Assembly (NCBI RefSeq): GCF_026210795.1
Contig: NC_089454.1
Coordinates: 3,038,001-3,102,000, forward strand
Source of the DNA: Rhizophagus irregularis
Taxonomy: Eukaryota > Glomeromycota > Glomeromycetes > Glomerales > Glomeraceae
DNA length: 64,000 nt
Reading direction: 5' to 3'
Positions 1 through 64,000 of this stretch are shown here, one piece after another (the stretch's first letter is position 1; every line of letters begins with the position of its first letter). Both the position numbers and the translations under genes were made by a program. Below the pieces are notes generated by a model that was not told the DNA's origin, made no database searches, and was given only the letters and a program-made list of their open reading frames with translations.

Positions 1-466
1 TCGTCGGCACACTGCATTGCCGCTATAATATTATCGTACAGTAATTATTAGAAATTAAAACCTCCCAACGAATGATTTAAACTCAAGTCGAAGAAAATCG
101 TAATCCATAATTTATCACCCATCCTCCGGAAATGTTGACCAACACTACATACTACGTAGTTACAAATTGTTAAATATTTGATGTAAATAAACTAAACAAA
201 TAATTCTATAAAAAAAAAAAGTTATAAAGATAAGTTTATCACGAAATAAGTATATGATCATTCAACATATTCATTACTACTAACATCATATAAATTAACG
301 AAATTAGCATAAAATTAATTAATTTATATAATGTATTGCAAATTATATTACCACGCCATTTTACCTACCTTTTAATTGTCAAACCTCCAAGTCAAATAAT
401 TTAGAATCTTGACAATCTATAGAAGAAATACTTAGCAATTTTAAAATAAATATTTAATTAAAAATT
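1..466. other. AT-rich sequence downstream of the first kinase gene
   Basis: No supported gene. A potential 5' splice site (minus-strand GTATTG just after the codons for ENDKG near 478) leaves open a further 3' exon of the kinase gene in this stretch, but no convincing coding exon was seen. Confidence 0.4.
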
Positions 467-1920
467 TCAAAATAATACAATACCTTTATCATTTTCTTCA
501 TCGTTAAGGTATGATGTCATAATAGATGAATTTACAGGTTTTGTTAAATTATTAAATGTAAGTAACCTACTAGTATATATGGCATCAGGGTTTTTCTTAT
601 ATGAAGTTGAAATATTTGGTATTTCTTTATCAGCTTCTTCAAACATAGCTTTAATTTCTTTTCCTTTATATCCAAATTTTTCTTTTTCTTTATAGCTTTC
701 AGGGTGAAGAGATTCTAACCAAAAGTCAAATACGTCAAGAAATTCACTGGCTGTTGGTCTTTGATTTGAATTAGCATTCATACATTTATAGGCTAGTTTC
801 TTATAAATTTCAGGAGTTCCTTTTCCAAATTCTGGTCTGAGTCCATTACATATTTCTAATGCTAAGCTAATATCATGTTTTCTTTCATAAAAAGGTGGTT
901 TTCCAGAAGATAATTCAGCCATAATTACACCAAAACTATAAATATCTGAAGATAATGTATATGGTTCTCCATTTAAAACTTCTGGGGCAATATATGGTAA
1001 CACACCACATATTTTATCATCTGATTTTTGTTTATTTGATGGTCCAGACAATCCAAAGTCTGAAATAGAAGTTTGATGTTCATCTACTCGTAATATATTT
1101 CCACTATGAAAATCTTTGTGAAAATATCCTAACTTATGTAAATTTTTAAGACCAGATATTAACCAAAATAAATATTTTATCTTATCTTTCCATAAAATGT
1201 TTTTGAAATTGTGTGAAAGAACACTTCTCAAATTTCCTTCATCTGCAAATTGTAAAATCATTATAAATTCTTCAGTTTCAGGATCTTTGGTCATTCCATA
1301 AAATTTTAATGGAGTAGCATTACCACTTCTTATATAAAAATACCAATGTATTTTAAGCTATTATTTACATTAAAATTAATATTAAAATTTTTGATTAATT
1401 AAAAATTAAGTAAAATATGTAAAGCCAATACAAAACATACCTCATTTAAATATTCAGTTGACATGTTCTCTGATCCATTTAATCTTTTCAAAGCAACTTT
1501 GATAGGTTGAGGTTCTTTTTTTTTCCAACTTAAATCATCTTGTCTATCATATTCTGCTTTACCGTCAATCCATGTTGCAGAATACACTTTTGCAAATCCT
1601 CCTACACCAATTTCCTTTACGTCTTTAAACCTATCAAATGGTACCCATTCAAGAATATCTTTCGAAGTGTATTTTCTTGCATCATAAATTGTATCTTTGA
1701 TAAATTTATTAACGTCATTATTTCCACTGGTCCAACCTTCAATCATACGAAAAGGATCACATTCTTTACACCATAATTCTTCAGTAAATGGTTTATTGCA
1801 ATAAGAACAATTTTTATGGTTAATATTTAAAGAAGCCTCATTTGCATTTATTGGATTAGAATCTTTATTAGAGACATTTAATTTATCAAATAAGGATTTA
1901 AGTTTCTTAAGTTTATGCAT
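467..1920 (-). CDS. TKL-like protein kinase, two exons
   Basis: Predicted serine/threonine-type (tyrosine-kinase-like group) protein kinase of about 456 residues. Exon 1 is 1441-1920 and exon 2 is 467-1357; the 83-nt intron starts GTATGT and ends AATAG, and joining them gives a continuous frame (…YLNE then LKIHWYF…). A Cys4 motif (C38, C41, C51, C54) precedes the conserved GWTSGN segment. The glycine-rich loop IGVGGFAKV is at about 104-112 and the VALK lysine at K145. In exon 2 the catalytic loop reads HKDFHSGN (HRD changed to HKD, about 240-242), DFG is at 260-262 and APE at 284-286, followed by SSDIYSFGV. This architecture belongs to the kinase family hugely expanded in Rhizophagus-type fungi (family knowledge). 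The substrate is unknown. All catalytic residues except the HRD arginine are in place, so it is probably active. Confidence 0.85.
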
Positions 1921-2878
1921 TAAGAATGAATATTCTAGTAGAAATGATTTTAAAAATTGGTGGCGCTATTTGCGTTACTTTATACTGTATTTTTCTAGTC
2001 AATAAGGACAAAAAAGGAATTAAAATTCTAAAATAGAATTCGAATTTCGGTGTCACAGTAATACGAGAGCATAGTAAACATGTAGTGTATGGTTGGCTTT
2101 TATTTATTTATTTATGTAGGGTATGGTTAAACATCACATATAAAAGGATCACGTGACCATACGTGGACAGAATAGAACGGTCTAGGCCTTTCCTTATTTG
2201 GTAATAAACAATGTAGATCTGTATGGAACGCGTGTGAAATTTTTTTGCGGGTACGACGGAAACATGTCATGTATAGAGGCCTATGTACTGTATGTCTGTA
2301 TAGTGATCAACGGGGCAATTAGGAAACATGTAGCGTATAGAGAAGCAAGCCCGAAATATTTTTTAAAAATACAAAACCAGTTACATTTGAAGAGGTATTA
2401 GAATTAATTGAAAAGGGAATGCAGAGACCTTTGTGTGTAGCGTATGGTGATCTTTAGCTATGTACGTATGGTTGCACTGATTGTACTGCACATACATACA
2501 TGGCAAATAAATAATAATAATATTAATTAAATCAAAACGTATGTACGTATGAATGAAATAAGAGACCAAACGCACGTAAATACAAATGATAAGGCGCAGC
2601 CGCAGTAACTATTCTACATGTGTCACGTAACCATATGCTGCGCCACTGCATCTATATTTCATATTTACTTTATTCATCATAACGTTATATTTATATTTAT
2701 CTTTTATCTTTTATATACTAACAAAATTGTTTGATTTATTGTAAAAAAGTACTTGCAAAATATAAACTTTATTTAAAATAAAAGTAATGCATTTATTTGT
2801 ATACTTCTAACTTCAGTTGCAGATATTATTATTATAGTTAAGCTAACATATTTTTATTAAAAAATATTTAAGATTGAC
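1921..2878. other. Intergenic region, no supported gene
   Basis: Short open frames on both strands look random. The segment at about 2040-2460 contains scattered degenerate copies of a CATGTAGYGTATGG-like motif and is less AT-rich than its surroundings, which suggests an old repeat. No ends could be defined. Confidence 0.3.
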
Positions 2879-4990
2879 CTAAATAAACGATTCATTTTCT
2901 TTCTTTCTTTGAGAATTGGCTATTTCTAATGCTTCAGCTTCAGCCTCTTTTTTCCTAACCTCAGCTGCACGCTCCCTTAATGCCATTTTTCTTTCTTCAA
3001 TCTCTAATTGAGATATTTCATTCATAGTTGATATTTCTTCACTTTTTTCTTGTTTACTTTTCTTCAATGATTTGTTTCTATTAACGGAAGATCTTTTTAA
3101 TGATGATTTTGTAGGCAACTCATCATTTGTTAAATCAATAACAGATTCTTTACTTTTTTGATTATGAGATGCTATGTATAATATAATAAAAAATTAGAAT
3201 TTTACACAAATAAAATTTAATAATTAAAAATAATTTTATATAATATGTTTACCTTTACGTGTTATTGACTCTTGTGTTCTTTTAATTTCACTTTTATCCC
3301 GATGAGTGTAAGGAACTCCTGATTTATTTACAGATGTCTATTGTTTTGTAGCATCATTCATCAAATCGTTTTCCTCTTTATATATAGAATAAAATTTTAT
3401 ATCAGTTTAATAATTTTATATAATAATGCTAAATTACTAGTAAATTAGTATACCTCAATATGGCTGATAATAATGACAATTGTTTCCTTCTCTATTTACC
3501 ATAGAGTGAGCTGCTTCAGCATAATTTGTATTTGATCCGCTTTTAAGCCAAATTTCAGGGTCAATATTTGAAATAAATTGATTTAATGATGCTAATACAT
3601 ATGACTGTTGATAAAAATCTACCCATTCTATAAAAATAATTTTTTATTAGAAAAATTTTAAACATATAATTAACATTAGATAAATATATTTTACCTTTTA
3701 TTCCATTATTATTTGAATCCCTAATTTGTTGTAAAAGATTATAAACGACTTCTTTACTAGGTGCACTAGGAATTTGCTTTATTAAATTCTTGGTATTTAC
3801 ATTAAATGCTTTATGATGCAAATTTCTAAAAAAATTAAAATAAAAAATTAAAATTAAATATTTAAAAAGAAATAAATAAATGAAATTATATAAATACTGT
3901 TGAAAGTGTATAATACATGATTTGAAAATAAAGGTTAAATGAGTTTCTCAGTTTCTTTTACAATCCAAATCATATAAGGCTAAACCCAACCCCTTAGCTT
4001 GCGCTGCGTCTAAATCTGCTAAAATGCATCCAACACCTTCTTTATGAATATGCTTAAATTTAATACATTGTCCACTTATTTCACAATTGAAATAGGGATG
4101 AAAATAATCTGTGATAACCCTCAGCTGTAAAGACATTTGTAAATACTCTACAAAATGACAATACTTTAAAAATAAAATTAATATATATTTTCTAATATTT
4201 TTAAAAAAAAAATAAAATTAAAAAAACTTACTCAAATGATAATTAGAGTTAATTTCAAACTCATTTATTTCTCCTTTTACCCATTTAAAACTAACATCTA
4301 TTTGGAACTATTCAAGTGTAATCAACTTTTTTGCTTGTTCAGGAAGCATACATATAATGATTACTTGTCCATTATTTGTGAAAAGATCTAAAATAAAATA
4401 GATTAAATTATTAATATTAATATACTACTTATATATAGATCAATAAAATTTAAAAAACTTACCAATTTTGTGAACATAATCAATCAAGTCAGAATCTTTA
4501 TTTGACACTAGAGCTTGGACTCGCACTCATGTAACTCGAGTTGACTCGAGTTGAACTCGCACTCGAGTCAGAAATTTCTTGACTCAAGTCAACCGAGATC
4601 ACGTGGGTTATAGTGCCGGCTGAACCCTATTTGTAATTCCTGCCGGCACTATGACCATAACGGTCTAGGTAAAATTATGGATAAGTTTTTTAGCCCGCAC
4701 TTTGACTCAAATTAACTCGAGTCCTGACTCGAGTACTCTTCGAGTCAAAAAAATTCTTGACTCGTTTTACTCGAGTTGACTCATCCTGACTCGAGTCCAA
4801 GCTCTACGTTAAACTAGTGAGATTTTTTTTTTATTATAGAAGTCTTGAATTTTCGGTCATTGAGTCAGGATTGTTATTAGATTCTTCATGTTCAACAACT
4901 TTGCATCTTTTCTATACAACGGAGAGCAGATTTAGCTGCTAAACAACTCCAATAATCACATTTGAATTCAAATTATTGATCGTGTTTTTA
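2879..4990 (-). pseudogene. Broken multi-exon transposase-like gene
   Basis: Coding blocks in the right order on the minus strand, separated by introns: about 4838-4910 (acidic, Asn-rich), a block at 4454-4510 split by the MITE at 4511-4804, about 4245-4390 (…LITLE stop FQIDVSFKWVKGEINEF), 3945-4140 (FKHIHKEGVGCILADLDAAQAKGLGLALYDLD), 3702-3828 (HHKAFNVNTKNLIKQIP), about 3470-3630 (WVDFYQQSYVLASLNQF, then TNYAEAAHSMVNREG), 3255-3345, and 2879-3171 (a charged coiled coil ending KKENESFI). Breaks: in-frame TAG near 4311, TGA after KRN near 3945, TAG near 3341, and a frameshift after NREG near 3500. The AQAKGLGLALYDLD and AEAAHSMVNREG segments resemble an abundant transposase-like (possibly Mutator-related) family of these fungi. 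The family name is inference. Confidence 0.6.
4511..4804. mobile_element. TA-flanked MITE with GACTCGAGT-rich arms
   Basis: Perfect 13-bp terminal inverted repeats (GAGCTTGGACTCG at 4511-4523 and its complement at 4792-4804), flanked by TA on both sides (4509-4510, 4805-4806), as for Tc1/mariner-type insertions. Both arms carry repeated ACTCGAGT motifs. An inner hairpin (ATAGTGCCGGC at about 4610 and its complement at about 4641) may be an older nested element. Removing the element together with one TA restores an open reading frame in the surrounding broken gene, so it landed in a former exon. Confidence 0.8.
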
Positions 4991-5029
4991 CTAATTAAAA
5001 TACAAAAAAGCCTTCGGAATGGCAGTTGC

Positions 5030-5335
5030 CTTAAATTACAAAGGGTATTAATATGGTTAACTCTACTTTATTTAGTTCCCGTACTTTCACTGCATTAGTA
5101 TGAGCATAGTCTAATTTGGCTTGATAATTTTCATGTTCATCTTTTTCTTTAGCGTCACATTTGGCGCATCATTCAAGGTACTTGGCCTACTTTTTCTTTG
5201 ATGTATTCTAAATTTTTTTACTACCGTAAAACGTCTTTCTTCTTTTTGACAAGCAAGTTTCAAAAATCGTCTACTGTACGTCAATTTTTTTTGCGTTTCT
5301 TCACTGATTTCTTTTCCAGTTATAATGTGGATGGA
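5030..5335 (-). pseudogene. Frameshifted coding remnant
   Basis: On the minus strand, 5335 to about 5170 reads ITGKEISEETQKKL… RRFLKLACQKEERRFTVVKKF. A shifted frame from about 5175 to 5036 reads CAKCDAKEKDEHENYQAK… and then VKVRELNKVEL before a stop. Both look like real coding sequence (Lys/Glu-rich, CxxC) and need at least one frameshift to join. It may be the 5' part of the broken transposase-like gene next door. No family could be assigned. Confidence 0.35.
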
Positions 5336-5339
5336 GATG

Positions 5340-8300
5340 ACTGAAAAGTAAGTGTTGGATTTTCTTTAATTACACGATTTTTCATATAATTCTAAAAAAG
5401 GATATACCTGATATAATGGGTTAAAAGTTTTGAAACATTAAGGAAGAATATAAAAACTAAACGATGTGATGCATAGAGAAGGAAATAATAATGAAAAATA
5501 AATTACATAATAAGAAAACAATGTTAAACTATGTAATTTTCTATGATAGTTAATATTTTAAACGCCCAAAATTTGTTTGTTCAATATATTGTAAATTCGC
5601 CTCGTAAAATCTCATAAAAAAAAACAAAAAAACCAATCAAATTAATCATAAAATTCTTTCTCAAGTAAATTTATCAAAAAATGAATTCAACAACTATTAT
5701 GTACCTCTAAACCAATTGTTATTGTTGCTTCTGAAGTAATAGAAAAACCTGGTAATCCTACAAACTCATGTTCTATAATGTAAAAGGAAAACTTTTCTAT
5801 GAGGTGAGGATGGTACAAACAACTTCGGTTATTACATGGCAAAACTTACAGAAAATTGGAGACCAATTTAAACCAAAAAAAAAATATATATATATATACA
5901 AAAAAAATACGGTCCACCTTATTTTTTCTTATCGATAATTATATTGATTATAGATTTTATCAATATGAATAATTTTTTTTTTATTTATTATAAAGAACAA
6001 GAAAAGGAAAGACAGATGAAACCCACGTCAATAATCTTTGCAAAATTATAATACATAATGAAAGAATTAAATTATCACTACATAACAGTTCAAATGCAAT
6101 ATCCAAAATATTATTCCAAATGAAAATTCATTTATAAATAGACAGTTTCAGTTTTAGAATTAATGATTCTTTTCTTCATCAACCAATTAATAATAAGCAA
6201 CACCCAAAACCAATACTGATAGTGACAATAAAAGAACCCATCTCTAATAATAATATTGACAACAATAAAAACAAAAAGAACAAGAAAAGACAGACAAAAC
6301 CCCACGTCAATAGCGACAACACCACCAATCAATGATAGTGACTCAGTGTTGCAAAAGTTTGTCCAAAACTATCAAAAAAATCTGTTCAAACCTAGAAAAA
6401 CAAAAAACCAAGACTCGCGCCACCAGTTGAAACGGATGAACCAAAACAAGTAAACGCTAAAATTTTTATAGTAGTGATAAGAGAAAAGGATGAGAATATT
6501 CAAGAGACAAAAGAAAATTATCAGCAGAAGAATAAAGATTAATGTTAATTAATTATAGTTATAATATTTCTTTCATTTCTAATATTAGAGGGCTTGCCAT
6601 TTTGGTAATTTTCAACAGATATTAGTTCCGATTTGACATCATTCTAGCAAAAATTATGATGAAATTAAAAAAAATACTAGTTTTTTTTTACAAAACTTAG
6701 TTTACATGAAAATTGTTAAAGTTCACCGGTCGGTGGCGATGGACACCATACCAGCATTATGATGTACTTTTGGCCAGAATTAAAAAATCTAATTAAACAC
6801 TGGCCGACATTACATTGTAATTTCACCACTTGTAACCGTCACTATTCGTGATATTTAACAATACCCAGTTTACTTACATTTTAATGTATATTAGTCCATT
6901 CAAACAATAGAATTTTTTTTTAATTGCCACTTAAATGGTTCGTGATGTCTACATAAGTCCAATGAAAAATGTAAATCAGTATCAGCAGTCACTGCCACGT
7001 GAACAAATTCAGAAAACTTAATTCTGTAAATCCTAATCCTAATAAAAAAATATGTACGACGATCAATCATCCAGAAATTTATTATTTCGGGTTTTTTTCT
7101 TCTATTTTACAAACTTTTCTGATTTTTTATGCGAAAAATTCGAAATTATATCTACATTATATTTGGCGAGTTGTTATTTGTTAAATAAAGACCGCATACT
7201 CGATTTGTAAATGATAAACGTTATACAACATCAGTATGTATTACATTAATATAATTGGAACTTAATGGTAAAATTAATAGAGGTAAAATTTGAGGAATTC
7301 AACTACCCCGATTAATTCTTAATTCTTTAGAATACTGATTATACAATATAATAAATTCTTTTTTTGTTTGTTTCAAAACGCAATATACTTTAGTAAATTT
7401 AATTTTATGAAAATTATAACGAAAATCCACGTTAAAATTTTTTTCGAACGACAAAAACATTTGTTGCGCCACAAAATATAAAATCGATTGATGTTTCGAA
7501 TATTAGAATCGAAACTTGAGTAACTATTATTTCATCATTATTTTTTAAGAAAAAGAAAATGATTCTTTTCTTAAAAATACAGTAATTTACCTAAATTTGT
7601 TTAATTTGTTTTTTATTGATTATTATTTTTTTTTCTTTGATAAGATTGATAAGTAATGAAAGCCCATACTTCATTTGGTTTGATTATTCTTTTTTTTTAT
7701 TAAAAAAAAAACCTATTTTCATACAAAAAGATGATTAGTAAACGCCAATATGCATTAGATTTCCGAAATGTAACATTTTTTTTTTTGATTAAAAAGAAAA
7801 ATAAAAATTATTAATAAATTGTCATTTGAGAACTTGCTAGAACATACGTTAGCATGATAAGATTTTGATAGTTCGCATTTTTGTTTATGTCGCAAAAAAA
7901 AAAAATTAATAATAATAATTAAATTTACTTGTAAAATTATTTCGTCATTTAATTTAAAAATTTAAAATTTGATTAATAATAATATAAAAATAGATTCTCT
8001 ATTAATTATCCCTTTTACAGAATTTAATTACTTGATAAAGTTGTATTCGAACGCCTTTGACGATCGTATTGTTTCAATGTGTAATTTTTTTAGAAGCCTA
8101 GAACGAACTTATGGAATCTCTTTACCATACTTCGTTTACAAACCAAAAAGGAAGGTGACGTCACGCTTTTATATTATCACTAAGATCTGCGGCGGATTAT
8201 ATTGTAAAAAAAATTTGATCTTTATAATAATTATTATCCTCTTCTTTAACCATTAGTTCTTGCAGTGTTATATGGGAAAATGTTTCACGTTCAGCCTGAA

Positions 8301-9700
8301 TCATGTCTTTTTTTTTAAAATAATGGTTCCTGGAAGAGAGATATATTACGCAGCAAAAAGTGCATTTGCGTATCACAGCATCACAGGTGGTCTTTTGTGT
8401 TAAATGGGACAAAATTTTTATTTTTATTTTAATTTAATTTTAATTTTTTTTTTTTCAATCGATAACTCAACTACTGCAATTTTTATTCTTATTTATAATT
8501 ATTTAATTAATTTAATAGCAATCATTTTATTTATTATAATGAGTGAATAAAAACTATTGGACCTCCGAAGTGGTGATTATCACCAAATTTTGAATATAAT
8601 AAGTTACCAATTTTAGATTATCGATAGGGCTTAAAATATGTGCATTTTTTTTCATCATTTGACGATTTCAATGATTTAATGATTCTATTTAAAGTAACAT
8701 TGTTGTTTTTTTTCCTTTTGTTATGCAAGAGAATAATTAAGGTTAACCAAGTAGATATTTCATTGATAATATCATCTTTTTTTAATTATAAATAGAACAA
8801 AGAATAAACGATTCTCACCTCAACAAAATATAAAATTTTTTTGTTTTTTTTAAAAAAAAATTCATAATAACATAAAACTAAAAAAAAGAAGTTCATAAAA
8901 AAAAACACAAAATCGTTCCGTCGAACGGGTGACAAAGGTGGAGTTGCGGTAGATGTAGTGGACCGGCAGGACTGGAGTTACAAATGTAAAAAAAGAAAAG
9001 ATTCATCATTTATGATGAAAACCCACCTTCTTTTTCGAAAATGATTTTTTAATTAATTCGGTTGCTTTCGGACTATTTTGATCCTTTTCTTTTTCATAAT
9101 TACTTAATTCTCAAATTTTTGTTCTTTTCTTTTTTTTACATTTTTTAATGTTTTAATGATTTACCGAAAAAAAAAACACAAAAAATATTTTCGTTACTTT
9201 CGTTGTATATATATTTTTTTATCGTTTTTTTTTTTATCTGAAATATCGAATCGTAAAAAACGGTCGAGGAGTTACAACTTTCGTATTAAAAACAACAATG
9301 TAAATCTTTATAAGAAATCCTTATTTTTAAGGAAAAATCGTTTTTTCCGTAACTAAATTTTTTACGGGGATATAAATAAAATTATTATTACTCATATCAG
9401 TTATATGAATAAAAGTTACTCTTGCAAAAAAACAAAATATGCATAATTTTAATGAAGTATATAACATAAATAATACAAATGTGCCCAATACTTTAGTTTT
9501 TAGGTCCTGCCTTTCTGTCTTCTCTTCTCTTCCTTTTAGGTTTTCTTTTGTTTTTCGATTAAATAATCTTTGAACATGACTGAATAGTTCAAACTACGTA
9601 CGTCAGCGCCAAATAGGTCTGTTGTTTTCTTTAGGTCTTCTCTTTATTAGGTCGATTAATTGAACTTTGTTAATGATATCAAGACTCTTCAGTCCCTTTT
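5340..9700. other. AT-rich intergenic region
   Basis: No supported gene on either strand. The open frames present are short and made of low-complexity A/T codons. Homopolymer runs and a (TA)n tract at about 5884-5900 are the only features seen. A somewhat less AT-rich patch is at about 6720-6760. Small remnants of mobile elements are possible but no ends were found. Confidence 0.4.
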
Positions 9701-9774
9701 ATTTTAGATTTACAGTATGTAGGTTGGGAATATGGGTTGTGTATAGGGTGGTGTGTGTATGTTTGTGTATTCCT

Positions 9775-9935
9775 TCGCTCTTCTCTTACTTTTTCTAGTT
9801 CCCTTTTCCCTTTTCCTTATTTCCTCACTCTTTTCCCTTTCCCTTTCCCTTCCCCTTCCCCTTCCCCTTCCCCTTCCCTTCCCTTCCCTTCCCTTCCCTT
9901 CCCTTCCCTTTTCCTTTTCCTCTCTTCCCCTGATC
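9775..9935. repeat. Polypyrimidine microsatellite (CCCTT/CCCCTT)n
   Basis: The plus strand carries an almost uninterrupted C/T tract, with (CCTTCC)-type hexamers and (CCCTT) pentamers most regular at about 9836-9912. Predicted proteins across it are simple repeats (Pro/Ser/Leu on plus, Gly/Arg/Glu on minus), so it is not called coding. Such purine/pyrimidine mirror tracts can form triplex DNA. Confidence 0.9.
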
Positions 9936-12900
9936 AATGTTGCTGCACTTCAACGTTGGTTATCAGGTGACAATAAGTTTTTTAAAAGACTTGATTAGGC
10001 CAGCAACAAATAGTAACGATTTTTCACTTTATTAAATATAACGATAAATTAAAAATAAAATTTTTTATTTAATTTCTCATCTATATGATTATTCAACTTT
10101 TAATTTTCGCAAAAGTATTAATAACATGATCTAAAATTTATTGAGATTTTCTTTGATCACAATCCAAATGAAACAAATGCGTATTGTATACAAAAGTTAA
10201 TTTTAAATTTAATTAAACATAGGGTCATTTATAACTTTTATTTTATTATAATTTTATCTGGTATAAGAGTTATTGATTAATGGCTTTAACATTTGGTTTC
10301 AGTTATGTCTGCATCACTAGCCCTCAAATACTTAATTTTAAGCACAGTGTCTGATTTACAAAGAAGGAGTTTTCGATAATATTTGAAAATATTAGACTTT
10401 CAGTTGTTCTTTTATGGCCGAGAAAAATTAAATCTTTTCCGTAGTAAATCATGTGATTGGACGATCTACAATCACACGTAAAGCGGTCAGTTGAGAGAGT
10501 TAAATGAAAAACTAGCTAAACCAAAAAAATAATAGGACCGATCAAAAAAACCATCTTTTTTGGTAAATTAGCAAGCTGGTCAACAATTTATTGACTAATT
10601 TGTTAAAATATGATTGGTAAATTATTAACTGATTTATCGACAATGTAACAAAATTGGCTATATAAATAAATAATTTTTTTTGGTTTACAGTAAAAAATTA
10701 ATTAGGTGGTGATTAAACATTGTCTACAAGGTTAATCTTATATTGGAAAAAATATTTATGATAAGAAATAATAAAACGAAACTACTAAGAATTATGAACA
10801 ATGATTGACCAGCAACCTTACGGAAAATTTCATTAAAGAAATTAAAGTTGACGCCAGTAGTTTTAGGGCTGAAGGTTTGACTATAAATAATGTAAATTTG
10901 AATGTTCCTTCTCGCATAAGAGTAATTAATTATTAAAGAAATTCATATCTATCAATTCAATATTTTCTTCCTCATAGAAAAATTTTTTTTTTCAAATTGT
11001 TCCCCATTTATAACAAAAAATTTTGTTCGAAATAATATTTAATGATCATAAAATAGATAAATGTAGCATTATACATATTGGTTATTTTAAATAATGGTAT
11101 CATACAATCTTTTTTTTTTAAAAAAAATGATAGCAAAAAAAAATGATAGTACTTAACATAGAATGAACTTTTACTAACCGAACAAATAAAAAATCTTTAC
11201 TTATCAATGAAATTTCACCAACAGATGACCGACGAACAAATAAAAAAAAATCCTTACATAAATCCCTACATTCTTGTCTCTTAGTAAAAAAACAATAGTG
11301 TCATCCTATGGAAGTATTTATTTTATGAATATGAGAGATGTTATAATTCTGAAACGAAAAAAACGAAAAAAGGCTTTTTAGCGTAATACTTTCTTGTATC
11401 TCATCCTCTCCTATTCGATAATAGCATCAACGTTAAATTATCCTCAATTCTTTTAAACATTTACATTAATTTTTGATAAAATCGGCAAATTTATAATTCC
11501 GGCCTGAATTAAAATATTTCCTAATGTGGAACTTTATGTATGTACATATTAAATTTTATAATCATATGTCACGCAAATTCCTATATTAGGAAACATTAGC
11601 TCTGGCTGGAATTATAAATTTACAAAATTTTTTATAGGACCACAGTCTAGACCGCAGTATTATAGGACTGATTACCGTAGACTAAGACGGACCCTACGTA
11701 CAGTATTCCTTAATATTTTATTTACTGGACTTGTGTTTATGTTTATTATGTTTATTTTATTTATTTATATTTTTATTGAAATATTTTATTTCAGAAAATT
11801 CTAAAATTATCATCTTCATAATTTAATGTGATTGTAGACTGTCCAATCACATAGTTTACTACAGGAAAATGACAAAGTAGGGAAACCGCCTTAATAAAAT
11901 TAAATTTATCTAAACTAGGAATGGAAACCATTGTAAAGTCTGAAGTATTATATTTAAACAAAATATTAATAATTGGATAACGATCCCATAAAATTCAATG
12001 TAAAGTAACATAGTAGCAACGTTGTTTTTCGTTGAAATTTATTTGTTGTATACTATCTTTGTTTTAGTACAGAGAGTCTTGAGTCTTGACTCGATAATTA
12101 ATCCAGAGTTAACGAAGGACTTTCAGGTGACATAAATCAGTAAAATGCTCACACATTTTTTTAGTTTACAAAAATTTATTCCACGCTGTATTCAACAAAA
12201 TCATTTTCAAATAATTTGGTGAAAATACTAGAATTTATATTCATAACACAAATTTCCCTGCTTCTTTATGAGACGAAAAAAAGGTGATACAAATTTCATT
12301 CTTGACTCTATAAATGTCTTGATTATTCAGCATTTCGTAAAATACTATTTATTTATTAATTGGCCAAATTCATTACAATATTTGAGCATTTGAAATTAAA
12401 TTATTTCAATATTTTATCTTTAATACCTAAATTTGGTAGCACATGAATTAAAGAATTTTTATGAATTTAAATTCTGTATCATTATTCTTGTTTTCTCCAA
12501 AAAATGAATAAATAAAATAAAATAAAATTCCAAAAAAAACTTGTGAAATGTTCATATTTTGCTAACCAAGGATTTCAGTTTATGTTTGGTTTGATGCCTA
12601 TCATGTTTATAACATATATAATCGTAGGCTTAGTATGTTTTTACACTTCAGAAAATAATATACAACAGATCACTTGTATAAAATAATTTTAAAATTCTCA
12701 TGTATTGTATGTTAACCAAATATGAAAGAACATATTTAATAATTAGGCACGCACGAAGTGCCGAATAAGTGTTTTATCCGGTGTAACCATCAAACTTTTT
12801 AACTTTACCTGGTACACATGATATTTTGACCATCAAAATACCGGATAAAGTGATTAGCCGGTGTCATGTGATTTGAAATAGATACACGATTTAGTCGATT

Positions 12901-13150
12901 TATTATAATCCTTTTTTAATTATAAAAAAAAACAAGATTGAAGTTGTCTATGGGTTACCGAGGTGGCAGTTTTTTTTATTTGGACTACTACCTATATTAT
13001 TGCACATAGTTTTTTGTAGTTTGTATTGAAACTTTATTTATTCTGTGAAGTAAAAAAAATTTTTAAATATAAAAACTCACGTATTACCAGATTATTTGAT
13101 ACATGTCTCAAAAAATCAAATTGATAATTTAATAATATATATGTATATAT
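9936..13150. other. AT-rich intergenic region
   Basis: No supported gene. It contains the imperfect inverted-repeat element at 11486-11622 and an imperfect inverted pair around TTATCCGGTRT at about 12770-12860, both probably remnants of small DNA transposons. Confidence 0.4.
11486..11622. mobile_element. MITE-like inverted repeat (AATTCCGGCC family)
   Basis: Left arm begins CAAATTTATAATTCCGGCC and right arm ends with the near-complement GGCTGGAATTATAAATTTA; similarity continues inward for about 50 bp (TTTCCTAATRTRGGAA). AATTCCGGCC-type motifs recur at about 38355, 39065, 39122 and 41401, so this is probably one member of a dispersed family. No target duplication could be fixed. Confidence 0.5.
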
Positions 13151-13151
13151 A

Positions 13152-13332
13152 AAGAATTATTTAAATTACAAACTAAGAAATTTACTACTCTACACTTAGT
13201 GTTTAAATAATTTCTAAGTAAAATAAAAAAAGAGAATACATATTGATGAAAGATTATTTAAATTACAAACTAAGAAATTTGTAAAATATTTTACTACTCT
13301 ATTCTTAGTGTTTAAATAATTCTAAAAGAAAA
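13152..13332. repeat. Two-copy tandem duplication
   Basis: A segment of roughly 70-80 bp (ATTATTTAAATTACAAACTA… CTTAGTGTTTAAATAATT) occurs at about 13155-13215 and again at about 13250-13325, with small indels. It lies just 3' of the kinase gene and has no coding potential. Confidence 0.7.
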
Positions 13333-13514
13333 CAAAAACAATATCAGATCTTTAATATCAAAAAATTATTTTGAATTTTTTAAAAATTTCACAAATATAT
13401 AGTCAATCATCATGTACTTTATCTAAATAATAAGTAAATAAAAAATTATTTAGTATAAAATAATTATATAAAAGTCAACTTCTTTTATACATATTTTATA
13501 CATACCCAATGAAT

Positions 13515-14840
13515 TTAAATCCTAAATATACTCAAATCTTCAGATCTCACTGCTTCAGTTACATCCACAATTACATCCGAATTTTCACTAGTAAAATTAT
13601 GTATGCAACTTGCATGATTTGCTTGTGGGTGAGATTCAGTATTAAGATTGTTATGCCCAATTGGTGCATTCATAAATTCCATAATGTTGCTTTTTAATTC
13701 TTCATCAATATCGTTAATTTTCTTTCCATAAGGAAGAATAATCCATTTTCCAATAATATTTAAAACCTCTTTAGAAGATGGCCTTTTTAACGGATCTTTA
13801 TCCCAACATTTTCTCATCAAATCTATATAACATTGTGGAGTATTTTCAATAATTTTAGGACGCTCTTCCTCTTTACAAATACTTAAACTAAGTTCAAGAT
13901 CATGTGCTCTATTATTAAATGGTGGAACTCCAGATGTAAATTCCCACATAATCATGGAAAAGCTATATATATCACTAGCTGGAGTATAAGGATAAGATCT
14001 TATATTTTCGGGTGCGATAAATGGTAAAATTCCATAAATTTCATTTTTTTTTAAAATTGATTTTATAGATTGACATAATCCTAAATCACTAACATAAACT
14101 TTATCTACTTTATTTTCTTCATTTTCTTCGTCATTTTCATCTTCTTTTTTATTCTTATGATATAAAATATTGCCGTCATGAAAATCACGATGAATAAGCT
14201 TTTGCTTATGTATTTCATTAAGTCCAGAAATAATTCTATACAACATATGTAATTTTTGTTTCCAATTATATTTGACTATTTCTTTTAAATTACTTCTTAA
14301 ATTGCCTTTGTTTGCATAATCCATTACTACTAATACTTTAGGTGTAGCATCTTTAGGTATAGCATCATCATTAGGTATAATATCATTTGGTATGTCATCA
14401 TTTGGTATAACATTATTAGGTATATTAGCAGCATTAGGTTTAGCAGGTTTAGCAGGTAAAGGTGTTGTATTTCTTGTAAATCCATATAAATTAATAATTT
14501 CAAATGAATTTGAGCAACTTCTATGATATTTCCACTATAAAAACAAATATTAATATATAGTGAATAAAATAGATTAAATTAAAAATTAAAATAAATAATA
14601 TATTATTATCATACTTCATTTAAAAATTCATTTAAATTTTCATCATTTTCTTTCAACCCATTGAGACATTTAAGAGCTACTTCTTTACTTCCATTTTTAT
14701 TTGTCCAAATAGCTTTATATATAGTACCAAATCCTCCTTCATTAAGATATTCAACATTATTAAATTGATCATAAGGGATCCACTTTAAATCTTTTTCGAG
14801 AATGAATTTATCTATAATTTTATCTCCACTTTTTCCAAAC
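13515..14840 (-). CDS. TKL-like protein kinase, catalytic exons
   Basis: The two 3' coding exons of a kinase gene. Exon 14615-14840 starts in the third base of a codon and encodes FGKSGDKIIDKFI, a glycine-rich loop (LNEGGFGTIYKAIW) and the EVALK lysine. An 80-nt intron (14535-14614) follows, and exon 13515-14534 continues in frame with WKYHRSCSNSFEIINLYGFTR. Between this and the next strand is an unusual insert of about 40 residues built from IPND-type repeats. Then come MDYANKGNL, the catalytic loop HRDFHDGN, DLG in place of DFG (VSDLGLCQ), APE, SDIYSFSMIMWEF and a 60-70-residue tail. In the gene at 0.4-1.9 kb the same core is preceded by a Cys4 exon. Here the 5' side is instead the long triplet-exon array. 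Probable active kinase; the phenylalanine-to-leucine change in DFG is tolerated in many kinases. Confidence 0.85.
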
Positions 14841-14910
14841 CTATAAATTTAAATAATCAAAAGTTATATTAAAATTTAGAAAATGTTTCAAAAAATTAAA
14901 GAAATCACCA

Positions 14911-15017
14911 TGCAGTGATCATCACCACACCAGCATTAGCAGGTGGAGTTTCATAACATTTTAGTTCTACTCAAAATTCCACCCTAATTCTGGTAAGGTG
15001 ACAATCATCAGCTGTAA
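14911..15017. mobile_element. Small inverted-repeat element in kinase intron
   Basis: Imperfect terminal inverted repeats of about 40 bp: CAGTGATCATCACCACACC on the left matches, in complement, the right end GGTGACAATCATCAGCTG. It is about 107 bp long and lies in the intron immediately 5' of the glycine-loop exon of the kinase. The ends are approximate. Confidence 0.5.
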
Positions 15018-18000
15018 TATTTAGCAATACTCTAGAATTTGTAGTAAAATTTATATTAAATTAAAAAAAAAGATTGTAAATTTATACTTACTCTAAATTT
15101 AAATAGAAATTTAAATAATTTAATCAGACTTGGTCTATGTACGAATAATATCAAATATGTCCTAAAATTAATGTAACTTACCAACTAATACAATAAGTCG
15201 TCAATTTTTTAAAAAATCAGTAAACAAAATTATGAACAAATATTACTTAAGTATATAATAATAGATTAAATAAATAATGTAATAATGTATAACTTACATT
15301 CTAAAATAAGTTAACAAAAAATATCATTAGTTAAAAATATACAAATATAAATACATAATAATAAAATTATTATAAATAACTTACTTTCTAGTATATTATT
15401 AAATAATTGTACAAATAAAAATTTTAATTAAATTATATGTAAATAATATATAAATATAATGATAAAATAAAATAAATAAAGTATAACTTACTTGCTATAT
15501 TATTAAATAATTTTTTAAATAACGAATTTAATTAATTTATAAATATATAGAAATATATATCATAATAATAAAATTCAATAAATAATATATATATAACTTA
15601 CTCACTATATTATTAAATATTAATTTTTTAAATAAAGAATTTAATAAATTTATAAATATATAATAATAAATTCAATAAATAATATATAACTTACTCGCTA
15701 TATTATTAAATAATTATTTAAGTAAAAATTCGGGTTAGTTTGAATTATACAAGTATAATACAAATATATAATAATAAATGACTTACATCCTAGGTTATTA
15801 ACAGTTGTTAAGTAATTTTTTAAATAAAAATTTAGTTAGTTAAATTGTGTATATAAATATTATATGAATTTATAATAGTAGAATAAAATAAATGAATCGC
15901 TTATTATTAACAAATAACTGCCACTTATATCATATTCTTTTGTTTTTACTTTTAGCTATAAGTATATTCCGAAAAAGAATTTTTAAATATAAAAATCTTA
16001 TTTATCACATAATTAATTTCTTCCAAATAATTATTACAATTTTAGCCAAAATTATATAATCGTATAATATCAGTGATTATTACCACTATAAATAACAAAT
16101 TTTAAATAAATAACTTACTTTCTATTAATGAAATAAGTAATTTAGTTAGTTTAATTATATAAAATTATTGTAAATATTTAAGTTTAATTATATAAAATTA
16201 TTGTAAATATTTAAAATATTAAATGAGTGACTTACTCCCTATAATAAATAAAGAATTTAGTTAAATTAAATATTACACAAATATATAATAATAGAATTAA
16301 ATATAACTTACAATCTATAGTACCAAATAATTATTAAGCAAAAAATTAGTTATAGTAGCTTAAATATTATTTAATATATAAAATAAATAACTTACACCCT
16401 AAAATATTTGAATAATTTATCAAAAAATTTAGTTACAGAGATTATAATATATAATATAAAATAATAAATAACTTACAGACTATATTATTAAATAATTTTT
16501 TAATAAAAATTATGAAAATTTAATTCAAGTTAGTTTGAATATTTTACAAACATATAATGATAAAATTTAATAAATAATTTGTAACTTACAAACTAATATA
16601 ATAAATTAATTAGTGAGATATTTAATTAGTTTAAATATAATATAAATAATAAAATTAATAAATAATTTATAACTTACTCGCTATATTATTAAATAATTAT
16701 TTAAAATAAAAATTTAATTAGTATAAAAATAATATTATATAGAAAATACATAACAAATTATATAACTTATAATCTATATTATTAAATCATTTTTTAAATT
16801 AAAGAATTTAATTAGTATGCAAATAAAATACAATATGTAATTATAAAATTAAATAAATGACTTACTATTAAAAAATTATATGCAATAAATAAATAATAAT
16901 TTATATTTACAAGCTATAATAAATTACCAAATAATTTTTTATAAATAAAATGTTTAATTAGTTAAATTATATATATAAAGTATTATATAAATATATAATA
17001 ATAATAGAATTTAAATTTTATTTGTACTTACCAGCTATAATAAATTATTAAATAATTATTTAAGTAAAAAAATTTAGTTAGTTTAAATATTATTTAGTAT
17101 ATAATAAATAATAAAATTAAATAAAATATTTACTCCCTATATAATCAAATAATTATTTAAATAAAAAATTAATTAGTATAAAACATATAAATAACATATA
17201 ATATTAATTAAATAAATATTATATAATTTGTAAATTGTAACGTACAAACTGTAATAAAATATTAATAATTTTTTAAATATTAGTTTAAATTATATACAAG
17301 TAATATATAATAACAAAATCAAATAAATAACTTATAACTTACTAGCTAAATTTTTTTAAATAAATAATTATATATTAATTAGTAATAAAAAATAAAATAA
17401 TTAGTATAATTAATTTATATTATATAATAAAACCAAATAGTTAATAACTTACAAACTATAATAATAAATTATAAAATATTTTTTTAAATAAAAAATTAAT
17501 TAGTATAAAACATATAAATAATATATAATATTAATTAAATAATTTGTAAATTGTAAACTTACGAACTGTAATAAATTATTAGTAAATTTTTAATATTAGT
17601 TGAAATTATATACAATATATAATAACAAAATCAAATAAATAACTTATAACTTACTAACTAAATTTTTTTAAATAAATAAAAAATAATTAGTTTATTAATA
17701 TACAGTATATTATATAATTATATTATTAGAAAATTATACAAATAATTTATAACTTACCAGCTATATAATAATTTTCAAATAAAAAAATTTAGTTAGTTTA
17801 AATATTATATAAATACGTAAAAAATAAAATAGCTTACATCCTAAAGTATTAAAAATAAAGAATTTTGGTTAGTTTAAATATTAAATAAATATAATAATAG
17901 AATTAATAAATAACTTATAATTTACCAGCTTTAATAAATTAACAAATGGTTTTTAGCAAAAAAAATTTAATTAGTTAATTATAACTAGATATTATATAAA

Positions 18001-18756
18001 TCTATAATGATAAATTGTGTAATAAATACTAACTCACTATATTATTAAAATAAAAAAATATAAAAAATCAATTAATATAGATATTATATAGTTATTTAGT
18101 AATTAAGTTAAATAAACCAATAACTTACTGCCTATATTATTAAATAATTTTCAAATAAAATTTAGTTAATATATATATATATATATGTTATATTACTGTA
18201 TATAATAATACATACCAACTATAATAAACAATTACATAATAATAATAATATTAGTTTGATCATATATAAATATTATATAAATATATATAATAAGAATTAA
18301 ATAAATGATTTTATAACTTACAAACTATATTAAATTCTAAATAAGTTTTTAAATAAAATTTAGTTAATTTAAGTTATGTATAAATATTATTATGAAAATT
18401 AAATAAATAACATTTAACTTACTAGCTACTATAATAAAAATTTAGTTAGTAATTTGTTATAAAAATATATAACAAGTTAAATAAATAACTTACAAGCTAT
18501 ATAATTAAATAATTATTTTAAATATTAATATAATTAACACAAAATAAAAATATAATAATAAACTAAATAACTTACTTTCTATATTATTAAGTAGTTTATT
18601 AAGTAAAAAATTTAATTAATTTAATTTAGTATATAAAAATTCCATAAAAATAAATTAAAAAAATGACTTATACTACTTACCACCAGCTATAAAAAATTGC
18701 AAAATAATTTTAAATAAAAAGTTTAGTTAGTTTATATTAAATACAAATATTAGTAT

Positions 18757-18838
18757 TATTTATTTCATGGGAGTTAGGAATAATAGGGTTTTTTCCTGAA
18801 GAAAAAAACCCTAATGTTCTCCTTCCCATAAAATAAAT
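18757..18838. mobile_element. Foldback hairpin inserted in the array
   Basis: Two arms of about 38 bp facing each other around a short loop. The left arm starts ATTTATTTCATGGGAG and the right arm ends with the near-complement CTTCCCATAAAATAAAT; the inner pair is AGGGTTTTTTCC/GAAAAAAACCCT. The sequence differs from the surrounding array units, so it is a foreign insertion or decayed MITE. Confidence 0.55.
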
Positions 18839-18844
18839 GGGTAA

Positions 18845-19034
18845 TCCCCTAGAGCGTGTCACTCATTCATTAAATATTAACTATTTTAACTATTTTAGAC
18901 TAATTCCCAGCTAACTATATGATGACGGGAAATAAGTAAATTAAGATTTCCGGTCATTTACTCAGCTAATCACTCGCAATTTTTAAAAATTAGTATGAGG
19001 GTGATCATGAGTGACACTTAGTGCGACAGGGGGA
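18845..19034. mobile_element. MITE inserted in the array
   Basis: Imperfect terminal inverted repeats of about 25 bp (left CCCCTAGAGCGTGTCACTCA, right end in complement CCCCCTGTCGCACTAAGTGT), with a markedly less AT-rich interior. It breaks the regular spacing of array units. No clear target duplication. Confidence 0.55.
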
Positions 19035-19454
19035 TATACTGTAAATATATAATAATAAACTGAATAGTAAATACTAACCTCCTAACTTGACAGCTATAAT
19101 AAATTATTGAATAAATTTTAATTAAACAAAATTAATAATTCATAACTAGTAGTCAGGAAACTGTCGGTAGGCGGTTTAAATTATAAATTAAATGCAAATA
19201 TTATATAATAATAGTAATTTACCTCCTATATCAATAAAAATAAAGAATTCAATAAGTATAAATTATATGTAAATATTAATAAATAACTTGTAACTTACCA
19301 ACTATAATAAGTTACCGAATAATTTTTAAATAAAAAATTTTTAGTTTAAATTATATGTAATAAAATTAAATAATAAACTTATACTTTACCAACTATGACA
19401 TAATTTTTTAAATAAAAGTTAATTAATTAAAATTTATAAGTATATAAAATGAAA

Positions 19455-19770
19455 TAATTTATTTCTCACCCGGGTGACTCCCCCCCCCTGAATTTAATAT
19501 ATAAAAATGACGTCATGCATGATCATTTGCCGACCATTTCCAACGTAATTTTTGACGAAAAAAAATTTTTTTTAAAATAAAAACTTAATATAAGCTTCGT
19601 ATAATAATTGCCTTCAAAATCATGACTTATAGGTAATTTTGACTGCTCTACAAATTTACTTTAACCTTAAGAAAGGTTATAAATACCATTTTTGACATTT
19701 TGACAATTTATGACTTGGGGTGAGGAACATCAAATCTCACCCGGGGTGAGGAATAAATTCACCCTAATAA
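19455..19770. mobile_element. MITE with TTTATTYCTCACCC termini inserted in the array
   Basis: Inverted termini built from TTTATTTCTCACCCGGGTGA on the left and its near-complement at about 19738-19765 (CCCGGGGTGAGGAATAAA), about 310 bp in total. A related single end (TTTATTTCTCACCTAGGGTG) occurs at about 60278, so the family is dispersed. The exact ends are uncertain. Confidence 0.55.
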
Positions 19771-22700
19771 AATTAATAATTTATAACTTACGACCTATAA
19801 TAAATTTTAAAATAATTTTTAATTTGATTATGATATGATATAATGATATATATAATTATATAAATAACTTACTTACTACATAATTTAATAATAAAAATGA
19901 TTAATTAGTTTAAATTATATTTATAAGATTAAATAAATAACTTATAACTTACCAACTATAACAACTTATTAATAAAAAATTTGATTAATTTAATTATGCA
20001 AATATTATTTAAATACATAATAATAGAATTAAATAATATTTTATAACTTACTGACTATAATATTAAGTTATTATATAATTAGTTTAATAAATACTTATAT
20101 ATAAATATTATATAAATATAGTAATAAAGTCAATAAATAATTTATAACTTACGAGCTATTAAATAATTTTAAAAAATTTAATTTATACATATTAATTATA
20201 AATATGATTTAATTATTTAAATAATTAAATAAATAATTTATAAATAATTTATAACTTACATGCTATAATAAATTTTTAAGTAAAAATTTAATTAGTTTCA
20301 ATTAGATATAAATATATAAAATAAAATAAAATAAAATAAATATATAACTTACAAGCTATAATATATTATCCAAATAATTTATTAAATAAAGATTTAAGTA
20401 ATTCAAATATTATATAGATATATAAATAATAAGATTAAATAAATAACTTATAACTTACTAACTATAAAAGAATTCCAATTCATTTTTTTTTAAAAAAGTA
20501 AACTTAATTATGTATAATATTATTTAAATATATATAAAAATAAATAACTTACCTCCTATATTATAAATTATAAATAAAAAATAATTAGTTTAAGCCATAT
20601 ATAATAAAATTAAACAAATAATTTATAACTTACCAACTATAATAAATTACCAATAAATTTTAATTAATTTAAGTTATATTTATATATTATAAGTATAATT
20701 AAATAAATAATGAACTTATGACTTACCAACTAGTATAATAAGTTATAATTATTAAATAAAAATTTAGTTATTTTAAATTATCAGTTATATATACATTTTA
20801 TAAATATATAATAAAATCAAGTAAATAATATAACTTACCAACTATAATAAATTATTAAATAGTATAAATTTAGTTAGTTTAAATTATATATAAATATTAT
20901 ATATTTATAGATAAATAAGTACTAATTCATAACTTACGAGCTATTATAAATTATTAAGTAAATTTAATTAATATAAATTATATTTTTGTATAATAATTAA
21001 ATAAATAACTTATAACTTACCAACTATAATAAATTACAAATAAAAAAATTTAATTGTTAAGTATTATTTATAAATAGTATACTAAAGATATATATTAACA
21101 AAATTAAATAAATAACTTATAACTTACCAACTATGAAAATAAATTATAAAAAATAAAAATATAATTAGTATTTTATATATAATAATAAATTAAATACATA
21201 ATATAACTTACCAGCTATATATAATAAATCACAAATAAAAAAATTTAATTAATAAGTATTATTTATAAATATAATAAAGGCATAATAATAATAAATTGTT
21301 AAAAAATTTTACTCCCTATATTGAATAAAGTTAAATAAAAATTAATTGTATAAATATTATAATAAATATATAAAATAAATCAAATGAATAGTAATCTATA
21401 GCTTACAATCTAAAATAATTACCAAATAAAAAAATTCAATTAATTTAAGCTATAATAAATATTATAAAATATATAATAATAAAATTATATAAACAACTTA
21501 CTTCCTATACCATTAAGTGATTTTTTGAATAAATAAATAATTTAATTAGTTTAAATATTATAAGTGTAATAATAAACTAAACAAATGATTTATAACTTAC
21601 GGTCTAAAATAAATTATTAAATAATGTTTTAAATAATGGATTTAATTAGATTAAAATATATAAATATAATAAAGATTTAATAAAAATCAAACAAATAACT
21701 TACAATCTAAAAAAATTACCAATAATTTTTTAATTAAAAAATTTAATTAATTCAATTATTTATAAGTACAATATAAAGGATTTAACTCTAATATAAATAT
21801 AATAAAATAACTTACATTCTATTAAAATAATTGTTAAATAATTTTTTAAATAAATTAGTTTAAATTTATCCATATAAATTAAAAATATAATAATAAATTA
21901 AATAAACAACTTACGTCCTATATGATTAATTTTTAAATATAATTTGAAAATTTAATTAATTTAATTATATAAATAATATATCATTTATATAATAATAGTA
22001 ACTTACTTCCTATATTATTTAAATAGTTAGTTTAAATTATAATAAAATTAAATAAATAATTTATAACTTACCAGCTTTAATAAATTACCAAATAATTTTT
22101 AAATAAAAAATTTAATTAGTTTAAATTTTATATTAATTATATTATATAATATATAATAATAAAGTTAATTAATAACTTACCAACTATAATAAATTACAAA
22201 TAAAAAAATTTAATTGTTAAGTATTATTTATAAATATAATAAAGATATATATTAATAAAATTAACTAAATAACTTATAACTTACAATCTAAAATAATTTT
22301 TTAAATAAATAATTTAGTTAGATTAAGTAAATATTATATAAGTATTTTATAATAAATCAAGTAGTAAATAACTTACCATCTATAATAAGTTATGAAATAA
22401 TTTTTTAATAAAGAATATAGTTAATTTGAATGTAGTATCTTCACATTGGCAAATTGATTGATTATAATAAATATTAACAGTAAATAACTTACACCCTAAT
22501 ATATTATTAAATAGTAATGATTAAATAAAAATTTAATTAGTGTAAATATTATGCAGATATTTAATATAAATAATATATAATTTATAACTTACACCCTATA
22601 TTATTAAATAAGAATTAGTCAGTTAAATTATAAATAAATATTATACAAGCATGTAAGAATAATTTTAAATAAATAACTTACATGCTATATTATTTATATT

Positions 22701-23040
22701 ATTAATAAATTGTTTAATAAAATTTAATTAGTTTAAATTATTCATATATATTGTACAAATAATAATAGAATAAATAAATAAATTATGACTTACCAGCTAT
22801 AATAAATGAATTTATAAGTCAATTTAATATATAAATATAAATAAATATTACATAAATATATAATATACAAATAATTCATAACTTACTATTTCTATAATCT
22901 ATGAATAGTTTTTAATAAAAATTTAGTCAATAAAAATTTAAACTAAAATAAATATATAAAAAATAACTTACTCCCTATATTATGAATAATTTAGATAAAG
23001 TTTAATTAATATAAACATTAGTATTTAAATAAAATAAATA

Positions 23041-23170
23041 ATGGTGTAGTTGGCCGAAAAATAATTAGCCGCAGCGTGATCCGGAGGCGTAGATTGTCGT
23101 GAAATTCCAGGAGATTTTCTGCGATTAAACCGGGTTCGATCCGGCTCCGTTTTTCGGCTAACTACACCAT
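23041..23170. mobile_element. TA-flanked MITE inserted in the array
   Basis: Terminal inverted repeats of about 21 bp with one mismatch (ATGGTGTAGTTGGCCGAAAA on the left, TTTTCGGCTAACTACACCAT on the right), flanked by TA on both sides. The interior is GC-richer and contains GGGTTCGATCCGG, which resembles a pol III B box, but no tRNA cloverleaf folds from it. Confidence 0.7.
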
Positions 23171-24000
23171 TATTATAAAAATAAAAATATATATATACTG
23201 TATTTAATATTAGTAAATAATTTATAACTTACACCCTATATTATTAAATAATTATTTTAATAAAAGAATTTAGTTAGTTAAGTTATAAATAAGCAACACA
23301 AATATATAGTAATAGACAACTTACAATCTATATTATAAATAAGAATCTAGTTAGTTCTAAATTATAAATAAACAAGCATGTAATAATAATTTAAATAAAT
23401 AACTTACTTCCTATATTATAAAATATTTTTTGATAAAAATTTTGTTAATTTAAATTATACTTAAATATTATATAAATGTATAATATTAAAATTAAATAAA
23501 TAATAACTTACTTTCTATATTATTATTAAATAATATTTTAAATAAATAATTTAATTAATTAAATTATATATAAATTTTATATAAATATGTAATAATAGAA
23601 ATAAATAATTTACTTCCTATTATATTATTAAATAATTATTTTAAATAATAATTTAATTAGCTTAAATTAAATATAAATATAACACAAATATATTTAAATA
23701 AATAATTAACTTACCAACTTATATTAATAAATATTGAAATAAACAAATAAATAAATAAAGAATTTAATTAGTTTGTAATATAAATATGACATAAATGTAC
23801 AATAATGAAATTAAATAAACTTACAATCTAAATAAATTATTAGATAGTTTTTTAAAGAGAATTAATTATAAAAATATAATTACAAATATGTAATAAAAAA
23901 ATTAAATAAATAGTTTATAACTTACAATCTAAATTATCAAATAATTTTATAAATAAAGAATTTATTAGTTTATGTAAAACATGCAATAATATAAGAACTA

Positions 24001-24185
24001 GCATCTCCGTTTTTGTAGGCGCGGTTTTATTAATAACACATGACTTGCAATGACATTTATCAATGTACACGTGACTGGCGAGAACGCGCAAGTATATTTA
24101 TCTCAGCGACTTTGTTTTTTTAGTGGTCTAATGCCTATTTGTCACGCCCGTAATGAAAAACCCACGCTTACAAGAAGGGAGCGCA
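24001..24185. mobile_element. Diverged MITE inserted in the array
   Basis: Diverged terminal inverted repeats: the left end GCATCTCCGTTTTTGTAGGC matches, in complement, a right end that reads GCGCTCCCTTCTTGTAAGCG. The interior is much less AT-rich than the array and contains no coding frame. The boundaries are approximate. Confidence 0.5.
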
Positions 24186-24658
24186 TAGAAATAAACAAAT
24201 AACTTATAACTTACCAACTAAAATAAATTATCAAATAATTTTTAAAATAAAGAAATTAATTAGTATGCAAATATTATATAAATATGTAGTAATAGAAATA
24301 AATAAATAACTTACTCTCTACATAATTAAATAATTTTAATAAGTAAATAAAGAATTTAGTTCAAATATTATAAAAATAGTATGTAATAATAAATTGAATA
24401 AATGACTTATAACTCACTTTCTATATATTACATAATTTTTTAAATAAAAATTTAGTTAGCTTATATTACATGTTGACTCAACATTATATAAAAATAAATT
24501 ATATAAATATATATAACTTACCAACTACAATGAATTAACCAAATGATTTTAAATAAATTTAGTCAAATTTGAAACATATAGGTAATAGAAATATAAATAC
24601 ACATGACTTACACCCTGTAATTTATTAATTATTAATTAGTTAAATATAAATATTATTA

Positions 24659-24876
24659 CAGTCAGTTCTCGATATAACGAACTCGAAATTTTCGCATCAC
24701 GTGACATTTAACTATCAAATACGTCAACCAGCCTAAACAACAAAATGTTGGAAATTCAAAGGAAAAGGTAACAATAACAATGAAATAAGCGACAATTAAA
24801 CTTTTTAAATTATTTGCAATAATCATAACGAATTTGAAGTGAAGGCCGGAGGGTTCGTTATATTGAGAGTTGACTG
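24659..24876. mobile_element. pogo/Fot1-like MITE inserted in the array
   Basis: 218 bp with inverted ends CAGTCAGTTCTCGATATAAC on the left and, in complement, CAGTCAACTCTCAATATAAC on the right, flanked by TA at 24657-24658 and 24877-24878. CAGT…CGATATAACGAA ends and TA duplications are typical of pogo-type Tc1/mariner elements (family knowledge). Too short to encode a transposase. Confidence 0.8.
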
Positions 24877-25384
24877 TACAAATATATAATATATAAAATT
24901 GAATGTTTAACTTACAATCTGATCATTATTTAAATAAAAAATATAATTAGTTTGAATTAAATGTAAAATATTAAGTATAAAGGGTTAAATAACTTACCAT
25001 CTATTTTTGAAATATCGTTATTTTTCTTTTCATTATTAAATTGATTCTCATTATCATTGTTATTATTATCATTGTTATTGTTATTCTCTTTAATATTAAA
25101 TAATTATTTAATAAAGGATTTGTTATTCGAATATCATGTAAGATACAATAAAAAATAGATAAAATGATAACTTACCAACTGTAGTTTTATTAATAAATTC
25201 AATTGTAAAATATAATAAAAATAAGTAATTCAATATTATTAATCAAATTACAAGATAACTTATTGACTTACGATCTAAAATGGTTAATAAAAAAAAATTT
25301 ATAGTTAGTTTAGACATGTGTATCATATAAGGTATAATAGAATTTAGAAACTTTTAATTATTGTTGTTTTTATTTAATAATTCA

Positions 25385-25545
25385 GCAAAAAATTTTGATT
25401 GTTCGGAGCGAAACGAATTTGTGGACGCGGGGACAGTCGCGGGGTGTTTCTCTGTCGCACACGTGATAGTCAGCCAATAAAATCGCAAAATTTATTTTTT
25501 CCTGGTTCCGTTTCCCTTTCCTAGTATTACAGCTTATTGGGTAAT
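25385..25545. promoter_or_regulatory. GC-richer island between candidate exon and array
   Basis: About 160 bp clearly less AT-rich than its neighbours, containing ACGCGGGGACAGTCGCGGGG, CACACGTGATAG (E-box-like) and AGCCAATAAAATCG (CCAAT-box-like on plus). It may be a promoter element or an inserted repeat. It lies inside the intron between the candidate second exon and the first triplet unit. Low certainty. Confidence 0.25.
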
Positions 25546-25554
25546 TATATTTAC

Positions 25555-25674
25555 CTATAGATTCCTTAGTACTTGCTGAAACCAGGTTTAATATATTGCA
25601 AATTTGTTTTAAAATTTTAAATTTATATAAATATTCATGATATGTGTTTTACCTTCGTCAATACTATGAGCCAT
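25555..25674 (-). CDS. Candidate first two exons of the array/kinase gene
   Basis: A candidate start ATG at 25674 opens a 22-nt exon (25653-25674, MAHSIDE plus one base) ending at a GTAAAA donor. A TTTCAG acceptor then opens a 21-nt exon (25555-25575) that stays in frame (ASTKESI plus one base) and ends at GTAAAT. The leftover single base sets phase 1 for the downstream triplet array. In that phase the array contains no stop codon by hand count. The exons are tiny and have no homology support, so the start is tentative; the gene could begin elsewhere. Confidence 0.4.
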
Positions 25675-26837
25675 TATTTGATAATTTCTTCCTAAAAAGG
25701 CAGCGTGTATATAATTATATTCTTTATAAACGCTTTATTAACATGGGTATATATATAGTTGTTTTGGTAACAATATTTGTGGCAAAATGTAGATGCCAAA
25801 TATTCAGGAGAATGCATTACAGAATATGCAATCAATTATTTTGATCAAAATCATAAACGGAACGCGAAAGTATAGGACTCTTCCGGTGACAAGAACGATA
25901 TATTTGCATCACAAACACTAAAAATAACATGCACGACAAAATAATTACAAAAAGGGGGAAAGAAAAAAATATCCAATAACTATGGCATGTTAAATTTTAT
26001 TAAAAGTGTAAAATCTTCAGTAATTTCGAATATTATAATTATCCGAAGCGGGCTGCGGGCGTATGCGTAGGACACTTCCATTCTACTGCAAACATGTCTG
26101 TCCGCACGCAAGATTTATTTACGTATAACACTTTTTGTTTATGCCCCTGAATTAAAATTTCTTAAAATTTTTTTACGGCATTAAAAAATAACGAATTTCT
26201 TAAAGATTTTACATGCTTTTTAATTTGTATTCGTTTTTTTTTAAAATAAAAATAAATAAAAAAATAGAATAATTGATTTCGCAATGTGATTTCTTTGTAA
26301 TATCATAAATAACACTTTTAATTTTTACGAGCATGTGATTTATGACGCCTCGGACGTTTATAATTTATATAATTTACGACAAGTCTGATATTATTTATAT
26401 TTTGTTCAAGTTCGTTTTAGGTTTATGTGAGCGAAAGATAACTCAAATCATCGGCAGATTTGTCATAATTATACTAGTATCTTTTATTTGACTATTACTG
26501 AATTAGATTAACATCGTGATCCGATTTCAAATTGTACGAATTTTTCTAACTTGTAATATATTCGAAAATTTAACTTTCTTGACACTATTATTTAAATTAT
26601 AAAAAGAAGCTAATAATAATAATAATAATAAAATGAAAATTGATTAATCACATTTTAGTATCTTTGACATTAATATTACCCTTAAAAGCTCAAGTTAATC
26701 AAAATTATAATATTTTTCTTTCAACAATTTTATTTATTGCGTTTGGCTAATTTACTGCATTCGGGTAATAATATAACTAATTTATTTATAGTCACACATC
26801 CAGTAACCGTTTGATCGGAAATTGCCGAAGTGTACAG
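25675..26837. other. Intergenic region between array gene and retrotransposon
   Basis: No supported gene. A GC-richer patch at about 26045-26110 could hold the promoter of the minus-strand array/kinase gene. A (TAA)n run is at about 26610-26630. Confidence 0.3.
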
Positions 26838-27440
26838 TGTAATGCCGTAGTATACCTAGTAAATTTATTAATTGTGGGGCGCAGTATTACATTTAGTCTT
26901 AGTGTATAAAATTTTAACTTATTTTTATTTTTATTATGGACCGAAAAGTCGTTAAACTATTAGTCATGAGAATCAAGGATAATTGGTCCGAGATGACATT
27001 AAACTATTAGTCACGAGATTTAAGGATAAATGAAGATCCGAAAGGTACTAAATTGAGTGAAATTAAGTGATCTGAGATGTCAAGTGAGTAATTTGTTGAT
27101 CACTACGTTAATATTATAAATCATAATTCAGGAGTTTATGATGATCAAATGGATACAAAATTAAGATAATGGAAATACTTTAAAACAATGGAAATACTTT
27201 GATAATTTAAATCCATGAATTGAAATTATGAATTTAGTTACACCAAAAACAAACATAAAAAGGCGCGAAGATCACCTTTTGGGAGAGAAAATTAGACGAA
27301 TTTTGTTATGAATCATTTATTTTGTTATTTAATGTTATTAAACCAAGCATATTATTGTATTTATTTATATTATTAATAAAGAGTCATTTTGTTAATACCT
27401 GAGGTGGCAAACATAATTCTCTATGGGCTCAGGTCTTACA
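26838..27440 (+). repeat. 5' LTR
   Basis: 603 bp beginning TGTAATGCCG and ending GTCTTACA. It contains a TATAAA-like motif shortly after the start (about 26905) and AATAAAG about 60 bp before the end, the expected layout for promoter and polyadenylation signals. Matches 36674-37276 over its full length. Confidence 0.95.
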
Positions 27441-27442
27441 AG

Positions 27443-27458
27443 TGGTGTATGCTCCGAG
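27443..27458 (+). other. Candidate primer-binding site
   Basis: TGGTGTATGCTCCGAG begins two bases after the 5' LTR. It starts with TGG, complementary to a tRNA 3' CCA, which is the standard position and start for a minus-strand primer site. The tRNA itself could not be identified. Confidence 0.6.
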
Positions 27459-28701
27459 AAAGGAAAAGTGATCATCCTCACATGATCACTACAGGTTATA
27501 AGTACAGGATCTCTGAGAAAAGAAAATGATCACCCCCACGTGATCATTAGAAGTTACAAATAAAGGATCGACGAAGTTAAGGAATTATAAAAGTAAAAGT
27601 TCTAAGTCTTGGTTAAAAAAGAATTTAAGGTGTATTAACGTTAAATTTTAATAAAATAAAGTTAGATATTTTAAAGGATACGTGAAAATAATGGTTACCA
27701 AGGTAAAAGGTATTAATTTGGGTGAGTATGACCATAAATGTATAAAGAGATAATGTTAAAAATTAAATTTTTGATCTAACTTGACCACCGGCTGATAAGT
27801 CAATGAAAAATTATTATTATAATAATTTTCATACATATGAACCAAATATGTATGGTAGTAATTGATTATCAAGGGAAATGCGAGGCTAATCAAGTTAGAA
27901 GGGGTTTTAATAGAATATTGTAAATAAGTTCCATGAATTAGGGATTAAAAATAATTTTTATAAATAATTGAGGTTAAGTTAAGGATAAAAAGTGTACCCA
28001 AAAACCGACACTATAAATACGATGGTAGGGTAATTCTGTGTGAACTCAATTGAGGTTTTCTGTGTGATCAATTGAGAATAGTTCTGTGTGAGCTTTTTCT
28101 GTGTGAACTCAATTGAGGTATTCTGTGTGATCAATTGAGAATAGTTCTGTGTGAACTTTCAAAAACAATTCTGTGTGAGGGTACCCAAGAAAATCATGAT
28201 TAACGTTAACAAAAATTAAAATAATGTTTGCTGGACAAATATATTCAAGGAAAGTTATTAAAAATTAATAAGGATATAAATGATAGGAGATTTTGTAGCG
28301 TAGTAAAATTATATAAAATGTCAATACAGGTGTCGAGATTATTAATTAAAGATTGTCAAAGCACAGTAAATTTTAGGATATAATAGAATTAGAGGCGTAG
28401 TAGGAGCATATGAAAGAGCGAGATTTGAATCTCCCACTTATTAAATGAATTGTTGACACCGAGGAAAGATACATCAGTCTTGGAAATACAACAAATAATC
28501 GGACAAATCAAATATGGATTCACACTTCAACCTTAGGTTGGAAAATTTTAAGAAATATAAATTTATTTGTACAAACCTGTAAACTACCATACTCAGTAAT
28601 GAACAAATGAGGTAAAGGCAAGCCCAGTATAGGTCAAATAAAATATAAAAAGAAGGATAAAAAGTAAAAGATGTGAAAATTTTTAGAGAATTTTATTAAA
28701 A
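27459..28701 (+). other. Long noncoding leader with tandem repeat
   Basis: About 1.24 kb between the primer site and the Gag start, without a supported frame. At about 28031-28182 it carries reiterated TTCTGTGTGA units alternating with ACTCAATTGAGG and ATCAATTGAGAATAG, arranged as two copies of a roughly 60-bp block plus partial units. The CAATTG palindromes could form stem-loops, for example in packaging or translation control (inference). Confidence 0.7.
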
Positions 28702-31700
28702 ATGGAATGGTACCATGTTTGGAACGCTGAATATATAAACCATAAACGAAAACATGACCTAGGAGTGATAGAACCAGAGGAATGTTTAGCATGTGAAATA
28801 TGTAACCCAATAGAAAGAGAAGTATCAGCGGCATTCAAGAAATTTTGGGATGCTTTATTTAAATTCGAGGATACAATACTAATGTACAATAATGTAACAC
28901 ATAAAGAATTATTGAATTTATTAAGTATGGACAATAGAGAAAGGGAGGATACAATACATAAGGGAAAATGTAGGAATATAGTAGATAGAATAATTGAATC
29001 AATAAGGTACAGACAACAACCAAAAATGAAGGAAAAAGGATTGAGAATAATAATTGTAGTAATTGTAAGGGATTGTATTGAAGGAAACTTGGAAAATGAA
29101 GTATTTGATCGATTAATAGGATGTCCAGAAATAATGGAACATGGATATATTTTAGAAGATTGGGATGTTGAAAATAGATTTCAAAAATTTTGGGAATGGT
29201 ATAACACAATATTAGAAAATGATACGAAAGTAAAGCATGTACAACCAAATGCAATAGTAGAATTTAGAAAGTTGTTATACATGGAAGAAAGAATAGCTGA
29301 ATTAGGAGGATATGAAATGTTTGCCTTAATACAAGATATGGAATACGAAGAACCTGAGTTATCACTAGAGGAATATAAACGGAGGTTGGGTAAATATAAA
29401 CAAAAGACAATACAAAGATTTATTGACACCAAACAATTTACAAGGGAACCTGAGGACCCAGAAAGTGATAGTCCTGAAAGTTATGAATTAGAGGACAGTG
29501 ATGGTAGTATACATTATGAAATAAAAATAGAGGATGATGTCGAATGGACAGTGGAATCATTAAAAAGAAAAATTGAAGAAATGGGTGGAAGGTTCACCGA
29601 CAAAGATATACAAAGAATGTGGGACCTAAGGATAAGGATAGAATTGATATTAACAGAGGACTTTTTAGGTACATTTTTCGAATTAATGGGACTAAGTGAT
29701 AAAAAATTAAAAGATGAAATAAATGAATGGTTGACAAAAGAAACATTAATATGTGGAAATTGTAGAAATAGAAAGTTACCTGATATGATAGCAGACATTG
29801 GACAATGTAAAAATTGTGAACAAGAAGTATTATTAGAATTAAAGGACGACTTAGAAAAACTAGGGTACGAATTAAATGTGTCAGAAATAGGGAGAATAAG
29901 AGAATTCAGGATAAGCAATAGTATAATATTAACAACGGAATTTATGGAAAAATATCTCCAGGAAATTGATACGAATGACAAAGAATTAAGGATAAAATTA
30001 TATGAATGGATAAATGAAAATACCACATTTTGTGATGAATGTGGAATAAGATGGATAAACAATAAATTTGACGAAGGAAAAACCAAGTGTAGGGATTGTG
30101 AAAATGACGAAAATGAAATTAATATCAGGGTTAAAAGATTAAAACAAATATGTGATGATAATAAAATAGGAATAACTAATGGAGAGTTATTGAGGTTAAT
30201 CAGTATGGGATATACTGATGGAGAAATATTGGATCAAGAATTTATTGAAATATTCCAAGGAAATAAAAATGAAATGGAGAAAAATTTAAGGCGAATATTA
30301 GATAAATTTCTAAAACAGCAAGCTGGAATTGAGGATAGTGAAAGTAGTGGAAATGAATCTGATAATGAAAAATCTGATGGATCTGAAAAAGAATCAGATG
30401 GATCTGGAAAAGATGGAGAAATTTTAAATCCAAATGAAAGTGATAACAATGAAAATTTTGAAGAACCTTATGAAGAAAACATTATAAATAGACCTGGTTT
30501 TGACTCAAGTGAAAGTTCAGAATCAAATTCTGAGGATAAAAGTGAAATATCTGATTATAATATAGAAAATTTATTTGAAACACCTATAACACCACCGATA
30601 CCACCAATCCCACCAATAGTACCAATAATTATGGGAGCAACAAGAGCTGAAGTAAGGGAAGATGTTAGAGCGGCTTTACTAGCAACAACAGGACATGATA
30701 TAGGAGGTAATTGGGCTGGATTAGTCACAGCCAACCCATTAGCAAATGCAATTGAGGATGCGGGAAATGTAGCTGGAGGAATAATTAGTATGCCACAATT
30801 TTATGGAAAGGAAGAAGAAGATGTAAACGATTGGGTAAGACAATTTGAAACAGCATTTACTGCTATAGGAAAAGCAGCAGGAGTAAATGGAGCTAGACAA
30901 GCAGCAATGGCAGCTACCTGTTTGAAAGGTGCAGCAGCACAATGGTATAATGAAAAGAAGGAAGCAAACAATGGTCATTTGGTAAATTGGCAAGATAACG
31001 ATAATGATAATGATTTAAAACATAGGATTAAACAAAGATTTACCAGGGAAGATGTTAGAAAAAGGAAAATGTTAGAATTAAGGAAAATAACACAAGGAGT
31101 AAATGAAAATGTTGAGGCATATACGATAAGGTTTAGACAAATATTAAGGATAGCTACCAGAGGCCATGCATTAGATGATGAATTACAAGTGGATAATTAT
31201 ATCGAAGGATTAACACCAACATTGGGATATCAAGTCAGAAGACAAAACCCAGCAAATTTAAATGATGCAGTGAATACAGCAAGAAGAGAAGAGGAAGCTA
31301 CTAATGAATTAATAAGAAAGACACGTGGTATATCAGTTAGTACCCAAAGAAAAGGAATCGATATACAAGATGACAAGCCAAAGAATATATTTGAAAAACC
31401 ATTGGAGAAAAATTATGAGGATGACCTTGCCGACATGTTTAAAAAATTAGAGGTAAAACTAGTAAATCAACTTGGAGGGCAAAAGAGACCACCAAACAAT
31501 AATAATAGACAAGGACCACCACCTCGAGCATGTTATAATTGTAAACAACCAGGACATTATGCAAATGAATGTAGGGTAAATAATGGTCAAAGAAACTATG
31601 GAAGACCAAATAATCAAAATTATAATAGAAGATCAAATAACTATAATGGAAGACCAAATAACTATAACAGACCACCAAACCACCAAAACAATAATCGAGG

Positions 31701-32289
31701 ATTCAATGTAGTGGAATATGATAATTATAATGACCAATATGACCAATATGATTATGATAGTCAGGATTATCAGGATAATTATGATCAAGGATATAGTTAT
31801 GACGACCCGTATTATCAAGATAATGATGTAACATTTAACCATGTTGATCAGGATTTTTATATTGGTGAAAGACAAACAAGGAGTAATATAAAAAATAGGT
31901 CAAGTGATCGAGATATAGATATGGAAATTGATCGAGAACAAACACGCAGAAGAAATGATAAATATGCAAGCCAAGAGGAAAGGGCAGCAGCATTACCAAA
32001 AAGAGGATTCACTGATGAAAGTCTGAGGAAAGCACAAGAAGCAAGGAGAAATAATAATACATGTGGAAATTGTGGACGAAGAGGTCACTATGCAAAACAA
32101 TGTAAAAATGAACGTGTTGAAGGTATTCATAGGACAAGCGCATTTCAAAGAAATATACCAAAATATAACGTATTAGAAGATATGAAAAGTACCAGAGCAA
32201 ATGCAACTTTTTCACAAATTATAGATATGAGCCCAGAACAAAGAAAAATATATTATGAAGGAATGAGAAGGTATCCACAAACAGATTGA
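28702..32289 (+). CDS. gag: Gag polyprotein, with large N-terminal extension
   Basis: Structural protein of the retrotransposon, 1195 residues, far longer than typical Ty3/gypsy Gag (about 300-500). The C-terminal half holds the conserved Gag core (about 697-880, MPQFYGKEEEDVNDWVRQFE … AAAQWYN … RFRQIL) and two CCHC zinc knuckles (CYNCKQPGHYANEC at 944, CGNCGRRGHYAKQC at 1121) flanking an Asn/Tyr-rich linker. The N-terminal part of about 640 residues has no family I recognise. It contains three related blocks, two of which end in paired CxxC motifs (from C351 and C444), then an acidic Ser/Glu-rich stretch and a Pro/Ile run. The frame ends with TGA immediately followed by CTA, and the same frame continues into protease. 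Confidence 0.93.
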   Translation: MEWYHVWNAEYINHKRKHDLGVIEPEECLACEICNPIEREVSAAFKKFWDALFKFEDTILMYNNVTHKELLNLLSMDNREREDTIHKGKCRNIVDRIIESIRYRQQPKMKEKGLRIIIVVIVRDCIEGNLENEVFDRLIGCPEIMEHGYILEDWDVENRFQKFWEWYNTILENDTKVKHVQPNAIVEFRKLLYMEERIAELGGYEMFALIQDMEYEEPELSLEEYKRRLGKYKQKTIQRFIDTKQFTREPEDPESDSPESYELEDSDGSIHYEIKIEDDVEWTVESLKRKIEEMGGRFTDKDIQRMWDLRIRIELILTEDFLGTFFELMGLSDKKLKDEINEWLTKETLICGNCRNRKLPDMIADIGQCKNCEQEVLLELKDDLEKLGYELNVSEIGRIREFRISNSIILTTEFMEKYLQEIDTNDKELRIKLYEWINENTTFCDECGIRWINNKFDEGKTKCRDCENDENEINIRVKRLKQICDDNKIGITNGELLRLISMGYTDGEILDQEFIEIFQGNKNEMEKNLRRILDKFLKQQAGIEDSESSGNESDNEKSDGSEKESDGSGKDGEILNPNESDNNENFEEPYEENIINRPGFDSSESSESNSEDKSEISDYNIENLFETPITPPIPPIPPIVPIIMGATRAEVREDVRAALLATTGHDIGGNWAGLVTANPLANAIEDAGNVAGGIISMPQFYGKEEEDVNDWVRQFETAFTAIGKAAGVNGARQAAMAATCLKGAAAQWYNEKKEANNGHLVNWQDNDNDNDLKHRIKQRFTREDVRKRKMLELRKITQGVNENVEAYTIRFRQILRIATRGHALDDELQVDNYIEGLTPTLGYQVRRQNPANLNDAVNTARREEEATNELIRKTRGISVSTQRKGIDIQDDKPKNIFEKPLEKNYEDDLADMFKKLEVKLVNQLGGQKRPPNNNNRQGPPPRACYNCKQPGHYANECRVNNGQRNYGRPNNQNYNRRSNNYNGRPNNYNRPPNHQNNNRGFNVVEYDNYNDQYDQYDYDSQDYQDNYDQGYSYDDPYYQDNDVTFNHVDQDFYIGERQTRSNIKNRSSDRDIDMEIDREQTRRRNDKYASQEERAAALPKRGFTDESLRKAQEARRNNNTCGNCGRRGHYAKQCKNERVEGIHRTSAFQRNIPKYNVLEDMKSTRANATFSQIIDMSPEQRKIYYEGMRRYPQTD

Positions 32290-32301
32290 CTACAAGAATC
32301 A

Positions 32302-32829
32302 ATGAACAACATTGAAGCAGAACACTTAACTGCATTAAGGGGTAAATTAATAATAAACCAAGAATTAAAGGACGTAATGTTTGATACAGGAGCAGCAGTA
32401 AATGTAATAACTAGTCAGATAATGGATGAAATGGACCTAAAAATTGAGGAACCAAGTACAGTAAGATGTGTGATGATAAATGAGGATAAATTAGCATCTA
32501 GGGGTACCACGACAATATACATACAATTTGGGGATAAGGAAATACCCATTAAGGTTGAAGTAATTGATTCAGGAAAAAACGAAATTGTGTTAGGAAATGG
32601 AGTATTAGATATGTTCAAAGCAAATATAGATTACACAGATAAAACAATAATAATTAGAATGAATGATGAAACTATGGATATACCAGTAAAATACACACAA
32701 AGGACCATTAAAGGGTTTGAAGAAACATTTGATGAAGAGGAAATATTAGAAGAATTATACCAGGATGAATTGTATAACATATATGAAGATGACCATGAAG
32801 GTCAGGAAGATGAAAATTTTAAAGTATAA
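32302..32829 (+). CDS. Retropepsin-like aspartic protease
   Basis: Aspartic protease domain that would process the polyproteins. Active-site motif FDTGAAVNVIT with the catalytic Asp at residue 28, then IVLGNGVLDMFKANIDY as the second conserved strand. The 175-residue frame is the same as Gag's and begins 12 bases after the Gag stop, so stop-codon readthrough would give Gag-Pro. The C-terminus is acidic. It ends at 32829 and overlaps by 7 nt the frame that contains RT, which lies at -1. Confidence 0.9.
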   Translation: MNNIEAEHLTALRGKLIINQELKDVMFDTGAAVNVITSQIMDEMDLKIEEPSTVRCVMINEDKLASRGTTTIYIQFGDKEIPIKVEVIDSGKNEIVLGNGVLDMFKANIDYTDKTIIIRMNDETMDIPVKYTQRTIKGFEETFDEEEILEELYQDELYNIYEDDHEGQEDENFKV

Positions 32830-34304
32830 GTCTTGGTCAGAATGATACTGAAGAGACGATAAAGAAGCACAAAAGTGACCATGAAAAATTTACTGAAAAA
32901 TTTAAAGTAGGGGACATAACCAATGAACAAAAAGGTAAATTAAAAGTATTAGTAGAAAAATATAAGGATATATTTGAGTACGATGGTGAAAAATATAATA
33001 GGACAAACCTAGTAAAACATGAAATCAGATTAAAAGGGGGTACTGAACCAATAGCCCAAAAGAGGTACAAAGAAAATGATGAAAAAGGTAAATTCATCAG
33101 AAAAGAGGTTGACGAGATGTTAAAATTGGGAAAAATTAGAGAATCTAGAAGTCCATGGTCTTCACCAGTGACTTTAGCAGGGAAAAAGTCAGGAAATTAT
33201 AGATTTTGCATCGACTATAGAAAATTAAATAAAGTTACAATAACAGATGCATATCCATTACCGAGGATTGATGAACAATTAGAAAGAATAAGTTCAGGAA
33301 AATGGTTTACCAGTCTAGATTTAGCATCAGGGTTTAATCAGATAGAAATGGCTGAGGAAGATATTGAGAAAACAGCATTCATATGCTCAGCAGGATTATA
33401 TGAATATAATGTCATGCCATTTGGGTTAACAAATGCGCCTGCAAGTTTTCAAAGGTTAATGGATAAAGTATTAAAGGAGTACCTAAATGAATTTGTGATA
33501 GTATACATTGATGATATAATGATATATTCGGAAAACTTTGAAGACCACCTAAAACACATAAAGTTAGTGTTAGAAAAATTAAAGGAAGCCAGTTTAATAC
33601 TAAAGTTAAAGAAATGCATATTTGGAAAAACAGAAATAGAATTTTTAGGACATGTAGTTGGTAAAAATGGATTAAAACCAAGTCCAGGAAAGGTTGAAAA
33701 GATACAAAAATTAACAGCACCTATAAATATAAAAGGTGTAAGGTCAATATTGGGGTTATGTACGTATTATAGAAAATTTATTAAAGATTTTTCAAAAATA
33801 GTAAAACCAATAACATCTTTATTGAGAAAAGATGAAAAGTTTGAATGGGGCATCAAACAACATGAAGCATTAGAAATATTAAAAAGGAAATTAACCGAAG
33901 AACCGGTGTTAAGACAACCAGATTGGTTAAGGAAATTTATATTAATTACAGATGCTTCAGGAATAGGATTAGGGGCAGTGCTAGCTCAAAAAGATGATAA
34001 AGGTCAAGAATATGTAATAGAATATGCCAGTAAAAGTTTAAACAGGACAGAACAAAGATGGCCAATAACCGAACAAGAATGTTATGCAATTGTATGGGGA
34101 ATACAACATTTCCATAAATACTTGATCAATAGAAAATTTGAGGTAGTAACAGACCATGCAGCTTTGAAGGGATTAATGACTGCAAAAGTACCAAAAGGAA
34201 AGAGATCAAGATGGGTCATGGAATTAGAACAGTATGATTTTGAAATAACTCATAGACCAGGAAAAGAAAATAAAAATGCAGATGCCTTATCAAGGATAAT
34301 ATAA
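32823..34304 (+). CDS. pol: Reverse transcriptase and RNase H
   Basis: The frame is open from 32823; the first ATG is at 33117 (395 residues), but conserved RT N-terminal sequence (HEIRLKGGTEPIAQKRYK) lies upstream of that ATG, so translation probably enters by a -1 shift from protease. RT motifs: PWSSPVTLAGKK, RFCIDYRKLNK, FTSLDLASGFNQI, MPFGLTNAPASFQ, catalytic YIDDIM (residues 130-133 counted from the ATG). The RNase H part starts ILITDASGIGLGAVL (Asp 279), followed by EQECYAIVWGI and VVTDHAALKGL. Stop at 34302. A second frame at -1 is open from 34274 across this stop. Confidence 0.93.
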   Translation, partial: SISLGQNDTEETIKKHKSDHEKFTEKFKVGDITNEQKGKLKVLVEKYKDIFEYDGEKYNRTNLVKHEIRLKGGTEPIAQKRYKENDEKGKFIRKEVDEMLKLGKIRESRSPWSSPVTLAGKKSGNYRFCIDYRKLNKVTITDAYPLPRIDEQLERISSGKWFTSLDLASGFNQIEMAEEDIEKTAFICSAGLYEYNVMPFGLTNAPASFQRLMDKVLKEYLNEFVIVYIDDIMIYSENFEDHLKHIKLVLEKLKEASLILKLKKCIFGKTEIEFLGHVVGKNGLKPSPGKVEKIQKLTAPINIKGVRSILGLCTYYRKFIKDFSKIVKPITSLLRKDEKFEWGIKQHEALEILKRKLTEEPVLRQPDWLRKFILITDASGIGLGAVLAQKDDKGQEYVIEYASKSLNRTEQRWPITEQECYAIVWGIQHFHKYLINRKFEVVTDHAALKGLMTAKVPKGKRSRWVMELEQYDFEITHRPGKENKNADALSRII

Positions 34305-34579
34305 ATAGACGGGTAAAAGAGTTACTTTTCAAAAAAAAAATGGAACAAGTGGTAAGAAATACAAATCATAAAATAAAGGATATAATCGAAAATTTAGAAG
34401 GTATAACAAAGGAATTAAACAGGATAAATTATAACTATAAATTCAAAGCCAAAAATTTTGAAGATAGTGAAGAAAGACCATTAATATTGGAAACTCAAGA
34501 GGAAATATTACAAATAGAGGTGATATTAAGTAAAGTAAACAAGCTAAAATTATCAGAATTATGTAAAAATGGGACCTAA
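34274..34579 (+). CDS. Short coiled-coil frame between RNase H and kinase-integrase
   Basis: Frame open from 34274 (overlapping the end of RT-RH by 31 nt); the first ATG is at 34340, after a run of ten A's, giving 79 residues. The peptide is rich in Lys, Glu, Asn and Ile with heptad-like spacing (KIKDIIENLEGITKELNRI), so a short coiled coil is likely. It overlaps the next frame; ATG 34569 lies before its TAA at 34577. It may serve as a linker in a Pol polyprotein made by frameshifting, or as a reinitiation relay. No homologue is recognised. Confidence 0.5.
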   Translation, partial: KCRCLIKDNINRRVKELLFKKKMEQVVRNTNHKIKDIIENLEGITKELNRINYNYKFKAKNFEDSEERPLILETQEEILQIEVILSKVNKLKLSELCKNGT

Positions 34580-36116
34580 AATAATAATCATATGTGGAGT
34601 TGATGGTACTGGAAAAACATTCATTGTAAATAAACTTATAAAAGAATTTGAAAAAGTAGGACAAAGTGTGAGGTTTAACACCTTTAAAAGGAGAAGAGAG
34701 GACAATGATAAGTATAAAATACCAAAGAAAGGTATAGAATGGGAATTCAGGAAGGAAGTTGTCGAACAAATCAACAGGAGAATGGAAGAACATGATAATG
34801 AGGATTGGTTAATATTAGATAAAAGTCCCTATAGTGAGTACTTTTATCAACAAACACCATCATTCGACAGAGGATACATAACAAGATATGAGAACCACCT
34901 ATTAGAAAAGGAAGTATTTAGGAACAAAAGGATAATTGATGAATCAATAGTGATATTTTTAGAAAATGAAAAATGTTGGGAAAATTACAAAGGTAGAGAA
35001 CATTCGAAAAAGGATCAAGGACATAAAACATCATATCCATTATTAGATGAAGAAAGATATATGGAGATGGTGAAATCATTTAAAGAATGTCAAGATATTT
35101 ACGAAGGAGAAAAATATGCTAATATTAAAATATCGAATAATGACACAGATTGGGAAAAAGTATATAATAAAGTAATAGAATTAGATGGAGATAAACCACC
35201 AATAGAGGTTAAAAATGTTGAGATTAAGGATAACATCAGAGTAACTGATGGTAAAAAGCATATTGAGAAAAATGGTAAAAACATAAGAATAATAGAAGAC
35301 TTTGAAAAGATGGGAGCACTATATTTAGCTCACAGTCATGAATTATCGGCACATATGGGAATCAAAAGTACTTATGATAATTTAAAAGATAAATATTATT
35401 GGGAAAATATGCTGAATGATGTTGAAAGATATGTAAGGACATGTGATGAATGTCAAAGAAGAGGAAAACCACAAGGGAAAAATGAATTACACCCAATTAA
35501 AGTAGTAGAACCATGGTATCAAATCGGGATTGACTTTGTTGGACCATTGAACACAACAACAAATGGTAATAAATACATCATAGTAGCAATGGATTATTTT
35601 ACAAAATGGCCAGAAGCCAAAGCAGTAAAAGAAGCAACTGCCAAAGAAGTATCAAAATTTATTTATGAAGACATCATTTGTAGACATGGATGTCCAATGA
35701 AAATATTGAGTGATAGAGGAAGTCATTTCAATAATGAAATGATTAAGGAATTAATGGAAAAATTCAAAATTAAATGGAATTTTTCTACAAGTTATCATCC
35801 AGAGACAAACGGACTTGTTGAAAGATTCAACCGAACATTAGGTCAAGCATTAGCAAAATTATCAACCAAAGATGATTGGGATCAAAGGATAGCACCCATA
35901 TTATTTGCTTACCGAAATAAAAAGCATAGTTCAACAAGAATTCGACCATTTTATTTAACATACGGAAGAAATGTACGGACAATAATGGATGAAAATATCA
36001 AGGAAATTAACCTAAGTAATAGAATAGTTGGATTATTAGAAGAACTACCAAAAATCCGATATGAAGCCAAAAGAACAAATATTAAAATCTCAAATAAAAC
36101 AAAAAGAGTATCATGA
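34569..36116 (+). CDS. Thymidylate-kinase-like domain fused to integrase
   Basis: 515 residues. Residues 1-205 form a P-loop nucleotide kinase: beta strand KIIIICG, Walker A GVDGTGKT (10-17), then WLILDKSPYSEYFYQ (80-94), corresponding to the DR(Y/F) substrate motif of thymidylate and deoxynucleoside kinases, ESIVIFLEN (125-133), and a charged lid-like segment KGREHSKKD. Residues 250-300 are the integrase HHCC zinc finger (H255 or H257, H262, C292, C295). Residues 318-425 are the catalytic core with D322, D382 and E418 (DD35E). The kinase type is inferred from motifs; a dNMP kinase is most likely. Its place between RNase H and integrase is where some lentiviruses carry dUTPase, hinting at a role in dNTP supply. 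I know of no described LTR element with such a domain. Confidence 0.85.
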   Translation: MGPKIIIICGVDGTGKTFIVNKLIKEFEKVGQSVRFNTFKRRREDNDKYKIPKKGIEWEFRKEVVEQINRRMEEHDNEDWLILDKSPYSEYFYQQTPSFDRGYITRYENHLLEKEVFRNKRIIDESIVIFLENEKCWENYKGREHSKKDQGHKTSYPLLDEERYMEMVKSFKECQDIYEGEKYANIKISNNDTDWEKVYNKVIELDGDKPPIEVKNVEIKDNIRVTDGKKHIEKNGKNIRIIEDFEKMGALYLAHSHELSAHMGIKSTYDNLKDKYYWENMLNDVERYVRTCDECQRRGKPQGKNELHPIKVVEPWYQIGIDFVGPLNTTTNGNKYIIVAMDYFTKWPEAKAVKEATAKEVSKFIYEDIICRHGCPMKILSDRGSHFNNEMIKELMEKFKIKWNFSTSYHPETNGLVERFNRTLGQALAKLSTKDDWDQRIAPILFAYRNKKHSSTRIRPFYLTYGRNVRTIMDENIKEINLSNRIVGLLEELPKIRYEAKRTNIKISNKTKRVS

Positions 36117-36351
36117 CAGAAAAATAATTAAAGAACATACCTTTGGAATTGGAGATAAAATATTACTTTATGATAAGGCCAAAGCACAACAATTATCTGG
36201 AAAATTGGAATCAAAATGGTTGGGACCATTTTACATTCATGAAATACTACCAAACGGAGCCTACAAAATTAAAGATATTAAGGGTGTAATCAAGAAAACA
36301 CCTGTAAATGGAGAACTATTAAAGACTTACCATACACCGATGAGTAAATGA
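36061..36351 (+). CDS. Integrase C-terminal domain in a shifted frame
   Basis: 96 residues from ATG 36061, overlapping the kinase-integrase frame by 56 nt at +1. YHDRK, then FGIGDKILLYDKAKAQQLSGKLESKWLGPFYIHEILPNGAYKIKD, then KTPVNGELLKTYH is the usual C-terminal DNA-binding (GPY/F-type) region that follows the core in Ty3/gypsy integrases. It should be continuous with the preceding protein. The shift lies in an A-rich stretch (about 36080-36105), so it could be an indel, an assembly error or programmed shifting. Confidence 0.8.
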   Translation: MKPKEQILKSQIKQKEYHDRKIIKEHTFGIGDKILLYDKAKAQQLSGKLESKWLGPFYIHEILPNGAYKIKDIKGVIKKTPVNGELLKTYHTPMSK

Positions 36352-36568
36352 TAACCATCATCAATAGACTTAGAAAAATAAAGATAATTTACAATCATGT
36401 GAAATAAAATCACATGACATAAAAATAATTTTGGAAAAATAGGAAAAATTAATGAAAATTCCAAAGAAAGACCTAAGTGAAATCCGGTACAAGAAAACCG
36501 TGAAATTCAGAAGAACATATGACAAACCACGGGAACAGCCGCAGGACGCAGCTAAGTCAAGTAAAGAC

Positions 36569-36635
36569 GCATGCTTGATTTAGTGGTATAATTCGCACCT
36601 ACCACTTCGAGACACGAGTTCGATTCTTAGAATAA
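36569..36635 (+). other. tRNA-Gly-like relic with pol III A and B boxes in the 3' UTR
   Basis: The sequence resembles a glycine tRNA gene: GCATGCTTGATTTAGTGGTA matches the acceptor/D-arm start with an A box (TGATTTAGTGG); AATTC, then CCTACCAC resembles the anticodon loop (anticodon ACC); and GAGTTCGATTC is a B box about 35 bp on. The anticodon stem has one mismatch and the T and acceptor stems do not pair well, so it is a degenerate tRNA or SINE head, not a functional tRNA. Confidence 0.5.
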
Positions 36636-36663
36636 ATTTAATGAGGGCATTAAATTTTCATGC

Positions 36664-36672
36664 GGGGGATAG
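36664..36672 (+). other. Polypurine tract
   Basis: GGGGGATAG ends one base before the 3' LTR, in the position where plus-strand synthesis is primed. A short G-rich tract with ATAG is usual for Ty3/gypsy elements. Confidence 0.65.
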
Positions 36673-36673
36673 T

Positions 36674-37276
36674 TGTAATGCCGTAGTATACCTAGTAAAT
36701 TTATTAATTGTGGGGCGCAGTATTACATTTAGTCTTAGTGTATAAAATTTTAACTTATTTTTATTTTTATTATGGACCGAAAAGTCGTTAAACTATTAGT
36801 CATGAGAATCAAGGATAATTGGTCCGAGATGACATTAAACTATTAGTCACGAGATTTAAGGATAAATGAAGATCCGAAAGGTACTAAATTGAGTGAAATT
36901 AAGTGATCTGAGATGTCAAGTGAGTAATTTGTTGATCACTACGTTAATATTATAAATCATAATTCAGGAGTTTATGATGATCAAATGGATACAAAATTAA
37001 GATAATGGAAATACTTTAAAACAATGGAAATACTTTGATAATTTAAATCCATGAATTGAAATTATGAATTTAGTTACACCAAAAACAAACATAAAAAGGC
37101 GCGAAGATCACCTTTTGGGAGAGAAAATTAGACGAATTTTGTTATGAATCATTTATTTTGTTATTTAATGTTATTAAACCAAGCATATTATTGTATTTAT
37201 TTATATTATTAATAAAGAGTCATTTTGTTAATACCTGAGGTGGCAAACATAATTCTCTATGGGCTCAGGTCTTACA
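36674..37276 (+). repeat. 3' LTR
   Basis: 603 bp, TGTAATGCCG to GTCTTACA, with no difference from the 5' LTR found on side-by-side reading. Followed directly by ACAG, the repeat of the 4 bp left of the 5' LTR. Confidence 0.95.
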
Positions 37277-37967
37277 ACAGCACAAGTGTACGACATCGGC
37301 AGAAATTTTTTTTGTATTGTACCGTTGTACGACATACATTTAATATTGTCTAATCAAATTATACATCAAAACTATTGTACAAAATTGTAAATGAACGACT
37401 ATTCTTTAATAATAGTGCTATTATCAATTAAATTGTATATTTTTTTGCAAAATCTAGAAAGATAGATCTGCAATCAAGCAATAGTGGAAAAAATTGTGAA
37501 ATTGTGATATGATATATTTAAAATTTTCCTTAATGCATAATAAAATAGAATCAGTTTATTTTTATAAAAAAATTCAGGCGCTATTTTTTAATAAAGTGGG
37601 TCCAGATTTATTTTTTAGTTGAAAAAATTACTGAACCATTTTTAATTAACATAATCAGATTTTAGGATTTTTTAATCTGATTATTATATAATAATTTTAA
37701 CTTGATTGAAAATGTACAAAGAATCTTTCTTGATTATGAACCAAATATACAAAAATTTTTGCTACAAATTGAGTGTACGGCGGATTTTTTTTTCTTGTAG
37801 ATTATTAAGGTGTACATGTACGACAAAGGGTCGCGATCATCTAAAAGAAAATTCGTACTACATTACGATTGGAGTTCGTAGAGCTATTTTTAATTACATG
37901 ATATATTTTAGTTTTAATGAATCTTGTTAAGCGAGAAATATCGTTTGGGGCATCGTAATTTGACACA
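37277..37967. other. AT-rich spacer, no supported gene
   Basis: Contains repeated GTGTACGACAT-type motifs (about 37285, 37327, 37812), also near the left side of the retrotransposon insertion (about 26830), so the retroelement appears to have landed in an older repeat. The small plus-strand frame at 37706-37930 shows no family features. Confidence 0.35.
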
Positions 37968-37986
37968 TATACAGTAGGACCCCGAG

Positions 37987-40054
37987 TATACTTGCCGCCC
38001 ATATTAAATGGGATGGGAGAATCCCCTATCCCATCCCATCCCATATCCCATCCCATTTGCTCCCATTTGCCAAAATCCCATCCCAATCCCAAATCCCAAT
38101 CCCACCCATATCCCAAATCCCAAATCCCATCCCATATCCCAAATAATCTCATTGGTCACTTATCACGTGACGTTACACAAATTTCCAAAAAAGGAAATTT
38201 TGCTTCCCGCAAAAATTGGAGATTTTGGTTTCACAAGTATTCCGAAAAAGGAAATTTTTACGCCGATCATATAATTCTGGCCAGCATTGCATACATTACC
38301 AGAATATGAGCAAAATTAAGATCCCGAACAGATTTACGAAGTTTATATTTTAACTCCGGCCGGAATTACAAATTATAAAGGTTTAAATCCTTATCCTACA
38401 AACCACAATTTTTAAGAGATTTACCGATCAGATTTTAATGAAATTTATATCTTTGGATTCGTCTTGATGCAAGGAATTAAATGGCAGTGAAATCATATTT
38501 CTAAAATTAATATTGACTGATTTATTATAAAAAATGTATTTTTTATACTATATATTATTTAAAAGTAACATGTTAGCAGTTAGTATTCAGTAATATATTG
38601 ATTATTTTATTTGAATTAATAATTTTGATGATATCTGATATTGTTTTTTTAGATTAACAGTTAATTAATTCCTGGTTTGTAAATATTATTTTATTAAATA
38701 TTTATGCAATAATAATAATATCTATCAAATTATATATTAGAAATAAATAATCAACCTTTTTTTGATGAATTAATAGATAGGTTTAAGTTAATTCAAACTT
38801 CAAAGTTAAATTGTAATAAAAAATATAAAATAATAAATTGAATAAATATATTTTAAAAACTTTTTATATTAAAAGTAACCAATTATATATTGCTTGCTTT
38901 ATACATGTTATTTAATAAAATATATTATAAAATACATTTTTTATAATAACTTAGTCAATATTAATGTTGGGAATATAATTTCACTGCCATTAAATTCCTT
39001 GCATCAATACAAATCCAATGATATAAATTTCATTAAAATCTGATCGGTAAATCTCTTAAAAATTGGGGTATGTAGGATAATAAATTCTGACCGGAATTAA
39101 CATTAGACTTCGAAAACTAAAATATTACGGCCGGAATTATGTAATCGGCATAGAAATTTCCTTTTTTGGAATACTTGTGAAACCAAATCCACCCAATTTT
39201 TGCGAGAGGCGAAATTTCCTTTTTTGGAAGTTTGTGTAACGTCACGTGATAATTGGCCAATGGGAGAAATGTTACACGAGTATTTGGGATTTGGGATGGG
39301 ATGGGATTTGGGATTGGGATTTGGGAAACAGGGCGGACATGCATTATATCACAATGTCGATCACTTGCCGATCATGATATAAGTGATATCACGTTAAATT
39401 TGAAGCTTTATTCCAAGCAATAAATGTTCTGACAATTTATGTTAAATTATTTTATTTATTAGTTTCATTTATCAATAATTTAATATAAAAGTATTATGGA
39501 AAAATAAGGTGTGTTTCCAAAGTTAGATTTTACGTCAAATTTTCAATAATTAATATATATGCTATATATATGCCGATCATCTGCTAATCTGACTTTGAAG
39601 CTTCGGGCGAAGCCACAGATCTTTGGGCGAAACTTGAAACTTTTATAGTATATTATTTAGGTATTCAAGAATCAATGGCTAAAATAAACCTGGACAATTT
39701 TTGATAACCCAAAAGTTATCATTAAATAAATGTTTACAATTATTGTAAAATTAATATATGTTTGATATTTGACAAAATCTTTATGAATTATTTTAAGAAC
39801 TAATTTATTAACAATAAATAAATAAAGTAAATAAAATTGAAATTTTATACATTATTATGTAGAATTTGTGAAAAAACTAATTCAACGGTATTTTTTTATG
39901 TGATAATGTTGGACGAGTGATCGGCAAAATGATCGGCAATATCGTGATAATATGGGGATGTCCGCCCTGTTGATTTGGGATGAGATGGGATATGGGATGG
40001 GAGGGGAGGGGATGGGAGGGAATGGGAGGGGATTTTAAATGGGCGGCAAGTATA
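37987..40054. mobile_element. 2.07-kb foldback element nested in the MITE
   Basis: Perfect 16-bp inverted ends TATACTTGCCGCCCAT (37987-38002; complement at 40039-40054) and a perfect 8-bp duplication ACCCCGAG on both sides (37979-37986, 40055-40062). The interior has long inverted arms, about 38030-38560 against about 38920-39340, and runs of (GGGAT)n/(ATCCC)n near the ends. No transposase was found. The duplication length points to hAT-type mobilisation. Confidence 0.85.
39327..39971. mobile_element. 645-bp element nested inside the foldback element
   Basis: Inverted ends AACAGGGCGGACAT (39327-39340) with a perfect complement at 39958-39971, and similar subterminal GCCGATCAnnnTGCCGATCA motifs in both arms. 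GATTTGGGA is repeated on both sides (39318-39326, 39972-39980); 9 bp would suit a Mutator-type element, but the target is itself a GGGATTTGG repeat, so this duplication is weaker evidence. Confidence 0.7.
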
Positions 40055-40255
40055 ACCCCGAGCAATATATAAATAGGTAACAAGAGATCGGCACAAATTT
40101 ACTAATAGCTCTACGCATCTCTTCAGGGCCAGCACTATGTAATGCTGGTCAGAATTATCCAAAAAAGGAAATGATCTACATACTTTTTTGGGCTCATTCT
40201 ACGCAAACTCTCTATTGTTAACTTTTCATGTATTGTTCGGGGGTCCTTATACAGT

Positions 40256-41064
40256 ACATACAGTATATATATATCAGAATGTTATTTCCAGCAGATTTTT
40301 ATTCAATTATTAAGACTTTCATTTATACGATGATTAAGAATTTTTTAATAATTGTGACCTATAGTATTGCGGAAAGATATAATTATCACAAAACCACCTA
40401 CCGTTTTGACTTTTGTTTCTTTTAAATTGTAAATATGAAAATTAGATTTATTAAGAAATATGAAATATTAATAAAATTTATTTATATAATACTTATATTA
40501 TCTATCGATAATAAATATATACATTCTTACGCTTTTAGAATATAATTAAGAAATTATCATGTTAAGCTCTACTCATTTAAAAATTAATAATAATTGAAGT
40601 ATTTGATACAAAATACGTAAGTTTAAATTAAATTCGTGTAAAGAGACAATCGTAATAAAGCTAGATAAGCTATTTTCATAACTAATTCTTCTATTCCTTT
40701 CCCATTATTAAAAAAAAAATAAAAACTCCTGAATTTTCCTAAAAACTATAAATGGCTCAACAAAAAATTTTTCAACTATTTTGTACGCTATCTTCTTTAA
40801 GTACCTCACTTAAAACTCAATCCAAGTGCGAAAATAAGACACTCCATAACTTAAAGTATATACGTATGATTAAAGTTTCAGCTTTAAATAGAATTATACT
40901 GCCTTCACCGGTGAAGTTAATTATTAAGACGTTCCCCTAGCGCAAATATTTTCACTTCAGAGTTTAAGAGTTTCTCTTCTTTTTATTTTTTCTGCTACGC
41001 CATAATATCCAGTTACTATATATTATCAGTTATAGACTTATAGTCTTTTTTTTTTATTTATTAT
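40256..41064. other. AT-rich intergenic stretch
   Basis: No supported gene. The two short plus-strand frames here (40228-40425 and 40752-40940) lack family features. Confidence 0.35.
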
Positions 41065-42080
41065 TAGTGCTCCTACTGGGTCAAGTCAAGTCGGGTTTTG
41101 AGGAAATATTCGACCTGATCTGAATAAAAAAATATAAGACTCGTATTTATTCAGGTCTCATATTTTTGTAACCCGACCCTTGACTCGACCGAGTATAATT
41201 TAACTCATGTAACCCGGGTTAGACCCGAACATTTAAGTAAAATGGGTACTAACAGGACCCTGAGCAATACTGAAATAGGTAACAAAAAATAACGCGTAGA
41301 ATAGGCTAAAATAATCATGAAAATCTTTCCTTTTTTAGATAAATTTTGATAACGTTGGTAAGAAATATATTACTTTATTTAGTAACTGACTGACATTATC
41401 ATAATTCCGGCCCTGAAAAAATGCGTAGAGCTAATAGTAAAATTTTGCCAATTTCCTATGACCTATTTATATATTGTTCGGGATCCTGTACTAACTTATA
41501 TTATGTGAGATTTTCTTATAATAATAACAAAATTAATTTTTTTTATTTGAAAAAAAGGCAACTTAGTGATTAACAACTAGTAGCCACCTGAAATTTGTAT
41601 CATGAATGGTTATACAAAACATGTAACACTAGCTCTTATTTTCTCCTAGACTAATTAAATAAAATAAAATTAAAAATACGAATTTTGAACCTGGTTTAAT
41701 ATAATAAAAGTCAAAGAATTAGGCAAAATAATTAGCAGATATTCAAATCAAAGATAAATTGGAATTCTAAAGCTATCAGAAAAATATTATTCTCAAAAGT
41801 CAAAGGTTAATTTTTTTATTTTTCTGATTAAGCTATGTTAATATTTGTTAAAATTAATTCTTGGCTTAATTTTGGCCAAAATTATAATTTTCCTAGAATT
41901 AAAAACATCCGGGTCAATCTGGGTCAAACCCGGGTCAAGGAAATTTATAACCTGACCCGGTGGGTCGGGTCATGCAGGTCATGCGGGTCACAGGTCATTA
42001 AAAATCGTTAGTACCAACCTGATTTAAAAGTTGAGTCAGGTCAAATTAACCCGGGTTGACTCGTATCATTCAGAGCACTA
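41065..42080. mobile_element. hAT-like non-autonomous element, 1.0 kb
   Basis: Inverted ends TAGTGCTC/GAGCACTA and a perfect 8-bp duplication TTTATTAT (41057-41064, 42081-42088). Both ends are followed by reiterated GGGTCAAGTCRGGT/ACCCGGGT-like motifs. It carries no transposase and contains a second MITE at 41254-41487. Confidence 0.85.
41254..41487. mobile_element. hAT-type MITE nested in the previous element
   Basis: Inverted ends AGGACCCTGAGCAATA and, in complement, AGGATCCCGAACAATA; perfect 8-bp duplication GTACTAAC (41246-41253, 41488-41495). Same family as 37976-40247. Confidence 0.88.
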
Positions 42081-42088
42081 TTTATTAT

Positions 42089-43371
42089 TTTTTACCTTCT
42101 TAATAAACACTTTTATTATATTCGACTATGTCTTTATCAAAACCTACACCTAACCAACAAAAAAAGCTCGGGCACGTGATATAAAGTGTGGTGTCTAAAT
42201 TTTGATTGGTTGATCTTGTTTAACATTTAACTTTGAAAAAAGTAAAAAACATTCGCGAAAAAATTCAAAGGCTTTTGATATTTAAGTATCTTTATAGTAA
42301 AAAGAGTAAAAAGTCAATAGAAAATAAATTTTTTAAGTTTTAAATAGTTTTATTATATTTTTATTTTTATTGAATAATACTGTAAACAATACAGAAAAAT
42401 TTTTATGTATTATGAGATAAAAAATTTTTTTTCTTTGTTTTTAAAATTCTCTGTATAACTGATAAAGTAACATATACCTAACTAAAAATATATCAAGTTT
42501 GTGATATTTATATAAAAAACGTAAAAATATATAAAATTAATATATATAAATTACTTTAATACTTGCTAAGACAAACTTTAAAAATTTCAAAGAAACGTAA
42601 AATTAATATTATTGTTTATAATATATGTGATAAAAATAATAAAAAGAAATAAATAAAAAGGAAAGACAGTATTTATATATTAAATATAGGTTTCCAAGGT
42701 TTCCAAAAAATAAAATGTATAAAGAAATAGGTGAACAGCAAGTTAATATTCTGAGCTTTTATTTGTTGGTTATGCTAGGGAAGATTTAATCGAGCTGGTT
42801 ACGAGATAAGAAGATCAAAAACTAAGCACCATCTTAAAATACACACAAATAAATACTACCCCTATTCGGTACAATTCAACGAGTAGATTTCCCAATGCTA
42901 AATTTCAACTTTATAGCAACTTAGCACAATGCTTACGCATTTTTTTTCTCACCAAAAAGTTCTCCAATGACGTATTCAACAAAAATATTTCCAACTAATT
43001 TGTTCCAAATTGTTGGAAAATATTAATATCATCAAATCATGTGGCGATCAACATCAACGCCGGAATCTACAAAAATCTTTTTACATTTTTCTTACAAATG
43101 TTATCATTTTTATTTCACTCCAGAAATCATCATTTAGACCCAGTACATTATTATACATGTACCGTTCCTGGCCCTTTCATTATGTCTAACCATTGACGTA
43201 CCTGCGTAATACATCAAAAATACCTTGAAAAATACAATTTTATTAAAAAACTTCGCGTGAATACTACTATCCTCACTTCTCACAAAACACCACGCAAACC
43301 TCCTATTTAATACATGGCGTGAACGCCATGAGAAACGTAATTTTTCTCATTGCCTGGGTATTTCTTACACT
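42089..43371. other. AT-rich intergenic stretch
   Basis: Nothing recognisable as coding on either strand, and no element ends were found. Confidence 0.35.
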
Positions 43372-43379
43372 GTCAATAT

Positions 43380-43527
43380 TAGGGATGGCAATGGTTACGG
43401 TTATAACCGGTCATGACCAGTTAATAACCGTGACCGATATCGGTCAGTCAAAGGCTCTGACTGACCGTTTAACTGACCAGTTTTGACCGACCGTTTGACC
43501 GACCGTGACCGACCGTTGCCATCCCTA
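43380..43527. mobile_element. 148-bp hAT-type MITE
   Basis: Perfect 12-bp inverted ends TAGGGATGGCAA/TTGCCATCCCTA and a perfect 8-bp duplication GTCAATAT (43372-43379, 43528-43535). The interior consists of repeated TGACCG/CGGTCA motifs, so the single strand would fold almost completely. Confidence 0.92.
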
Positions 43528-43535
43528 GTCAATAT

Positions 43536-44735
43536 CAAGCGAATGGGCACAAAAACGTGCTTGTCAAAGGCAATTGATATATGTACCAAAAACATTTTGA
43601 AAATTTAAGACATGTACCTTCAAAGAATCCTTACATAAACAACAAATTTGATTCCAGCGTTTGTGTAGAAGTATCTTTTATCGTAACAAGAAACAAATTG
43701 CCTGCACATTGAAAACTTTACAAAGCGAGACAACATCATTTCCTTTTCCTAGAATCACAATTTATCAAAATGTTACCAAAATTTTTGCTTAGATAGAATT
43801 ATTTAAAATTATTGTTAGGGTTACCCATAGAAATCGAACAAGTCACATGATGCAGTGCGCAGAAATCCTATGATTAAGTTTATTACAATATAAAACATTT
43901 CTTATAATATATTTTAGTTTTATTAATTACTTACATTAATTAACCACTTTTAGTATTGTTATTGCTTTTGACTCATAAATATTCAACTATAAGTATCAGT
44001 TTAATTATTATAACATTAGTAAAATTGCTTTATTAGTTAGCTAGAGAAGTTTCTTGAGATTTACATAGTTGATGAATCATATAGACATATATATGGAACT
44101 TATACAAAATGGTAATAGAAAGGTTTTTACAGATAATTGCAATGAGAAAAGAACAATTGATTGATTAATCATATTATTATAATAGGATCATATATAGGGC
44201 AATATTTTCTTTTGAATAAAAGTTGTTAATACCTGAGTAGATCTAACAGAGAGTTTAGATTGTGTTATCCAAATTCCAAAGTATTATTTTTTTTTGTATG
44301 ATTTGATAGTTTTTTTTTACAGTATTAAACTTTTCGTGCACTTTACTTGTTTCACCTTTGTGTTTTGTTGTTATTTGTTTGATAGAATTTTTTTATCCTT
44401 AAGAAACTCTTACATTATTTTACCAGAATTACACTTTTATTGCTAATTTTCTATTAGAAATTATTAGTGATACACTTATATTTTGTTACAATATTATTGA
44501 AACACCTATAATCTTGACTGTTTGACTTTTTGCCACAAGCTCACAACTAATCAGCTTGACATCTCCAATGTTAGTTATCACTCCAAACCAAATTAGATAT
44601 AACATTTGATGCCCCATATAAGGCAAGACCCTTCTATAATTTGTTAAATTTTGGGAAATCTTTATCAATAATTATGCAGACTTTGAAGGGAAGATCAGAA
44701 ATACCGCAGCAGTCATCCTGATCATTTGTTGAACT
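43536..44735. other. AT-rich intergenic stretch
   Basis: No supported gene. The 5' LTR of the decayed retroelement that follows might be expected here, but no repeat of it was found at the 3' side. Confidence 0.3.
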
Positions 44736-45849
44736 TTGAGAAGAGAATACAGAGAGCCAGAGACCTTAGTAATTCCTGAATCCGAAGGAGAAAATGGTGA
44801 TCTATCCTCTGAAGAAGAAGAAAGATTGAACCTTCTAAACTTGGACAGATTAAACAACTTTCCAACAGAGCAATCAAGAACTAAATCAACCTGTTTTACC
44901 ACAGGATCAACAAATTTTTGACCTACAAATACCTCAAGATATACCACTTTTACGAGCTATATCAGCTTCATCTAACCCAATGGAAGGAGAACAAAGAATC
45001 TGACAAGAACAAGACATACCATTATTTCAGGATCAACAAGTTCCACAGAATCAGAATAATTGATTGTTTCAGCAACAAGTTCAAAACTTATTCTCACAAG
45101 ATAATAACAACAATCAGAATAACAATGTTAATAATGGTAACCTTTTGGATGGGAACAATGTGCTGCAGATGGCCTAGTCATCCAACAATTTCTAAATCAA
45201 CAGAACCAGCAGAATCAGCAGAGTTGGGAAGTGTTCTTACCAACTTTTAGTGGGGAAAATTAGCAAGATCCTATTGCCTGGCTTAGAGATTAAAATGCTG
45301 CCGCTAAAGCCAATGGTTGGAATGATTGGAAATTGCAAGTAGTACCAGTTTATTTGAGGTTTACTGCAGCTGATTGGTATAATCATTAAAGCAAGATAAC
45401 CCAGGATTTGTTACTACTTGGGTTTCAGATTTTAATGGAAATGTTAACAATTTGAAGATAGATTTTTGAGAAGATTTTGAACAACAGTGATGATTGAAGC
45501 ATGGACTATTGAATTAGAGTAAAGAGTATAAGGACCTGATGAAACAGTTGAGCATTATGTTTCTGTTCTGCAAAAGTTATTTACTAGAGTAGGAGGATAT
45601 AATGAAGCTCAGAAAACTTGGAAGTTTATCTCAGAACTTACTTGAGATTTGTACATAATGATGCAATCAACATATGATGGAACATTCCAAAATGCAATAT
45701 ATAGAGCAAAGAGATGTGAAATGACTCTTATGGCTGGGAAAAATAAAATATAAGCAACTATGGCAGTAGTGCTCAATTGAAAACTACTCAATTGACACAA
45801 ATGATGATGGAACTTTCAAAGTCCATCTTAGAATCAAGAATGAAATTAA

Positions 45850-46631
45850 TTGCTAATTCGGTTAAGATCGGCAGTGTCTTACTATGTAAAATCGGGGCAA
45901 AAAAAGAAAATAATTATCTCTTGATCCAATGATCCAATTTCAATGAACTTTTTTTTGTTTTATAGATCTTGATTTCCTCAATAAAATAAAAAATTTATTG
46001 AAATTGAAATACTAAATTATAAGAAAATCGTGAAAAAGTATTTCATATTATTATTATGACTAAATTTTAGTAAATCATAAAAAAAGAATTGATTCCTAAT
46101 TCAGTGATCCAATTTCAATAATTTTTTTTTGTCTTTTAGGTCTTAACCTCCTCTTCACAATAAAAAAAAGTTTGTCAATATTGGACTGCTAGATCGGAAG
46201 ATAATCACAAAGATATATTTTGCCATATCATGAATCTAAAAATCGTCTGGCAAAATATGTTTTCGCAATTATCTCACGATCTAGAGGCCCAATTTTGACA
46301 AAATTTTTTTATTATGTAGAGATTATTGAGATCTAAATAACAAAAAAAAGTTTATCGAAATTGGATCACTAAATCAGGAGATAATTGTCTGCTTTGTTAT
46401 TAATGGAATCTGATTGTTGTCAGTAAAATATGTTTTTGTGATTATCTCACAACCTAATGGTCCAATTTCAATGAAATTATTTTTATTTTATAAAGGTAAT
46501 CCAGACTTACAGAACAAAAAAAAGTTCATCAAAATTGGATTATTAGATCATATGATAATTATTTTTATTATTTGCACCAATTTCCCCAATTTTACATAGT
46601 AGGACACTGCTGATCTTAACCGAATTAGCAA
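45850..46631. mobile_element. TTAA-flanked non-autonomous element in gag
   Basis: 782 bp with inverted ends TTGCTAATTCGGTTAAGATC… of about 47 bp, nearly perfect, and TTAA on both sides (45846-45849, 46632-46635). In the related gag copy at 51.3-52.3 kb the site reads uninterrupted with a single TTAA. TTAA duplication is the hallmark of piggyBac-type insertion (family knowledge). The interior holds four or five diverged copies of a roughly 100-bp GATCCAATTTCAATGAA unit, in part inverted; no transposase. Confidence 0.88.
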
Positions 46632-49256
46632 TTAAAGAAAAAGTAGGAAATAGATTTCATTATAATGGCAGTAATAATGACTCTTAATGGAATAAAAATA
46701 ATAATAACAGTAATAGTAATAGAAGTAGCAATAATAATAATAATTCTACAGGAGGAAATAGATTGCCCATTGTTTGCTATACATGTGGAAAACCAGGACA
46801 TATTAGTAGAACTTGTCCAAGAAATAATAATAAAAGTGGTGTGTACTAAACCAACAATCTCAGCAACCTCAACCTGCTCAATTTAATCAACCTGTGAATA
46901 CAAATGGTGTAAATAATTTGAATACCAACAACTAACAATGATTTAATAGCAATTTTAGTGCAGCATTGTTAGTCCAAAAAGATGCCAATGGCACTACTAA
47001 TGGATCTTTAAACTATTAAACTAGTAGGTGCATCCTCTGAGGGTAAGGATATGGAACCTAATGGAAACCCCTCAAGTGATATATATGTAGACTTTGAAGT
47101 AAACAAGAATGGGATGATAGTAAAATTAGAGGGAATGAAGCATATTCAGCTGAAAAATCAAACAAGGTGCTTAAAAGTACATGAAAAAAGACTGAATCAT
47201 ATAACATTCAGAAAGAAGATAAAAATGGTAATATATCACCACCACCACCTCCCAAATGGATGTACCTAATGTTTAGAGCATTCCTGGACCTGTAATGATA
47301 GAGAATGATCAGCAACTGCAACAATCAGTGGAGGATATTAATAAGGCAAAAATCAATCTTACTCAATGGTCAAAGATATTAAACATCCACAGGCATGAAT
47401 CATCTTTGGACAACTAATAAAAATAGCTCCTAAATATAAAATTGAGCTTGCAAGAGGAATTAGGAAACTAACTACATGAAAGATTCACTTTAGTAATATG
47501 GAACTGAAAGGGAACCAGAGCTCTACTGCAATGTGTTGTGATGCCATTGTAAGAGGAGTTAAGGTACCTTCTTATCATTGATAGTGGAGCCACTGGAAGT
47601 ATTGTTGCCTACCATTTCTTATCAAAATTGGAAGTGTATATTGATTGACCATCTATTGCATCTATGGTTAATGTTAATGTAAAAGAAAGATACCTATGGG
47701 AGAAGTCTTGAACTTTCCAATTATTACAGTACAAGGGATTGAAGTTCCAATTAATATGGTAGTAACTGAATCTGAAACATATAGTGTTATTATTGGAAAT
47801 AATTTGTTAAGAAAAGTGAAAGCCAATATAGATTATGAAACTTCAATCATGATTATAAGTTGGAAAGGAAAAGAGGCTAGAGTTCTTGTTGAATATCAAT
47901 TAGTATCAGATGCAAAAAAAGTAGAAGAAATTGAAGAAGGTTCAGAAAAAGAAGAAGAGGAAGAAATAGAAAATGAAGATGAAGATGAAGAATATAAAGA
48001 GGTAAAACTCAAAAATAGGTTATTTTATACTGCATTATTTGACCCAAGTCCAATATTAACTAATAAAGGTGTTTATATAATTGAACAAAAATACTATCAG
48101 CAGAATCATTTTACTGAGTTAAACAAAAGATTTAAGCAAAGTGTTTGACATGTTGGAATGATCTAATTAAACATGAAGCAATACAATAGATATCACCAGA
48201 AATTATCATTGAACTAAGTTCCAATAAAAGGCAAAGCACTCCAACAAAAGAACAACAGGAGTTTTTTTTAACAAGCCAGCTATATGATTCAGATACTATA
48301 AGAAATATTGTAAATGAAAGTAATAGACAATTATGTTATTATTGTCAAAAGAAATCATACTAGGAATATGAAGAGCTTACTCAAGAAATTAAATATAATC
48401 ATGCTGATATAAAAGACCTTTCTAAGATTACACTAATGGAACTATCAATTGGAAAATTGTTAGATAATCAAAGTATAAGCCTAATGGAGTTCTTATTGCA
48501 GTGATAAAATGACTTTGCTTGGAAATCTTCTCAATTAGGATGAACAAACTTAATTCAACACACTATTAATACTGAAAAAGGAAAGGTTATTTGTAAGTAT
48601 TGGTATTGTACATCCCAGCTTGAAAGGAAGTTCATTGAACAAAAAATTGCTTAATTGTTAAGAGAAGGACTTATTGAATGTTCTACAGAACCTTGGGCAT
48701 CTCCAGTTGTATTAGTTCAAAAGAAAAATGGAAAGCAGCAATTACGCATTGACTAAATAGTATTACCTAAAAAGATTCTTATTCTCTACCCAGAATAGAT
48801 GATATGTTAGATTCTTTTGGATAAGCTAAATGGTTCACTTCTTTAGACTTGACTAGAGGCTATTAGCAAGTGGAAGTAGATCTAAAGGACTGACCTAAAA
48901 CTGCCTTCATTACACAATTTTGGATATACCAGTTTAAGGTAATGCCATTTGGTCACTGATGCTCCAGCAACTTTTCAAAGGCTAATGGAATGGTCTACCT
49001 TGATAATGTTATTGTATACTCTAGAACCTTTGAAGAACATCTAAAACATCTTGGTATTGTATTTGATTGTTTACAAGCAGCAGGATTGAAACTGAATCCT
49101 GGAAAATGTTCTTTTGTGAAGGCTGAATTGGAATTTTTAGGACATATCATAAGTACTCAAAGTATACAAACTAATCCAGAAAAAACTGAAAAGGTGAAGA
49201 ACTTTCCTAAACTAAAAATACAATACAACTAACTGCAAGGATTTTTAGGCTTAACA

Positions 49257-49471
49257 TAGGGATTGGAATCGATTAATCAAAAATTGACAAAACATAGTAA
49301 AATTGATTCTCGAGAATCGATTCTCAGCAATTTTTTACATATAAGTTAACCTGACTCCAAAGTAATTTTTCATGCCGGCCAAGTGTTACTGAAATTAAAA
49401 ACTGATTCAAAGTCAGGTTGGTCATCTATAAGAAAATCTTGTAAAGATTCGATTTTCGATTCCAATCCCTA
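49257..49471. mobile_element. hAT-type MITE inserted between RT and RNase H of copy A
   Basis: 215 bp, ends TAGGGATTGGAATCGA with perfect complement, flanked by GCTTAACA and GCTTAGCA (8 bp, one mismatch). The sequence matches the element at 63543-63758 along its length. Confidence 0.9.
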
Positions 49472-49929
49472 GCTTAGCATTATACTATCAATACTTTGTT
49501 CCAAACTTTGCAAGGATTGCAATACCATAAACAAACTGTTAAAAAAGGGAATCAATGGACTGCAGAACAAAATAAAGCTTTTAATACTTTAAAAAAATGC
49601 TTAGTTACATCACCAATCTTTATATTTTCAAACTTTGATAAACAGTTTATTTTATTTACAGATGCATCAATATCCGGACTGGGAGCAATACTATTACAAT
49701 TGGATAAAAGAAATCAAGAACATGTTATTGCTTATACCAGTTGGACTCTTAGCAAGGCAGAGAAAAATTATACTACAACAGAATTGAAATGCTTAGCTGT
49801 TATATGGGCTATTAAACACTTTTATACTTATGTTTATAAACAAAGATTCAAACTTATAACTGACCATTCAGCACTCAAACATTTATTCAATATCACAATA
49901 CCTGTTAGATCTAATGTTGACAGCTAATT

Positions 49930-50335
49930 ATGAATTCAATACTAGACTAATTTTCCATTCAAAAAAAAAAAAAATGCCATTTTCTTTATTGTTTTTCAGT
50001 TGACTCATTATTACTATTGGAAAAATTTTTATATATACCAATTTGGATTATTCATTTTTATATTTGTTTCTTTTATTTTCATTTAATATTTTTTTTTTAT
50101 CAATTGATAAGTTAACTTGAACATTTTTTATATTTGTTTTAAATTCATTTTATTATATTTGTTTAACATCTCTTGTTGTCATATATTCAATTATTTTTTT
50201 TTTCCTGTTTCATTATTTTTATATTTGTTTTGCATTTTATTTTATTGACTATAATCTTTATAGCCAGTTGCCAAGTCAACTTGGATTAATTAATTTAGCT
50301 TTTTTTATCATTTACTGTATACTCTACTAGAAAAA
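49930..50335. other. T-rich spacer in copy A
   Basis: About 400 bp of very T-rich sequence between RNase H and integrase remnants, without coding potential. It contains repeated TTTATATTTGTTT motifs. It could be an inserted poly-T-like element or a decayed linker. Confidence 0.35.
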
Positions 50336-51261
50336 TGGATACAACTGAATATTTGAATATACTTCAGTATCTAGAGACCTTACAATTGCATAACTCATTG
50401 CAGAAAATCAGAAACAAGTTTTTAAACAAAAGGCTAATGAATATATTGCAAGTGAAGGATTGTTATATCAAAAGAATAAGAAAAGGCCTAACCAACTCTT
50501 GTGAGTGATTAAGTAAGATAAAAAGGAAAAGATTCTGTACAATTTCATGAAGACCCTTTGGCTGGACACTTTGGATTTCAAGGAACCTATTGATCAATCT
50601 TTCTCAAGTACTATTGGCCCAATATGGGGAATGACATTAAAGAATATATTAACTCTTGTGATATATGCCAAAAATGGAAGAAATCTCAAAGAAATAAATC
50701 TTTACATCCTATATATCTTTTGATCATATTGGAATGGATATTGTAGGACTACTACCAACTACTTTACAAGGGAACAAGTATATTGTTGTTGCAACTGAAT
50801 ATCTAACTAAATGGCCTGAAGCATGTGCTCTCTCAAATGCTAAAGCAACATCAGTGGTTTCTTACTTTTATGAGAATATAATCTGCCATCATGGGTGTTC
50901 AAGGGTTCTTTTGACTGATCAAAACATTTTAATAGGGTTTTATGTGAAACTTTAGCAAAATATTCAATGCACAACCAGATTTGTATTTACCATCTGTTTT
51001 ATCTGTGTACAGAACAATTTAGCAACAAACAACTCAATTTGAACCTTTTTATCAAATATATGGACAAGATGCACTTTTACCAATTGAGATAGAGATACCA
51101 AACTTGCCTAATAATAATAACCTGAATAATGATTTTCAAGCCCAATTGTTGTAAAAAATCCAATTATTTACTGGAAATTGAATGATGATAGACAGATAGC
51201 TCAAGACAATATTATTAAGAGTCAAGAGAAGCAAAAACTTTGATATGATGCTAATATTCGT

Positions 51262-52265
51262 GCACCTTTTTGGGCCAACAATTGCTGTACTAAATTGAGC
51301 AGGTTGAGGTTGCTGAGATTGTTGATTCAGTACTGTTGCAGCTACACCACTTTTATTATTATTTCTTTGTGGACAAGTTCTACTAATATGTCCTGGTTTT
51401 CCACATGCATAGCAAACAATAGGCAATCTATTTCCTCCTGTAGGATTATAACTATTATTGCTACTTCCATTACTATCACTGTTGTTATTATTTCTATTCC
51501 ATTGAGAGTTATTATTACTGCCATTATAATGAGATCGATTTCCTACTTTTTCTTTAATTTCATTCTTGAGTTCTGAGACAGACTTTGAAAGTTCCATCAT
51601 CATTTGTGTCAATTGAGTGGTTCCAATTGAGCACTACTGCCATAGTTGCTTATGCTTTTGTTTTTCCCAGCCATAAGAGTCATTTCACATCTCTTTACTC
51701 TATCTATTGCATTTTGGAATGTTCCATCATGTGTTGATTGCGCCATTATGTACAAATCTCAAATAAGTCCTGAGATAAACTTCTGAGTTTTCTGGGCTTC
51801 ATTATATCCTCCTACTCTAGTAAATAACTTTTGCAGAACAGAAACATAATGCTCAACTGTTTCATCAGGTCCTTATATTCTTTGCTCTAATTCAATAGTC
51901 CATGCTTCAATCATTGCTGCTGTTCAAAATCTTCTCAAAAATCTATCTTCAAAATTGTTAACATTTCCATTAAAACCTGCAATCCAAGTAGTAACAAATC
52001 CTGGGTTATCTTACTTTAACGATTGATACCATTCAGCTGCAGCAGACCATAAATAAGCTGGTACTATTTGCAATTTCCAAACATCATTCCAACCATTGGC
52101 TTCAGCGGCAGCATTATAATCTCTAAGCCAGACAATAGGATCTTGCTGATCTTCCCCACTAAAAGTTGGTAAGAACGCTCCCCAACTCTGCTGATTCTGC
52201 TGGTTCTGTTGATTTAGAAATTGTTGGATGAAATGGACCATCTGCAGCATATTGTTCTCATCCAA
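51262..52265 (-). pseudogene. Inverted gag fragment, copy B of the same gypsy family
   Basis: Minus-strand gag with MDENNMLQMVHFIQQFLNQQ, FLPTFSGEDQQDPIVWLRDY, AAAEWYQSLK (52265-52011), then, after stops, MMMELSKSVSELKNEIKEKVG and a CCHC knuckle (CYACGKPGHISRTC) at 51612-51290. It is about 90% identical by eye to the gag of copy A but in reverse, so the two form inverted repeats around A's pol. Broken by several stops (for example between 51612 and 52011). Confidence 0.85.
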
Positions 52266-52342
52266 AAGGTAACAAACCTATTAAGCACCTTAAATACAAA
52301 AATAAATATACATTTCCTAATGCATAAGATTATAAATATCTT

Positions 52343-52925
52343 GTGCTAGTATTCGCTCAAGGCAGAATTATTGCTTCCGCAGATACACCAAATACATCAA
52401 CAACAATGAACATCCCTTTAGTGGATGCTCCTATACCTCCTGATACAGTTATTACTGTTGAGAATTTTAACCTTTTACCACCTCCAAGTGTTTCTGTACC
52501 TGAACATTTACAACAATTTATACCTACTGTGCCAATTTATACTGGACACTATCAAATTTACAGTCCTTCAGGATCTCTGGAATGGTTCCAACACCTTCAT
52601 TTGCTTTTGCTCACGTCCATGATGCTCAATTTCATAGCACGAGTATGCATAAACTTCCAACTCGACATAAAGATGTTGAAATCTTATATCCTTCGTATGG
52701 ATAACTTGAGATCTGAATTTGAAGAGCTTGGCTTTGAATTCTACAAATCCCTTCGTACACTAAACGATCTGCCTACATTGGACAATACTAAAAAACTTGG
52801 ACAGTGACTGTTAAAACGGGATTCCTTTATTATCACCACCTCCGTTGGGAAAAGTTCTATACATCAGATGAAATGTCCATGCCCTTCTGCTGGTTCCCCT
52901 AAAGACTCCCCAGTAGTCGGCATAA
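52343..52925 (+). pseudogene. Unrecognised coding remnant
   Basis: A 154-residue open frame (52343-52807) rich in Pro/Thr/Ile (PIPPDTVITVENFNLLPPPS). From about 52575 an alternative frame (GMVPTPSFAFAHVHDAQFH) looks equally coding-like, which suggests a frameshifted gene or retroelement fragment. It starts 78 bp from the gag fragment on the opposite strand. No family recognised. Confidence 0.35.
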
Positions 52926-54830
52926 TTGATACTATGTATTAGTTTTTTTTTTTACTTTTATTTTATATATAGTAATGAGTCTAATATTTTTATAACAGGT
53001 AGCATTTTAATATTAGTCTATATTATATATTCCATTCACTTTTATACAAAATAATTTTGAATAGTGTGAACCACTCCACCTATGACAGTATTTACAGGTG
53101 GCGACCTTGAATGTTGAAAGAAAAATATGGATCATTATAATTTTTTTTATTTGATTGTCTTCTCGGTACGCTTCTCCCTATTTTTACTTTAGCTTCTAAT
53201 TCCTTTATTCGTTCACTGCTATGGCGACTATATCTCCATTAGTCAGTTCGTTCTAACGAAGGGTGGGTCCACCTGTTGGATTTGTACGTCTAGTTTATTA
53301 GCTGTGTACTTATATTATGTCTTGTAGTTATAATGAGTCTGTAACTAAACGATGTATTTATCTTTTCTAAGTAAAAATAAATAAAAAAATAAATAGATTC
53401 CTTTCCCATTATAATTATTTGTTGAGAATTTGCAAATATCTGATTTGATCGATCCTATAACCATTCACCACTGTAAATGGTGATAAATAAATTTTAATTA
53501 GCTTCATTTGACGTAAGACATACAGTATATTACCAATAATATAATTTTTCATAAACAAGTTCAATGAGAACTATAGATCTATCTTATTAGCCGTTGTGAT
53601 TGAAAATGAGTGAACATAATTACTGTAAATAATAAAAATATTAAGCAAAGTTTCATGGAATGTTAATCATAACGTATCAGTGTTCTTGTTACCTTTTTTT
53701 TTCTACTTTATTTATCTTTCCTAAATTCCTCATGCAAAAAATTTGAATTTTTTCTATGCTTCTATCGAAATAAATGATTTCTTACAGGTTTTGATAGTTC
53801 GGTAATTGAGTTGTATAGAATAGGAGAGGGATATTTGGCATTGTTTTACAGAAATAATAGAAAAGTGAAGTTGCTAAAAGGAACTCGAGATATCAGTTAC
53901 ACACAACTAGAGAAACTTTCTCTTCTCTTTAAAGTTTAAATGTCCATTACTCCAGGTTGAAATTCATTGAAACATAATTTGAAACTATATTCAATAAATA
54001 TTCAAAATTCGGATATAAATAATTTACGCTATGTCAATCTTTGAATTGCGTTACTCAAGTTGGTTACATTATATTACCTTACATGTCTTAACATGTGATT
54101 TCTTTCTGAACTTATTTCTTATTAATCAACCTACATCTTTATAGCATTTCTGAAACAAATTCCACCTATATCTCTGCCACGTGAGCATCTACTCCTAAAT
54201 GGATAACAACGTTATCCCTACTCCCGAATCAAGCTCGCGTTCAAGTATCCAATAATTTTTTTGGCAATGAATAATAACACAGTTTTATAACAATGGATTA
54301 TTTTACGCCTGACAGTATTTACACATAACACGAATACATGAAAAACCAATATGGCCTGGATTTCTTAGATTAAAAATTTTTTTCCTTTATTTTTTTTTTC
54401 TTCCCCACTCCCCAGTTTGTGATGGTGCAATATTGTAGCAATACGGCTACTGTTAGTTAGTATGCATTTATTGAAGGGTGGGTCCTATTTGAGATTTGCA
54501 TTACTAGTCAAATTATATCGTAATTTGGAAGTTTGCCTGCCTTTCTAAAGTAAAAATAGAAATAAAAATTTAGAGTAAGTGAATAAAATAACTAATTATC
54601 AGAAAACTTTGAACAATGAACTTCATAATTTTACTTAATGTTTATGAAATTATTTTGATTTTAAACACAGTATATATGAAACTTATAGACTAAACACTTT
54701 TGTAACATTATTACACCTTTTTTTTTATTGAAAAAAAAAGACCAATTTTTTTTTAAAAAAAATATAAGCAAATTGAAGTTTTATATTTATTACAAATTGT
54801 GTTACGTTCCATTTAGTTTGTACAAAGGTG
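52926..54830. other. Intergenic region with a diverged duplicated block
   Basis: Two related stretches, about 53190-53400 and 54400-54570, share GAAGGGTGGGTCC, a following TTGTACGT/TTGCATTAC-type segment and a TTTCTAAAGTAAAAATAAA end, as if they were the 3' ends of one repeat family. No gene was found. Confidence 0.4.
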
Positions 54831-55104
54831 GCGGAGAAATCCTGTCTTTTTGAACACTGAGACCAGAGTCACCAGACATTTATTATCATGATATATTTTA
54901 CAAAATTTATGAAGAATAATAATGATCTTACTTTAGATAACTGACAAAAATTATTAATAATAGAAATTAAACAATGGCCACCACTTCCAGTTTATTTATA
55001 TGACCTGTATAAATAATATTTATTTTTAAGTGTTATAATGTTAACACTATTCTTAGTTACAAAATTAGATGATGAATAACAAGCAATTGTTAATAAAGCT
55101 ATAT

Positions 55105-56150
55105 TATCACATTTCTTCAAATAATTTCGGTAAAAGAGAAGCATCAGGTCTTTTTAAGGGATCATGACTCCAACATTGTTTCATAATGATAGTATAAAAT
55201 TCTGGTGTTCCTTTTCAACAATTTCAGGCCTCAATGGTCAAGAACTACAAGCGCAAGACCTACGTCATGATGATTAGTTGAAAATGGAGGTTCATCTGAA
55301 GTTAATTCTAAACTATACACCTCTGATTGTGTTGTATATGGTTTACATCGTAAAATTTCAGGAGCAAATATAAGGCAAAACTCCTTGAATGCTACTAGAA
55401 ACTTTCAGTAACAAAATAACAAAATATAATTTATTAATCATATTTATGAATTTATGAGACAAAAAAAAAGAAAAGATATCGTTTTTCTCTAATTTTTGCT
55501 TATTTTAGAGTCAATTGGTTAACAAAGTCCAAAATCACTTATAAAAATTCATCTACTAAAATATTTTTATAATTAAAATCCTTATTGGTAAATTCATTTG
55601 GTGAATAAAGCTTTTGAAAGAATGAAAGTTTGATAAGAATCTTTTACTCTATCAGTCCAAGTTAATTTTGAAAAAAAACATACGAATATAATTTCGTAGA
55701 TTTCCATGTTTTGCATGTCTTATTACCATGGCGTAGGCGCTTTTGTTATTTCATGGTATAATTCTTGGATTACGGCATTTATGATGAATTTTAAGCTAAA
55801 CAAATCACGATAATTAATTTCAGAGAAATATATATATATTTTATTGATATTATTTTTCCCTACCTCGTTTAGGATTTGATAATTAATGTTATCAGAATCA
55901 TTAATGGCTTTTAGAGTAACTTTGGAAAATAATTAGTTTGAAGTCTATTGAAACCAAAGGAATGTTTAACAGTAGATTCCAAGTTCCAAAATAAACTTTT
56001 GAATTTCCTCCATTTGTCAAATATTTTACATTATCTAAATTTGAACATGGAATCCATTTAATAAAATCATCACAATATTTTGAATTTAATATGAGTTTCA
56101 TTAATAAATTTATCCAATTTAAAATTTCCACTTGTTTTGCTATCATTAAT
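55105..56150 (-). pseudogene. Decayed TKL-like kinase
   Basis: Minus strand: the N-lobe at 55901-56146 (WIPCSNLDNVKYLTNGGNSKVYFGTW, with a degraded glycine loop GGNSKV) and the C-lobe at about 55105-55400 (the APEILRCKPYTT region, SDEPPFSTNHHDVGLAL, then TPEFYTIIMKQCWSHDPLKRPDA). The segment between PPF and the last helix needs a frameshift, and the catalytic loop and DFG region (about 55430-55640) is scrambled. Same family as the genes at 0.4-1.9 and 13.5-14.8 kb. Confidence 0.75.
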
Positions 56151-56291
56151 AATATTTATCTCATAGTTGTATAGTTGTACGCTACGAATTTCACTGTATT
56201 TATTTATTCGTGTAGTAAGGAATTGTTTTCTACAAAAGTTTATTTTTATTATTTTATGATTGCGTTGTATACAAATGATAACTTCTAACAT

Positions 56292-56916
56292 TCGTGATGG
56301 TTATTTTTAAAATTTATGCAAGAAAATATTAAGAATATACTTTTATGTTTAGTTACCGTCATAACGGACACGTCACCATATAAATAGTTCATTCATAAAA
56401 CGTTGGCAAATACTGTTTAAATAAAGGGAAGATCTACATAGAAGAATGAAATCAGGGGACGTTTCCTCACCGGTTAATTCTTAGGACAAATTAGGAAATT
56501 CATGAAAGAAGTAGTTTATGAAACAAATATGTAATCTCCAATCAAGTAATTTATACATGCATTGGTGTTATAAATAAATCGTTTAATTAAAAAAGTTCAT
56601 TCATTTTCTGTTGATAGAAATTATAATATTATCAAAAATAAAAAAGTGCTATTAATAAAGTATATTTTATTTATTTATAATGATAATATTTGTGTTTAAA
56701 ATATTTAAAGTAATGCATGGAATTGAATATAGAATTTTCGATATTTTCAAAAAAGAAAATTCACTGATAAACCAAAAATATATTATGGCATATAATACAA
56801 CGTATACTTCTCGATTTGGTTAAAATAAATCACTTATGATAAATACAATCGGTATAATGCTTACATAAAATTATGATACAAATTAAACTGTTATATATAA
56901 AGAATTAAATTATGAA
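56292..56916. other. AT-rich intergenic region
   Basis: No supported gene. The region lies between the kinase relic and the end of the SCA7-domain gene, both on minus. Confidence 0.4.
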
Positions 56917-57855
56917 TTATTTTTCGAGTGAATTATTATCTTCTTTAGTAGAAACTAACGTTGATGAAAAAAGACATTATTAGTTTTTTTTTTATCCGAA
57001 TAAATATAAAATTTTAAAAGTAAAAAATTATGTTTATTATAAATTCACCTTCTTTCTTTATATCATCTTTTTTATCGTTATCATTTGATTTTGATACGCT
57101 ATTATCTTTGAGATGCCAATATATAAAATAATTAGACAAAATAATATTAAAGTTATACAAAAATGTTACATATAAATTAGAATACCTTGATGACGCCCAA
57201 TAGATTTTTTGTTTTTCTGATATTTAATAAGTAGAATGACATATGACTGTGATCTACCCACATTTCGTTTCGAAGCCAACGAATGTTTCTTACAATTTAA
57301 TGAGCGTGTACAAGGCGTATTATCAGGTGGCGCAATTACTCCGCATTGGATGTCCAAATCAATCACTCCTAATTTATAAATTAAATATTTTTTTTTTTTA
57401 AAAAAAAACAACTAAAAAATTGTTGTTAAAAAATAGGAATTTGGAAATTTCTCGCAACCTTTATTACGCCTTATGATTTTTTTCTTTTTCCAGCTCTTTT
57501 TAATCTTTTGTTTTTTCCTAGGAAATTCTTCAGCTGATATTAGAGAATTAGGTCTTTTTTCTAAAATTTTAATTTTAAAAAAATAAAATTTATTATCGTT
57601 TCAAGATTTAATGATTTAAATTTGAAGGATTATAAAAAATAAACTTACGAGTTTTTTTCCTCTCGTCTTTGATCATAAAGAGAATCATTTAATTATAAAA
57701 AAAAATTAATAAATAAAATAATACACTTGTTTAAAAAATTTGTTAAATATCTATTTAATACATTTACCTTTTAATCCTTCATTTGTTTCATTTGTTATAA
57801 CAATGGTTTCGGGTATTTTTATATTAGAGGATACAGTTGAAGTTAACCCATCCAT
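56917..57855 (-). CDS. SCA7-domain protein, Sgf73/ataxin-7-like (SAGA deubiquitinase-module subunit)
   Basis: Six exons on minus: 57768-57855, 57649-57666 (18 nt), 57459-57560, 57186-57368, 57049-57105, 56917-56954. All five introns are GT-AG and all lie in phase 1, giving 161 residues from ATG 57855 to TAA 56919. Exon 4 carries the whole SCA7 zinc domain: VIDLDIQCGVIAPP, then C-x10-C-x5-C-x2-H (CGV…PC TRSLN C KK H), SLASKR and GRSQSY. In yeast and animals this domain anchors the H2B deubiquitinase module in SAGA (family knowledge). Exon 3 is Lys/Arg-rich (KKQKIKKSWKKKK), a possible nuclear-localisation signal. The protein is much shorter than yeast Sgf73 (over 600 residues), so it is either a minimal form or a truncated paralogue. 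Confidence 0.8.
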
Positions 57856-60800
57856 TTTGATATATTTTTAACAAAAATAAAAAAAAAAGATTGTAAAATT
57901 TTTTTTACTGATCGACTATATATATATTCCATCGGGAGTTAACATTCTAAGAACTCTTTTTTATTGCGGCCAAGTCTGCGCCACAGGAATTCCGGTTTGC
58001 CGGTATACCAAATTAGGAAAGGTCTGAAACTGTGTCACAGAGACCGCTCACAGCCTCACACCATGGGAAAAATGAATTTACAATTTGTCAATTTAACAAT
58101 ACAACAAATTAAAATGATTTTCGAAACAGGAAAATGAACAATGATGTTACATTTTGTTTACATGATTGTTTAATTCTTTTCTGTTTAGGATGATCATCTA
58201 AATGGAAAATTCCACGAGCATAATTAATTATTTTGAATAAATATTTAAATAATTTTTAAATAATTTCCAAAAATTCACCCCATGAAAGATTTTTAGAAAG
58301 TTCTAAAAAACCAGTTTAACCGAATTCTTTTTTTTTTTTTTTAAAAAAAAAATATATTAGTACTTACATAATTGTGTTTTTGCAAAATAATTTGATGAAC
58401 CGAATTACAAGTTTACCGCCTAGTACAACTATCCTTCTATTTTTCGATATGCAAATACTACTCACGTAGTAGACTTTTTCAAATGGTCTGTCATATCACA
58501 TGTTAGATTTACATCGACGACGTCAAATTTATCTAACGCAGCACGAATTTTGATTATGAAGCGAAAAAACGAAGATCGGTAAATTGAATTTATTATGAAA
58601 TCTTGTATTCTTGTTTATAATTCATACAAATTTACTCATTTTTTGCATATCAAAATTCCATGAAAAAATAAATGCATTTCTTGGCTATCATTATTATTTT
58701 AATTTTCAATATCATCGTGTTTGTTTAAATTCAACTTCTTTATAATTATCATCTATTATTAATATAATATTAATTATAAGTAAAATAAAATACGGATATA
58801 ATCTACTTATTAGTTATTACACCACTACAGTATTACACCGCTAACGAGTGAAGTTAATGAGCGTGCACAAGACAAATAAAATTATCCTATATTTAATTTT
58901 TTGATTTCAAATTAATAATGAATAAAGATTTAACGTTAAATTGAAATTTACTTAATAAATCTATGTCGAAGAGTCCTAACTTATCTTTAATGTAAAATTT
59001 AATAAAATTCTTTATCAATAATTTACTTACGCAGAAACCTCAATTATGTGCACCTCAGTCTAATCGCAATGGATTATTTTACAAGTAGGCTTAACGTTCT
59101 AGAATAAAAATTGCTACTTTTGTGAAATGATTTTTTTGTTTGTATAATAAGAATTATGTCACAATTTCAATCCGCTGTTTTTTGCATGCAGATAGATCTC
59201 TTTCATTTATTATTTTCGAATATAAAATGACTATACTGTAGTTTCACGGGTTTACAATATTTTCACATGTCAGTACGCAAATCCATTATTATTGTGCCCT
59301 AATAAGTGTAATAAATAATCTTTTTTTTCACAATCTACATTGTCACCGGTTACACTGCAAACGATAAAACTGTTTTTGAATGATTGAGGATGCAGGTTAG
59401 CAGATAAGAAATGTGAAGTCGGAAATTATATAATTCGTAAGATAAAAATGATCACAAGTTCTTTATTAATAAATTCCCTTATTTTCGAATATTTAGCACA
59501 TCATGTTTATTATATAATGATTGAATTTATTATTATTGTGTACTGTATAAAATTTATTGAGACACATGATTTTATGGAAACTTAATGTTAAATTAATTTG
59601 ATACTAAAATCTGAATATAATACTAAATCTATTATAAATCTTACAGAAAGGTATGAAAAAGTATAAAAAAAGCTTAAATTTCATCTAGTCTTTATACTTA
59701 ATTCAGATACCAAATATTCAATTCAATTCCTTTTACACATAAGTAAATTTTTATTGTCTGAGAGTTTTATATAAGTCATTAAAGATCTTACCGTCCTAAC
59801 AAATGCACAAATTAATTCAATATCTTTCATTACTGTTTGGTTTAAAACATGAGCGACATTAATAATATTTAAATTATCAAATTTCTATTCATCACGAGAA
59901 ACATCGAAGTCTCATTATCAGTTTTCATATTTTCTGCCAAACTTGTGAAGAAATTCCGTATACGCGTTAGAGTATTACCATGTTATTACCAGTATACCAG
60001 AATGATATCAAGAAGGAAAAATTTTAACTTTCAAGAAATTCTACATAATGAATAGTAAGGCTAAAGAAAATTTGTACTACTATTTTCACGTTCAAATAGA
60101 GGAACCCATCTTATTACTGAGGTATTTTTACAAAATAATATTTATTTATATTTATATTTGCTTGGGATAGATTTCTCTCATAAATTAATTTCGATCATCA
60201 ATTTTTAACAAGGTATCTTTAAAAATATTTACCGTTATAATGTTTATTAATATACAAAAAAAAATAATACGTATTTATTTCTCACCTAGGGTGAAGACTT
60301 AAATATTAACCAACCCCTAAGTTAAATTTTAATTGGTTAATTTTTTTTATTGATTAATTTTTTTTGATTTGAAAATTTTTTTCATAAAGAATATTTTTAC
60401 TCCTATATAAAAACAATTTACGCGGATAAAATTTTATTTGTTAAATACAATGAAAAATTATAAATTTATACATTTATAATTATTTTAAAATTATTTTATG
60501 CTTTATAAATTACTTTATTTAAGAAAAAAAGAGCTGAAAAATTTATTTCTGGAATTCGAAATCAAAATTTTTACAGGACTAGTAATAATGACGCAAAAAA
60601 AAAATAGTGATAAAAACAAAAATAAGGTGTAAATGTGCCAATAAAAAAGAAAACAACAGCAAAAAAAGATGATAGGGACAAAAAGAAGTGAAAAAAGGAT
60701 GATAGATAGAAAAAAAGTGAAAAAAGAATGATATAAACAAAAGAAAGTGAAAAAAAAAGATAAAAAGAATAAATAAAAGCAATGAAAAGGAAGTAAAAAG

Positions 60801-61049
60801 GATGATGATGGGTAAAGAGGAATAATGGAGGAAGAAAAAGAAAATAAAAGGATTGTAAAATAATGAAAAAGAATAAAAAATAATGTTAAAAAGTGAAAAA
60901 TAATTAAGGGCGAAAAATAATGAACTACCATCACCATAAAAAAGGAAAGGAAAAGCTGAGTGGTTAGTATCATTTCAAAGCAAAAAAGTAATAGAAAACA
61001 ATAAAGTAATAAGAAAAGAAAGACTTACCCAAAAATTTCTTTAGGAATA
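57856..61049. other. AT-rich intergenic region
   Basis: No supported gene. A GC-richer patch at about 57965-58080 (GCGGCCAAGTCTGCGCC…) directly upstream of the SCA7-domain gene is a candidate promoter region. The minus-strand frames at 60515-60973 are Phe/Leu/Ser translations of an A/G-rich low-complexity plus strand and are not called coding. A single MITE-like end (TTTATTTCTCACC) is at about 60278. Confidence 0.4.
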
Positions 61050-61158
61050 ACCCTGCGACGGGGCGTAAACTTTGTTAGATTTGTGTGAATATACACAAGC
61101 TTGTGTTAGTTTTTGTAAATTTCCTATAAAAATTTACGATTACACTCTATCGCAGGGC
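61050..61158. mobile_element. Small MITE-like inverted repeat
   Basis: About 109 bp with ends ACCCTGCGA… and …TCGCAGGGC, flanked by TA on both sides, with looser similarity continuing inward (CGGGGCGTAAA against TAGAGTGTAAT). It lies 230 bp past the 3' end of the F-box-like gene. Confidence 0.55.
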
Positions 61159-61391
61159 TACGAATTCTTGCTCAAATAAAAGAAGCCGCCTCGTTATCTA
61201 AAGAAGACAAAAAATTATCTAACAACATGAGTAATACACCCGAGTGAGAAAAAAAATTAATTATCTTTTTTAAATCTACTCAAGATGCTCATACGCTTTG
61301 GACTCAGAATTCTTAACGATGTTCTCACTTCTCAGGAGTCAGAATTATTTACGATGTTCTCTCAGGACTATTATCGACACTTTCAGAATTA

Positions 61392-62837
61392 TTAATGACT
61401 CTTTTTTGCTTTATAAATTTCTAATAAATCTGAGTCTTCATCATCATAATAATAGATATACTTTTTAACTACTCCTTTTTTTTTATATCTTTCGATTAAA
61501 TCAATTAATTCATCATATCCGCTTTCATCATAGTGATGATATCTTTCTTTTTTAAATTTTAATGAAATAGGATGTCTACCTTCCCAATTATCAAAAAATA
61601 ATCTTAAAGATTCCAATTTAGGATTGTCATTAGTATATTTGAAAGCGAATTCAAACAAACTAGGTGGTGATGATTTAGCTAAAATGTTGAATAAATTATC
61701 CCAAGAATATCTTTTATGATCAACATTGTAATAAAAATAAATACAAAAATCCAATCTTTTTAAATGTTGACAATTAATTAATAATTTTTCAAAATCTATA
61801 TTATTCTTATTCTTATATAAAAATTCAAGATACATAAGGTCTGGACAATTTTGATAAATAGCCTGAATAAATTTTTTATCATCATTCACAGTTACCGCAT
61901 CATGATTGTGATGATAATAAATTTTAATGAGATTTCTGCCAGAACTTTCAATTAAATTTATCAAATAATTAATTGGTATGTCACAAGCAATTAAAGTATG
62001 TAAGGAAGGTAAAGTTAAATCTTTTATATTATCCCATTCCAATTTAACAAATGGACTAGCATTTATCAATTTCAGAATTTTCAAATTTACGAAAGATGTA
62101 AGAACTTTCGTTTTAGGTTGTTCCCATGTACTAAAATATTGTATAGTATCCGCATGTTTGATCAATGAATTTTCGATAATTTTACGTGACGACCTTCCAT
62201 TATTTAGAAAACTAATACTAAATAATTCTTTTTGATTTTCAATTAACTTAGCAATTTGATAATTATAATCATTCTCATAAGAATAAATTTTCAATTCTTT
62301 AATAGATTTGCATGTTTTCGCCAATATTGATAAAGTATTATCATTTACTTTACCATTACATTTAAGGAATTCAATTTCTGAAAAACACTGTTCAACTTCA
62401 GGAATGAGATGATAATCATGATTGTTGGGCATATAAAGATGTGTATAATCTGCATTTTTATTAATAAAAAGTTTGAGTACATCATTTCTAAATTCTTCAT
62501 ATTGAATATATATATTCATCATATTTTCGATTACTTCTAAATTTAAATGTCTACAAAAACTTATATAATTAAACAAAGGTCTCTTATATGAATTTTTAAA
62601 AAAACTAAAATGTTGATCAAAATTATTTCTTGCTTCATCTGATAAATGTGAAATAATTACGTTTAATAATATTTCCTTCTTCCAAAGAGTTGAACGTTCC
62701 CAAGGATTTCTCCACAAAATTGGAATAACTATTTCGCACCAAATTTTATTAACTCTAAGACATGAAGCAAGAGATTTTTTGTCATGATGTAATTCTTCAA
62801 ATATCGGATAAAGAATATCTCTATATAATATTGACAT
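61392..62837 (-). CDS. F-box/LRR-like protein
   Basis: Single-exon gene, 481 residues from the ATG at 62837; the frame is open further upstream to 62900, but that part translates a 20-A run (KKKKKK) and is unlikely to be coding. The N-terminus MSILYRDILYPIFEELHHDKKSLASCLRVNKIWCEIVIPILWRNPW is an F-box-type start (LP.. shifted to LY; L..CL.VN+.WC…LW+NP). It is followed by leucine-rich-repeat-like strands (LKCNGKVNDNTLSILAKTCKSIKELKIYS, NLKILKLINAS, CPDLMYLEFLYKN, CQHLKRLDFCI). Such proteins act as substrate adaptors of SCF ubiquitin ligases and form a very large family in these fungi (family knowledge). The C-terminus is acidic with a YYYDDEDSD stretch. Intact; the target is unknown. Confidence 0.85.
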   Translation of the reverse strand: MSILYRDILYPIFEELHHDKKSLASCLRVNKIWCEIVIPILWRNPWERSTLWKKEILLNVIISHLSDEARNNFDQHFSFFKNSYKRPLFNYISFCRHLNLEVIENMMNIYIQYEEFRNDVLKLFINKNADYTHLYMPNNHDYHLIPEVEQCFSEIEFLKCNGKVNDNTLSILAKTCKSIKELKIYSYENDYNYQIAKLIENQKELFSISFLNNGRSSRKIIENSLIKHADTIQYFSTWEQPKTKVLTSFVNLKILKLINASPFVKLEWDNIKDLTLPSLHTLIACDIPINYLINLIESSGRNLIKIYYHHNHDAVTVNDDKKFIQAIYQNCPDLMYLEFLYKNKNNIDFEKLLINCQHLKRLDFCIYFYYNVDHKRYSWDNLFNILAKSSPPSLFEFAFKYTNDNPKLESLRLFFDNWEGRHPISLKFKKERYHHYDESGYDELIDLIERYKKKGVVKKYIYYYDDEDSDLLEIYKAKKSH

Positions 62838-62849
62838 TTTTAATTTTAA

Positions 62850-62870
62850 AATTTTTTTTTTTTTTTTTTT
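62850..62870. repeat. Homopolymer T tract (A tract in the F-box-like 5' leader)
   Basis: About 21 consecutive T's on plus, that is, a poly-A stretch 13 nt upstream of the likely start codon on minus. Length variation here would not affect the protein if the ATG at 62837 is used. Confidence 0.8.
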
Positions 62871-63534
62871 TTGTCTGTTATATTGTGGCTTGTTGTACAA
62901 AGCGTTGATCTTTTTTTACATACGCCAGACCTAATTATAGATATATTTAGTCACACAATGATGCAACATTATCGTAATGTATGGTGATCCACATATAGAT
63001 TAGTTTATATATGAATCTTTCTTTTTGTCTATGATTAAACTCATTGAACATAGTAGGTATTTTAGAATGTTCATACAATTCACAAATATCATTAAAGGAT
63101 TTCTGAAAAGCGAAAATTTCTTATATCATATCTGATCGGTTCCTATTTAAGAATTTATTAATTAAGTTAATTAACTCTCATCACATATCAAATATATGCA
63201 CTAATTCTTTAAAATTATATAATGTAATTTCATAAACATTTAAATTTAATATGTTCGTAATCTACATATTTAAATATTAGTTATCACCAATCACTAATAA
63301 TAATCTGAATAAATGAAAATAATAAAATTAAAATAAAATATAAAAAAAAAAGCTTAAGATGGAGCTATGGGCCTTGGATCTTCAAAAAAATTTTCTTCGG
63401 AAAAATTTTATAAATATATAAATATATTAATTATATGCCAAATTATGACTATTCTATAATACTAAAAAAAGTTTGAATGTGATATGTGATGTGATGTAAC
63501 ATACGAGTTTAATTATGTAATATTAACTAGGGCA
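62871..63534. other. AT-rich region upstream of the F-box-like gene
   Basis: No coding frame was found. It presumably includes the promoter of the minus-strand gene; no specific motif could be assigned. Confidence 0.35.
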
Positions 63535-63542
63535 ATTTGGGC

Positions 63543-63758
63543 TAGGGATTGGAATCGATTAATCGAAAATCGACAAAACATAGTAAAATCGATTCTCGAG
63601 AATCGATTCTTTACATATATGTTAACCTGACTTTAAAGTAATTTTTCATGCCGGCCAAGTGCTGATTATTTTTGCTGAAATTAGAAACTGATTCAATGTC
63701 AGGTTAGTCGTCTATAAGAAAAATCTTGAAAAGATTCGATTTTCGATTCCAATCCCTA
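63543..63758. mobile_element. hAT-type MITE, second copy of the TAGGGATTGGAATCGA family
   Basis: 216 bp, inverted ends TAGGGATTGGAATCGA, perfect 8-bp duplication ATTTGGGC (63535-63542, 63759-63766). Collinear with 49257-49471, including the inner GATTCTCGAGAATC palindrome and the TTTTTCATGCCGGCCAAGTG stretch. Confidence 0.93.
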
Positions 63759-64000
63759 ATTTGGGCACGCACAGATGAGCCTTAAAATAAGTGTTAAACA
63801 AAACACATATCATTGGGATAGATTGTTAATAATGTAAAAAATAAACATGCATATTTGAGTAAATAACAAAAGAAATTGTAATGTAAAATATTGGTTTTAT
63901 TTGCAATCTGACTTTATGATAGAGCTAGTAATTTTATTTGATATAATTAAGAAGCAAGATTTTTTTAATTATTCAGTATATTTTTAATTTGGCTATATCT

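Follow-up and report, generated by a model that had tools for sequence, protein, structure and literature searches.

Very small exons in known systems

Genes built from many very small exons have been described in animals, and isolated exons of extreme brevity in plants. The aphid bicycle genes and the megacycle gene belong to fast-evolving families in which a single gene carries many small exons of the same phase, more than 100 microexons in the case of megacycle (PMC9168663). In plants, Arabidopsis APC11 offers a case of a tiny exon of the 1- or 3-nt class (PMC4674806), a survey notes that the 1-nt exon of VPS55 has a conserved GTRAGT donor (PMC8831610), and exons of 1 and 3 nt are reported to be often missed by annotation (PMC4674806, PMC8831610). 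Among filamentous fungi, where functional microexons are stated to have been previously undescribed, a microexon switch is reported for Trichoderma Xlr2 (PMC11121469). The kinase repertoire of Rhizophagus irregularis is known to be expanded, with 2,533 members (PMC10234402), and SP7 effectors are treated elsewhere (PMC11333574). Among the titles and abstract openings of the open-licence matches listed, none describes arrays of 3-nt exons, whether in Rhizophagus or in other organisms.

A single-codon array ahead of a kinase domain

The window analysed here, a 64-kb stretch of the R. irregularis genome, probably of strain DAOM197198, carries on its minus strand, at 15186-25276, 85 AG-NNN-GT sites detectable by simple pattern search, which bears out the initial annotation of about 90 units with three bases between acceptor and donor. 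Within the array (15182..25274, minus strand) the strict form AGNNNGTAAGT is present at 72 places, with none on the plus strand or elsewhere in the window, and the median intron is 98 nt long. Upstream lie a first coding exon, ATGGCTCATAGTATTGACGAAG (25653..25674, minus strand, 22 nt), which ends in phase 1 and has a like exon in other array genes, and a second (25555..25575, minus strand, 21 nt), which keeps that phase. Downstream, a predicted one-nucleotide exon, A, sits between AG and GTAAGT (15092..15092, minus strand) and would convert phase 1 into the phase 2 required by the kinase exon. In the window composite the kinase domain begins in the exon at 14615..14840 (minus strand; FGKSGDKIIDKFILEKDLKWIPY...GGFGTIYKAIW...) and is completed in the last exon at 13515..14534 (minus strand; HRDFHDGNIL, SDLG). 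It is of the Tyr/Ser-Thr type (PF07714, PK_Tyr_Ser-Thr, E=2.6e-31; PF00069, E=2.3e-30), with both HRD and SDLG present; the kinase of another locus, L013, has HYS where HRD is expected. Rfam gave no match at gathering scores across the window.

The regularity first ascribed to the array holds for its 3-nt spacing and not for its purity. An Asn-rich exon of 90 nt (24998..25087, minus strand) occupies the slot of the third microexon, leaving the phase unchanged, and its end accounts for one of the 85 sites (25002). An irregular 5-nt unit, AAATA (22887..22891, minus strand), has a 12-nt in-frame alternative by eye and was omitted from the composite, and donors are missing at a few units, for example at 16770 and 19091; because of the 5-nt unit and the lost donors, the window copy may be partly decayed. 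Some introns of the array carry inserts that, by eye, resemble mobile elements.

Two parses were made. The first, length-neutral, relied on splice scores with exon lengths of 1 to 15 weighted equally, its score tables being trained on 3-nt-spaced sites of the same loci; in the window it returned 80 exons of 3 nt, two of 6 and one each of 15, 5 and 1 nt. The second preferred 3, 1 and 6 nt, made no use of frame information and returned 82 exons of 3 nt (one being the end of the 90-nt exon), one of 6 and one of 5, plus the 1-nt exon; relative to the simple AG-NNN-GT list it dropped four units and added three.

Extent and shared anatomy

The one-nucleotide exon is missing from the initial inventory, and the window array is joined by many others across the genome. 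The pattern TATAG-N3-GTAAGTTA occurs 2129 times genome-wide vs 15 times in the reversed control, whereas other spacings stay at control level (39 vs 44 for 1-2 nt, 15 vs 38 for 4-5 nt); by extrapolation, the genome may hold ~6,300-6,500 single-codon exons. Of the exons that the first parse yielded across 15 arrays, 652 measured 3 nt and 14 measured 1 nt; a length of 6 nt was seen six times, 15 nt twice, and 5, 10 and 12 nt once each. An ACTAA-type block is present in 528 of 662 introns vs 105 of 662 shuffled bodies.

The parsed arrays follow a common plan, in which short 5' exons lead into single-codon exons, then a one-nucleotide exon and finally the kinase exon. A strict pattern for the last two matches 88 genomic places (control 0), and no place genome-wide when 2-4 nt replace the single nucleotide; under the second parse, 19 of the 24 arrays close with a 1-nt exon. 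The set excludes L014, L015 and L023, whose regions hold no array; L031 and L032, short pieces with array units, lie outside the counts, as L034, L035, L037 and L038 lie outside the parsed set, and BIG, an extension of L026, is excluded from totals. The array of L033 is incomplete, with 10 triplets.

Divergence of introns and probable birth by duplication

How did such arrays arise? The proposed birth by duplication of a unit fits the data: across the 15 arrays adjacent introns are a median 75% alike vs 72% for distant ones, identical triplets make up 12% of adjacent vs 6% of distant pairs, and the units of L033 are near-identical. In the window, adjacent intron bodies are a median 67% alike (65 pairs) vs 65% for shuffled sequence (pooled control); they are nearly randomised and the donor and acceptor signals are kept, as the initial annotation had supposed in proposing that splice sites are maintained. 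The even decay of units and unconserved coding frame of a plain satellite are not what is seen here.

These observations bear on the idea that the array is a satellite-like duplication of introns excised as one large intron, its splice-like signals being leftovers of duplication. The units do arise by duplication and the array is absent from most related public models, both as this idea would have it; however, the splice sites in the window persist despite nearly randomised bodies, the spacing remains exactly 3, the order of triplets avoids stops in the predicted frame (see below), and joining the first exons of the window (phase 1) directly to the kinase exon (phase 2) would break the frame. 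We regard excision as one large intron as very improbable. To look for intronless copies or retrocopies, the genome was searched at the protein level with the L013 array peptide and kinase start, and 150 of 2324 candidates were scored; the three that extended deepest into the array part, namely C14, C12 and C7, proved to be further arrays and not joined copies.

Stop avoidance and the reading frame

The upstream exons fix phase 1, as verified in the window and L013. In this phase, 24 arrays with 1006 codons contain 2 stops vs 42 expected with triplet order shuffled. The first 15 arrays account for 1 stop in 676 codons vs 27.3 (second parse; minimum among 2000 shuffles, 15) and nine further arrays for 1 in 330 vs 14.9 (shuffle minimum 5), the two stops lying in L026 (also when extended as BIG, with 1 stop vs 5.7 in shuffles) and in L040. 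The window array has none vs 5.3 in shuffles, and none in the 84 codons of its simple AG-NNN-GT list, in keeping with the earlier suggestion that the triplets are single-codon exons ahead of a kinase, as they probably are on this sequence evidence. Intron lengths are spread evenly over the three remainders modulo 3 (226/225/211).

Is every triplet included, or are subsets skipped? In the lag test on 15 arrays, direct neighbours form 1 stop vs 27.0, joins of i to i+2 form 22 vs 26.4, and no depletion appears at longer lags; in the nine new arrays the figures are 1 vs 14.9 for neighbours and 17 vs 14.5 for i to i+2. This restriction of stop depletion to direct neighbours indicates that consecutive triplets would be joined in genomic order and translated, and it favours full inclusion of presumptive single-codon exons over combinatorial skipping. 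The triplets could still be real exons used mainly as cassettes, with skipping generating a large set of kinase N-termini, as originally envisaged. Any skip of 3-nt exons does preserve the frame, and units with lost donors may need skipping; yet joins from i to i+2 meet stops at about chance numbers and clear avoidance is lacking there and beyond, so that skipped isoforms bear no mark of selection. We consider cassette use unlikely, and exon skipping as the purpose of the array is unsupported. As regards the usual attributes of microexon genes, small size and splice signals are present in the sequence and inclusion is suggested by stop avoidance; in the composites the phase is uniform, being 1 throughout and closed by the one-nucleotide exon, with the 5-nt unit of the window as the exception.

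Composites and public protein models

In the first parse, 12 of 15 arrays reach the kinase exon in the required phase, the window array, L025 and L026 arriving in a wrong one. With the second parse the stop in L016 disappeared and L025 came into the required phase; in L020 the opening of kinase exon 2 was counted as an exon of 12 nt, so that the array gains four codons. Composites through array, one-nucleotide exon and kinase are open at six of nine loci processed, the kinase acceptor having been chosen with knowledge of its open frame. The open composites measure 402 aa (L010), 275 (L012), 442 (L018), 414 (L020), 470 (L021) and 527 (L013; 542 with its first exons); L009 has a stop within kinase exon 2, and L024 and L027 lie outside the composite set. 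The window composite comprises 542 aa (second parse, 5-nt unit omitted).

Public proteins match the L013 array peptide in 16 cases and the window composite in 113, together 128 proteins, of which 117 contain the kinase-start motif. Most related models start at or close to the kinase exon and omit the array (at most 17 residues before the motif in 57 of the 117, at most 45 in 97), and a handful contain array-like stretches (16 + 10 models inspected in full). Locus-level comparison covered P0058 (L036) and P0023 (L039). In P0023 the first exons are identical to those of L039 and the reading of the array differs, owing to either isolate divergence or model error. In P0058, from the same strain, 29 residues correspond by hand count to array triplets in genomic order, two triplets being omitted; the model reads these triplets in phase 0, however, and has 5 nt where the one-nucleotide exon is expected. 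P0050, P0073 and P0083 resemble P0058 by look alone.

Could the arrays then be read in phase 0 generally, with a 5-nt AGTAA exon instead of the one-nucleotide exon? Besides the 29 residues of P0058, this finds some support in a second GT that follows GTAA at the one-nucleotide-exon site in the loci inspected. Against it, the upstream exons of the window and L013 finish in phase 1, P0058 requires a 23-nt exon for the change of phase, and phase 0 runs into 5 stops over the 15 arrays, the window accounting for three, whereas phase 1 displays order-based stop avoidance. A general phase-0 reading hence strikes us as highly doubtful.

A possible mechanism and its significance

The sequence shows the 3-nt spacing, the frame, the joining order and the common plan of the arrays. 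The array is very probably the 5' coding portion of a kinase gene whose exons are nearly all one codon long and are read in phase 1 and in genomic order, presumably joined by serial splicing, with a one-nucleotide exon before the kinase. Splicing would most likely proceed serially, in a recursive-like manner under intron definition. Each ~97-nt intron would be recognised across itself, through its 5' GTAAGT, ACTAA-type branch block and TATAG/TTTAG, and after every step the three joined bases would end up immediately 5' of the next GTAAGT, so that the spliceosome might advance serially along the array. This process would be akin to recursive splicing, except that three bases are retained per step. 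The triplets would be joined in phase 1, and the terminal one-nucleotide exon would take the reading into phase 2 ahead of the kinase domain. The predicted product is a kinase that carries at its N terminus a variable stretch of ~20-90 residues, often opening with an L-x-DWF-like motif. Arrays would lengthen as intron-plus-codon units are duplicated and shorten as such units are lost. More tentatively, and rather less probably than otherwise, one intron per codon could let recombination between like introns add, remove or shuffle single residues in frame, yielding through serial three-base recursive splicing hypervariable kinase N-termini, perhaps for recognition of self or partner.

A point against the proposed reading is that we know of no precedent for a transcript that takes in 3-nt exons in such numbers. 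If correct, this would mean ~6,000 single-codon exons in one fungal genome that are missing from most related public models, and the N-termini of many kinase models may require correction. Runs of ~90 consecutive 3-nt exons would also put intron definition and serial splicing to a stringent test, because they leave no room for two-sided recognition, and a gene so built could evolve by single amino acids, stepwise, through unequal exchange between introns.

Comparison with known systems

Like the bicycle and megacycle genes (PMC9168663), the Rhizophagus arrays gather numerous small exons of the same phase within a single gene; unlike those, the fungal exons are nearly all exactly one codon long, lie ahead of a kinase domain and are estimated at thousands per genome. 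Recursive splicing (PMC6224609) resembles the arrays in that a 5' splice site is re-formed at the exon junction after the preceding step, and the arrangement AG-NNN-GTAAGT, with a 5' splice site re-formed once upstream splicing has occurred, has that geometry; by contrast, the arrays would keep three bases per step over many serial steps, in an order that we infer. With Xlr2 they have in common a microexon in a filamentous fungus, there a single regulated one and here arrays (PMC11121469). The plant cases match in exon sizes of 1 and 3 nt (PMC4674806, PMC8831610); as presented there those exons are isolated, whereas in Rhizophagus they form runs of up to ~90, with one type of 1-nt exon at no fewer than 88 places in one genome.

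Layout and splice signals of the array

Pattern search and reading of the sequence delineate, on the minus strand of the window from 25274 to 15182, an array of intron-like units separated by 3-nt exons, in which a fungal-type intron of ~98 bases is followed by three bases and the next GTAAGT; the intron-like part starts with GTAAGT, carries an ACTAA-type block and ends in TATAG or TTTAG. The tandem arrangement described in the initial annotation is borne out, with the count at 85 unit sites by a simple pattern where about 90 had been given, and all 72 matches of the strict form AGNNNGTAAGT in the window fall inside the array. In this genome 24 arrays were parsed (15 and nine more), L026 and L033 in part. 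Of a set of 662 introns, 577 start with GTAAGT, and the lengths in that set (median 97, quartiles 88 and 104) are spread evenly over the remainders modulo 3 (226, 225 and 211). Whereas GTAAGT is the rule within arrays, longer exons in the loci read have donors such as GTAAAA, GTATAT, GTATGA and similar, a contrast that would be expected if tiny exons require strong donors.

Adjacent intron bodies are 67% alike in the window versus 65% in shuffled sequence (pooled control), medians in 14 other arrays range from 65 to 82%, and triplets are identical in 12% of adjacent pairs versus 6% of distant ones. The units were therefore apparently born by duplication, their bodies drifting (most strongly in arrays of the window's type) with splice signals and 3-base spacing retained, which sustains two earlier proposals, namely that splice sites are maintained and that the array arose by duplication.

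Some window introns contain non-array inserts (approximately, by eye, 24660-24872, 23045-23170, 19470-19770 and 18750-19040, minus strand), a few seemingly with inverted ends, which resemble small mobile elements landed between microexons. In the array piece L033 (G000:C7:1716801-1718300) the introns hardly differ from one another and the GGA triplet recurs, which gives it the look of recent growth. Elsewhere in the window, retroelement-like reading frames occupy several frames at 28687-36351 (+). The integrase frame among them (34572-36116, +) opens with a P-loop stretch resembling AAA_28 (E=1.6e-5, short of the Pfam cut-off), followed by the H2C2 and rve integrase domains; such a stretch is unusual next to an integrase. 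A long frame at 61392-62915 (-) has a weak F-box-like match, also below the Pfam cut-off.

Shared anatomy and genome-wide extent

In the printed loci the exons usually come in this order: first one like ATGGCTCA.AGTA..AAAG, next a short exon, then CTC or a similar microexon, frequently TTG, then the array itself, frequently CTT TTG, after that the one-nucleotide exon and finally the kinase exon. In the stretches fetched for L009 and L028 no first exon stands out clearly. The extended version of L026, termed BIG, comprises 91 exons across 10.8 kb. A strict pattern spanning the one-nucleotide exon and the kinase exon matches at 88 places in the genome against none in the control, and at none genome-wide when 2-4 bases replace the one; by a count over the match list, the single base is A 83 times, G and T twice each, and C once. 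The window's own copy (at 15092) is absent from the 88; its last intron, at 251 nt, exceeds the permitted length. The last intron of L011 (G000:C1:2287001-2297000, -), which separates the one-nucleotide exon from the kinase exon, contains a repeat-like insert.

The genome-wide pattern counts for this arbuscular mycorrhizal symbiont cover 146.7 Mb on 32 contigs. TATAG-N3-GTAAGTTA has 2129 matches versus 15 in the backwards-read control, compared with 39 versus 44 for one or two middle bases and 15 versus 38 for four or five; the looser TAG-N3-GTAAGTT has 4842 versus 541. Since 219 and 434, respectively, of 657 parsed 3-nt exons match these patterns, extrapolation puts the genome total at about 6,300 and 6,500 such exons. 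The published DAOM197198 assembly is described as having 32 chromosomes (PMC10234402).

Reading frame and order of joining

Exons one and two both end in phase 1 in the window and L013, and we infer the same phase for the remaining arrays from their shared anatomy. A phase-1 codon consists of the last base of one triplet and the first two of the next; a stop therefore needs a T-ending triplet followed by one beginning AA, AG or GA. With a parse made without frame information and, as control, the triplets of each array reshuffled 2000 times, 15 arrays (676 codons) contain one phase-1 stop versus a shuffle mean of 27.3 and minimum of 15. Nine further arrays (330 codons), six fetched for this test and three earlier for other reasons, again contain one (14.9 expected, shuffle minimum 5). 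The window array has none versus 5.3 expected; L012 and L043 are singly uninformative, as their shuffles expect no stops. Off-frame phase 2 has 109 stops versus 100.6 in shuffles. Phase 0, which has 5 stops across the 15 arrays, the window contributing three, lies outside the reach of the shuffle test because its codons are the triplets themselves.

Are the triplets joined in order, or in varying subsets? Stop-making pairs of triplet i with i+1 number 1 against 27.0 expected in the 15 arrays, with 22 against 26.4 for i+2 and 33 against 25.8 for i+3; the nine new arrays give 1 against 14.9 at i+1 and, at successive larger lags, 17 against 14.5, 25 against 14.1 and 11 against 13.8. Depletion at i+1 alone thus suggests that selection sees direct genomic neighbours joined. 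The triplets would, judging by sequence, be included in genomic order, with skipped forms invisible to selection; the skipping of exon subsets, earlier envisaged as a source of linker variants, leaves no selection trace in the i+2 pairs of either set. Besides splicing and translation, we know of no mechanical cause for mutual avoidance between bases ~97 nt apart.

Predicted product and public gene models

The one-nucleotide exon closes the kinase frame: in the length-neutral parse (exon length unweighted), 12 of 15 arrays arrive at the kinase exon carrying the two bases that it requires. Composites are open from array to kinase in six of nine loci processed (L010, L012, L013, L018, L020 and L021; 275-527 aa), and stops occur in L016 and the window, in that parse, and in L009 (one, in kinase exon 2). 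Including first exons, the L013 composite has 542 aa, as has that of the window gene in the second parse (preferring 3, 1 and 6 nt, without frame information) with a 5-nt unit omitted. D-W or N-W lies among the first residues in 16 of 22 arrays with the start fetched (e.g. LDDWF), and P-F closes several array peptides ahead of the kinase exon; the middles vary in both sequence and length. L-x-DWFEK-x-x-YFG is common to the window and BIG (G000:C4:820001-839000), as are hydrophobic middles that might form a membrane span, whereas charged and aromatic residues seem more frequent in the other arrays. HRD and SDLG are present in the window kinase; L013 has HYS, and its kinase may therefore be inactive. 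A second kinase gene in the window (467-1965, -), with a Cys-rich region and a WTSGN motif ahead of the kinase, is apparently an array-free form.

Related public proteins number 128; where a name was displayed, the species is R. irregularis, R. clarus or R. diaphanus. A kinase start can be recognised in 117, of which 97 have their N-terminus no more than 45 residues ahead of it. For L013, the model of the same assembly (P0001) takes as its start a Met inside the kinase exon. P0058, by name from the same strain, contains 29 residues that are the array triplets of its own locus in phase 0, in order with two left out, entered via a 23-nt exon and left via a 5-nt exon; this might be what a gene finder permitting 3-nt yet not 1-nt exons would produce. 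P0050, P0073 and P0083 look similar, with long runs of G, I, L, M and R. P0023 and L039 have the same first exons and very different array readings, which fits fast array change, model error being another possible cause.

Splicing, evolution and known systems

Exon definition on three bases is implausible, because both sides of such an exon could not be bound simultaneously. Intron definition in series would be the plain solution: each splice would set the upstream coding part directly before the next GTAAGT, in a serial order and with kinetics that we infer, and the process would amount to recursive splicing with three bases retained per step. Unequal exchange would gain or lose one unit and so add or remove one residue with the frame intact, and change by whole codons is the likely evolutionary advantage.

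Among the matches listed from the open-licence literature searched, no report of single-codon-exon arrays was found, and according to an abstract from 2024 no functional microexon had previously been described in filamentous fungi (PMC11121469). Recursive splicing itself is known (PMC6224609), individual 1-nt and 3-nt exons are described for Arabidopsis APC11 (PMC4674806) and in a plant survey (PMC8831610), and aphid genes with over 100 microexons are on record (PMC9168663). By their sequence, the arrays would belong among microexon genes, at the extreme end.
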